A stretch of 64,000 nt of DNA from Saururus chinensis (taxonomy: Eukaryota; Streptophyta; Magnoliopsida; Piperales; Saururaceae), in the NCBI GenBank assembly GCA_035235625.1, contig CP141141.1, forward strand, positions 20,457,968 through 20,521,967, read 5' to 3'. The translations under genes were made by a program, and so were the position numbers. The first letter of the stretch is position 1. Each line of letters begins with the position of its first letter. Below, one piece after another: positions 1 to 64,000 of the stretch. The notes beneath the pieces are model-generated. The model did not search any database, was not told where the DNA came from, and saw only the letters and a program-made list of their open reading frames with translations.

Positions 1-230
1 GACTGTAAGAGTATGAGTACGAGCACAACTGTAAGAGTATGAGTATGAGTATGAGCACGACTATAAGAGTATGATGCTAAGTAAGACTGTAAGAGTATGC
101 TTCTGAGCAAGACTATAAGCGTATGTTTCTAAGCAAGATAGTAAGTGTATGATTGTACGAGTAAGATCGTACAAGTATGTGTAAGTTGTATGAGTAAGCG
201 TACGATGGTATGAGTAAGTTTGTATGACTC
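1..230. repeat. Degenerate ~30-bp tandem repeat
   Basis: Units resembling gactgtaagagtatg followed by a variable spacer recur about seven times from the window edge, decaying to the right. Similar low-complexity tandem arrays occur inside the LTRs elsewhere in this window, so this may be the interior of an LTR cut by the window edge. Confidence 0.7.
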
Positions 231-685
231 TGATTACGAGTTTATGTGTTAGATTAGTTTGATGGTATGCGTGATTGTATGTGTATGAGCATGATTATGA
301 TATGCTTGTTTGCTTCATGTCTGAGTTACATGAACGCATCTATGTATGGATTTATTGAGTTCACTGTTTAGAACTCCCCTACTGGGTATTTTCCTACTAA
401 GTATGAAAATACTCATTACCCTATTTTTTTACCCCCGTTGTTCGGGAGGCTTTTGCAAGTTTTTGACGGAGAGCTCCTGGAGATGGATGCTCGTTTCCAT
501 TATGGATTGATTCCCTTGGACTTAGGTATATCTTTGACTCACTGTGAGTATTATTTGTGCCACAATCTGATGTATTTGTGCATCTTTTACTATTATGCCC
601 AGATTGTTTGCACCTCTAACACTTATAACCTGCTCTACCATCTCTCTCCTTGGTCACACGGTCCATTGTATTCCTAATGCAGACA
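1..685 (+). mobile_element. 3' part of an LTR (gypsy-like), plus orientation
   Basis: The stretch near 380-450 (gggtattttcctactaag, then a run of T, then accccc and gttcggg) resembles the R-region signature also present in the other LTRs here. A possible LTR end (...gcagaca) lies at 685, directly before the decayed MULE transposase C-terminus. The left part is outside the window, so no partner LTR or target duplication can be checked. An unrelated AT-rich repeat is an alternative. Confidence 0.35.
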
Positions 686-930
686 GATCATGGATGACTG
701 GGTTGACTTATTGCTATTGGAGGTAATAAAACATAAGGAATATCTCTTTCCTAAAACTCCCAACCCACAGGAGAGTAGAATTGTGAGGAGTACACATTTC
801 TATAAGCGGTAGATGTATAACATACTCCTACCCGTATAGGTTTTCGCCGCTTTCCCTACACAGCAAGAAGCTTAGAGCAAGGATATTGGTAGATTTGACG
901 GTAATTACATGTACAAGTTTGATTAATTGC
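655..930 (-). pseudogene. MULE transposase relic, C-terminal SWIM zinc-finger segment
   Basis: Reading minus from 930, the frame gives CTCNYRQIYQYPCSKLLAV and then VCYTSTAYRNVYSSQFYSP. This is the SWIM-type finger (CxC...CxH, with the His replaced by Lys) and the following segment of Mutator-like transposases. The frame contains stops. The segment continues, on removing the LTR at 931-7287, the transposase pieces at 7288-7604 and 11097-12000. It is the 3' end of a dead MULE gene that served as landing site for two LTRs. Confidence 0.75.
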
Positions 931-1554
931 TGTCACGCCCCAGCACCTACCCAACCCGAGCCGAACCCGATCCAAGGGAAGGTCAGCGCGCACAGGGACG
1001 ACAAAAGATTGAACTAGTGGAAGACTTAACCCTTTAAACAGGAGAAACAACATGGAGTAGCGCACCACATTTACTTTGTACAAGAGGAAATAAGGAAATG
1101 TAAAGGACGCATAATCAGAATAAGTCCTCAACAAAGTACCCGCATCCAAAAGTTACTAAGCCCTCAAATGCGGCTTTAGCCATAATATCAACCTGAGTCT
1201 AAGGCCAACATGACGAAAAAAGTATATGATAAAGTCACTAAGACATAAAACTCTAAACAACAAGCAAAGAGTGTAGGGCTCTAGACACCCTTGCCTACTC
1301 CAGACCATTCGCCAATTGCTCCTCATAGAGAGGGTCCTGGTCATCTGTATGTCGCATAATGCAGCCCCAAAATAGAAAACACACGAGAAAGAGGGGTGAG
1401 TAAAACACTCAACAAGGTTTCATACTTTGAGATGATAAATCTGAAATCATCATAGGTATTTCACACACAATCCATCACATAAAACATATCATAATATCAT
1501 CTCATTTCTAATCACACATGTCCAATGCTTACATTCATCATGCATAAGAGTGCC

Positions 1555-1925
1555 TCAAATACACTATCCTTAGTCATTCATAACCATAAATCATAAGCAT
1601 TCATCCTGCATGAAAAGTATCTCTAACACACTAACCATATCATGCATAACCATTCTCAATCATAAGTGGTCATCCTGCATGAAAAGTGTCTCTAACACAC
1701 CATCCATAATCATGTATAACCATTCTCAATTATAAGCATTCATCATGCATGAAAAGTGTCTCTAACACACAAACATAATCATGCATAACCGTACTCAATC
1801 ATAAGTAATCATCCTGCATGAGAAGTGTCTCTAACACACTAACATAATCATGCATAAACATAATCATAAATAATCATCCTACATGAGAAGTGTCTCTAAT
1901 GCACTAACATAATCATCCATAAAGA
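1555..1925. repeat. ~67-bp tandem repeat inside LTR family A
   Basis: About five to six imperfect copies of a unit containing catcctgcatgaaaagtg, tctctaacacac and atcatgcataacc. The plus-strand sister LTR carries comparable but rearranged arrays near 9.7 and 10.2-10.45 kb, so tandem arrays are a feature of this LTR family. Confidence 0.8.
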
Positions 1926-4444
1926 AAACAACCCTACTTATTTAGCCAAAGCTTAAGCAGTCCATGCTCACTCCGGACAATCCCCGATTGGAAAGTTCGA
2001 AGGAATTGCGTAGTTTGGATAAAATCCCTATAGGAAAATACCCCCTAGTAAGCCAGTGCATTCAACTACACTAGCCTAGATTCTCAGGGTCTATATGGTC
2101 TCAATAGTTTGGACTCCTTATAACATTGTCACTCTTCTCAACCCGGGGAGGAAAACATGTCCTTGAGGGACGTATAACCCCATCCTTTCGGACGTAAAAC
2201 CCCGTCCTTTCATACGTAAAAGCTCATCATTTCAGATGTAAAACCGAATCGGTAAGCCTTCGATCGATTAATCTGGTAAGCAACATCACCCAATTGCATC
2301 CAATCGATCAATCTTAAATAATCTCGATAAATGTCAATTGTAAATCATTTTCATAATGCCCCCAATATGGTACATCCATGGGCAACACTACGTTAATTCT
2401 AATTCATGAGATGTGCTCCTATCAGTCATATATGCATCATTTCTAATCCATAAGTATCAAATAGTTACCACAATTAATCCCACAAGTGTGTGTACATAGT
2501 AATAGTGTTCAATTCTAAGCATAGACATATGCATTATGAACGAATCATCGTCAAACTACACACATGTTCTCATAATTTAATCATGGCTCCTCCTTACTGA
2601 AATCATGGATAAAATCGGGTGAAAACCTCCAAGAACACAAGTTCAAGTCAATTACAACCTCATGCTAGACTTAGGTAAGCATACTCATCACCACACTTAA
2701 GCTAGACATGGAAATATAATTCACCCATAATTTAGCATGACATATAAAAGCATACAAGCCATTCTCATGCTTTAAAACTTGGTGGAATCCTAAGTAAAAC
2801 ATGGAGAATAACTCAACATGAATTTAGGATAAAAATAATAACAAGCTAAAAATCCACTAACATGTATCTAATTTTATCTTTGAACAACATCGTAGCTTTC
2901 AAGATAATATTCATGTCTTCACAGTAGCATTTGCACGTAACATCACTCATCATAATCATAATAAATGAGATTTAAGAAGAAGAACATATAAATGAACAAA
3001 AATACTCAAATGGCAAAATTGCCGTTTGGCCATTCGATCAGCCTGTAGGGCCGTTCGAATGCCTACACAATGACTCTAGTTCATCTTCAACCTTGCGAAC
3101 CTAAAACCAAAATACACAAAATCGACATAAACATTCAAATCTCACTTCAAAACATCACAATATTGAAATATAAGCTCCAAAAATGATAGATCTAGTCATT
3201 AATCTACTAAAACACAAGGAAATCATTAGAAATATCATGTTTTACATAAACCACTATTAAAGCTCAACATCAACGTATAAATCATCCCAAACTTCAAATC
3301 CGAAATATATATCTATTTTGGAAGAAGAACCCTTACCTTCAATGAGATCTTGGTTTGAAATCGAAACTTGAATCTCTTAAAATCCCTACCCACATTTAAG
3401 GTTTAGTTAATACCTTAATAAATCTAATTATTGAAGCTTAAATCACTTGAAAACTCATAGATCTAGGGCTTGCTTTGTTCCAAACGAAAATCCCTCATTA
3501 CAAGTTTGAAATAGAGATTAAAATGATAAACTTTAGTGGTGTAAAACAAGATTTAACCTTCGAAAAGATGGGATTAAAAAAATTAAGCAAAACCCTAAGG
3601 GGGGGTTTGTCAATTTGGATTTAAAAATAAAATCCCTAAATTTTAAAATGGAACATTAGTTGTTTTGGATTCTCTATGTCATATTTAGAGGTAGTAAAAA
3701 ATTAATAAAGTTACATATTACGGGACATCATTCATAACACAAATCAAGCATTTTACAACAACACCTTCGGAGGTGGTGTTGCGAAATATCTTATTGTCTG
3801 GGCAACTGAATCTTATATGGCATCACTGGGCAACTGGAGCTTGAAGGAGGAAGCGGCCATATGAGGAGGCTGTCATCTCTCCAGGAGAAGCAAGCTTGGG
3901 CCATCCCGTCTTCTAGGTAACCTCTCCCTCCTCTCTTCTCTCAACCTCCAGCCCCCTCTATTCCGCCCTCTTTTCCTCCTGATACCCTCTTAGCTGCCCC
4001 GCTGATGGCCATCGTCTCTCCCTCTCTCTTCTCTCCGGTTTTTCCTTTGTTTTTATGGTCTCCTCACTGCTGTGTGGATGGGATGGGAGATGGGTTGCCG
4101 TCCTCAACAAGTGCCTCCTCCATCCAAGCCTCGGCCTTTCGCTCCGCCCCAACCTCGGCCTCGCTCTCCGCCCTAGCCTCGGCCTCACTTCTCCACTTTT
4201 CTTACAACTCTCTGGCTGCTATATGTTACCTGCAGATGATTTGGCATTCAACTTTTCATAAATCATCTGTATTAGATGAAGATTTGGAATTTCCTCTCTC
4301 ATTTTTTAACTAGGAAACCAACAAATTGCATGTTATTTGTATTTTACATTTCATTGTTTTTAAATTTTTAAATATTTTTTATTTTGTAATACTAAAATTT
4401 CATGATTTTGTTAGTTATTATTGTTTTATCCTACGGTTTTGCAG

Positions 4445-5664
4445 CGGTTCTGAAGCCAATGTCATTGATGCTTCTAGTATGTCAGATGGTTTTTCTTCTG
4501 AGATTGAAGAGCTGCAATCTTTAGAATGTTCATCTTTGAACAATTTTGAAGACCAAAGTGATTTGGAGGGATCTGTTGACTTTCATGTTTCAGTAACTGC
4601 GTCTGAACTTCTGCAAAATCTGATTGTCAGCCAAAGTCAGAAGAAAGCTGTAAAAAATGAACTTGGAGAAACTTGTAAAGGAAGGTATTCAGATTTAGAG
4701 ATGCATTTATTAGGGGATCTACAAGATTGCAGCACATCAGAAATTCTTGTTGCAAATGACCAATCTGGCTATTGTTTTCCTTTTGGCGAATGTTATGCGG
4801 ATTATCTTTTTACGCTTAATGAGGGTGTCAATGATCAGGATTCTATTGGTTAAAGTGCATATGTCATTGATGAGGATTTGACTAATAAAAATGTGTACAT
4901 TTCAAAGGGAAAATGCTCACACTTTTTTAAATAGTTAGGAAGTGAAAATTCTACTTTTAAACTGTGGAATTTTGATGGTGGGAGCGAGAAGTTCATCCAA
5001 TATTAAAGAGCTCTCAGAGTAGTTGCCATCTTCTCAGCGTAAATCCCATGCTAACTAAGAAGAGAGTCTGCCTGAAAAGCGGATTAATTGGTAAAGGTTA
5101 AACAGAGTACAATCAGTCCTTATTTCCATATAATGATTTTACTTCTGTTCAAAATCCATTGAAGACAGATAACTTTATATTGAATTCACGTTGGGAGTTT
5201 CAAGCAGACTCTCATGATCATTCTGTTAACGATGTTGGGACGCTATTACCTGAACAAGGCAAAATGGGAGGTGATGCTATACTGAGTTCTGTATTACAAA
5301 CACAAATGGGAGAAAGTAGAGATATTATTGGTTCAAATCCTAGATCTGCCTTAGAATCTGTGTCTGGTAATCCCTTTGCTGAGGGAGTGGTGCACACTCA
5401 AAAGAACAACACAAAATTGGGTGTGATATTCCAGTTAAGGGTTTTTGCTGAATTAGTTTCAATGTCAAAAAGTGTAGGAAAAGATTGGTGTCTGAATAAT
5501 ACTTCTGACGGATCTAGGTGGGGAACTTTGCTCCAGTTCTGATAAAGATGTCCAGCAGATTGATATGACACAAATATTTCCCCCTTCAGATGGCTTTGAA
5601 ATACCACTTGATATTGTCATTGATCGATGCATAGTACAAGATATTCTGCTTTCAGTAGACTTCT
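4445..5664 (+). pseudogene. Captured gene fragment, tentatively gamma-tubulin complex component 6-like
   Basis: A tttgcag acceptor at 4438-4444 precedes an open acidic, Ser-rich segment (SGSEANVIDASS... to 4852). After stops and frame changes come pieces such as NPMLTKKRVCLKSGLIGKG and, from 5159, a 127-codon open stretch. The last piece, EIPLDIVIDRCIVQDILL near 5596-5660, resembles the start of the GCP/Spc97-Spc98 core in plant GCP6, where a short 'cysteine ... eiLLQYK' block begins the conserved domain. The assignment is from memory of the family. The fragment lacks the gamma-tubulin-binding C-terminal domain and cannot encode a working protein. It lies wholly inside the TAA-flanked transposon. 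Confidence 0.5.
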
Positions 5665-6009
5665 GATCTTTACCATTTTTGGGTTTACAGGCTATATTAT
5701 GTTTTGTTCTAGTATACACTATTGCTCTTTTAGAAATGGATATGAATTTGATTCAGCTTCAGGTTATTTCCGGAAAACTTGACTAGGCATTACTCATTAC
5801 AGCACTTAATCAAACACATATCCTGTAAGCATAATAGAATAATAGTGAATGCATTGATTGTACCCTTTTTGAGTAATCTGCATCAATGTTAGTGGAAGTG
5901 TTTTGATCTTATTCTGAAGTTTAGATTTCCTTTCTGGTAACAATTTCATTACGCTTCTATCAAAGCAGAGAAAATGGTTCAAATAAGTCCAATTTAATAC
6001 ATCAACGTT

Positions 6010-6180
6010 CTTGGTGAAGTCCCATGGCAAGCCCATTCCAACTGCCCATAGTCACTCCTGTTGGTGGTCATAATGCATGGACCCCATTTGGAAGTCAACC
6101 AGGGCATGGTGTAAATATAACTTTGTCTCACCCTATTCACCAACTGGGAAATCCCCCTATTCATCAACTAGGAAATTCTA
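6010..6180 (+). other. Possible second captured exon
   Basis: A short open stretch encodes MASPFQLPIVTPVGGHNAWT and continues to about 6175, with duplicated SHPIHQLGNP/PIHQLGNS units. It has coding-like composition and sits in the same transposon, downstream of the GCP6-like exons. I do not recognise the product. Confidence 0.3.
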
Positions 6181-7287
6181 TGATACGTTTATAATACTTG
6201 GGTGCTGTTTAAATAGAAAAGTAGTGGTTTTAAAGTTGTTGCAATGTTTTGCACATCATGTAAGAGTCCACTTTATTAATTGTGATTTGAGTTTCACACG
6301 AAGAAGTCATGATACTCGCAAGTAATGATAGAAACTGATGCATCTAATTTAACTATTGTAGGCATGCCAATTATTGACTGAAATAAATTAAGATTTATAT
6401 ATTCTAAATACCATGTTCCATCTAGCTTGGGCGTCATTGTATTTAAAAAAGTTAATTTTATAATATAAGTATTTTTATTTTATATGTTAATAACATATTT
6501 AAAGTTACTAGACTCTAGTAAATTATGGATTAGTTACATTTTAGAATTGTAGATAAAATTTGTTTAAGAGTTATTTATTTTGAAATCTGATTGCTCAAAT
6601 TCAGGGATTCTAGTAATATAGGATTTAGGCATTCAAATATTTTGAAATTTAGCAGTTCAAATCCAAGAATTTGGATCATATTTTAAAATTTCATATTCTA
6701 AATCTAGTATTTTAGAATCTTGATTGACTAACCCCCTCTAAGATATTAGTGAAAAAATCAATATTAATCTTACCTTAATTAAACTTTCCTCTTTTAGAAT
6801 GGGGATTAGGGCTTCTTACCTTCCAGATCTTAGCCCTTCCTAAATGAGAATAAAGGTGGAGCTTTCTATTTATAGTAAGTTATGGGGTATACGAATTAAG
6901 AATTGGGGGTACGAATAGAAATATGTACTAAAAATAGGTAATTTGCTCATTTTAGGTATAAAATGAAGTTTGAAAATTTTGAAATACTTTAATAATGAAA
7001 TAAGTCAGGTTTAGGGTCTAGTGGGACCCATCACCCCAATTTACGAACGTAAGGCCCACGGCGGGACCTGCGCCCTAATTTTTCTAAAAATTACCAAAAA
7101 ATTCTAATTTTTTTTGGATAAACTTAGTTTAGCATAAAACCCAGTAAAATAAAGAAAACATTGACTAAAACCATCATTAACCATCTTTAGTCCTAAAACA
7201 AGCCAAACTAGCAAAATTAACATTAAAACCACATAATTAACAATAAAATTAATTAACATAAACCGAATCAGGGTTAGGGATCTTACA

Positions 7288-7604
7288 TCTATATTCACTA
7301 CAAACTTCCTTCCACATATGGTCATCACTTCCTAATTAGAATGATTGATTCTTTGAACTATATACTCCACAATTTTATTTGATTGTTCTCTTATAATCCC
7401 TTTCACTCAGGAAGTGTAAGGGTAACCATGGCCTCCAAAAAGCGAGATTGCTTAACAAAAAATTTTATCACCTCATAAAAAATGGCTGACATTAAAGCCT
7501 ACATGGGTAATCCTCATGCTCCTTCAAGACACTATTTAAAATTTTCTCCATATTTGTAGTCATCATTCCAAATCTTCTAAAATTATCGTGAGCAAGAGAC
7601 CACT
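7288..7604 (-). pseudogene. MULE transposase relic, segment between the two LTR copies
   Basis: Minus-strand reading gives WSLAHDNFRRFGMMTTNMEK followed by LNSVLKEHEDYPCRL. This is the conserved 'D..R.G.MTTN..E..N..LK..R..P' block just after the catalytic core of Mutator-like transposases. It is contiguous with 11097-11990 upstream once the solo LTR and one copy of CCACT are removed, and with the SWIM segment at 655-930 downstream. It contains stops and is a dead gene. Confidence 0.8.
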
Positions 7605-8699
7605 TGTAGGATCTCTAACTTTAAATCGGTTTATTTTCTATTTAATTATGTGATATTGTGTGGTTTTGCTTAAATTGTTAGTTTGACTTGATTTTGGAGT
7701 GAAGGGTTAGTAATTACGGTTTTAACAAGGTTTATTTGCATTTTTATAAGTTTTAATATCAAAATTGATTTACCTAATTTTTATGGATTTTATTTTAATT
7801 TTTCCTAAACTAAGGGTCTGGACCCGCCGTGGGCCCCACATCCACATTGGACGATGTGTGACCCACATGACCCCTAAAGTTCAATTATTTTATATTAGTG
7901 AGTTTTTGAATGATTAAACTTGTTTTAACCCTAAAATGACCCTAATTAGCCACTTAAGGCATTTTTACCCTATTTTATAGCCTAACAATTTGTAAACATA
8001 GCCCAAACACTTACTATTTAGGGAAAAACCCTAGCCACTTGCCCATTTGGGGAAGGGCTATGCAAGGGAGAAGGAGGTGCTCCACCCCCACATCCCAAAG
8101 AGGAAAACCAGATTAAGGTAAGCTCTCTTGCCCCAATCACCCCTAAGCTTTCGATTTAGCTCATAATTCTTCTTATCTTCATTTTCCCCAAAATGGATTC
8201 TTGATTTCTTCCATTAAAAATCTCATTTTTAAATTTGATTTCAAACCCTAAATGAGTTATTTTCGTTTTCAACTAAAGGAAATCATATATCTACCTATTT
8301 TCAAGATAGATTCAAACTTATTAGTTGATTTTAATGAAATATTAACAAAAACCCTAGTTTTGGTAGGATTTCTTGAGGAGTAAAGCTTCTTTGTTGATCC
8401 AATGACTTCATAGAGGTAAGGGGATTTCATCTCATGTGATTTTATCCATTGGGTTGCATGATTGAAGGTTTATGTGGGTTATAGCTTCATTTTGTGCTTT
8501 AATGGTGATTTGTTAAAAGCATGCTATTTTTGTCTATTTTTTTATGATTAAGCATGAGAATGGTTAGATCTATCATGTTTTAGGGTTGTATTTTGATATT
8601 ATGAAGTTCTATAATGATTTAGAATTTATCATGAATTTTTGGGTGTTTTCAATTTGAACTTTGGAAGGTTGAAGATAAACCAGGAAATGGGCAAAAAGT

Positions 8700-8830
8700 G
8701 AACTATTAAGCGTGTTCGAACGGCCCAACAAGCATTCAAACAGCTGACCGTTCGAATGACTTATCTATTCAATCGAATGGCATGACTTTGGAACGGCCCA
8801 ATAGGGCATTCGAACTGCCAAATGGTAGTT
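8700..8830. promoter_or_regulatory. Cluster of TTCGAA-centred palindromes in LTR A
   Basis: Repeated gttcgaacggcc, cgttcgaatg and attcgaactgcc units recur within about 120 bp. Equivalent clusters lie at 3025-3065 and 62870-62960 in the sister LTRs. A similar group lies at 62160-62260 in the unrelated nested LTR. Function is unknown; a regulatory or structural role in the LTR is an inference. Confidence 0.4.
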
Positions 8831-9705
8831 TTTGTGCCTTAGCTCATTTTTGTGTATTTTAGCTGTTTCTTACTCTCTTCTCATAAATCTAATTTTTTAT
8901 GACTAAAATGAGTTATTATTATCTATAAATGCTACTATGATTACATGATAACCATCTTTGGATTATGATTTAGCTCAAGCATGATTTAAACTATATTTGT
9001 TTAAAGTTTAGCATGATATTCTACTTGTCTTAAATTCATGTTTGATAACCACTTCATGATTCCAGTAGGCTTAACCATGATGATGTATATATATGTTTGC
9101 ACATGTTATATTAATTTTAGGTGAATTATGTATTCCATGTTCTAGCTTATGTTATACTTGTCTTGAACTTGTATTTCAATTTTTTCATCACATCTACTCT
9201 ATGATTCCAGTAGGGTAAAACTATGATAAAATTATGGATGCATGCATATATGACATTGAGCATAGTTCATGTTTCACATGTCTTAGCTTAGGTTTAATTT
9301 ACACACTACTACTTATGTATACTCTTGCATAGATGTTTATGATGTTATTGGACACAAATGGACTATGTTTCTTCCACAAGTGGACTGATTTGAGCATTTT
9401 ATTTATACTTGAACTTGTTTAGCAATTGCTCATGTATGTATCATGTGGCATGCATCATGAAAATGATTTATAAATAAGGATTAATTGTGATTATCTGTGA
9501 TTGATCGATTGGATGAAATTGGATGTTAGATTAAATTGTTTGAAGGTTTATCGAATTGGTTTTGGGTCTGAAAGGACATGATTTTGTTTTGTGCTCCTTT
9601 GAGAATATGGTGCCTCCCTGGGTTGAGATGAAGCAGATTGCTATGTGAGTTATTTTATAAGTTTATTTGGATCCTGAGAATCTAAGTGGTTTGTTCATGT
9701 GTATC

Positions 9706-9845
9706 GGCTTACCAGGAACTGCTTAGGCTTTAGCCTAGGTGGGCAGGTCTGCTTAGGCTTCGGCCAAGATGAGTAGGTCTACTTAGGCTACAACCAGGGT
9801 GGGCAGTAGGTCTGCTTAGGCTTCGGCCAAGGTGAGCGGGATAGT
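9706..9845. repeat. ~35-bp tandem repeat in the solo LTR
   Basis: Four imperfect copies of a unit containing tgcttaggcttcggccaagg and tgagcaggtc. They lie in the GC-richer middle of LTR family A. Confidence 0.8.
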
Positions 9846-10224
9846 TGTTTTCTCGATTGTGAGACATTCATCATTGATTGTTACATGTGTATGAGAGATA
9901 ATGCTTATTGACATAGGTTGTGCAGGAACAACGAAGCTTATGTTACACATGTGATTATGGTATGATTTGCATGGGTATCCAGGATGGTGTGTGGTTGATG
10001 CACTTGATGCTGCAGGATGAATATTTTTATTGAGAAATGTTTGTGCATGAGTTTATATTGAGAATGATTCATGCAGGATGTGATTATGGTAATGAGTTTC
10101 ATATGTTTACACATAAGGTGTATGTGTGTTATGAGCTATATTTGAACCCATGATACATAGGTGATATGAAATGTGCTTATGGATTGTGGGTTATAGTATG
10201 ATATGTAGGTGGCATGACTATGTA

Positions 10225-10450
10225 TTGATGAAATATGTTATATATATGATATGCGGGTGGCATGACTATGTGATGATGAGATATGTTATATATAGCATAT
10301 GCAGGTAGCATGAGTATGTGATGATGAAATATATTATATATAGCATGATAATGCAAGTGGCATGAGTCTGTGTTGATGAGATATGTTTTACATAACATGA
10401 TATGCAATGAGTATGCGTTGATAAGATATATTGTAGATAACATGACTTGC
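10225..10450. repeat. ~50-bp tandem repeat in the solo LTR
   Basis: About five imperfect copies of a unit containing gatatgcgggtggcatgac and tgatgagatatgttatata. It corresponds in position to the 67-bp array of the minus copy. Confidence 0.8.
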
Positions 10451-11096
10451 ACGTGGCAAGAGTAGATGTTTATGAAATGTAAATTATAACATGATGCACA
10501 TGTGACATAGGTTTGTGTGATTATTCCATGATGAATGGGCTTACTGTTTGATTATGTGATGGATGTTGTGATTGTTCGTGTCTGTGTTGTCATTACAAAT
10601 TTACTTTCTATATTAAAACCCTTGCTGAGCTTTAGCTTACCCCTCTTTGTTTGTGTTTTGTTTTAGGGCTGCATGTCATGCAATGCATGTTGTTCGGATG
10701 GGATCTATGTTGAACATCATGAGGACGGTGTCGGCCATTGAGGGGATGGGTTATAGAGATGACTTAATTATGTTAGCTTTAACACTATGTCATGTTGAGA
10801 TTATACTTTAGACTCTACTTCACAGTTTAATAGCCATGGATGGCTTAGACTTATTTTAGCTATGTGTGGCCTTGTTTATGACTAAGTATGTGGGTATGAG
10901 TAGACTAATACTTTGATTAAGTAGTCCTTTATTTACTCATTTTTCTTTTGTACAAAGTTTACATGCCTAACTCCATAGTATGTGTACCCAATGATGGGTT
11001 AAGTCTTCCGCAATCTAACTATACTTCATCGATCCACATGTCGCTTCCTGCTTGGACCGGGTTCGGCTCGGGGGTGGCATGTGTCGGGGCATGACA

Positions 11097-11990
11097 CCAC
11101 TATTCATGGTGTAATCCTTCTCCTGTGAGTTATTTTGCTCTTTGAATTTCCGTATCAATCAAGTATATTTTAGCGTCAAATTGTTCAACTATCAACACAC
11201 ATGCAATTATTCCAATCAAATCCACCAGTTTATCATTTTAAAATTTGCCTTTATGTGACATATGCATTATCAATGGTAAGAGAAGAGAAGGGGAAAAACT
11301 TTAGGCATGACCTTTTTAAGCCCCTTATATTGATATGAGATTATTGTGACATGTGTCATATCCATAACTACCTTATTCCTCAATTGACTTAAGAACCATT
11401 TCCAATTGAAGTAATTCTCCTTTGATATTATCCCAAAAGCTAGGGTAATCTCATTACTTTCATCGACACTTAAAATATTCACACAGAAAAATCTTATGAA
11501 AGCTTACCTCCAACTAGGTACACTTCCATCGTCAATAGGTGCATACAACCTATGGTGTTCATTTAACACTACTGTCATGGACAAATTATCATCTGCATTG
11601 TTATCCACTGGCATTTGCATGTGTCTTCCACTACTCACATATATATGAGAGCTCCTTTGGGAGCTCCTACTTACACCCTGCCTTTCACTTTCAAAACTAT
11701 GCACTCGGCCTCTTTTTCGAGAAATAGCTCGAACATGCATACTTGAGACGAATGATAAAATATTTGTCTAAATGAAGCCTTGTCCTCTACACATAGTAGA
11801 GTCAATCTCATTCCAAATATCAAGAGGTGACACTTTAGTATAATTTTTCATCTCCTTCTATCCCACCTAATTTTGGTAGCCACTTGCATATCAAGTTCAT
11901 CATAATTAGAAGGCTTCTTGATGAATAATCCTTTGATACCCCTTCATGGTGAAGCATAAAACGAACTATATCTCCCTTCATGTCTATTCA
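11097..11990 (-). pseudogene. MULE transposase relic, N-terminal and core segments
   Basis: Minus from about 11990: LFIKKPSNYDELDMQVATKI followed by CVEDKASFRQIF matches the N-terminal part of MULE transposases. Next comes a low-complexity linker (11504-11740) and then ITLAFGIISKENYFNWKWFL...THVTIIS, the DDE-core block 'PLAF.iv..E...sW.WFl..L' (11270-11482). The D-x-x-x-K/G start of the core and the 'H..CLRH' block are not recognisable. Multiple stops and frame changes show the gene is dead. The coding continues across the solo LTR into 7288-7604. Confidence 0.78.
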
Positions 11991-14520
11991 CTTATTTCAT
12001 AACAAATATATAAATCTTAGATACATCACAATATGCCATCAAGAAGTATTCACTTAATCCATAACCATTTCTTCTTTATTATGAGCACTAGGTCAAAATC
12101 AAACTAATTAGCAAGATAATTATCAAGTAACCAAATGCCAACTACTACAATGCAAGCCCTTGAGCTTCTCACCTTGTTCCCCCATAAACCAATGCAAATG
12201 CCAACCAATGCAATGAACAACAACACTTAGAGTTTATTCAGCTTGAAAAATATGATAGAGAACAGAATTGACATTATCTCATTTGACAATGTTACTTGAG
12301 CAATATTTTAATTTAGAGCCTATAAGATGTCCTTGAGCACTAGGTCAAAACATGAGACAAAGGGCAGGCACCATGAGATGATGCTTGACAAATACTTAGA
12401 TTGGTGTATATTATTAAAATACATTATAGAATTTTGTGGCTTCTAGTTCTAATTAGCTACATATGCATCTAGAGTCATGCAACTATAGTCAACTTGTACC
12501 AAAATACTCTTCAGTTCCAACAAATTTATTTTACAACTTGGAAGAGGAAAAAATAACACAATTACACAAGCACACTACATTGATAGGAGGTAAGTATCAA
12601 AACTATTACATCAAAACCAAACCCTAGAGAGAACAATATAGGAGGGAAGGGCAAATAAAGTGCATACCTTTTCTTAGACATGGGGAGGACGAGAGCGGGA
12701 AAGCGATCTGGAGTGAGAAACGGAGCGGGATGGCAAGTGGGACAACGAAGAAGATTTTCTTTGGAACGGCACCCTAAACCTTAATAGTCAGCCTCAAAAT
12801 GCAAGCTTGATCTACTCATAAACTTGCCCAGACGAGTTTCATGAGTATAATGATAATAAGAATGCAACATAAACAAACAAATTACCATTTGATTTGCTTG
12901 CTGGTAAAAACTATATGCTTCGAAATCATAGAAAATAATTTATAAGTAATGAAAAATAAGAGAACCATATGAGAAACAACATACAATTGTAATTATCTGA
13001 TAAACTTTGCACTACTTTTTCATGGTCACTCCCTTATTTTAGACAGTAATGTACTATAGTATTCACAAAAGTCACAACTGTGTTAGTCCACAATAAACTT
13101 AACACCTTGAGGATTACAATAAAATAAGTTGGTCATCTACACTAACATTAGAAAAGAAAGGGTGAATATGTAAATTATTGAATAGAGAAAATCACTTAGA
13201 CTAAACTTTATGAGTAATATGCAAAAATGCCTCCCTTGAGCATCACAGGTAGCCACAAGAGGTGACTGTGGTTAGAAGATTCCTACTTCACTTTATATAA
13301 AAGTGAATAGAAATGATCATTTGCAAAAAAGGTCAAAAAAGAAAAGGGGGTGTCTAGCAAACTAGAGGGAGAAGAATATGAAATGCAAAAAAGCCCTTTT
13401 GTGAAGTCATATCAAAAGCCCTTTACTTCCACTATAGAATGGGAGGGCCGACAAAGGTTTATTACAACAAGCCCACCATGAACTTGTAATAGAAACTTTA
13501 ATTACATCTAGAACCATTTTCTAAGAACCAATTTTTAAACAAAACTTTCCTTCATGTCTAAATGCATACAACTCGACCTTACAAAACCTTCTTTCAATTT
13601 GAGCTAGATTAATGTTTAAGCCAATCCAACACTGATGTTAACGAGATAAATCATCTAAAAATTAAAATTTAAGACATCATTACTAATGTAAAAATTAATA
13701 AAGAAACAACATATCTACCTCACCCCAAAGCCCTACAACCACATTGTTCAAAAAATCAAATAATTTTCCTCAAAAAAAAAAAAAACTATGCGGCACCAAC
13801 ACAACCACAACAAATCAACAAAGCCAATAATTTATGCAAGATTCAAGGGGACAAAGGAAGAACACATTACCATAGAAGAGCGAACTCCACAATGTCGGCC
13901 GCTCAAATCAAATCAGTAGTGATGTTAGCTCCGCCCTCACTACAAAAGCATGCATCAAAATCACATATATGAAAACACCAAATGAACATGCTAGAGAGGG
14001 GAAGAAAGAGGGGCAGAAGAAGAGCCTGAAAGAGGTAGAGAGTGGGAGGTGATGGGCAGGTCTGGTCCCAATACAACGTTGATTTCATCCTTCTTATATT
14101 ACTTCAGACGAAATTACCTAAAAAATAAAAATAAAAAAACCACGCTAGCGCATGTGCCTAGCTGGCACCTACATGGCAAAAGTCAACATAATTTTGGTAA
14201 ATATTTCTAGCCAGACACTATGGTTATTATTTTTTTAATATTTTTTATATAATTTTTTCCTATTAATATGAGACAAAGGGAGTATTTACATATGGTCCAC
14301 AAAAATATGAAGGATTTAATTATTTTCTCAAGGAAACACAAGCATAAATATGTCTTAATAGAGCACAAGCTAATATTCTTAATCTCACAAAGGCTTTTAT
14401 GCTTGCAAGCATAAACCAAACAATTAGGCAAGATTATTTTTCTAAGTTTCATTTGGAAAAAAAGAAAAAGAAAAACTCAATTAATCTCATATAACTTAAA
14501 AAAAAACTATCATTAAATCT
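11991..14520. other. Gene-free AT-rich stretch upstream of NDUFS1
   Basis: No recognisable protein. The two GC-richer patches (12660-12780 and 13870-14090) could be untranslated leader of the dead MULE on minus or unrelated sequence. A single Stowaway-like end (attaatatgagacaaaggga) occurs near 14263. I could not find the outer ends of the MULE. Confidence 0.5.
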
Positions 14521-14529
14521 AATATGGAA

Positions 14530-14820
14530 AGCATCAAAATTATTCAAAAAAATAAATCAATTCCTTCACCCCCTCCTTTTTTATTATTATTTATCACACC
14601 CTCCTCTGAGATCCATTCATTTTACAACAACAAAAAAGATCAGTATGAAGGCACATGGAAAACCCCACCAATCGAACGGTCAAGAAGCATCCCCTGGTGG
14701 CCCCACCATCCACACACCTGGCCCCACTTTCCCTGAAGAAACCACTCCACTTAAAAGCCACGCCTTCTCTTCCCCTTCACTCTCACCCGACACCTTCCGC
14801 AGCTCAAACAAATCCGAAGA
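14530..14820 (+). promoter_or_regulatory. Promoter and leader region of NDUFS1
   Basis: A C+T-rich leader (ttctcttccccttcactctc around 14764) lies directly before the ATG, with no clear TATA box. TATA-less, pyrimidine-rich leaders are usual for housekeeping genes of plants. The transcription start cannot be placed from sequence alone. Confidence 0.45.
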
Positions 14821-17800
14821 ATGGGATACGGCCTTCGAGCAATCCGGGCCTCGCGGACCTCCGCCCTGGCCCGCCTGTGCTCCGCCTACCGCCAGAACCC
14901 CGGCCGCCTCCTCCTCCTCCGCCCGATCACCTCCACCCCCGAGCGCAGCTCCCCCGATGCTGCTGCCGCCGCGGCGCCGGCCGAGCAGCTTGCGTATCCT
15001 GCCCCGGAGCCGCCCAAGATGCCACCCCCGGTCGGCGGGGCGAGGATCCAGATTGCTAACCCGGACGACGCCATTGAGGTGTTTGTGGATGGGTTCCCCG
15101 TGAAGATACCCAAGGGCATGACCGTGCTCCAAGCCTGTGAGGCCGCCGGCGTCGACATTCCCCGCTTCTGCTACCACAGCCGCCTCTCCATCGCGGGCAA
15201 CTGCCGGATGTGCCTTGTCGAGGTCGAGAAGTCGCCCAAGCCCGTCGCCTCCTGCGCCATGCCAGCCCTCCCCGGTCGGTTCCCCAAGTCAATCGATCAG
15301 TACTTGGAATTTGATTATCTTTTATTGACGGAAATTTTGATCTTCCTTTTTTGGGGGGATTTTAGGGATGAAGATTAAGACGAACACGCCGGTTGCGAAG
15401 AAGGCGAGGGAGGGGGTGATGGAGTTTTTGCTTATGAACCACCCTCTGGACTGCCCGATTTGCGACCAAGGTGGAGAGTGCGACCTGCAGGACCAGTCCA
15501 TGGCGTTCGGGTCAGATCGAGGCCGGTTCACGGAGATGAAGAGATCTGTCGTTGACAAGAATTTGGGGCCGCTGGTGAAAACCGTTATGACCCGATGCAT
15601 TCAGTGCACAAGGTTTTGCGTTTACTATTTTTACATTTCATTTTTGGCTGAAATATTGGTTTCGGAGTTTTGGCAGGAGAGTTAATTGGATGGCTTGAAG
15701 AAATTTTTTTGTATTGTGGTGTAATTTGCAACAAACTCATACATAGAAACAATGAACTTCGGATTTTAGTGAATTATGCTCTAGGTAGATCCAGTTTAAC
15801 ATAATTATATTCAACTTAACAGTTTGTAGCTTTTATATTAATTCACAATGGTAGTAGGAGAAGTCAAACACACAGAATTGATAGACAAGACGATGTACTC
15901 CACATAATGCAGTTAACGGAGCTAGCATTTACCATTTTGGAAGTTCAACCAAATTAATAGCAAAGCAATTACAAGAGATAAAAATTAAGTGGATATTTCA
16001 TCTGTGAGGATAATCTTTATTCTACTTTAAGATGAAAGAGGTTCAACTTTGACTATGAACAATCCCCATAGGTGAAATATTGAGGACTGGGTCCTCTTTT
16101 TAAGTAGATGCAGTCCCTCCTGCTAATGCGTGTTCATTTTAGCTTATATAACAAGAAAGTTTTCCAGCTGAGAATTGGAGATTGTATCCGTTTATAGCTC
16201 TCAAAATGAGAATTCAGTATGGTTGTAAAAGAAAAATTTTAGGTCATGTAATGACAGGTACAGGGTGAAATTATGTCTCGCATGATCATTGCTTAGCTCT
16301 AGAATGCATCAGCTTATTAAAAATTGTGTAGGGTAAACAGTATTCTTCAAATTTTGGTTTGCAGCTTCTGCAAAATGGAAGCTTATGTTATATCTCTTGA
16401 TAAAGGGGTTATGTTCCTTTCCAGCTTTGTAAGGATTTGAATTGAAGAATCAGATTCAGCTGAAAATTTGGATTATTAAAATAATTTGGTGAAGTCCACT
16501 CAATATTTTTTCCAATGGGTTGGTATGTGATGGGAAGAAGATGCCTTAACAAGAGCAAGAACTTAAGGAGAATGCAGGAGATTAAGTGTGGGCTGTGTCA
16601 CTGACTGAAGCTATGACATAGGGGATAATTAGATTTTACCTTGCGAACTTCAAGGTTTAATCAAGTTTGTTGAAGAGTTGAGGGATGAAAATTGGTCTAC
16701 CAGAGTTTTTAGGGAGGGTCGTGGATTTTTGAAAATTTGGTCCAAATCTTGTCCAATTCTCACCATATTTCTGCTTTGATTTATGGAAAATCCTATAAGC
16801 ATGTTTCCTGTAGAATAAGTTGTTTATTGCCTACTTTCAGAAGCCACTGACACATCTGAAAGCAGTTTCCCTTAGATTAAATGACATGTTCAAGCTTTAG
16901 AATTTTTAGATAGAGATCACGTGGCATCCTGTCACCCGGATGCTGGATATATCTGCAGGGTTCTATTTGAGAGGCCGTGGCTATTGGATCATCATTTAGA
17001 TCTCATATGCCCCTCAGTTGGGGGTGATAAGTGAGAGTTGTTGGATGACAATTTGACGGCTCACATACTCACCTGGATAAAACTAGCATCTAGATGATCG
17101 GATGCTAGTTGTTTCCTTTTAGTAACTATAAATATAGTAAAGATATCCAGTCGTACGCTTTGCATTGCTCATTCTGCTTTGAGATTTGTTATCTATGTGG
17201 TTGTTGTGTTTAATATTTTTTCTAATTTCAAATGGAATACAGGAACAGGAAAAGAGTGGAAGATGTCATACATCCTGATAGAAAATGTCCTGTAATATGT
17301 GTCAATACTGAAAGCTCAGTGAGTTGAGGAAGAAGAAACAGTTTATTTAGAGCTGTGTGTGTGTAGATAAGAATTTTGTGAGACTGATGTCCTTGTACAT
17401 GTATTTACTTTTGTAGAAAGTAGGTTTTAAAGTAAATTATTGATTGTGCGTGCACATGTTTACCAAATTATTCTGTATTTTTCTGCATATACTGACTCAT
17501 AATAGGTGTAGAAGAATTAAGATAGGAAGCACATACCTGTAGGCACTGTTAATACACATGTTCTGGTAACATTATACCAAATGGTTGAAAATGTTGAAGA
17601 ACATGAATGTGTGAGTAGTTTGGTGTAAATCTTTGTGGCAGATCGTAAGGTCAATAAGTATGCCTGCATGTATGGCAACTGAATTTCATGATCAGTCATT
17701 TCGTTCCTTGTATCTTGCTACTCAAGCGTTTAATACCCTTCATGGTCACTTTTGTCTTTGTTTTACAATTTCCAGTTCGTTGAGATGATCTCTATAAAAT

Positions 17801-20800
17801 CTTATTAATTAAAATCAAATATCCTATTCAACAGGTGTGTTAGGTTTGCTACTGAGATAGCTGGTGTCCAAGATCTTGGCATGTTAGGACGTGGAAGTGG
17901 CGAAGAGATTGGTACATATGTGGAGAAACTTATGACAAGTGAGCTTTCTGGAAATGTGATAGATATTTGCCCTGTAGGGGCCCTCACTTCCAAGCCTTTT
18001 GCATTCAAAGCTCGTAACTGGGAGTTGAAAGGTACAGAGACAATTGATGTTACAGATGCTGTAGGGTCAAACATTAGAATTGACAGCAGAGGCCCAGAGG
18101 TCATGCGCATTGAACCCCGTTTAAACGAGGTGAAATTTTCTGGAATATAGAGGTTTCTTTTTTTTTTTTGTTACAACTCACCCCGCCACGCACACACCCT
18201 ATATATGCCATAGGGCCGATATTCGGCCCTGGAACCTCCTTGTCAGCATTGGGGAGATTCAACCACCTTAACTAAGGTTGGTTTGGCAGAGATTTCTATT
18301 TTGAATATCATTTTTTTGCGTCATTTGTCCGTTACTGCCCATTGATGTAGCACATTCTCTACTTTTTACTGCTTGCAATAGTTTGCCTTTTTAATTTGTA
18401 CTCATATCAAGTAAACATTCTTTGAATAATGAACGCAGAAAATTGTTAATATAGCCTGTCTTTCATTTTGCAGGACATTAATGAGGAGTGGATTTCAGAC
18501 AAAACTCGTTTTTGTTATGATGGTCTCAAGAGACAACGCTTGAGTGACCCTATGATTCGTGGTAGTGATGGCCAATTCAAGGCTGTGAGTTGGCGTGATG
18601 CCTTAGCTGTGGTTGCTGAGGCTGCTCATAATGCTAAACCTGAGGAAATTGTTGGGGTTGCCGGGAAATTATCTGATGCGGAATCCATGATGGCTTTTAA
18701 AGATTTCTTAAATAGAATGGGGTCCAATAATGTGTTGTGTGAAGGAAATGGTGCTAGTCCTCAAGCTGATTTACGCCCAAGTTACCTTTTGAACAGTCAC
18801 ATTAGTGGCCTTGAAAAGGCAGATCTCTTCCTTCTGATTGGTTCACAGGTAAATGTACTCTTGAAAAATGAATGCTTCTAAATTTTTGAAGTTCATTACA
18901 AAGGAGTGTACTGAATAGAATTGTTGTGTTATAGACATGTATCTCTGGTTCACCATTGCAGTATACTTTTTTTTATCCTGCTTGTCATTTTGTTGCAATT
19001 AAGAGGGGCTTGTTCAATATTTTTTTCTACTTGTGATGCTTTATACTACTAATAGCATTTTGAATTTGAGTATCTGAAGTGGATTAATTGCTTAGAAGAG
19101 TCCTGATAATAAAAACGGTTTAATAGCTAAGAAGAGGCCTGATGTCAAAATTTTAAAATTACTTCTGATTGTAAGTGGTTTATATGTTGTATCAGATTTT
19201 ACTCTAATTGTTTCTTTCTCACGATTCAATTGAAATTTTGTGTGTTCCATATGTCCAAATTCCCTACTTGGTCAGGAGTAGTAATAACATGCCTATATTG
19301 CATTAGGAAAATATTTTCAGGATGATCACATTGAGGGAACCGTATCCAATTTACGTTTTTTTTCCTTGGAATTAAATTTAGAGGAACCTTCATCGTCAGA
19401 TCAAACTACAACCTTTAGTTAGCATTGAAACAACAAAAATCAGCATTGTGCTGTTAAAACTATATGTATCTCTCCAATGTTGGTCGTCATATGGATTTAG
19501 AATAAGGTTTTTTTTTCTAAAAGAAGAATTTAGAATAAGGTTCTTTTTCTATTCCAGTACCTTTTCCATCTGTTGTGCAGCACGTATAGAGACTGTTTGG
19601 GTGGCTTCAAGAATCAACAAAGTAACTGATAAGCTTGATAGACTAATGGTAAACTAGGCTTTGGGAGACAAAGAAGAACTCTTTGTAGTTATTGAATAAG
19701 TCAGAATAATATTACAAAGGAGTTGACACAGGTCTAATAAGGGTTACAAGAAAGAGACTTATGTGCTCTTCACTTAAGTGAGGGCGAACCAATAGAAAAG
19801 ACCAATTTACCCCTTATTAATACAAAGCCGACGCAGGACACAAACTCATGCAAATACTCCTCTTAACAAAGCTGATTAAGATGGTTTATATACTTCTAAA
19901 TGAGAACAACGGTTTCACTGATTTCTGGAGGTGTGGACATGTAAATTTCGTGTCTTCAAATGATAAGCAGTCTTCTATAAAAATTACCATTGTGGAAGTA
20001 GATGGTGAAAGTCAGATGTCAGTTGTTGTTTCCAAAACATGAATGTGAAAATTCCTAATGTGATAATAGGCTAATTAAAGCAATTCATAATATAATTTTT
20101 TGTGCTGTTAAGCTTGAGAGAAATGGTTAGAAGTTTTAACTTGACAATCTGAGTTATTATTAACCTTGGGTCTCGGTTTTTCATTGATTATGTGCTTAGA
20201 AATTTTAAGTTGAGCTAGTTTTTTAAAATATTGTGGTAGGGGTATGCTGTGTGATTGAGTTTAAGCAAAATTTGAATGGAAGAAACCTAAAAGTCTACCT
20301 GTACAAATTATATGCTTGAAGAGAAGAATTTGAGATGCAGTTTGTCTTTGTTAGACTTCTGAAATTGTGCTGGAGACTTGTAGCTGAAAGCATGGTGTTC
20401 TTATAGACTATTACAAATCAAAGGTGATAGATTTACTTAAAAGTTTTTGGTCAGTACTACCAGTGATAGGTCAGTTCATCTCAATTTTAGTATTGATTAT
20501 TATTATAAAAAGTATGAGGTGAGACATTTTGCCTTGAAAATATCGGGTTTGTAGCCTGATCTTTGCCATATTCCTAGTGTAATCACGTATGAAAGTTTTA
20601 AAAACAATCAATATATTTTTATGTAAAAGTCATTGCATAAGACATAGCGCCTAGATCACCTTGAGGCACACCTCAACACTAAAAGGTGTGCGCCATGGTC
20701 AAAACTTATGATTTGAGCACCTCCCTTGTTGAGGCATATGCTTTTGGGGTCTTACACCTTGTACCAACACTGTTTAGGACCTTTCTCAATGCTCTCATCT

Positions 20801-21895
20801 TGAATCTTACCTCAAAAATGCTTTTTAAACACTGGATTGGTATGGACTAAAGTTTGCATGCATTGCCATTGTTGAAACCACTGCATTATTCTTATCTCTC
20901 TCTTGCTATCCTGGATGTTCTTTGTATTGGTTAAGAAAAGGATAATTTATGTTTGCTTGTGCCAACTTGTAATTTTCTATGATTAATATTTCTGTTTATT
21001 CCGAGTATTTGGATAAGATTTAATCTTGCTGTCTTTTCTGCTACTTGACAGAGTGAAACAGCAGTGATATGTATCATTGTGCTTGTTTTCAATTGAAAGT
21101 TTATCCCCATAGAGTTTTGATGCTCACAATGCTTTTTATTTATAGTCTGTTTTGTCAACCCATTATTTCACCATCAGAGGCCACAACATTTGGGCCTTTC
21201 ACAATCACCTACCATGGGATGTCATTGGATAGGGTCAATGCGATACAACCATAACCTATTTAATCTGCCCTAACAATATTTAGCGGCTTTTTGCATAGGG
21301 ATTCAAGGGAGGATCCTGCATCCTTGAATCCTGTTTGTTTAGCCATATATGGGGCTTCCTGAATTTTTTTGAAGACATCAAATTCGAGTGCAAACTCTTA
21401 TTTTTTTTTTTGGATACACAGATTCACGTAAAACTGTGAATTTGGGATTCAGGCTTGAACAGTGTTTGATTCTTTACCTTCCAGCATAAGAGAAAATTCA
21501 GCTGGCGTAAGAGTCTAGACTTAAGGGGCTGTTCAGGAAGAACCAGGGAGGATTAAATTTGGGTGAATCCCAATTTCTCCCAAGAATTTTTATCCAAACA
21601 GCCCCCTCTGTATGTATATTTTTAATATATGGATTAACACGTAAACAATGTTGCTGATAATTTGAAACTTTGTAAAGAAAAATATTAACATAATCTTCCA
21701 GAGGGAATTTGTATCTAGAGTTATTAAAGTCAAGAACGATTAGAAGTTTATAACACTTGATGCATAATAGACTCAGTGGCAACCTTACACTTGCTGTACT
21801 CAAGTAGAAAGATTTGAGAGGACTCCGGAGTTTTTTATTTCATCTGTCTAGAATTGTCAACAACACGATTGATTTTGAGTTAACAAACTTGATGC

Positions 21896-21940
<45 letters not shown>

Positions 21941-23146
21941 TGTATGTATATAGATATTATATCGTGATTTTAGAAGGAAACCAGTAGATGTCAGAAACCA
22001 TATTGTATATAAATGAGGCCAGCCTGTCCTATATGCTGTATTTAAAAGGGTAAATTTCTAGTAGTAATGTTTGCTGTCCGTTAAAGAGTAATCTATGTAT
22101 TATTGTTGTATATTTCATGTTATATATTTGTTTCAGGACTTGTGTATGTGGTTAAGCTGTACATATATGTCTTTGCTGTTACTTGTTTTAGATATACAGT
22201 GATAGAACTAATTTTTTTCGTTTTATTATGATAAATTGAATAGCCAAGGGTAGAAGCCCCCATGGTAAATGCCAGAATCCGCAAAACAGTGAGAGCAACG
22301 CAAGCTAAGGTTGCCTATATTGGTCCTCCAACAGAGTTTAACTATGATTCTCAGCATCTCGGTACAAGCCCACAAACTCTTCTTGAAATTGCTGAGGGCC
22401 GCCACCCTTTCTGCTCAGCTCTTGTTTCAGCTAAAAATCCAGCCATTATTCTTGGTGCTGGGATTTTTGAAAGGAAGGACAAAGATGCTATCTTTGCTGC
22501 AGTTGAGGCGATAGCTAAGTATGGAAAAGTGATAAGACCAGACTGGAATGGCTTTAATGTTCTACTTCTTAATGCTGCCCAGGCTGCTGCTTTAGATCTT
22601 GGTCTCATTCCCGAGTCTCCCAATTGCATTGAATCGGCAAAATTTTTGTACCTTATGGGCGCTGATGATGTGGAATTGGACAAAGTCCCTAATGATGCAT
22701 TTGTGGTCTACCAAGGACACCATGGGGACCGAGGCGTATATCGGGCAAATGTGATTCTCCCTGCTACTGCTTTTAGTGAAAAGGAAGGGATATATGAAAA
22801 TACTGAAGGTTGTGCACAATCTACCACTCCTGCAGTTCCTACCGTTGGTGATGCAAGGGATGATTGGAAGATAGTTAGGGCATTGTCTGAAGTTGCTGGT
22901 GTCTGTTTGCCGTATGACACTCTTGGAGCTGTCCGGGCAAGGATCCGTGGAGTTGCTCCAAATTTATTGCGGATGGATGAGAGAGAAGCGTCAACTGTTT
23001 CCACTGCTTTAAAGCCTGATTTCCATGGGAGGCTAGGCAAGGAGCCTTTTGGAATAGCTGTGGAGAACTTTTATATGACAGATTCAATAACTAGAGCCTC
23101 AAAGACCATGGCTCAATGTAGTGCGACTTTGTCAAAGAAGAAGTGA
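14821..23146 (+). CDS. NDUFS1: NADH dehydrogenase [ubiquinone] iron-sulfur protein 1 (complex I 75-kDa subunit), 5 exons
   Basis: Mitochondrial complex I N-module subunit that carries electrons from the FMN site to the arm's Fe-S chain. Exons: 14821-15274, 15366-15612, 17835-18129, 18474-18848, 22244-23146. All introns are GT-AG and the joined frame gives 757 aa, near the usual plant length of about 750. Residues 1-45 are Arg/Ser/Ala-rich, as in a mitochondrial presequence. A plant-type 2Fe-2S domain follows. Cluster ligands are all present: N1b C117, C128, C131, C145; N5 H177, C181, C184, C190; N4 C229, C232, C235, C279. The rest is the molybdopterin-oxidoreductase-like domain, ending [11 protein letters not shown]. 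Exon 1 is GC-rich, later exons AT-richer. Nothing is broken, so this is an expressed gene in all likelihood. Confidence 0.97.
15613..17834 (+). other. NDUFS1 intron 2 (2.2 kb)
   Basis: It splits an Arg codon inside the N4 cluster motif, between TR and CVRF. The donor is gttttgcg and the acceptor ttcaacag. It is AT-rich; I see no embedded gene or clear transposon. Confidence 0.85.
21522..21607. mobile_element. Short MITE-like inverted repeat in NDUFS1 intron 4
   Basis: Left arm ggggctgttcaggaag; right arm, read on minus, GGGGGCTGTTTGGATAAAAA. The arms face each other across about 50 bp, and gattaaatttgggt/gaatccc pairs within. The left flank is TTAA and the right flank is tctg, so a target duplication is not clear. 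The ends resemble Tourist/PIF-type MITEs. Confidence 0.5.
21898..21938. repeat. (TA)n microsatellite
   Basis: About 20 uninterrupted TA units in NDUFS1 intron 4. Confidence 0.95.
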
Positions 23147-23534
23147 AGTGAGTTTTTAGAAAGGACTAGTCTACCAAAATAATGGGTATTTCCAGAACTG
23201 GAGCCATCTTCTCAAGATTATTTTGGAGTTTTTTCTATTGTATTTAGAATGGAGAAGGGAGGTTTTATTTATTGAATTTCACTAGTTGCCGTGAAGATGT
23301 CGGTTTTCAGTTTGTATTCCTAAATAATTTTAGATCCTTTTTCTGCAACTTCTATGTAACAAATTTGGATGGTTACCCGGCATGATATTTGTGTCTGAAT
23401 GGAAACAGGAGAATGTGGCTGAGGTGCAGCATTTGAACAACTTGTAACTTTTGCTGTGATTGCCGAAGCATGCGGTTTTTTGGAAGAAGACGCTGGGCTT
23501 TGTTTTTTCAAAGTTTCCGATTAGATTTTCGTCT
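23147..23534 (+). other. 3' untranslated region of NDUFS1
   Basis: It follows the TGA stop. AT-rich, with several weak AATAAA-like sites (for example caaaataatg near 23175). It is bounded on the right by the possible transposon end at 23535. The exact polyadenylation point is not determinable. Confidence 0.5.
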
Positions 23535-24751
23535 TAGTGCCCGTTTGTTTCAGCTAAATCTTAATTTAAAAAGTTATCTTGAAAAGCTGAGTTTCTGATT
23601 TAGCTGAATTTGAAGTTGAATTAGCTGATTTTGAATCTGAATTAGTTGAATCTGGTGCAGCAGTAAACAGAAATTCACATAATTGAAATTTATTCAGTGA
23701 GCTTGAAAAACTTCTAAAAGGTGCATTACCATAAGTTTTAATGAAAAATGAGAACTACAGAGTCTGATTAGCTGATGCAAGCATACAGAGTTGTCTCACA
23801 CGAACTTGTGCATTTTTTTCTAAAAAAAATACTAATGCTTTCTTTTCCTATTTATATTGCATTTGGTGGCGTGGATGAGTAGAGGAGTGGGACGATTAAC
23901 TTAATGAAATATTTAGATTACATTTATATGTTCTCTGAGCTTCACAAGCAAAGCTGCAGGACTATCAGTGACGTTACTTATTTGCCAACCTTTATCTACG
24001 TAGTTCCTACTTGAAAGGAAAATCTGTCCGGATCAATAAATAAAAAATCCTATGCTGAAAACATAACGAGACACAAAAACTAAAGGCTGACTTCCCCACA
24101 TTAAATAGGCAGGGAGCCAAAAAATATGCACTTCATACATTAGAAGCCTATATGAATTAGATAAACTTACTCTACAAAAGAAAGATCTAATCTTTCCAAT
24201 TCAGAATATGAACTTTCAATTGCAGAACAATACCAATCTAATTGGCACAATCACTTACGGAAAATAACTCATTCACTTTAACAAAATGCAATAAAGATAA
24301 ATACATATACCAGAATTCTTTAAGTACAATGCCTGTACAGAATTATATGTTCCTTTTCTTTGTTTAATATGTAGTTCCCTGCAAATTCTCAAGGGGGTAT
24401 AATTACAGTGTCCATCGATAAACAAAACCACAACATCTCTTTCTTTTACTAGGTACGGCAAGGATCAAGAAACTCTTATGCCATTCAATTTATTTAACGT
24501 CAACAAAGATTAAATCTACCCATATATAACCCAAACAAGATTAAAAAACACCAAGAGAGATTCATCTTCAAACAATCAGATAATCCCATCTGTTACTTTG
24601 GGGCATTAATTAATTAATGAATGCCTTTATCACAAGTAACAATCCAAGTCAATAGCAATGCCGAGACATACAAAAGAACCAAATCTGCAAGTCGTCCGAA
24701 AACCCCACTCTCCAACACCATGTGCCAAGTCCACTCAACCAATAAACATAA

Positions 24752-24760
24752 ACAAAACAA
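24752..24760. repeat. 9-bp target site duplication of the MULE, left copy
   Basis: acaaaacaa, identical to 30933-30941. Nine-base duplications are the hallmark of Mutator-superfamily insertion. Confidence 0.92.
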
Positions 24761-24880
24761 GAGTTTTTTCCATATTGCATGGCCGAAGACTGAAAATTTT
24801 TATATTCCTTAGATTTTAAACACAAATGCCATCTAACCTGGAATAACACGATATAAGGTCAATTTTGGACAAAAATACAC
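24761..24880. repeat. MULE left terminal inverted repeat
   Basis: It pairs with 30813-30932. Relative to the right arm it has about 25 extra bases around 24845-24865, which include the first ACACGATAT motif. Confidence 0.88.
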
Positions 24881-27429
24881 CAAACCAGAGTTAGGGTTTT
24901 ATATCGTGTAAAACCCTCACAAAGTCGCATTCACAAGCAAATGACTTCCGACTCCGGCAATTCCTTCGTGAGACTCCGTTTCGATTTTTGACCCATCTCA
25001 CCATCGATTTTGTCATTTGGAGCATTGAGCAGCGTTCACACAAAGAGACCATGCTACTAGCGATTGTGAAAGATTAGGGTTTTTTGTTTCTGGAAGGAGG
25101 TTTCAAAAAACACTCCGGCGTTAGTTCCGTTTCATCTTATTTTTGCAAAGTGATTTTGAAACTTTACGCCCCAAAGCAAGTTTCGGCTATGTAGCAAGGT
25201 TCTGTTTGACGCAATCCTGGTAAATGAGTGAACTTTGGAGAAAATCAGCAGCCAATAGAGGGGTTAATCTGGCTTTTATCAGTTTCGTGGTAAGGCTTTC
25301 CCAAAATCTACATTGTATATTTGTATGCATGATTTTTGGTTTGTCATGTATTAGAAGAGACAAAGTAGGCAATTGAAGTAGCAAATCATGTTTCAAAAAT
25401 ACGATAAGTCATATATTATGTGTTTGATAAGACGTTGGCAACACGATATTCTACCGTTGTGATATCGTGTATGAGTGGTCCTCTTCTCGTATATTTGATA
25501 ACACGATATATATATTTATCGTATATAAGGAAGTTAGTTAGATAATGTGAATCAACGCGACTATTGATTATGGTCATGACCCATTGTTGATATACATATA
25601 TCTATCTAATTTTGTAGATATAAAGTTAGAGTATTATAGCAAATGGCGGAGCCAATGAAGGCAGTAGAAGATAAGAAGAAGAGAATCTACGGCAAAAGAC
25701 TACTCCTTACGGTAGATGAAGTGGCAATGATCACGAGTTTGAGTGGAAAATGGAGCCCATGTAAATTAGAAAGTAGCGAGGGAAGACTGCCCAGGTAAGG
25801 GGCAATTCTACAAGAAGTTCTTCCAAGGGAAGTGGCCGGAGAAGATAGGACTTGAAGAAATATTGAAAGAAGTGGATGCCGACACACGGACTGTGTCAGA
25901 GGAGGACTTAGCACAGTTGGCTATTGTGCACATGGGGGTCCTGGTGTTATTCACACAAAGAAACAGATTTGTATCCTTAGCTCTATGTGATTACATAGAT
26001 GACCTGTCACTCGTGGGGAGCTACAATTGGGCTCGGGCCGTGCATGATATGTTGATGTGAGGCATATCATCATCCCATTGGAACATCATGAGCAGACAAG
26101 ATGAGTGCTCCACCACTACCGGAATTCTCGTTGGGGCTTCATTTGTGCTCTAGGTAACTCTCATATTATAGATATCACGATGAATCACATTTTCGTCTTT
26201 CTAATGACATGATATTTCTACAAACACATGTATATCTCCGTATCGCTCACACGATATCAAGTCGATCATGTTTATGAAAATACGAGGTATAACACGCACG
26301 TAGAAATATCGTGTGTGTTGTAAGATGACTAAGTACCATATTGTGTATATAATGTTACACGATAATGGACTATCATGTAATTGATAACACGATGTTGTCG
26401 CAAAGCATGTTTTACGTAACATGATTAAATTGTCATACTTACATTACTGACCAATTTGTTTTATATTGTCCACCAGGTATGGTTTTATGAGCACACGTCC
26501 ATATGGGCTCTCAGTGGTCCTCCATGTAGCCTAAGGTGCAAGAGGTAGTCCAGATTTACCCAACTTTTGAGCAATGTGGAGAAGGCCGTTATGCTTGACC
26601 TTGCCAACGAAAAGGCAAGGAAGAAGTTACTTGCTCATCACCGGATGAGGAAGTTGTATGAGGAGGTGTTCATGCCTTTGAAGCCAGCCTCCCAAGTTAT
26701 TATGCGAATCACACTAATTGCCGAAGAGGCCCACTTGATGGATGGCCAAAGGGAGACCCCGAAGGCAAAGAAGGAATGTAAGCACACAACGATACATAGG
26801 ACAATGAAACCCATCCACGCCCACCACGGTCAGACGTCAGGACATATACAGTCCGGCCAGGACATCATGGAATCATTCGTTATGCCAGTTGATGTCATGA
26901 CCGGGGTTTGTGATGTTATTTTGGAGAAGGTTGCTCTATACAGGGAGCAGGGATGGAACACTGAGAGAGTTGAAGTTGCGCTCTAGCGGGTTAAAAAGGA
27001 TAAGGAGGTGGCAATAAGCCTCATAGAACATATGCAACCCCCACAAGAACTAGAGACAAATCGACCGCATGAACCCCCTCAACTGGAAGTCCCTTAAGAA
27101 AGACAATTTTGTTGTGGTCGTGTGAATGATCACAAGATCATTGAAATAGACATTTGTTAAGAAAATGATCTAGTTGTGGTTGTGTGATTGTTAACAGATA
27201 AGGCCTTTTATCATGTTTCAGTCAATACGACATTGTGATATATTGTGTAATATAAAACACAATGGACTTGCATATCATGTATGTGCTAATGCTATTTCTT
27301 ATTTCTAATATGCAGAAAAAAAGGCAGCTAAAAGCTACCTCTCCAATAAAGAAGAAGATGGGTCCGAAGTAGGAAAGGACCATGATAACAAGATTTTTGA
27401 AGAAAATATATGAAAAAGTTGTATAATCC

Positions 27430-27600
27430 CGGCCCGTCAAGGAACCAACCCGGGAGAAGAAGGAAAGAGCCCAGGAGGTCTAGAGAGAAACCCTGGAGGT
27501 CTAGGAACACTTCCGGGAGGACAAGGAACAACCCCTGGAAGGACCGGAACAACCCTTGGAGGGACCAAAATAACCCCAGGAATCAAATAAAGAATAGGAA
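27430..27600. repeat. Coding minisatellite in the ULP1-like gene
   Basis: Units of about 24-27 bp (ggaacaacccctggaaggac and variants) repeat six to seven times within exon 3. In one frame they give Gly/Pro/Thr-rich repeats (PGGLGT, PGGQGTTPG), in another Arg/Asn-rich ones. It is probably an expandable linker between the DUF1985-like and protease parts. Confidence 0.75.
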
Positions 27601-28251
27601 CACACAAATAAAGAAGAAGTTCCTCAACAAAAATTTAAACTGAAATTAAAGTGGAAAGCTACCTCTGTCGCACCCTTCCTACCTCTAGTGCCTCAGAAGC
27701 CAAGGTACACCGTCGTTAAACCACCTGCTCAAGGTGAGGAGCTGGCCAAGAAGGTGGCCACTCAGGGATCGACAAAGATGAAGCTTTTCAGTAGCTACGT
27801 GGAGGAGAAGCTAGCCAAGTTTGGACCTACGGAAATTGTGGAACATAAGGCAAAGGCAGGTGATGAAGTTCCTTTGGCATCTATCCTTGGCCCATACATT
27901 ATCCCTCCAGCACAACCAAAGTCTCCCACACCGGAAGTGATGAGCTCAGATGTCTGATGCAGTAGTAGCACTGCATCAGGTCCACCTCCAGTTGATGGGG
28001 AAGTACTACAGAGTATCAGCAAGGTGATTAACATGGAAGAGCACACTGCACAGCGAACAAAAATGGAGGAGGTCTGTATGATGCCACACGACTATCTTGA
28101 CACGGAGTTGGTGTTCCACATTAAGATTATGAAGACTGAAGATAAGGACGCCATCATGGATTTTCTGGCATACCCATACAAGCAGTGGCCCATGGTGACT
28201 CTCCTCTACACCGACTACCTATCTCTGTTAAAGCTAGAGAGCATAATGAAT

Positions 28252-28556
28252 GGGGTACTATCATTTTCTTGATGATACATTTTAAGAAATCACATGTCAT
28301 TAATCACACGATAACAAAAAATACGAAAGTGAACATTTATATATCGCTTTATCGGTAACACGACATTTGCTCATATCGTTGTTTGCATAATACGCTAAGT
28401 TTCGTCTCAATTGTTGATGTATGCATAGCATGTTGGTTAATACAAAACTTGTAAATTTAATGTGTTATCGGTCGTATGATATATCCACTTATCGTGTGAT
28501 GAATGTCACGACCTGTCGATCATCGTGTTATGACTAACATGATTATTTTTTTGTAG
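28252..28556 (+). other. Intron of the ULP1-like gene filled with ACACGATAT repeats
   Basis: Donor gtactatc follows ...LESIMNG and acceptor tttttttgtag precedes VIDVFFQLL. Together they restore the expected start of the C48 domain without a gap. Nearly the whole intron consists of the degenerate palindromic motif. Confidence 0.75.
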
Positions 28557-29524
28557 GTAATAGACGTCTTCTTCCAACTACTTGAGGAACACAATCTGAG
28601 ACATCCAGGCACCTACCCCAACTATTTTTTCGGCAAGTTTGCCATTTAGCACTATTTTAGCATTGGGACGGTCGACGGTCTAGTAGAGAAGGAGGGAAAA
28701 CTCGTTGACATATTGTTGAGAGGGTTGAATGTTAACACGGAGAGTGGTTTCATTCCAATCTACGCCATGGGCCACTTTCTCTTGCTTATTGTCCAATGCA
28801 GGGAGAAGAGGTTTAGGTGGTACAACCCACTAAAGGGTGAACACAGCCACCACTTTGCATACGCGAACAAGATAAGGAAATATGTTGCATAGGGAATGGA
28901 GAAGGCCCTTCGCATAAAGGGTGCAACAAAGTGGCCAATGACTAAGATCAACAAATGCCTATATCAAGAAACAAATGAAGATTGTGGTGTCTTCCTCATA
29001 TACTACATAACGAAGATGGTAGGGGGCATGCTTCAGCCTGATTTTAGACAAATGGAGATAACATGCTTGATCAGGCCTCAAATATGTGCTGTAATTCTTA
29101 TGGCCCGAATCGACAATGAATTTGATCCGGATCCAGATGAATTGTAATTAGATAATTGACATTTTACATTATTTACTGACAAAACATAATTAATTGACAA
29201 CTTTGTTTTATTTTTTATGCCATATTGTGTAAATTCTCCACTAGAACTGAACTACATCTTGTTATCATGTTTGTTTTTAAATGAATCTGCATTCAATCGT
29301 GTGTATAAATGCCACGTTATTACTTGGATATAGTTGGCCATTGATGATGTCGTGTATTTGATCAAATGATATGTATCACTATTGTGTTCCAGAAATTGTG
29401 ATAACGAAAGAAACTTTAGCCCAGCATATTATCGATATCACGATTGTCACTTAGGTCGTGTTATCGTTCAAACGACATCTAGTATATCATATCATTGGTC
29501 CCACAAAATGACGCACAACATATT

Positions 29525-30600
29525 ATTGTTCATGTCCAATGCAGTTGCTATCAATAACTATCCAAGATACTTTCCTTTCAAGAAAGTTGCATCTACAGTT
29601 ATCAACAGCCTCATTATCGTACCACTAATCGTCACCCTAGATATTTTCAAGTTCTTCACCTTCTTCACCGTCGTAATTACAAGGGATGTATGGAGGTTCA
29701 TAGTTATCAAATGAAATCCTTGTCCCACGCATTGTTGGCGACAATTCCTCTAATCTATTCTGATTGACTTCTATTACAGGTTCTGTAGTCATTCAATTGG
29801 TGAAAGATGATTGACATGGATTTCTTGATGGCAAGTTTCGCAGTTCTCCCAATCTGCATTGCACATTATTGTGTTAAAAAAATGCGACATCACTTGACTT
29901 CGTGTATTTGGTTACACACAATTCAAATCGTGTTATCGAAACCATGATATGAATGCATGTCATGTTATTACATCTACGCTGAAAATCATTATTGATACAT
30001 CACATGTGTATGTCGTATCATTACTAATGTGATATATTATAAATCATGTTTCTTTCTTCACATGATATGATTTGAACATCACACGATATATTCTATATCG
30101 TGTGCTAGAGTACACGATAAAGATCAATCTCGTGTATTCTAAAATTTTGTTGTTACCTGACAATTTCGAATGTGAACTGCATTTCATTGACTTCGGTTTG
30201 AAATCCGACATTAGAGCTCGGCTGAGCCAATACAACCGGTGAATTAGCTCTATTGACCATCTAGTTCCTTTCTACGGATGATGATTTATCACTATTGTTG
30301 AGTTCTTTTATCTCAGCATACAATTATAACACCTCCGTATTCGCCCTCTTATGAATGGAGAACACTGATTGAAGGTCCTCATTGTCTTGTAATTCATATG
30401 TTATGGATTATTGTGAAGATAGAATTAAATACTTCAAAGTGACATTACCATTGACAACAAGTCTTGCTTCAACTTGAACCAGCACCTTGCCAAACCTCAC
30501 TGACATAACAATGTTCATCAACCGTGCCTTTCCACATATATACAAGTCATTATTGCCTACCTCTTCATTATAATGTATGAAAATACCCATCCTATCCATA
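29525..30600 (-). pseudogene. MULE transposase (MURA-like), truncated and decayed
   Basis: Minus from 30600: MDRMGIFIHYNEEVGNNDLY begins a MULE N-terminal domain, followed past a stop by SITYELQDNEDLQSVFSI and VNRANSPVVLAQPS. A spacer with ACACGATAT repeats (29880-30120) follows. Then at 29610-29530 comes VDATFLKGKYLG, a stop, and LLIATALDMNNN. This is the block carrying the first catalytic Asp of the DDE core. Everything after it (second Asp, Glu, SWIM finger) is missing; the next sequence belongs to the 3' side of the ULP1-like gene. The element therefore cannot mobilise itself. Confidence 0.82.
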
Positions 30601-30812
30601 ATTGGTGTAAAAGGGGGATCAAATCTATAAATTGTAGTATTTGGAGCCCTCTAACAACGTCTTCGGTGTCAAAAAATACTTTTTTTCTTACTGAAGGATG
30701 CTCGCCGGGGAGTCACCATCGGTCACCTCCCACCGGCGACTTCCCACTGGCCACCGATGAATCCCAGCACACCAGAATGGTGCAACACTATTCCGGTGTT
30801 CATTTATTTTAT

Positions 30813-30932
30813 AATATATGGGATAGTAGAAACCTAAGGGCAATTTTGTCCATAAACAGGTTATATAGCATTTGTGTTTAACTAGGGAATATGGAATTTT
30901 TCCATCTTCAGCCAGGCAATGTGAAATCACTC
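30813..30932. repeat. MULE right terminal inverted repeat
   Basis: It pairs with 24761-24880. The outer end is followed by the 9-bp duplication acaaaacaa at 30933-30941. Confidence 0.88.
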
Positions 30933-30941
30933 ACAAAACAA
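30933..30941. repeat. 9-bp target site duplication of the MULE, right copy
   Basis: acaaaacaa, identical to 24752-24760. Confidence 0.92.
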
Positions 30942-31433
30942 TCCACACTTTGAAGTGTGAAAGGCTAAAATACTCAGCAAAGCACAATTCACAATCGAAA
31001 GATTAGTTCACAAATAAATCCAAGTTAATAACGATCTCAAGACACACAAAATCACCCAATTCAACAAATTTTCAGAAAAGCCCAATTCCGACCACCAAAT
31101 GCACCTAGTCCACTCAACCAACAGATAAAACATAAGTGATCAACAGAAAGAAGTGAAAGAAGAACTAACATACATCATCAGATGAAGATTGGACAATCAA
31201 TTTAAAGTAACGACACATAAATTGCAGAGTTGAAAAAAGAAGCACCCTTGTCCATGCTAGTTGCTAGTAAAAGTCATAAACATTATTAGTGTAACAGAGT
31301 TCAACTGATTTAAATGAAGCATAAATTTAGTAAAGTCCGTTAGAGATTTAAGAACGATAAATTCATACAAATTAAATGAAGCTTCCAACAACAAAAACTA
31401 GCAGAAATGAATTTTTGAACACAAGGCAAGTAC

Positions 31434-31753
31434 TTGAATGGGCGAGAAGAAGTTGGGCGACTCCAACATGCTGGTAGGGCTCAGCCCCAATGGAATCGTA
31501 AACATCCCCGGTTGGGCTGACGCCACCACCAAATTCAGCTGCGGGTTATGCTTGAACCACAGCCCCCATAATCCCTCTCCCCAGCCTCGCTCTCCAAACC
31601 CGGCGGCGGAAACTTCGATCCGGGAGGGGCGAAGACAAGGGTCAGCGGGGCGAATGCCCTGGGTAATGCCAAGGCTCCGGCGAGGAGCTAGGAGAAGGAG
31701 CGGCACTCGGAGTCAGGGTCGGCGTTCATGAAGAAGCTAGAGACAAGGGTCAT
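31434..31753 (-). pseudogene. WRKY transcription factor exon-1 fragment, broken
   Basis: Minus from 31753: MTLVSSFFMNADPDSECRSF, then a TAG where a Gln is expected (FSQLLAGA), then LLAGALALP. After a frame change comes QPGMFTIPLGLSPTSMLES followed by PNFFSPIQ. These are the N-terminal Ser-rich motifs of group I WRKY factors, upstream of the DNA-binding domains. The piece ends at CAA followed by GTACTTGC, an apparently preserved splice donor. No WRKYGQK domain is present nearby. It looks like a captured or left-over exon; it lies just outside the MULE and just inside the possible older element end at 32051. Confidence 0.7.
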
Positions 31754-32051
31754 GGGACCGGGGTTGGTGTCGGGGCCCCGGAGGAAGAGGTTCTCAATGG
31801 CATGGAAGAGTGTAGGCGAGGGATGGAAGAGAGAAAGGATGCAGGGGATAGAAATCGCTATGGGTTTTCAGCAAAATCAGCCGGCTAAACCCAATCGATT
31901 TTCTGGCCAAAATAAATAATGTGGGCTTACTTTCCAGCTTAATCTGCTAAGAACTAAGCTTGAAACAAACAACTTTATAAGTAGGCTTTTAACTAACTTA
32001 TCAGATACTTAATTAGATAAGATTTGATTAAGATAAACAAACAAGTCCCTA

Positions 32052-33235
32052 GTCGTGTAATGAGGATCACTATTGCCTTAGAATCTCCAACTGAGGTGGT
32101 TTTTAATCATGAACCATACGTATCATGTACAAATTGGATGCGTCAAGCCTAGCCTGGCGGGCCTTCACAAGTAGAAGTTGACACTGCAAGTATGTATCCT
32201 GTTAGTTTTAACATAATACATAGTTGTCATATTGGTTTCTATGTACCATCTTAAGAGCCTTATATAAAATAGCCACGGGGTTCTTCTCATGGAGTTTGGA
32301 TAAAAGGTTTGCATTTTTTAATCTTCTGAACACAAAAACAATGGTAACTTCTGATGTGTTAAATCTCTCCCGGTTGTGGGTGAGGTCCTAAGAGGTCAAA
32401 TATAGGGTTATTAATAAGCTGAACTGAGCTAAGTATTGGGCTTGCTAGACTTGAGCTTAAACTGTTAAAGTTTGGCTCGAAGTTCAAAAGTTCTAGCTTG
32501 AATTGAAAATCTGAAGCTCAGTTCGAGCTTGAGCTCAAACTTCAATATGTAAATCACATGTCCATGCTTGATCTAAGCTCAAAAAAAAAAAAGGTAAAAC
32601 AATCTATATCTAAAGTATCCTACATGATAAGATGTTTTTCGTATTAAATAATACACCTGATATATATCCCTTAACAAGTATTACTGCCACACTATGAGCA
32701 ATTGAGTATAGTCACTAGTTGAGAAGAAAAGCGTAACATATAAATTTTAGTTTCATATACTTTGAAAAGGTAGCACTATCATTTTCCTCATTTTACATGC
32801 ATATAAATCACAAAAATTAAAAAAAAAATTAGCAATCAATTAAAGACCTTTGGTATGTCTCCTAAAAATTCAAAAGTACATGCACAAAGAGAAACAATAA
32901 ATTAAGAATGAAGATGATGATATCTTTTTTGTGTTTGGGTGTTTCATAATGAAGCAGGGAATGGATGAGTAGTCAATTGTGTTACAATAATTGTATAGCC
33001 AAGTGTGCCCCTATTTATTTGGGTTAAGACTTATGAATTATGATGTTATATTACCTCCTCAATTCTTAGTTTTTGTTTCAAACTTTAGAAGAGTTCTTGG
33101 GTATTTTAGTGTAATATCATAGTGAAACTAATATATTTAGAAATGTATATATATTTAATTTCGTTATATTTTTATGATATATGTAAATTTCAAGACATAT
33201 CACATGTATAGTGTATGTATGTATGTATGTATATA
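32052..33235. other. Gene-free stretch with a GAGCTTGA-rich repeat
   Basis: 32400-32560 is rich in alternating agcttgagct/aagctcagttcgagc units. A related, inverted-looking patch lies at 36050-36240. A poly-A run is at 32581, and a GTAT microsatellite at about 33209-33232 borders the Stowaway MITE. No coding sequence is recognised. Confidence 0.6.
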
Positions 33236-33339
33236 CTTCCTTTGTCCCAAATTAATAGCTTTATTTGGTTTTTCAAAATGAGCTAAAATTAGTTCATTTC
33301 AAAAAATCAAAAGGAGCTATTATTGTGGGACAAAGAGAG
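33236..33339. mobile_element. Stowaway-type MITE
   Basis: Left end cttcctttgtcccaaatta and right end, read on minus, ctctctttgtcccacaata form the typical Stowaway terminal inverted repeat. The left flank is TA and the right flank CA, probably a mutated TA target. Length 104 bp. Confidence 0.8.
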
Positions 33340-33351
33340 CACATTTGTATT

Positions 33352-35650
33352 TGTCATGCCCCTTGACACAAGCCGGCAAGAGGAGGCAACAAATTTTAAA
33401 TCAAGCCCGAGTTGAATCAAAATCATCAACCAAACCATTGCTTTGTTTAAAAACAATTCGAAGCATGAAAGAAATTGAACTACTTTTATTAAGAATGATG
33501 TTGAGAATTCTTATACAAAATTTTGAATGCAATAGCATAAGGAACAACACATGTCTTTAGAGTACAAAAGAAATCTACTATCAAGGAAAGGAAGCTACTA
33601 TCAATGTAAATTTGAAGTTTTTTAAAGTGCATTCAATGTATTTATTCCTAACTATCCCTTAGGAGAATATCTATCCCCACTCAGCATCACTTAATTGTTG
33701 CCTTGCTCGCAAAAACAAGTCTTCTTGAGCACCTATATCACATAACACACAAGGGATTTTCAAATGATTTCTAAAACAAAACAGGGGTGAGCATAGCTCA
33801 GTAAGGTTTTGAAATATTATAAGCTTACATTAACACCATAAGGCAAATGTCAACATGCATATCAAATCCATACACAGAAATGATGTAAATCTATATCAAA
33901 AGTGCATATAAAAGTCTTACACAACAATCCAGTATAAATAATCTCAAGAATTCAACAAAGGTGCATCACAAGATGGTGAAACCAAAGTAACCAAAAATAT
34001 TGTTACCTGTTACCTGATTCCTAATGTTAGAACTCGGCATTCCAAACTAGAGAGCCAATAATCCCTGGTCAAGCCTGTGCACATGGACTTGACCAAATAA
34101 TTATGGAGCAAGCTTCAAATGTTTCAATAGTAAATGCCTTTCAGACATCTCACCAGAGAGGAAAAACTTGCCCTTTTGTAACGGAAAACCTTCCCTTTCG
34201 GACAAAAAACTCCACCCTTTTAGATGGAAAATTGTTTCATTCAAAACCCAATAATTCTAATCTAAAAAACCTTGGAAAGCTACTGTTAATCACGATTAAA
34301 TATAGTTTACAAAATATTTTTATGATGCATGAGACATGTTTAATATATTAATAATATTACATGCATGCAAACATAAGTGATTATGCTATATCATGATACT
34401 GATTTGCTAGTTACAAGTAAGAGACATGGAAAAATATTAAAACAACATAAATCTTTGCGTAAACATCATCTAAACCTTAGATATGAAGATTCCAACATAA
34501 CTCGTGCATTTGCATATAAAATAAGCATTAAAACTTGTACTTGAGAGAATCAAGGCTCAAATATCTATCCACCATCATAAGCATAATCAATTTTATAATC
34601 CATGGGGTTAATTCTAGAAAACATCATCAAATAAAAACACCTTACTTATATTTGATTCACTATTCTCTCCAAGTGGATAAGGGCTAGTATGCCCATAGAC
34701 ATATTTCTATTATTTTGTTTAGGGTCTTTCTAAAATCTAATTAGTTTAGAACTAATATCATAGGTACTCTTTGATGTCATAGACCCGTGGTAAGGTTTGT
34801 GGCAATTTACAGGGTTATCAACCCCTTGAATCGACCTTGGTTCACCCTTAACCTTATGAGTAATTTAGTTACTTTCCTACTTACTAGGATTTTTATTCAC
34901 CATGTCTCTTGGTCAAAATTTAGGTCACACACTCACCTCTTACTGGGATTTTTTTCAATTTTTAACTCCACTCAAAGGCCCATGAACCAGAGGAGCCAAA
35001 GTCAGGTAATTGAATATTATGCTCTAATTTAACTATAATGATAAAATAGTTATTTTATAGACATTTGGATTTTTTTTCCTATGCTAAAACTTGCTCATGT
35101 CAGTCTACATATTGTCTTGATCATTTGGTAATTTGTTCAAATAATTTTGACAATTTTAACCCTTTGAACTAGAGTCGATTTTGTACCTTCCCTTATTCTT
35201 TTGTACCAGACCAGGCCAAAACATGTAAATCCTAGTCTAGGGCGATCAATCAACTACAAAGGATGCATAAAATAGTTCAATTTTAGATCGGCCGCCTCGT
35301 ATGGGTGATGATTGGGTGAACAAAATTACGAAAAAATATTAATTTTTAACCAAAAATCATTGCGATCAATTATCAAATCATCATAATTCTTTATGAGAGA
35401 AGTTAGGGCATAAGGATTTTGGGCCAAAATCTCTTACCCAAAAATCCTATCAGGTCTTCATAATTAATAAAGATTAGGGTTCCTAATTCTATAAGGATTT
35501 TGGGCCAATTAAATATCCATTGGGCACTCCAAAATAGCCTCCCAAACTTAATTTCTATCACTTTAGTTAACCGGGTCCGTAGAATAAAGTAAAGAGCCCA
35601 AATTAAGTTTAATTCAAGTAAACGGGCTTTGAACATTAAGTATAACTTTA
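33352..35650 (-). mobile_element. LTR-like segment related to family A, minus orientation
   Basis: It begins TGTCATGCCCCTTGACAC on plus, like the 3' terminus of family A (TGTCACGCCCC). It also shows the same internal signatures in the same order: aggggtgagcatagctcagtaagg near 33785, then ccctttcggacaaaaaac and acccttttagatggaaaa near 34190-34230. The opposite terminus is not recognised, so the right limit is approximate and no target duplication can be named. Confidence 0.5.
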
Positions 35651-35875
35651 AATTGTCATATCTTCATCATTGTACTCTGATTCCCACATTTTTTGTGGCA
35701 TTTTGAAGTTATTTTTATCTACTTTTAACTATTTTGGTCTATCTTAAATTTTATTAATTTATGAATCTGAACGCCTTAAATTTTCACGTGTCCACTATTT
35801 AAAATTAGGAAGATAGATATCTATTACAATTTGATGAATATATATATGATATATGGTATTGATGTGTGTGTGTGC

Positions 35876-36000
<125 letters not shown>

Positions 36001-36049
36001 TATTAATATAATTTATGCATATATATTATTTATATACAAATTTAAAATT

Positions 36050-36240
36050 ATATTCGAGTTTGAGTTCAAGCTGAGTATGAGTTGAGTTCGAGTTTCATTT
36101 GAGGTGAATCGAGTCAAGTATGAGTATGCTCGAACTCAACTCAATTTGCGCTCGATTTGAGTCCAGTTAGAATCAAGCCTAATTCGAACAGATACAAGCT
36201 GAGCCTAATTTGAGCAGACCAAGCCTAGCTTCCTTGACGA
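36050..36240. repeat. GAGTTCGAG/CTCGAACTC-rich repeat
   Basis: Many overlapping gagttcgagt, ctcgaactcaactcaa and caagcctaattcgaac units. It is similar in composition to 32400-32560 but opposite in sense, possibly the two ends of one old element. Confidence 0.5.
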
Positions 36241-38211
36241 GCAGCTCATGTTGGACAAACACAAACAAGAGCTGTCCACATTTTTTTATTTTCACTTTAA
36301 ATGTTGTTTGTCCGTCCGCAGCTCATGACGGACATAAGAACTATTTGTCTGTATCTGTCCAATTAGACTACCAAATTCCTATTTTAATACATTTGAATCC
36401 AAATCATTTGTTTGAAAAAACTTCTAATGCGAAATGATCTCATTCTAAATTTTATTCATCAATATGAAAAAACAAATCCTAGACCATTTCTAAAAAATTA
36501 TTCATTTGTGATTCATCATACCTAGACCTGTGCACAATGATGAAGAAAAGAGAACTAAACTAATCCACACAGATTTTGCATAAAAAATAACAATTAGGGA
36601 GTAGAGAAATAGAATAGAAAAGGAAAAGAGAAGGGTTTTTTTTTTTTTTTAAAATCAGGGAGTAGAGAAATAGAAAGGAAAAGGAAAAGAAAAGCTTATT
36701 GCGGGATGGGCCTATTGCGGGGAGGCCAATGACAAATTGTCTATGGGATGTCTGCAGCGGCGTCCGGTAAAGGCCCGAACCAAAATAAACGTCCCCAGCC
36801 GCGTCCGTATTCGTGCGTACAGGCCAAAACTGTCCATTTTAATTGTGGGCGGAAATGGCCATGAACGGACGGCGGACTACTGTTATCCGTTTACACACTG
36901 ATTAATGCTCGTAGTCAAAACCCCTTGGCATAGTGTGTGATGATGTTAGTCTTACCTAAGAAAATTATAGAAAAAAAAAAGTTGTGTTGCACTTATACCC
37001 CTGCCTTTGACAAAATTATATTTGTGCTCCTATGATTTTTAAAAATTGTACAATAGACTGCCTAATGTTAACAAATTTGTTTATAATACAAATTTAAAAT
37101 AACTAAAATACCCTTCTTTATATCCTAACCTAACTCTCCTTCACCTCATTCTTTTTCCATGTCCTATTCAATGTTCACTCGACGGGCCTACCCCTTCTTG
37201 CATATATCCTTTCAGCCATGCTCCTCATTAGTTGTGGCTCTCTATGTCAAATGTTACTAAGTGAATAAATATATTTTCGTTATTTAAAATTAGTCATTAA
37301 TAGTATTATTAGTGGCAGAGGACTGTGTAATTTTTAAAACATCTAAAAGTATAAGTGCAATTTAGTATAAAAAATAAGGCACCTTGTTACTCCAGTATAT
37401 CTGCAAGCTGGGAAGGTGTGCCCCCCTAAAATCCGGATTCATGCATCTTAAAAGGAAGGAACCTTTCCTCTGTATTGTAGAAAGGTTGATGATTAGGGCA
37501 GTTACATGTTTACACAAAGATAACAGTATATATATGTGAGATATATCCGACCATCAAGTAACATCATCAGTTTGAACATATTTTCCCAACGAATCTACCC
37601 CAAAAAAAGGCATTCAGTGTTTGGTGTGTTGTATCACCCTCTTCCGTCTAAAGTTTGTTGGTCAATCAAGCCTGTGAAATTAGCACTTCTTGTTAGCCAT
37701 GAACCAAACGTTTTCTTTTTTGTTTTTTGGTAACCATGAACCAAACTCCTGCCTAGTGTGAACGATCATCCATTAGAACCGGAAAATGTCGCTGGTTGAA
37801 TGATCACTTGTTCGTTTGTTTCCATCGAATAATTGTCATGCGTTGATTGATCGCTTAATTACTTGTATCCATCAAACTACTATCGTCACATGTTGATTGA
37901 CAAGTAATTCCTTTTGAAAAGTATTGGTATACAGCTATGTAAGCCACAAGGAGAGCATTGCCTTTGGCAAGCGATGTGATTTGAGTAATTATCCATTGCA
38001 AGTTCCATCATGTCAATTCATGTGATTTGTCCTGCAACAATTTGGGATTTGTGTTTAGTGATCAAGCCATTTTAGCGAGAATCATGTTACTCCTAGGCTT
38101 AAGTTTCCAAAGGATGACTCCGCATACATGACTCCACTATGTACAATCTTGATAGATATGTGGGATCCACTTTTTTAAAATTATGGTCATCCATATTTTG
38201 ATACATAGTTC
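36241..38211. other. Gene-free stretch with small repeats
   Basis: Contains a duplicated purine-rich segment (agggagtagagaaatagaa at 36596 and 36658). It also contains a possible MITE: the end ttgcacttatac near 36983-37001 faces its inverse gtataagtgcaa near 37350. No coding sequence is recognised. Confidence 0.5.
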
Positions 38212-39712
38212 GTAGGTGTCACATGGACGAAGTTGATCTTAATATTTGTATATGTGATGGCCTGGTTACATCCTATACATAACCTATCTTTTTTATCCAA
38301 TTTTATGCACTTCTAAATTAAAGTAAAACACAATGAAAGATAAGGAAAAATGACAATTACCTCAAAAAATTTTGATTCAACATGCAATTTACACTAATAA
38401 AGCCCCTACTTTGCTCATAAACTCAACTTTTCTCTTAGTTATCTTGCAAATCAGTCTGCACCTTAGTAAAAATATTCCTAAACCTCGCTAAGTTGTTAAG
38501 TATAGTCCATCCCTTTATTAAGTGTATTCCCAACAGCTCCTCCAAGTCGCCAACGAAGTATTTGCTGCCCAACAGTCATTCGGAACTGTGGCCAAAATTC
38601 TCAATCTACCCCTTGCATATTTCTAAGTTTTTTTAATGCTTGAATCACTATTTAACCTGCCATGATATCTTTATATATTGAAGAAAAGTCAAAAAGCCTA
38701 GTACTACTAGGACCAACTCAACCTTGGTTATAAATTTAGAATCTCATTTCTTTGCACTATTACAAATAGAAAACCAATCATACACATATCCAAAATGGTC
38801 TCAAATGAGTCCTAACCCAACTAGAAGTTCAATAGAGCACTCCTTCAAGTGGGCCTATATAGCCTTCCTTGAGACTCCTTCTCTAACTAGAAATCCTCCA
38901 CTCGCATGTCTTCTCGTCTCAGTAGAGTCTTAGTTGTGTGTTCTTCTTACATAAAGTTTGTATGCCACTAGAATTTGGCCGTCTTGAGTAATCCAACTTA
39001 TGCACAACTCCTTGTCTGGGTTTCTTACTTACATTAGGCCTACAAGGTAACTCTTAGTTGTGCTAGGAAATATGAGAATGAATCAACAACTATCCTTAGG
39101 TGATGACGTTTAGCTAGCCATTGAATCCTACTTCAAGTAGGACTTAAATATAAGTTTGCCAATGCACCAACCTTGCCATTTTTTAACTTTTTTTTAAGTG
39201 TCTGCTCGCCAAGCTAAAACTCATCCGCTCCTTACCATATTCTGCAATTAGGGGTCTAACAAGGGGTTATCCCATGAATAAAAGTTTATAGGCTTAATTT
39301 TTACTTTTTTTTAATAATGCCAATACTATATTAATGTAAAGGTCATGATTCCCTGAGAGCATATTAGTCATGGTATATATATGTGCGTATTTTTTGTTCT
39401 ATATTGGTCATGATAATTCACTAGAAGCGTATTAGTCATGGTGCGTATGTGCTTTCTTTTTTATAGGGATAAACCTTAAAAGTGTTGCGTATCTTTTCCT
39501 TCATAAATAATTGTATTTGCATATTTAGAGGTTTGGTTCCAACAATCATGTTGGATAGTTGGATCATTTACTTCGCAAAATGATAATAATGTCTGCATAG
39601 TTATTCCCTAGTAAAAATTGATTAATTTTTGAATATTTGGCCAGTTTGATAGGAACGTATGAAGTCAAATCCGTTGGTTAACGAGCCAACTCGAAGGCTG
39701 TGAAGCTTTACT
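38212..39712. repeat. Tandem duplication, segment A copy 1
   Basis: It matches 40340-41950 along its length: both start ggtgtcacatgg, share aacatgcaatttacacta and attcccaacag, and end gagccaactcgaaggc and tgtgaagctt/agtgaagctt. An internal ggggtctaaca (39251-39261) would be the TGTTAGACCCC start of a copia-like LTR on minus. The segment may therefore contain an old LTR that was duplicated together with its flank. Confidence 0.85.
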
Positions 39713-39785
39713 TAAATAGTGACTGTTATTTCCAGACGGAGGAAGTAAAAAAGATTAGCAGATAAAAAACAAAAGGCAGAAAACA

Positions 39786-39869
39786 TGTCAGAAGTGGGAT
39801 TTGAACCCACGCCCTCTCACGAGGACCAGAACTTGAGTCTGGCGCCTTAGACCACTCGGCCATCCTGAC
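39786..39869 (-). tRNA. tRNA-Leu (anticodon CAA)
   Basis: Minus-strand gene of 84 nt with no intron. Acceptor stem GTCAGGA pairs with TTCTGAC (one G-U), discriminator A. The D arm carries the A box TGGCCGAGTGG. The anticodon loop is ACTCAAGTT with anticodon CAA. A long variable arm (TCCTCGTGAGAGG) marks it as class II. The B box is GGTTCAAATCC. Upstream on minus is GCAACAAGACTG, with the CAA motif often seen before plant tRNA genes. A TTTT Pol III terminator follows at 39783-39780. The sequence is of the nuclear cytosolic type, unlike the plastid tRNA-Leu. All expected elements are intact, so it is probably functional. Confidence 0.96.
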
Positions 39870-40250
39870 ACAGTCTTGTTGCGGCAACGAAAACTTACTT
39901 CATAAATAATGGTAACATATATTTAACGCAGAACAAATATTGTGTTTATATCTCAATTGATTAACATTAGGCAGAGTTAGTTGGTACTCATAGCATCAAA
40001 CATTCGTTAAAGGAGATGCCATTGGGTGGATAGAGTTTTGAACAATTATTGTTTCTTATCCATTAATCAGGTGGTTTTGTTTGGTAAGGCATCTCACTAG
40101 GGTGGTATTCTAAGAGATGGGCATTTGTCATTCCATATACTTGTCCAAAATGTATAATTTTTGTTTTTTATGTCTTCCAACCTTACCTAGAAAAAACCCT
40201 CCCCTAGCTTTATCTTTTGGTTAGCATATCAGCTTAAAATTATTAATGCA
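39870..40250. repeat. Tandem duplication, segment B copy 1
   Basis: Nearly identical to 44755-45132 (for example aacattaggcagagttagtt and gtggatagagttttgaac). It begins directly at the 5' flank of the tRNA-Leu gene. Confidence 0.92.
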
Positions 40251-40339
40251 TATCGTGGATACAAGTAGGGGACGTATCGCCCTCCGTACCGTATTGGTCT
40301 CGGCCAATACGCACCCATATCGGCCGATATGGCCTTCCA

Positions 40340-41950
40340 TGGGTGTCACATGGGCAAAGTTGATTTTAATATTCATACATGTGATGACTTGGTTACACCC
40401 TGCAACAAGTAGCCTATCCGCCTTTTTACCCAATTTTACGCACGTCTAAATTGAAGTAAAACGCAATGAAAGATAAGGAAAAAAGAGGATTGCCTCCAAA
40501 ACCTTTAATTCAACATGCAATTTACACTAACAAAGCCCCTAATTTGCTCCAAGACCCAACTTTCCTTTCAGCTATCTTGCAAATCAGTCCGCACCTTAGC
40601 AAAAATATTCCTCAAGCCTCGATGAGTTGCTAAGTATGGTCCACCCCTTCGTTGAGTGCACTCCCAACAGTTCTTCCGAGTCGCCAACGAGGTATTGCTG
40701 CCCAACAGTCCTTCAGAACTATGGCCAAAACTCTCAGTCCACCCTTGCATATTTTTGAGTTTTTTTAATACTTGAATCTCTATTTAACCTGTTATGATAT
40801 CCTTTGATATAGAGGAATAGTCAGAAAACCTAGTACTACTAGGACTAACTCGACCTTGGTTATAAATTTGGAATCCCATTTCTTTGCACTATTACAATAG
40901 GAAACCAGTCATACACATGTCCAAAATGGTCCCAAAGGGGTCCTAACTCAACTAGAAGTCCAACAAAGCACTCCTTCAAGTGCCCCGCCTCTATAGCATT
41001 CTTTGGGACTCCTTCTCTAACTAAAAGTCCTCCACACACATGCCTTCTCATCTCAGTAGAGTCTTAGTTGTGTCTTCTTCTTACATGGAGTCTATATCTC
41101 ACTAGAATTCGGCCATCTTAAGTAATCCAACTTATGCACAACTCCTTATCCGGGTTTCCTACTTACATTAGGCCTATGAGGCGACTCTTAGTCGTGCTAA
41201 GAAATATGAGAATGAATCAACAACTATCCTTAGGTGATAACGTGTTTAGCCTGCCATTAAATCCTACTCCGAGTAGGACTTAAAATATGAGTTCTCCAAT
41301 GCACCTACGCCGCCGTTTTTCAACTTTTCCTTAGGTGTCTCATCGTTAAGCTAAAACTCATCTGCTCAACGTATTCTACAAGTAGGAGTCTAACAATGGG
41401 TTATCCCATGAATAAGAGTCTATAGGCTTAGTTTTTGCTTTTTCTTTTTTAATAATGCCAATATTATATTAATGTAAGGGTCATGATTCCCTAGAAGCCT
41501 ATTAGTTATGGTATATATATGTGCGTATTTTTTGTTCTATATTAATGCATGTAAGGGTCATGATGATTCACTAGAAGTGTATTAGTCATAGTATATATAT
41601 GTGCGTATTTTTTGTTCTATATTAATGCATGTAAGGGTCAAGATGATTCACTAGAAGCGTATTAGTCATGGTGCGTGTGTGTGCTTTTTTTTATAGGGAT
41701 AAACCTTAAAAGCGTTGTGTATCTTATCCTTCATAAATAATTACATTTGCATGTTTAGAGGATTGATTCCAACAATCACGTTGGATAGTTAGATCATTTA
41801 CTTCTCAAAAAGATAATAATGTCTGCATAGTTAATCCCTAGTCAAAACTGATTAGTTTTTGTATCTATTGAATATTTGGCCAGTTTGATAGGAACGTATG
41901 AAGTCAAATCCGATGGTTTACGAGCCAACTCGAAGGCAGTGAAGCTTCAC
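40340..41950. repeat. Tandem duplication, segment A copy 2
   Basis: Second copy of 38212-39712, offset about 2.13 kb. It contains an extra internal tandem duplication of about 85 bp (41480-41640, units with tatatatgtgcgtattttttg). Many C/G differences suggest an old event. Confidence 0.85.
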
Positions 41951-42340
41951 GAGTCGTGGATCCCCAAGATCGACAGTGCAGTAGAGGTACAAAGTCCCTG
42001 TATTTCTCTCTGTGGATCATCGATTTGGGGGATCAACCGTTGGTAAAGCTTCATGAGCGACTCTGTTGGCAGCATATTTGAGTTGAGGACGTTTAATGTT
42101 AAAAAAATAATCATCCCATATGAAAATAAGTGTCTATATTTGAAAAAACCTTCTATTTAACATTAATTGTCTACTTTTACATCAAATAAATGACAAGAAG
42201 TATAAGTTGCGTCCTGTGCTCACTTAAATGACTTCTATTGTCTACTGTAGTATTCTGCTGTAATATTCAATCACCCTAATGCATGCCTTAATCCTCTTTT
42301 TCTTAAATGGACACATCTAATCTGATTAGGTTACGATGGA

Positions 42341-42700
42341 GAGCAACTAACTTGTTACGCGATGTTTAGAGGCCTATGTAAACTGGTTACGCGAAGTTGG
42401 TAAGTAAGAGTTGATCATTTTCATTCTTAAAGCTAAATGGTTAACTCCAAATGTATGAAGTGATAAAAATCTAAAAACAAATTGACCAAAGCAACATGAT
42501 GAAGGGCAACTCGCCATTTGTGTATAACTGGCCACTTATATGCAATGTTCAGAGTCTTATGCGGGCTGATCATAAAGTTAATAAGGAAGAGTTTACCATT
42601 TTTCATTCTTAAATCCAAACGGTTAGTTCCTGACGGAAGAAGTAATAAAAATCTAAAAACAAATTAGCCAAAGCCACATGATAGAGAGCAACTCGCCAAT
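42341..42700. repeat. ~165-180-bp tandem repeat at the position of the lost tRNA copy
   Basis: The unit starts gagcaactnncttg/gagcaactcgcc at 42341, 42503 and 42685. It contains aatctaaaaacaaattgacc and ends caacatgat. The tail of the unit (gacggaagaagtaa... cacatg) matches the sequence just before the tRNA in copy 1 (gacggaggaagtaaa... acatg, 39735-39786). Confidence 0.75.
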
Positions 42701-42753
42701 TATGCACAAACGCTAATAATATAAGGAAGACGATATTTTAGTACTTATAATAA

Positions 42754-44747
42754 TGTAACGACCCGACCCGAGTCGGGCCCACAAAATCACTGATGGGAAT
42801 TTGAAATTTTTCTTAAGCCAGGAATCATCGTCTGAGTGCGAGAGGTACAACGTTCGCCTACGCACTACGGAGCTTAAGGCTTCCTCGTACGTAGACTTAG
42901 GTTGTAACGACCATTTACACATAATGAAGCTTCATAGTTCGTCGCGTGTAAAATAGAATAAAACATATTATTTATAATGATTGGATCGGGCCAACGTTAC
43001 CTTGCCGTTGGTTGCCTACGTACGTATTGGATATTATTCCAATACGATCGGATCCGAACGTAGTTCTGCCTAACGGCTACTACACACAACAAGCATCACA
43101 AAATCGTATAACATACGTATCTCCGAATATTTAATCGGAAGTGTAAATCGGAGTCAAGCGGAAGTTAATAAATTAACGAAATCATACGTCTCGCTCTACC
43201 ATAGAGCGGGATTAAAATCACATACACATATCTCGCTCCATTACTGAATCGAGACTGAGCACATCAACCGGCTCGCTCTATCACTGAGCCGAGACCGGAC
43301 ACACACATCACACGTCTTGCTCTACCTTAGAGCAAGACATCACACTTCATAACATATAAGCACACATCATAGCATATAAGCTCACATCATGGCATATAAA
43401 CATGTATCATGGCATAGCACACATCATGGCATATAAATACGTATCATGGTATAGCACACATCATGGCATAACACACATCATGGCATATAAATACGTATCA
43501 TAGTATAGCACACACATCGTTCTATAATTAAAACAGGAGATTAGAAAAGCTTACTACCCTCATGTCTCGTAAGGTAGTGATATATGGAGTTACTCATATG
43601 AGCATCCTCCCCTTCAGATCCGAAGATATAGACGGAGCTTCCTCTAGCCTCCATACGTTCTTCGTCTTGTGTCGAAAGACTACGTATAACGTTCTCATTA
43701 TCAGAGACTCTTCTCGTTTTCTGCGCCCGTGAGCGGCGGATAGAACCTCCCATACTCTGGATTACTTATCTTGATGTAGCCCGGCAACTTCGGACAGAAC
43801 CCCGTCTTGCTTCGGGCCCATATTTCTTGTTTGGTGCTCGAGGATAACGGGCAGAGCCTCTCCTAATCTTGGGGCATTTCTTCCTTATACGGTTGTCAAA
43901 TCAAAGAACGGACCTCTCCATCGCGTAGAACATACTTGATTTAGTCAAGAACGCCTCTTGGATGGACTAAATCGGAGTTAGGATGCTTAAGAACGGGGAG
44001 AAAGAAGTTTGTCGGTGCTCGGGCAGAACCTCTCCTTGTCTTGAGGCATTTCTTCCTTTATACAGTCTCCGAATCGAAGAAAGGACCACTCCATCGCGTA
44101 GAGCACGCTCGATTTAGTAGGAAACGGGTCTTAAACGGCCTTAATCGGCTTCAGAACGGTCAGAAAGGGGGTGAGAGAAAATCTCTCTGAAAAACAGAAC
44201 CGAATGGGGTTTTATAGGCCCCCGGCGCGCCGAAACCACGGCGCCGCGCCGCCATAACCGGCGGCGCCGCTGGTTTCAGACGGCGGCACCCACCGAGCCG
44301 CGCACGGCGCCCGTGGTAACACGCGGCTCGCGTCCGCGCGTTACGTGGGTCGCGCCCGCGTTACCGCAGGCGCGCGCCATTCTATTTTATTTTATTTTAT
44401 TTTTATTCTTAAACCTTCAAACGCGCATATCTCCCTACCCCGGATTCGGATTCGCGCGTTCTTAGTACCGTTGGACTCGTATCGATGAGCCCTTCGATAT
44501 AAACCCACTTAAAGTAGCAAATCACACTATTTCTAAGTGGGTCCCGCCTATTTTCTATACTCGTTAAGATCGTAACTTCCGGTCCCGACCTCCGTTTTGC
44601 ACGTTCTTTGAATCGTTACGCTCGTTATGCCAAGCTCTACCTAGCTAAGGGTATGTCATCTAATAAAACCCCTTAACATTAATCTCAAATTATCAAATTA
44701 CCCTTAACCCTCCTGGGTTAAGCGTAATCGAAAAATGGGTCGTTACA
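42754..44747. mobile_element. Solo LTR of family B (TGTAACGACCC...), TSD AATAA
   Basis: It starts TGTAACGACCC and ends GGGTCGTTACA, perfect 11-bp inverse termini with TG/CA ends. The flanking pentamers 42749-42753 and 44748-44752 are both aataa. Length is 1,994 bp with no coding capacity, so a solo LTR is the best reading. The interior has tandem arrays (acacatcatggcatata near 43330-43510) and a repeated block (43800-43960 against 44010-44150, sharing cctctcc...ggcatttcttcctt and ccatcgcgtaga). The 3' third around 44210-44370 is very GC-rich. It interrupts copy 2 of the tandem duplication. Confidence 0.9.
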
Positions 44748-44754
44748 AATAAAT

Positions 44755-45132
44755 ACTACAGCAATTATGCAGCAATGAAAACTTAAATCTTAAATACTTT
44801 TAACATATATTTAACGCACAACAAATGTTGTGTTTATTTCTCAATTGATTAACATTAGGCAGAGTTAGTTGGTACTCATAGCATCAAACATTTGTTAAAG
44901 GAGATGCCATTGGGTGGATAGAGTTTTGAACAATTATTGTTTCTTATCCATTAATCAGGTGGTTTTGTTTGGTAAGGCATCTCACTAGGGTGGCATTCTA
45001 AGTGATGGGCATTTGTGATTCCATCTACTTGTCCAAAATGTATAATTCTTGCTTTTTATGTCTTCCAACCTTCCCTAGAAAAAGCCCTCCCCTGACTTTA
45101 TCTTTTGGTTAGCATATCAGCTTAATAATGCA
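44755..45132. repeat. Tandem duplication, segment B copy 2
   Basis: It matches 39870-40250. The tRNA-Leu that precedes copy 1 is absent; the solo LTR of family B sits immediately to the left. Confidence 0.92.
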
Positions 45133-48100
45133 GGAGTCAAACATCTTAAAGTTACATACATGCCATTTCTTTAATTAACAAAGAAAAGAGATTGGATAAA
45201 CTAGTTATTATTGACATTTGTTTCCTACTCATGTAAGCCCTTTCCTTATAGTGGATGCTTGAGGGGACTCATTTACTTCATAATTAGTTGCTTAGTTTAA
45301 CAAAAGCTTATCCTTATCCCAAAAGTCAATCAACAAAAATACTCTACTCCCAAAGCCAAAACATCTTCCCTTTTTGTTTCTTGTTCATTGTTTTTCTCAC
45401 TTATGACGGATCTGATTGGTTATGGAGATTTTAGGGTTTTGACACCCACTCTTGATTTAGACTTTGCCCACACTTATCCACTAATATTTGTTTAGACAAA
45501 TATGCTCCACTCATGTGTCCAACTTCCATTTTGAAAGAGCTTGTTTGGTGCAGCAAATAATATGGCTGAATGGTGACGGTCCACCCCTTTACATGGCTGA
45601 GGAGGAATTCAACTCAATTGCTGCCTTTTATTCCACCGCCATGGTCATTGATTATATAATATAGTTACTTCAAGTTGTGATTTTTATACGTTAATCATTC
45701 ATAGAAATTATTTTAACTATATAATATACTTCAAATGTGCCCCAGAAAGCTGACTTGATTCAGTTGACATCCAATTAAAGTTCTAAAACAGGGTTTACTA
45801 AATCGCCTACAAGTGACCTTGGCACACATTAGTAGAGTTGCCAAAATTTTTGTGAACTAAATTGGCTATTTTATCTTATAATCCCTCTGTCCCATATTAA
45901 CAGTTGCCAAAATTGGTTATTTTTTAAAATTTAACTAATTTTAGTTCATTTTTAAAAATTAAAGGGAACATATACTATTGAATTGGCTTTTTGATTTTTG
46001 GTATAAGGATCATCACAACCCATCTTTTATTAAATGTAGAAGCAACTTGTTTCTCATATATATATTATTGACTCAAGGATAATGTGGTTGAAACTAATGA
46101 GGATGATCTGTACCACTTCTTTTTCTGTTTCTTTTTAGCAAGAAAGGATTTAGTGACCTGCCCTAGGGGTTGGGTCCCCCTTCTAGTATGCTAGTTTAAT
46201 TATGATTTATTTAAATTATTATCAGGGGTACTTTAATAAATAAATTATTGAGTTATTTTTTATTAATATAATTTGGTTTTATGTCAAATATTAGGCGGTT
46301 TATTTTTAATTCTAAGTCAGTCAGGATTACGGTTATTTATATAATCCATGCATTTGTAAGGGGTTGGGTAAGTGCGCATGCTTTGTATTTTTCATTGAGA
46401 CAATGACAATCAAACGGAGGGAGTATTTTATTTATTTATTAACTTATTTAGTCCTATTGATATGCGTTTTGTGCACGCATGCATGCATTGGACACTTTCG
46501 GGCCATGTCATTTTGATCACAAGGCCTATGTCACTTAGTAGCAGGTTTGAATCACCCTCATGCCCCATTAATATAACATAATATGTCAAATTACGATCCG
46601 ATGGCTCAGATAGCGTCACACACACATTTATTAATATATAACCCCATATATATTAATATTATTTATTTATTTATTATTTTATTTTGTGTGCATTATATAT
46701 ATTTATCAATTTTGAATTGATTATCAAGTTAGTAATTGATTTCATGCCAAGATGGGATTCAAGAGCCATGGGCACTTCAAACAAGGCAAGCCACTTTGAA
46801 TTGAGATCACAGAGGAAAATAAAAGTGCATGTGAATGAGAGATTCTTCTCAGAGAGGAGACAAACAAACAAATAAGATAGCTTATCCACCAAAGTAGTTA
46901 ATTAAGATTAATCATAATGTATCATTGTTGACACAATATCAAATACATTTTTTAAATTCCAATGCAGTAGCTCCCATGTTTACAAGATAATCTTTTCTAT
47001 CTCTCCCTTCTCCACACCCAATGCTCCTTCCAATATATTTTAGAAGCAGTTCCTTCTTCCATACATCCAATTTTTTTTTATCTTTTTTCTTCCACAAAAC
47101 ATTACAGAATAATAAGCTTAATCTTTGCATACAACTGTACAAAAAATTATTCCAATTAGAGGTAATTGGGTACTTACCATTTCTAACCTTCTAAGCTTTT
47201 CAACAAGAAAAATAAGTAAATATAAAAAATGGCATTTGTTGTTCTTAAACCAAGATTAGAAATGGCTTACAAGATCTATATTCATCACCACCACCTTGTT
47301 TTAATATAGTGGGCCCCACAAATGAATGGTGGTGATGCACATTGGGTTAAACGGTGAAATTTTTTAAGCAAAAGTAATATTATTTAAAAAAATTACCACA
47401 TACTAATGCCTACTATTAAGGGTGCGAGCTGTCAAATCGCCATCTGACAGCTTGTGTCGGATGAGGAGGCGGGTAAGTGACTAAAACCAACATATCCCTT
47501 GAGTTTTATTGGCTACACAATTTGAATCTCGAGTTTGCAAGTCGCGCGAGTATCGGTGGGAAGGAGGGACACATTCGGATATCGGAAGCGTGTCGGGAAC
47601 GAGGTTGGAGGGGGTGAGGGTAGTTGTCGCTGTCAGGCCTGTCATTGTCACCAAACCTTATCCCTTTCTTCCCGCAGCCAGCTGGACATTTCGGCCTCAT
47701 CCACCTCCCCGTGGGTCCCATCCCCAGTGCCCTTCCCCAATAAGGATGACATGGCCTCCCCTTCTCTCCCTCCCCGCCCCGCCCCGCATCATTTGTCCTT
47801 TTTGGTCCCAGCTCGCCGGCCCGGCTCGACCTCGTCTCGCCTCAGGGGTTTGTGTCGGCCGATACTTTGTGCACTACTCGTTTCATATGCATTGATGGGC
47901 AACTAACCTGCCCAACCAACAAAAAAAATAAAGTTTTTGAGTAAATTCCAACCAACAAGTTTGGTCGTAAGTACATTATATACAAGGAATTAGAGCGTGC
48001 AATTTGGGTCAGATTATAATACATCCAAAATGCATTATGAGGCATGAGGCCAATATTTTGTTTATAAATTAGTCAAATCTTCTACTTAATAAATCAGCTA

Positions 48101-48239
48101 AAATAATCATCATAACGAACAAAAACAGAAGAGAAGTTGGCATGTGGATTTTACTATGGCGAGATGGTATCAGTTTGTCTGCAATTATATTGATTAGTTT
48201 ATTTTCAATATTTTAACACGAAACATTGATACGAACTTA
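45133..48239. other. Gene-free stretch upstream of TPS
   Basis: AT-rich with single Stowaway-like ends (ccctctgtcccatattaaca at 45887; acggagggagtattttat near 46415). 47500-47900 is GC-richer and opens several overlapping frames in both directions, but none looks like a known protein. Distal promoter of the TPS gene is possible. Confidence 0.5.
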
Positions 48240-48606
48240 GAAGACGATGGGACACGAAAAAAGCCGGATTTCGTATCGCCCGATACGAACCACAAAACCC
48301 GCCACAGCACGCGACACACGCGTACCAACCGCTTTCCACGCTGTGAGCACGGCCGCCACGCTCTCCAGTTCGGATATCTTTTTTCCTTCCTCCTTATCCG
48401 TGCCGGGGCGGAGCTCCCGACGGCTGCAGACAAGAAGCTCAGTCCAGCCAGTCGCTTCTCCATTTCTTCGTCAGAGAAAGATTTTCATTGAATTTTTCGT
48501 TTTCATTCAGTCTTCCATTAATGGAAAATTTCCATTTGTTCATCGCTTGTGGCTTTTGATGGGATTTGCTGCCCAAATACGGGTTTAAAACGAAGTGGGT
48601 GGCAAA
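48240..48606 (+). promoter_or_regulatory. Proximal promoter and 5' leader of TPS
   Basis: Contains a pyrimidine-rich stretch (atcttttttccttcctcctt at 48376) and ends gtgggtggcaaa before the ATG. Short upstream frames are present, including a 113-codon one, but I have no evidence that they are used. The transcription start is not determinable. Confidence 0.4.
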
Positions 48607-51451
48607 ATGGTGTCAAGATCCTACTCCAACCTGCTGGAGCTGGCCTCCGGGGAGTCGTCGTCGCCGAGCTTCGGCCGGATGCTGCCGTCGCGACGCATCC
48701 CCCGCGTGATGACCGTGGCGGGCATCATCTCCGACCTTGACGAGGAGGAGGAGGATGCGGGTTGCCAGTCCTCCGCGGCGTCCTCCTCATCGCCCAAGGA
48801 CCGGCTTATCGTCGTCGCCAACCAGCTCCCCATCACTGTGCGCCGAAGCCCGTCCGGCAGCGGGGGGAGCGGATGGGAGTTCGCGTGGGACGACCAGTCC
48901 CTCCTCCTCCAGCTCCGGGAGGGGCTGGGGGAGGACGACGTGGAGGTCTTCTACGTCGGCACGCTGAGGGAGGAGATCCCCATCGGCGTGCAGGAGGAGG
49001 TCTCCCAGACCCTCTTGGACAAGTTTCGATGCGTGCCGGCCTTCCTCCCGCCGGACCTCCATTCCCGGTTCTACCACGGCTTCTGCAAGCAGCAGCTCTG
49101 GCCGCTTTTCCATTACATGCTCCCCCTCTCCCCGGACCTTGGCGGCCGCTTCGAACGCTCCCTATGGCAGGCCTACGTCTCGGCCAACAAGATCTTCGCC
49201 GACAAGATTCTGGAGGTGATCAACCCGGAGGAGGACTTCGTATGGATCCACGACTACCATCTGATGGTCTTGCCCACCTTCCTCCGCAAGCGGTTCAACC
49301 GGGTGAAGCTCGGCTTCTTTCTGCACAGCCCCTTCCCCTCCTCCGAGATCTACAAGACCCTCCCGGTGCGGGAGGAGCTCCTCCGGGCGCTGCTGAACTC
49401 GGATTTGATCGGATTCCACACCTTCGACTATGCCCGGCACTTCCTCTCCTGCTGCAGCCGGATGCTGGGGCTGACCTACGAGTCCAAACGAGGGTACATT
49501 GGGCTTGAGTACTACGGCCGGACCGTCGGGATCAAGATTCTCCCGGTGGGGGTTCACATGGGCCAGTTGCACTCGGCGCTGAGCCTGCCGGCGACGGAGG
49601 CGAGGGTCTCCGAGCTCTTGAAACAGTACCGGGACCGGAATCAGGTGATGATGCTAGGGGTGGATGATATGGACATCTTCAAAGGCATCACCTTGAAGCT
49701 CCTGGCCATGGAGCAGCTGCTGCTGCAGCACCCCGAGTGCCGCGGGAAAGTGGTGCTGGTTCAGATTGCCAATCCGGCGAGGGGCCGGGGGAAGGACGTG
49801 AAGGAGGTGCAATTGGAGACCCACGCCACCGTGAAAAGGATCAATGAGACCTTTGGGAGAGATGGGTATGAGCCTGTGGTATTGATTGAGCAGCCACTCC
49901 AATTCTATGAGAGGATGGCCTACTATGTTGCAGCAGAATGCTGTTTGGTGACTGCTGTGAGGGATGGAATGAATTTGATCCCTTATGAGTACATAATCGC
50001 AAGGCAGGGGAATGAGAAGCTGGATACTGTATTGGGGTACAGCCCCTCGACCCTGAAGAAGAGTACATTGGTGGTCTCAGAGTTCATAGGATGCTCGCCC
50101 TCTCTCAGCGGCGCCATTCGGGTGAATCCGTGGAATATAGACGCGGTGGCGGATGCCATGAATCATGCCCTGGAGATGGAGGAACAGGAGAAGCAGATGA
50201 GGCATGACAAGCATTACAGGTATGTGAGCACCCACCATGTTGGTTACTGGGCTCACAGTTTTCTGCAAGATTTGCAGAGGACGTGCAAGGATCATGTCCA
50301 CAGGAGGTGCTGGGGGATTGGATTTGGGCTGGGGTTTAGGGTCGTCGCACTCGATCCAAGTTTCCGGAAGTTGTCTATGGATCACATTGTTTCAGCATAT
50401 AAAAGGACCAAGATTAGGGCGATTCTTATGGACTATGATGGCACCCTGATGCCACAATCGGCAATTGACAAGAGCCCAAGCAGTAAGTCGATCGAGATTC
50501 TGAACAGCTTGTGCAGGGATAAGAACAATTTGGTCTTCCTAGTCAGTGCAAGCAGCAGGAAGAATCTCAGTGAATGGTTCTCTCCTTGTGAAAAGCTGGG
50601 GATTGCATCTGAGCATGGATACTTCTTTAGGTAAAATCAATACCCCTCCATCAATGTTGTCATTTCTATTTGGATCTGTTATTTGAAATTCAACTATTTC
50701 ATTGATATTATTTGGTACTCGAAGTCGTGGTATTTATGCCTGTCAAATTTGTAGGGTGAGAAGAGATGCAGAATGGGAAACTTGTGTGCCAGTTGCAGAC
50801 TGCAGCTGGAAACAGATTGCCGAGCCTGTAATGAGGTTGTATACTGAAACAACTGATGGATCTACAATTGAAGACAAAGAGACTTCATTGGTCTGGTCTT
50901 ACCAGGACGCAGACAAGGATTTTGGTTCTTGTCAAGCAAAGGAACTTCTTGATCATTTAGAGAGTGTGCTTGCCAATGAGCCAGTGTCTGTCAAGAGCGG
51001 CCAGAACAGAGTGGAGGTCAAGCCTCAGGTCTGTTGCTATCCATATACTGCATCTCTTAAGTGATAAATATCTTGTAGTCAGTCTTATCATGATGATTTA
51101 TGAAATGGTCTCCTATGGCATATGCAGGGTGTGAGTAAGGGCCTTGTGGCTGAGAGACTGCTCTCAACCATGAGGGAGAGGGATATGCTACCTGACTTCG
51201 TTCTTTGCATTGGGGACGATAGATCCGACGAAGACATGTTTGAGGTGATAGCAAGTGCTGCATCAGGCAGTTCTCTGTCCCCGACGGCAGAAGTGTTCGC
51301 CTGTACTGTGGGCCGAAAGCCTAGTAAGGCGAAATACTATTTAGATGATACCACTGATATTGTGAGACTGATGGAGGGCCTGGCTACTGTTTCACAGCAA
51401 CCGCGGAGCCATCCACTTCAGAGCTCGCGAAATATGCTGTTGCATCTATAG
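48607..51451 (+). CDS. TPS6: Class II trehalose-6-phosphate synthase/phosphatase-like protein (TPS6-like), 3 exons
   Basis: Exons 48607-50630, 50755-51028, 51128-51451, all introns GT-AG, joined to 873 aa. The start is the ATG giving MVSRSYSNLLELASG, the usual class II N-terminus; an in-frame GTG 12 bases upstream is not needed. After an acidic linker comes the GT20 synthase-like domain (about residues 60-545: LIVVANQLPI, HDYHLM, LHSPFPSSE, RDGMNLIPYEY). The HAD phosphatase-like domain follows (about 595-850: DYDGTLMP, GDDRSDEDMF). Class II members are generally catalytically weak or inactive and act in trehalose-6-phosphate and SnRK1-linked sugar signalling in the cytosol. The three-exon structure with a huge first exon is typical of class II. 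GC content falls steeply along exon 1. TPS5/TPS6 cannot be separated with certainty. Confidence 0.95.
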
Positions 51452-53658
51452 GTTGAGGTGTGTGGTTTTTTAATTTTCCGTTTCCAATGAGGATGTATAA
51501 TATTATGCGTTTTGAAAGAGATGTACGTGAAGATATATGTTCACTGAAGTCAATGTTGAGAACACTTGTAAATAGCTCACAACAGCATGAATTCCTTTCC
51601 TGATTTCACTCTTTTAGAACTCCCCTCTAGGAATTAAATTGTACACAAGTGAGATCTGTTGTTGGTTTTTGACACTGCAAGGCATACAAGCACCCTTCTC
51701 AGTTGCTATGGTCTGTATATGATGCAGCATCCAGCCCTCCAGCAAATAATCGATTAGCCTGGTCTGTGTTTCAAATGCTGGATGGGGTGGGTGTTTTAAT
51801 TGCTAGAGGGAGTTATTGATATCTTTGTCCTACATTTACATATGACTCAAGTTTTGCAGGTTGGCTTCTGGCTGGACCATATTCTTTACTTATTCTGCTT
51901 CCTTGGCTGGTAATGGGTGTAAACTGTAAACTATGAGTACAGGTTCTGTAGTGCATTGACTTTTGTTTGGTTTGCAATTTTTGTGGTTGAAACAAGCTCC
52001 AGCTCCAGTGTGAAAGATGTGACAATTGGAATTTTTAGAGTTTCAACTAGGTGGGACGACAGAAATGGAGTGTGTTTGGCTGGCCAGAAAAGATCTGATA
52101 TTTGTATTCATTGATGATGGAAAAGCCTAGATCACGGACCACTACCAGTTGGCATGAAGTGCACTAGGATGACATTGATGTGAATATTTTTCTTCTTTCC
52201 CCGATAGTTAACCATCAGCATTTTTTGTCTAATTCCACCTGGTCTCTCCTCAAGTCAGTTTGTGTCCCTATTCAAATGATTAATGTGCATTGGATGCTTG
52301 TTGGTGGTACACTACCAACCAATCTGCACCTGAAAGTTCCAACGTCTGCGAGAAAGGTTGCAGGTTCTGTCTCTTATTTATTGGTGTGCTACTGTGGCAT
52401 CATTCTGTTGCAACAGTTTTCTGATGAAGAAGATTGGGGGAAATATGATATACGGCTTCGCCCATTTGGGAAATGCATGGCTATGGCTTGGGTGCAAGGC
52501 ATTTGCAACTAGGGGGGTCTGATATTTAGCTCGAGTCTGAGGCACCCAAATTGAAAGTTTTCTAATTGATGCTCTTATTGGACATGCGGTTAGAGACTGC
52601 AGTCTAAGATCCTCAACCAATCCGAAACCTTGTACTGTTTTAAGACGCATAGTTGCATCCACAGGTTACGGGACGGGATGTGCAGAGGAAAATGAGTCAC
52701 AAAGGATGGATATTGAGGTCAGAGCAGTGGTTGCATGAGTTGGAAAAATCGAGTCAGCTTTCAGTGTTGCCTAGTGAGCTAGAGCCCCTAGCTGTCATAT
52801 CGCTGCGCTCACTGACCAACATTAAAAGCTGCAGAGTGGAGTTCTACCGAGAGGGGTTAAAGATGAAGATGTGAAGGCGAAGCCTACTTGGGAGCCATGG
52901 GTGCAGAGGCAAATCGCCTCCATGATCAAGGTGGGAGTCAAATGGGCGTGTGTGATAGATACAAGGGTGTTGTGGTCCCAGCACCTCTTTGTAAATTTTA
53001 CTTTTTTTTTTTTATGGGCACTCTTATAACCTTAGCTATGCACTTTCGAACTTTAATTCTTTTGTTCATGGACATTTTTCTTATTATTCTCATGTTCTAT
53101 GTCAAAGTTGCACTTCGTTAAGTATGCACTTCGATTTAAATGTTACAGAGTTCTGTCGTGAAAAAACAAAAAGTTAGCCAAGATTGCATAAAGTCAATCT
53201 GCTAACTGTGGTCTACTATTGTGCAAATGCCGTGGTTCCTCTCTTGTGTGGATCTCACATGGCCTGATCTTATGAGCATTATTGGAAGCAATGAAAATGC
53301 ATGCGGGATGATTTGGACAACGGAAAAAGTATGCCCGGAGCATTTTGCACTGTATGCACTGAGTGCATCGTGAGTTGTCGGATATATATTTGACAATATA
53401 CGTTGTTTAACGGGATAGGTGGGCGATTCAAACCTACATAGCTCTTGAGTAACATGTATTATTAGATTAAGAGCTAACGGTCTGTGATGCGCCAAGCACA
53501 TACTAACTGGACAGCTGACCCTTGAGTTGAGTAACATGTACTATTGGATTGAAATCCTAAAAGTCTGATGTATTAGGCGCATATTAACATGACTATGTAG
53601 TAATGCTTGTTATTTATATTTATCCTTCTTTAGGTTTTATCATACGTGCCCAATGGCA
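51452..53658 (+). other. TPS 3' UTR and gene-free stretch before the copia element
   Basis: The TPS 3' UTR probably ends within the first few hundred bases. The remainder holds short open stretches (for example 52653-52874) without recognisable similarity. It could be extended 3' UTR or decayed sequence. Confidence 0.45.
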
Positions 53659-54600
53659 TGTTGGACTAGAGTATGAGATTGGGCCCATTTTAGTCCACAT
53701 TAATCGTGGTTTGGGTGAGCCGGTATGGGCCACGGTGTCCAAGGATAGTGGGGGTGGTCGTGCCGACCCCATATGAGTTATTGTGACACTAATTTGATTG
53801 GGACTCACCTTCGTCACACACGTACACTAGGCATGTGTATTAATACATTGTGGGGCCTACACACGTGACGTGGTTAGCATGGGGTCGACCCTATCACGGG
53901 CTTGGCCATGTGCAAGGGGTACAGGCCCCTGCAAGCTCTGAGAGACAGAGCTCGCCTCTTGTGTATGAGCCTCTTAATTAAACTAGAAAAATTGAGCATA
54001 GGTCCATTAAGAAAATCCCATATTTAAGCCCAATACGAGAGAGATTAGTGAGGGGTATTTAAGGGAGAATAAGAGAGAAACCCTAGCTTTGCTCCTCTCT
54101 CCCAATTTTGCCCCCATCTTTTCCTTTGGTGCGGCTTTCTCATGCTTTTGAGAAGACAAGTTGCTGACCGCTCCTCTCTACACCTCTCACACACTCTCTT
54201 GGCGAGGCTGTTGATGGAGAAGACTCTCCTCACTATTTGGGGCGTGAAGGTGGGCTTTGGGGATGCCATCTTTGCTGAGATTTGCATCCAAGCATAAGGT
54301 TTGGATCAACACATACAAAGGTAAATCCTCTTCTCTTCTTAATTCCATTGAGATCAATTGCATACGATTAAGTGCCATGAAGGATTTGTGGGCATGATAG
54401 GGGCTGATCAGCCCAAGGTCAGTACGTCCTTGCTCATTAATTCAATTTTATTTTATGCATGCTCTATGGTGGATAGTTTATTGCTCATTAATTGGTGATT
54501 ATATGCATGTTTGTGTGTAGATTGTTAAAGTTTTGATTTTTAATCTGTGTGCCACCCCCACAGGCTCGTGACCACTACGCTTCTACAGGTAAGCCACTCT
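53659..54600 (+). repeat. 5' LTR of the copia element
   Basis: It starts TGTTGGACTAGAGTATG. Alignable with the 3' LTR from 53659 to 54459; the remaining about 140 bp up to the PBS have no counterpart in the truncated 3' LTR. A TATA-like tatttaagggag lies near 54056. The exact 3' end is inferred from the PBS. Confidence 0.85.
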
Positions 54601-54602
54601 AT

Positions 54603-54616
54603 AGTGATATTAGAGC
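54603..54616 (+). other. Primer-binding site (initiator tRNA-Met type), degenerate
   Basis: agtgatattagagc corresponds to the usual tggtatcagagc of plant copia elements with a few substitutions. Confidence 0.7.
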
Positions 54617-55533
54617 CTAGTTTTGGGGGTTTGGTCACTGATTTGATTAGAAATCAAATCGATTTACCCGATTTAGGGTGTTGTATGTTAGAAAAGGGGA
54701 AACCTTAAATTGGTGAATCTACATGTGCTATCCATAGGGATTTTATGATTTAATTGAAATCAAATATTTATAGGACTGATTTGAAGGATTATTTTGTTGG
54801 AAAGTTGTTGATTAGATAGTTAATTGCGTTTAGTGCTTTTGTGCACGTGTAAGGGCAAAAGGGTCATTTCACCCTTGTGATTTCTGCCCAAATTAATTCT
54901 CTAATCACTTCCTTCTCACACATGCACTTGCTGGTAAATTAATTATTTTGATTAGATTTAATTAATTTTTGTGGATTAAAAAGTGTGTGAATTGACCGTT
55001 TTAGCCCTAGGGGCATTTTGGTCATTTCTCATAGGCTGCTTGTGTGCCTGTGTATTGTCTGTCTAAATTGTATTCTTCGTGTTGTTTACTCATTGAATAG
55101 TTGTTGGGTGCAAAGTCTCAATGTGTTATTTAAGGGTCAAAAGACCAAAATAGACCTAAGGCTATTTTGGTAATTTTGCACTAAATTTTTCCTGTATAGA
55201 AAATTAAAATTCAAGCAACCCTTATAGGGTTCATTTGCTGTATATTTGTGCTAAGTGGGGTGTTTAAGAGATTGTATAAATCATAAACACTTAATTGCTA
55301 TGCAATTAGGGCAACTTTCCTTAAGGGGGACTTAAGGGGTAGTTAGGGGTTTTCACTTAATAGTGACTCAAGCCTTATTTAGGTGCAATTACTAAGTAAC
55401 TCAGCATAATATAATATGTCCCTTTGCTTTATTGTTAAATTAAGATAGTCTAAACAATAATTCCTTAAGAAACTTTTGGCCAACCATAGTATTGATTTCC
55501 TGTTCTTTTTGTCTCATTCTTTGTAGCTTTATA

Positions 55534-56421
55534 ATGGCTTCTAAGATGGTCACATTAAAATTAGGGAAGACTGAAAAATTGAATGTTGATAACTATTTAG
55601 TGTGGAAGAGGAGGATATATCATATCCTAGCTTTTTTTTATCTTGCTCATGTCATAGAGCAGATCATTGAGCCACTGCCAGTGGGTTGTTCAACTGCTCA
55701 GAAGAAGACTCATGAAAAGCTGAGGGATGGTGACAATAAGGCCAGATCCACCATTCTGACTTTCATGGAGCAAAAGATAGAAAAGCTATTTGAAAAGTAT
55801 AAGACTACCAGAGAGATCTTAGAGGCTGTCTCTGTTAGGTATGGGGAGCAAGCAGAGGCTCATAAGAGGATGTTGTACTCTAAGTAATAGAACTTTAAGA
55901 TGAGGGAGAGAGATGATGTGAATAAGCACCTAAGTGGCATATCCATCATTGTTGATGACTTGGAGACATTAGATGACCCCATCTCTGAGGGAGTCCAAGT
56001 GTCTATAGTATTGAACAACCTCTTTAAGTCTTGGAAGAGTGTGATGGTCTACCTCTTCATGAGTAACCAGAAGCTTACAGTGGAGGCTTTGACTGCCAAG
56101 CTTAGGCTTGAGCAGGAAAGGAGGAACCATGTGAATGCTTCAAGTGCTGCTACTACCAACCTGACACAGAGCTCTAGTGGAGGCAAGAAATGTGAAAAGG
56201 GGTCAGGTCCTTCAAAGAAAAGAGCTTTGAAGAAAAAAAGGAAGAAGCCTCAGAACAAAGGCAATGATAAGGGGAATAACAAATCTCAGGGTGCTTGCTT
56301 TAAGTATGGCCAGGTGGGCCACTTCAAGGCTAATAGTTCTCAGAAGGATGACCAGTCAAACAACAATAATAAAGGTAAGAATAGGAAAATTGTGTGTTAT
56401 TTTAGAGGTGATGATTGCTGA
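55534..56421 (+). pseudogene. copia gag relic
   Basis: It begins MASKMVTLKLGKTEKLNVDN and YLVWKRRIYHILAFF (UBN2-type gag start). A TAA at 55885 breaks the frame, then MRERDDVNKHLSGISIIVDD continues to a Lys/Asn-rich tail. The zinc knuckle survives only as CFKYGQVGHFKANS, with the second Cys as Tyr and the last as Ser, so it could not bind zinc normally. Confidence 0.88.
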
Positions 56422-56439
56422 CATAAAAAAGAAGACATG

Positions 56440-57802
56440 GTGGCTGGACTTTGGTGCTACTGTCCATGTGTTACATTTCAAAGGATCCAAGGGTGAGATG
56501 ATTAACCTCATGTCAAGCCAGAACAAAGTCTTCATGGATAACTACACATACTATGAGGTGGAGGCCATGGGGAACTAAAGGATTCCTCTAAATGAAGGGT
56601 CAACCTTAGTGCTTACTGATGTATTCTTTCCTCCCTCCATAAGGAGGAATCTGATTTCAATTCCTGTTCTAACTAAGAAAAGGTTTGAAGTTAGATTCAA
56701 GGGGAGTAAGGCCACTATGGGTAAGGGTGGGACTATACTCTTTACTGTTTTTTTAGTAGATAGTTTATATTGTTTAGATGTAGTGGACTCTCTAGAATCT
56801 AATGAAATAAGCTCTTTTGAGTATCTTGTATTGTCTATAGATGATACCCTGTTGTGACATATGTGATCATGTCACGTGAATGTAGATAAATTACATAGGA
56901 TATCGAACATTGGGTTGTTACCCAAAATATCCAAAGACCCATGAGTGTGTGAAGATTGCTTATCGGGAAAGATGAGTAGACAATCATTCTAAAAGAGACA
57001 AAGGGCAAATGAACTGTTAGGGGTGGTTCATTGTAATATAAGTGAGGCCCTGTTAGACCCACAGGGGGATGGCTTACTTCATGACATTTATAGATGACTA
57101 TTTAAGATACAAGTACATGTATTTAATAAACATGAAGTCTTATACCTTAGATAAATTAAAGGAATTTAAAATTAAGATAGAGACTTAATTTGGCAGGAAA
57201 GTAATAATCCTGAGGACTGACAGGGGTGGCGAGTACACCTCTGACATGTTTAAGGATTATTGTACGATTAAGGAATAATTCATCAGTACTCTTTACCGTA
57301 CACTCCACAACAAAATGGAGTGGTTGAAAGACGTAATAGGATGTTTATGGACATGGTAAGGTCCATGTTAAATCACTATGAGTTAGGAATAAACTTTTAG
57401 GGTGAGGCTTTAGACACTGCCGTGAACATCCTAAATCGTGTACCCACAAAGGTAGTCCAATGGACACCTTATGAGTTATGTATGGGTCGACATCCAAACT
57501 CAGGGCATCTTAGAGTGTGTGGGTCCAGGGCACACGTAAAGGTGCCTAACCAGCATAGGTCAAAGCTGGACCCCAAGACTATAAAATGCAACTTTATTAT
57601 TTATTGTGACCACTCCAAAAGGTACAGATTTGTGATTTACTACACGGATGAGACGGTGGGGGTAATTGGAAGAATTAAACCTAGAATACCTAACAAGAGA
57701 GTTGATTTGTTTGAAGTTGTAAAAGAGGTTGGTCCTAGCACTTCCCTAGAGGAGGTAATTGGATCAAGTCAAAACCAAATGAATAATAACTCAGGACATT
57801 GA
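56440..57802 (+). pseudogene. copia protease and integrase relic
   Basis: The protease active site is altered to WWLDFGATVHV (Ser of DSG replaced). Integrase pieces: the GKM-type block near 56960, [13 protein letters not shown] near 57301, and the open 126-codon stretch 57422-57802 (ILNRVPTK, TPYELCMGRHPN). Several stops and frame shifts lie between these. Confidence 0.85.
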
Positions 57803-57959
57803 AGGAAAGAAGATCTTTAACACAGTTGAGGGACTTCTAGACAATGTTAGGGGAGGACAACGTCATGTGAAATGAACCCGTTCTAGATGACCTAATTACC
57901 CTTGAGCAAGCTTTGAATCTTCAATATGCTAAAAAATGACAGAATACTATTCAGGAAGA

Positions 57960-59397
57960 GATGGACTCTGTCCTAAAAAATAAAGTTTGGGAGATAGTGG
58001 ATCCACCTGAAAGGCGGAAGCCCATTAGTTGTAAATGGATCTTCAAAAAGAAGCTTAAGGTTGATGGGTTCACCCAGGTGTATTAGATAAAGTTTAAAAA
58101 GACATACTCTCTTGGGTCAAGGTTTGACTCAATTAGATGTCTCCTAGAATGCATTACTTACTTTGATTTAGAGCTACACCAGATGGATGTAAAGTCTGCC
58201 TTCCTAAATGGAGATTTAAAGGAGGAGATTTACATAGAACAATTTGAGGGTTTTTTAGTTCCCCGAGAGGAACACAAGGTGTGCAAGATGGTAAAATTAT
58301 TATATGACCTAAAACAATCTCCAAGGCAATAGTATTTCACATCTCACAAGGTGATTAGTAAGTATGTATACATAGTGAACGAACACAATCACTGTGTCTA
58401 TACCTTCCAGGATGGGGCTAGGTATATGGTGTTGTCATTGTATGTAGATGACATACTCTTGATGGAGAATGACCTAAGTATGATTGCCAATTTAAAGGAA
58501 TGACTCAAAACCCAATTTGAGATGAAAGACATAGGTGAGGCATCCTACATCCTTGGGATGAAAATTGACATAGACGGAAAGGCTAGAAAGCTTAGTATAT
58601 TTCAAGAGTCATACATAGAAAGCGTTTTCAAACGCTTCAATGTCATTGGTTGAAAGGCTATTGAGTTGCCTATTTACAAGGGTATAGTGTTGTCTAAGAG
58701 TATGGCTCCTCAGAATGAGGAAGACCGACTCCGGATGGAGTCAGTGCCATATGCACAGGCTATTGGCAGCTTAATGTATGCTATGACCTGTACGAGGCCT
58801 AATTTGAGTTTTGGGGTAGGCTTGCTGAGCTGTTACCAAACAATTTCAACATTGGAAAGAAATGAAGACGGTATTTCGGTACCTTTTAGGGTCTAAGAGT
58901 TTAAAACTCACTTATCATGCAAAGAGTTTGTCATTGGATGAATATAGTGATTCAAACTATACGGGGGATCCATATAACATGAAATTCACTGTCAATTTTG
59001 TCTTCATGTTTGGAGGTGGGGCTATATCGTGGGCAAGCAAAAAATAGAAGAGTGTTTCTAAGTCTACGATGGAAGATGAGTTTTATGGATGCAATATTGT
59101 AGCTTCCTAGATGGTATGGATAAAGGATTTTCTAGCAAGATTGGGGCTAGAAAACTGGACTGATGCTCTTGTCCAGATTTATTGTGATAATCTGGCAATA
59201 GTGTCGACACTCAATAATGGGGAGATCAGTGCCAAGGGTAAGCACATTGAGGTGAGTTACTATTACATCTTCGACATGCTATAAAGAAAAAAAGTGAATG
59301 TGAATCATATTTCTACTACTAAGATGTTAGCAGATTTATTCACTAAGGCCTTAATGACGGATCTATTTTCTAAGCACGCTCATAGCATTGGTCTTTG
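57960..59397 (+). pseudogene. copia reverse transcriptase and RNase H relic
   Basis: RT blocks: MDVKSAFLNGDLKEEIYIEQ, VCKMVKLLYDLKQSPRQ and the catalytic LYVDDILLMEN (58438-58470). The RNase H part shows SKSTMEDEFYG, YCDNLAIV and KHIEVSYY near the end, then ADLFTKAL before the polypurine tract. Stops at several sites and a frame change near 58860 inactivate it. Confidence 0.9.
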
Positions 59398-59445
59398 ACA
59401 AGAATAGTGCAAGTCGTTGTTGGGCCATATGAGCCCTTCACCCAT

Positions 59446-59454
59446 AGTGGGGGA
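59446..59454 (+). other. Polypurine tract of the copia element
   Basis: agtggggga immediately before the TGTTGG start of the 3' LTR. Confidence 0.75.
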
Positions 59455-60308
59455 TGTTGGACTAGGGTATTGGCTTGGGCGCATTTTGGTCCACATTAAT
59501 TGCGGTACGGGTGAGCCAGTATGGGCTACGTGATCTAAGGGTGGTGGGGGCGGTTGTGCTGACCTCACATGAGCCATCATGACACTAATTTGATTGGGAC
59601 TTACCTTCGTCACATACACACACTAGGCATGTGAATAGGATGTGCATTAACACATTGTGGTGCCCAGACGCGTGAATTATGTGTCGATGGTCGGACCCGT
59701 GGTTAGCATGGGGTTGACCCTATCGCAGGCTTGGTTGTGTGCAGGGGGTACAAGCCCCCCCGTGCTCTGAGAGACATAGTTCGCTCCCATTGTGTATGAC
59801 CCTCTTAATTAAACCAGAAAAACTCAGCATAGGTCCATTAAGAAAAGCCCATTTTTAAGCCCAATAAGAGAGGGATTAGTCAGGAGTATTTAAGGGAGAA
59901 TAAGAGAGGAGAAGCCCTAACTTTGGGCCGCCCCCTCTCCTTCTCTCTTCTCTCCCAATTTCGCCCCCCATCTTTCCCTTTGGTGCGGCTTTCTCTTGCT
60001 TTTGAGAAGACAGCTGCTGGCTGCCCCTCTCTACACCTCTCACATGCTCTCTTGGCGAGGCTATTGAAGGAGAAGGCTCTCCTTACTATTTGGGACATGA
60101 AGGTGAGCTTTGGGGACGCCATCTTTGCTGAGTTTTGCATAAGGTGGTAGAGGGATCAACACATATAAAGGTAAATCCCCTTCTCTTCTTGATTTCATTT
60201 AGATCAATTGTATACGATTGGTGTCGTGTAGGATTTATGGGCATGCTAGGGGCTGATCAGCGCAAGGTCACTATGTCCTTGCTCCTTAATTCAATCTTAT
60301 CTTATGCA
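59455..60308 (+). repeat. 3' LTR of the copia element, truncated
   Basis: It starts TGTTGGACTAGGGTATTGG and follows the 5' LTR to ttatgca at 60308, where similarity stops abruptly. It contains an extra segment near 59630-59700 relative to the 5' LTR. No target duplication can be tested. Confidence 0.9.
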
Positions 60309-60364
60309 TTATCAACAATAATGAATGTCTCTTTCATGGAGAAAAATAACATTCATACCACACA

Positions 60365-60615
60365 GTAAGGACATAGTCTGATTTCCTCAACGGAAACCAA
60401 TGGTGTTGGGGGAGTTAGCCCCTTTGCTTGCTAAGGACAATCTAAAAAGGAAGGTCTGATTTTCTTAATGGAAACCTAGAGCAGTCTGCTCACTAAGGGC
60501 ATACCTGGTCGGGAACGTCCGATCTCCTCAACGGAAACCTGAAGCAGTGTGTTCGTTAATAAACAATCTCATGCGGGGGAGAGTCCGATTTTCAGAGAGG
60601 AAACCTAGAATACAT
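60365..60615. repeat. ~75-bp tandem repeat
   Basis: About four units with tctgattt(c)ctcaacggaaacc or a variant, then a gctcactaagg-like stretch. This is in the region of LTR A that corresponds to 1920-2060 in the first copy. Confidence 0.7.
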
Positions 60616-61251
60616 GGTAGCCAGTGCACGCAGATGTTCCATACTGGATTCTCAGGGTCTAGATAACTCAACCATTAAACTCAACCGCAATAAACTTATC
60701 TCAACCCCGGCAGGAACTATGTTCCTAAAGGAACTGGAAAAGAAATTATGTCCTTTCGGACCCAACCAATTTGATAAGTCTTCGATTGATTAATCTGACA
60801 TGCAATAGCATCCCAATCACATTCAATCATTCTCTTTCATGCTGCATGCAACATGGTACATATGTGATAGTGTTCAAATCTAAGCATAGACATATACATC
60901 ATGAACAAGCCATCGTCGTACTACACACATGCATTCATGATTTTATCATGGTTCATCCTTACTGAAATCATGCATAAAGTCCGGTGAAAACCTCGAAAAG
61001 CACAAGTCCAAGACAATTACAACTTTGTGCTAGACTTAAGTAAGCACAATCATCACTACACTTATGTTAGACATGTAAATATAGTTCACATATGATAAGC
61101 ACAACATGTGGAAGCTTACATGTCCATCCTCACAATTTAAACTTGTTGGAATCATGAATAACATGCTAAAATCCAATAATATGTAACCAATTTTGTACTT
61201 GAGCAACATCATAGTTTTCAAGATAATATTCATGCCCTCAGAATAGCATAT

Positions 61252-62770
<1,519 letters not shown>

Positions 62771-64000
62771 CATATCAATGTAAAAATAACTCATCCTAAT
62801 CATAATAAATGAGATTTAGGAAAGAGGAACAAGAAGATGGACAAAATACTTAAGAAGGCAAATTTGTCGTTTGGCTATTTGATCGGCCTGATGGCCGTTC
62901 GAACGCCTGGCAGTTCAAATGCCTGTAGGGCTGTTTGAATGCCCTGGACAATTCAAATCTAGTTAGTCTTCCTCCTTGCGAACCCAAAACCGAAAATGCT
63001 TAAAACCGACAAGATTATCCCAATATCACTTCCAAATATCATATTATTGAAATATAAGCTTAAGACATGATAGATCTAGTCATTTCAAAACTAAATCAAA
63101 AGAAAATCACTAAAAAGAACTTGCTTTACTTAACCCACCATTAAAGCACAACATCAAGCAAAACTCACATAAACCACAAATCCGAAAAATATACCCATTT
63201 AGGTAGAAAAACCCTTACCTTAAGTGAGCTTTTGGTCCAAAATCGAAGCTTTAATCTCCTCAAACCCCTACCCAAAGTTAGGGTTTAGTTAATATCTCAT
63301 TAAATTCAAATGTTTAAGCTTAAACCACTTGAAAACTTGTAGATCTAGGGCTTTCTTTGCTTAAAAATAAAAATCCCTCATTTGGAGGTTTCAAATATGG
63401 ATTAAAAACAGAAAGTTTAGTAGGGTAAAACTAGATTCAACTTTGCAAAAGATGGGATTAAGAAAGATTAAGCAAGAACCTAAGAGATTAATGAAAAATC
63501 AAGACTAAAACATACCTAAATCAACTTTCCTTCAATTGTATGGGGACTAGGGTTTCTCAGCCTCCCAAATCTCAGCCCTTTCCAAATGGGAATGGAGCTG
63601 GGATTTTCTATTTATAATAAGTCCTTTGGAGTATACATATTAAAAATTGGGGTACAAATAAAATATTAAACTATAAATAGGTAATTTGCTCAATTTAGGT
63701 CTAAAATGAATATTACAAATTTTGAAATTCTTTAATCATGAAATAAGTGGATTTTAGGGTCTTGTGGGGTCCACACCCTAATTTTTTGAAAAATTATAAA
63801 AATTCCCCCCAAAAAAATCTAAAAATAGGATAAAATGAGTTTAGTATAGAACTTATCAAAATGAGTGAAAACCTTAGTGAAAACATCATTATTACATTTT
63901 ACCCCAAAACAAATTAAACTGGCCAATCAAAAGGAAAACACAATACTAACATAATTAAATCAAAGTAAACCAGGTTAGGGGTAGAGATCTTACATAATGA

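Follow-up and report, generated by a model that had tools for sequence, protein, structure and literature searches.

An alternating 16-bp motif lattice in the non-coding DNA of a Saururus chinensis Mutator-like element, a candidate target of a family-encoded DUF1985-Ulp1 protein

The window analysed here is a 64,000-nt stretch of Saururus chinensis DNA (GCA_035235625.1, CP141141.1 20,457,968-20,521,967, forward strand). It contains a broken and decayed copy of a Mutator-like element (MULE) whose introns and spacers, and not its exons, carry a dense array of a short word, ACACGATA. The copies of this word flip orientation on a lattice of about 16 bp, and the same orientation recurs every 32 bp. 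The word is present across the family, which also has a DUF1985-Ulp1 gene convergent with the MULE transposase gene. We suggest, with a probability of roughly 0.6, that the array serves as the cis target for a sequence-specific, VANC/KIU-like anti-silencing protein, encoded by the family as this DUF1985-Ulp1 protein. We infer the binding, the cooperativity and the anti-silencing from the sequence.

The element (24761..30932, +) is an internally deleted TIR-MULE, as judged from its terminal inverted repeats (TIRs), its target-site duplication and its longer relatives. The left TIR (24761..24840, +) and the right TIR (30857..30932, −) were found by local alignment of the two ends, and BLAST gives 79% identity over 73 columns. 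Adjoining the TIR ends are identical 9-bp copies of ACAAAACAA, at 24752..24760 and 30933..30941. The target-site duplication of Mutator-like elements is about 9 bp, and the 80-bp TIRs with identical 9-bp flanks place this element among them. In relatives, Pfam recognizes the MULE transposase (PF10551, E = 6.2e-13 in L035 and 8.3e-12 in L041), with DBD_Tnp_Mut in L035 below the cut-off (E = 9.2e-4). This gene is largely deleted from the window element, where tblastn with the L035 frames found only remnants. Two adjoining ones, at 29510..29774 (−), were detected with the frames that include the PF10551 match; the first coding piece by position, at 30264..30677 (−), was detected with L035 8903-9328, a frame that itself has no Pfam match.

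The exon limits of the DUF1985-Ulp1 gene were set from reading frames and homology rather than from transcripts. Exon A (25643..26151, +) covers the DUF1985 region in a broken frame and is about 200 bp shorter than its counterparts in relatives. Its Pfam match (PF09331, E = 3.8e-4 in 25770-26057) reaches 20.9 bits in the broken frame, below the cut-off of 35.1; the domain in relative L037 is above it (E = 2e-10, 41.3 bits). Exon B (26479..27096, +) is coding by its reading frame, has no named domain and is matched by relatives at 72-91% DNA identity. Exon C (27316..28256, +), delimited from frames and relatives, is a broken linker region without a Pfam match, and its counterpart in L040 is a 316-aa frame without stops. 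Exon D (28557..29147, +) encodes an Ulp1/C48 peptidase domain (PF02902, E = 3.8e-9, with its two in-frame TAG codons read through), and the domain is also matched by uninterrupted frames of L048 and L040. Against PDB sequences, the Ulp1 domain matches SENP5 (E 5e-5), and the DUF1985 region gives nothing convincing (best E 1.2 and 0.21). An AlphaFold2 model of the DUF1985 core, from an alignment of 17 fragments with L037 first, has a mean pLDDT of 60 and a pTM of 0.31. DUF1985 is a domain of the Arabidopsis VANC anti-silencing proteins. The second VANC domain, DUF287, is absent from every Pfam result, in scans that covered broken fragments only.

When k-mers were counted without a prior motif, those ranked highest in the element over the rest of the window were ACACGA, ACACGAT, ACACGATA and ACACGATAT. 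All 13 exact copies of ACACGATA in the window lie within the 6.2-kb element, with none in the remaining 57.8 kb, and exact ACACGATAT occurs 9 times in the element and not at all outside it. The original prediction had placed the motif in introns and spacers but not in exons, and the count that it proposed bears this out, with clearly unequal densities. Allowing one mismatch, there are 24 matches to ACACGATAT in 3513 bp of non-coding DNA (mean 2.25, maximum 8 in 500 dinucleotide shuffles per segment) and none in 2659 bp of exons (shuffled mean 0.32). Its wider statement, that the motif fills every intron and spacer, holds for five of the six non-coding segments, in which 0, 0, 2, 4 and 0 of the 500 shuffles reached the observed count. 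The sixth, 30141-30932, has no ACACGATAT match at up to one mismatch. However, more than half of this segment is not spacer, since 30264-30677 is a transposase coding remnant by homology to a relative; the 3513 bp are a first delimitation that included this remnant. An EM motif search recovered the same word in each half of the non-coding DNA, in diffuse and AT-rich form, and a different word in the exons.

The sites form a subterminal pair (24846..24910, + at 24846 and − at 24902) and a series of arrays located by motif scans. These lie upstream of the first coding exon (25384..25524), in intron 1 (26175..26394, where the majority sequence of 12 copies retains the array), in intron 3 (28306..28528), between the two convergent genes (29223..29492) and between the transposase pieces (29867..30135). 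In gap 2 (27209..27280), five alternating sites follow one another in 16-bp steps at up to two mismatches, and the majority sequence of 33 copies of intron 3 has nine opposite pairs at 16 bp.

The degenerate palindrome described in the original prediction is thus a real motif, but its lattice was missed: the best description of the unit is ACACGATA, built around a central CpG, with its orientation switching every 16 bp. At up to one mismatch, the window has four opposite pairs at exactly 16 bp and seven same-orientation pairs at 32 bp, while the best of 300 permuted words gave one and three. Widening the distances to 15-17 and 31-33 bp gives five opposite pairs (0.54 at random) and nine same-orientation pairs (0.55 at random), counts reached in none of 4000 random placements. 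At ±16 and ±32 from strict sites in the window, 0.40-0.52 of the bases fit the word (0.27 expected), and at ±8 and ±24 the fraction is 0.28-0.31, which is no signal. Furthermore, CpG-CpG distances, which make no use of the word, peak at 16 in non-coding DNA (243 against a median of 71) and show no such peak in coding DNA. When single relatives were scanned for 6-mers without specifying a word, no inverted peak stood out clearly at 16 bp, so the lattice is visible only through the word or the CpGs.

Relatives show the same pattern, as the original prediction would have it. In 17 of them, the non-coding DNA has 503 matches in 67142 bp (7.49/kb), and the coding DNA has 0.86-0.88/kb (35 matches in 40841 bp of the DUF1985-Ulp1 gene and 5 in 5670 bp of transposase). 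At up to two mismatches, opposite pairs 16 bp apart number 328 in these relatives, where the median over distances is 16, and same-orientation pairs 32 bp apart number 205, where it is 15. Exact convergent pairs number 538 across the genome, against 10 for a reversed control, and the gap is 7-8 bp in 35 of the 50 distinct places listed. A 2.0-kb derivative, L002, with ends 68-75% identical to those of the window element's family, has no stop-free frame above 85 aa but keeps a dense array of 27 matches, as expected for a target acted on in trans. A three-unit exact lattice was found nowhere in viral and prokaryotic contig collections, and a tblastn search of a plasmid collection found nothing; both have little bearing on plants.

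What, then, is the function of the array? One alternative is that the family's transposase, or a TNPA-like accessory protein, recognizes the motifs in excision and suppression. The copy predicted at the left TIR is indeed there, as two sites immediately internal to the 80-bp TIR, one in + orientation at +85 from the left end and one in − orientation at +141. At least one of the two is kept in eight of eight left ends (the window copy and seven relatives, out of nine that have a left end), and TNPA binds subterminal repeats of its own element, as the accessible text of PMC2613891 states. However, the TNPA sites described there are subterminal, while most sites in the window are internal, in introns and between genes. 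Furthermore, none of four right ends has a site at the matching positions, although the first 200 bp of two of them contain one at another place. We consider this alternative unlikely.

The array might also be a neutral minisatellite, spread by slippage and gene conversion through tolerated non-coding sites, which we regard as improbable. L002 does contain higher-order repeats, with peaks for direct 6-mers at 161 bp and at 95-96 bp, and VANC targets themselves expand as tandem repeats, according to the part of PMC5735166 available. Motif and spacer columns also decay about equally between copies: the non-CpG conservation is 0.895 against 0.857 in intron 3, 0.897 against 0.860 in intron 1, and 0.906 against 0.910 in the 5' piece. 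The motif columns are not clearly above the spacers, so conservation among copies alone is no proof of selection. Decay of CpGs was considered as a footprint of protection by a bound protein and rejected, since exons have lost CpGs to much the same extent as motifs. However, spacer identity at lag 32 in the window is 2.69 of 8, near the 2.21 expected from composition, and yet the word and its 16/32-bp pitch persist. Slippage, which the original prediction had offered for intron growth, is therefore insufficient alone; with gene conversion, it may account for the growth of the array rather than for its retention. The original prediction had also offered expansion from a terminal or subterminal motif as a possible origin; what the left subterminal pair itself shows is conservation. 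The same word also recurs in several separate non-coding regions, and it is at or below the shuffled level (0.80 and 0.40 per kb) in the two other DUF1985 genes of this genome that were sampled.

Recruitment of a host transcription factor driving the element's genes would fit the sites upstream of the DUF1985-Ulp1 gene, but is very unlikely given that arrays also fill introns and intergenic space and that the word is at chance level in those two other DUF1985 genes. Hairpins in RNA or DNA, with 8-bp stems and 8-nt loops, are permitted by opposite orientations at short distance but are highly unlikely, as neighbouring arms pair no better than partners drawn at random from the same sites (5.64 against 5.67 of 8, 22 pairs, P 0.61) and structure alone has no need for one shared word.

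The reading of the array as an anti-silencing target would work as follows. The DUF1985-Ulp1 protein would bind ACACGATA sites in either orientation, placed where coding constraint allows, with the conserved pair at the promoter end of its own gene. Alternation at 16 bp would correspond to 1.5 helical turns and the same-orientation repeat at 32 bp to three, which fits a symmetric, cooperative assembly. The bound protein would keep or render the non-coding DNA unmethylated, so that the genes could be expressed and both autonomous and non-autonomous copies could stay mobile. More tentatively, and as a possibility that we hold doubtful, this TIR-MULE protein may assemble cooperatively on a strict alternating lattice, of about 16 bp, of the palindrome-forming word TATCGTGT-TATCGATA-ACACGATA, a geometry that differs from that of VANC21, whose arrays keep one orientation. 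Non-autonomous copies that consist almost entirely of terminal repeats and lattice would ride on it. The accessible text of PMC5735166 raises the questions of how a short word lets a VANC-type protein recognize long targets and how changes in the word and in the protein are coupled. With its fixed and alternating pitch, the lattice makes a specific prediction about geometry, namely a symmetric assembly repeating every 32 bp, and the many copies of the family in one genome are a test ground for it.

A binding site for the element's own protein, as originally predicted, is thus the reading with the most support, although VANC of VANDAL MULEs is a closer comparison than TNPA of CACTA elements. 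The TNPA sites of En/Spm are likewise repeats recognized by a transposon protein (PMC2613891, in part), and the activation of Spm by TnpA is correlated with demethylation (PMC10398659, in part). However, they are subterminal, whereas those of the window family lie in introns and between genes, and the superfamily and the protein also differ. The statement that no description of the pattern in ULP-MULEs was known needs correction as far as the general pattern goes, as short motifs in MULE non-coding DNA were published for VANC21 and VANC6 (accessible text of PMC5735166), and motif recognition in the non-coding DNA of their own kind is stated for Ulp1-carrying VANDALs in the part of a 2026 review that was available (PMC13317346). 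What is new here is the alternating orientation, the fixed pitch and the TIRs; no description of an alternating 16-bp lattice was found in the literature searched, with Sasaki 2022 and Fu 2013 outside its coverage.

VANC21 of VANDAL21 (Hiun) in Arabidopsis is similar in that a MULE with a DUF1985 protein has a family-specific short motif dense in its non-coding DNA. The accessible text of PMC5735166 places VANC21 on this motif in the introns and in the non-coding DNA between genes and at the termini, in regions that are often tandem repeats. However, its motif, YAGTATTAY, forms arrays in a single orientation, while ACACGATA alternates every 16 bp. The related VANC6 of VANDAL6 has the words AGTTGTCC and AGTTGTAC, tandemly repeated in non-coding DNA; the word is a different one, and the same portion of that paper makes no mention of an alternating lattice. 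VANDALs have degenerate TIRs, according to the available part of PMC10398659, whereas the window family has 80-bp TIRs and an Ulp1 domain, and the TIRs may count against the anti-silencing reading. Kaonashi (KIU) and the ULP-MULEs of Arabidopsis, melon, rice and grapevine have an Ulp1/C48 gene in reverse to the MULE transposase gene (PMC2528002, in the text accessible), and the C48 gene of the window family is likewise opposite to its transposase gene. In that text, Arabidopsis KI-MULEs are called non-TIR, unlike the window family, but some melon ULP MULEs have TIRs, as it does. If the anti-silencing reading is true, the VANC pattern would also cover a MULE that has ordinary TIRs and an Ulp1 domain.

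The motif array lies in an element with terminal inverted repeats (TIRs) at 24761-30932, delimited by the left TIR (24761-24840, 80 bp) and the right TIR (30857-30932), both obtained by alignment of the element ends, and by a 9-bp target-site duplication (TSD), ACAAAACAA, which is identical on the two sides (24752-24760 and 30933-30941). A prior-free k-mer count ranks ACACGATA and its sub- and super-words first, with 13 occurrences in the element and 0 in the rest of the window. The original prediction placed the motif in the introns and spacers of the element and not in its exons, and this was confirmed. With at most one mismatch, ACACGATAT occurs 24 times in the non-coding segments of the element, where 500 shuffles gave a mean of 2.25 and a maximum of 8, and 0 times in the window exons of the DUF1985-Ulp1 gene (25643-26151, 26479-27096, 27316-28256, and 28557-29147, exons A-D). 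With two mismatches allowed, there are 55 non-coding matches (shuffled mean 20.95) vs 4 exon matches (shuffled mean 5.49); the contrast is weaker at the looser settings, yet it is kept. The motif-free stretch at 30141-30932 is largely explained, because over half of it is a transposase coding remnant. The density contrast also holds in 17 relatives (10 kb each, 81-83% identity to exon D, with the 20 closest left out), with 7.49 sites per kb in non-coding DNA, a class that still includes some unannotated sequence, vs 0.86 per kb in the DUF1985-Ulp1 gene and 0.88 per kb in the transposase gene.

The motif copies form a lattice. ACACGATA has its CpG at the center; neighboring copies point in opposite directions at a step of 16 bp, and like-oriented copies recur every 32 bp. 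At up to two mismatches, the 75 sites in the window give 22 opposite pairs at exactly 16 bp and 18 same-orientation pairs at exactly 32 bp, while the 21 sites in the window exons and 30141-30932 give none of either. At up to one mismatch, the window has 4 and 7 such pairs, and the maxima among 300 permuted words are 1 and 3; the observed pair counts were reached in 0 of 4000 random placements. The match to the word at the four positions ±16 and ±32 bp from strict sites in the window is 0.40, 0.52, 0.42, and 0.42, vs 0.27 expected, and a match at these predicted positions is not a requirement of the scoring. It is not raised at ±8 and ±24 bp (0.28-0.31), and at ±48 bp it is raised only upstream (0.36, with 0.28 on the other side). 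For the 17 relatives, at up to two mismatches, opposite pairs are most frequent at 16 bp (328, where the median is 16) and show a second, lower maximum at 48 bp (92), and same-orientation pairs are most frequent at 32 bp (205 vs 15); these counts are not independent, because the arrays are inherited. CpG-CpG distances, for which no word was used, have peaks at 16, 8, and 32 bp in non-coding DNA (243, 209, and 176, vs a median of 71), and these peaks are absent from coding DNA. The spacer between divergent sites tends to TATCGATA, with 4.36 of 8 matches (47 pairs) vs 3.03 for convergent spacers (31 pairs). This brings the divergent unit close to the palindrome TATCGTGT-TATCGATA-ACACGATA, and the spacer fits as the source of part of the 8-bp CpG peak.

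Whether the arrays are conserved in position within the family was also raised in the original prediction, and among the aligned members they are kept. The pieces were aligned singly (two alignments, of 39 and 33 copies, for intron 3, one of 12 for intron 1, and one of 11 for the 5′ piece), and the lattice is visible in the majority sequences, where intron 3 has 9 opposite pairs spaced by 16 bp and intron 1 and the 5′ piece have 4 each. The majority sequences of exons A, B, and D have 0 such pairs, and that of exon A has 2 single matches at up to one mismatch. All 8 of the left ends compared keep at least one of two sites inside the left end, at +85 and +141; the same positions carry a site in 0 of 4 right ends examined. 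Among copies, conservation is about the same in motif columns as in spacer columns, which counts against a simple account by selection. CpG transitions make up 11 of the 20 motif mismatches in the window and 116 of 422 in the relatives. Exon CpGs decay about as fast as motif CpGs, so the loss of motif CpGs is a general mark of methylated, decaying copies.

In the window copy, exon A and the region after exon B are about 200 and 240 bp shorter, respectively, than in relatives such as L038, in-frame stops are present, and the transposase gene is mostly lost, with remnants at 29510-29774 and 30264-30677. DUF1985 scores 20.9 bits in this copy, below the Pfam cut-off of 35.1 bits, and 41.3 bits (E = 2e-10), above the cut-off, in the relative L037. 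C48 is above the cut-off in the window copy (E = 3.8e-9) when the in-frame TAG codons are read through, and also in stop-free frames of the loci L048 and L040. The relative L035 extends over about 9.5 kb (58-9589), with a right TIR that was located directly and a left limit estimated from its alignment to the window element, which begins at base 5 of the latter. The minus strand of L035 carries a MULE transposase (PF10551, E = 6.2e-13; a DBD_Tnp_Mut match, 9.2e-4, is below the cut-off), faced by a gene on the plus strand that begins with DUF1985 and ends with the Ulp1/C48 peptidase. A DNA search of the genome (516 Mb, 11 contigs, with the window at C2:20457968-20521967) with exon D gave at least 41 places (40 of 736 candidates scored), those outside the window being 81-88% identical. 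A direct repeat of 72.5% identity flanks the element (24630-24757 and 31008-31135), its left copy ending at the left TSD and its right copy beginning 66 bp past the right TSD. From reading frames judged by eye, we take 14821-23146 and 48595-51064 to be host genes similar to those for the complex I 75-kDa subunit and trehalose-6-phosphate synthase, and frames at 55492-57802 resemble, also by eye, a Copia element.

The exact pattern ACACGATA-N(0-30)-TATCGTGT occurs 538 times in the whole genome, counted whatever element each place lies in, vs 10 for the pattern read backwards. Among the 50 distinct places listed, all on contig 1, the gaps are 7 (21 places), 8 (14), 9 (3), 28 (4), and 29 (2), with six singles, and convergent steps of 15-16 bp dominate. 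One exact convergent pair (C1:32350587-32350607) has a DUF1985 match without internal stop only 0.2 kb away (C1:32350012-32350401), possibly a better-preserved relative. A narrow pattern is found at 2 places genome-wide, one in L001, a diverged relative with 67-80% identity to stretches of exon D, and one in L002 (428-2467), a 2.0-kb non-autonomous element with ends related to those of the window family (68-75% identity). L002 has 27 sites and an array of about 1 kb in which higher-order periods of roughly 95 and 161 bp are seen; it has no stop-free frame over 85 aa, and a scan of its flanks gave no TSD with at least 8 of 9 matches. DUF1985 itself has at least 150 matches in the genome (150 of 957 candidates scored). 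In two 5-kb samples of other DUF1985 genes, L050 and L051 (n = 2), the word occurs at 0.80 and 0.40 per kb, at or below the shuffled-sequence level, and these loci have no DNA similarity to the window family at E 1e-3. Directly upstream of the DUF1985 gene in L051 is a 200-bp tandem repeat of 4.8 copies (1-957), perhaps the target array of that gene.

The lattice, its confinement, its presence across the family, and the gene content are established for the window family. From these, we infer that the DUF1985-Ulp1 protein of the family most likely binds the lattice and opposes silencing. The protein would occupy the lattice sites by cooperative assembly, with 1.5 helical turns per site, and, once bound, would bring about demethylation of the element DNA. 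Copies such as L002 may use the protein in trans, and the Ulp1 domain may play a part in anti-silencing.

The original prediction knew of no description of this pattern, but it is known in kind from published targets of VANC proteins and of Ulp1-carrying VANDALs. In the accessible text of PMC5735166, VANC6 targets carry words other than those of VANC21, and that of a 2026 review (PMC13317346), citing Sasaki 2022, states that Ulp1-carrying VANDALs (KIU) likewise recognize motifs in non-coding DNA of their kind. An unpublished crystal structure of VANC21 is noted in a meeting report (PMC8756742), and PDB sequence searches gave no match to it. Short tandem repeats within DUF1985 gene coding regions (window 27525-27582 and L050 2778-2927) recall the variable regions with repeats that have been reported in VANC proteins. 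No prior account of an alternating lattice was found in the literature searched, which did not include Sasaki 2022, and the accessible text of PMC5735166 has no wording on spacing, periodicity, or inversion; we provisionally regard the alternating, fixed-pitch geometry as new. Unlike the VANC and VANDAL targets, the window family has alternating orientation, a fixed pitch, TIRs, and a word of its own.
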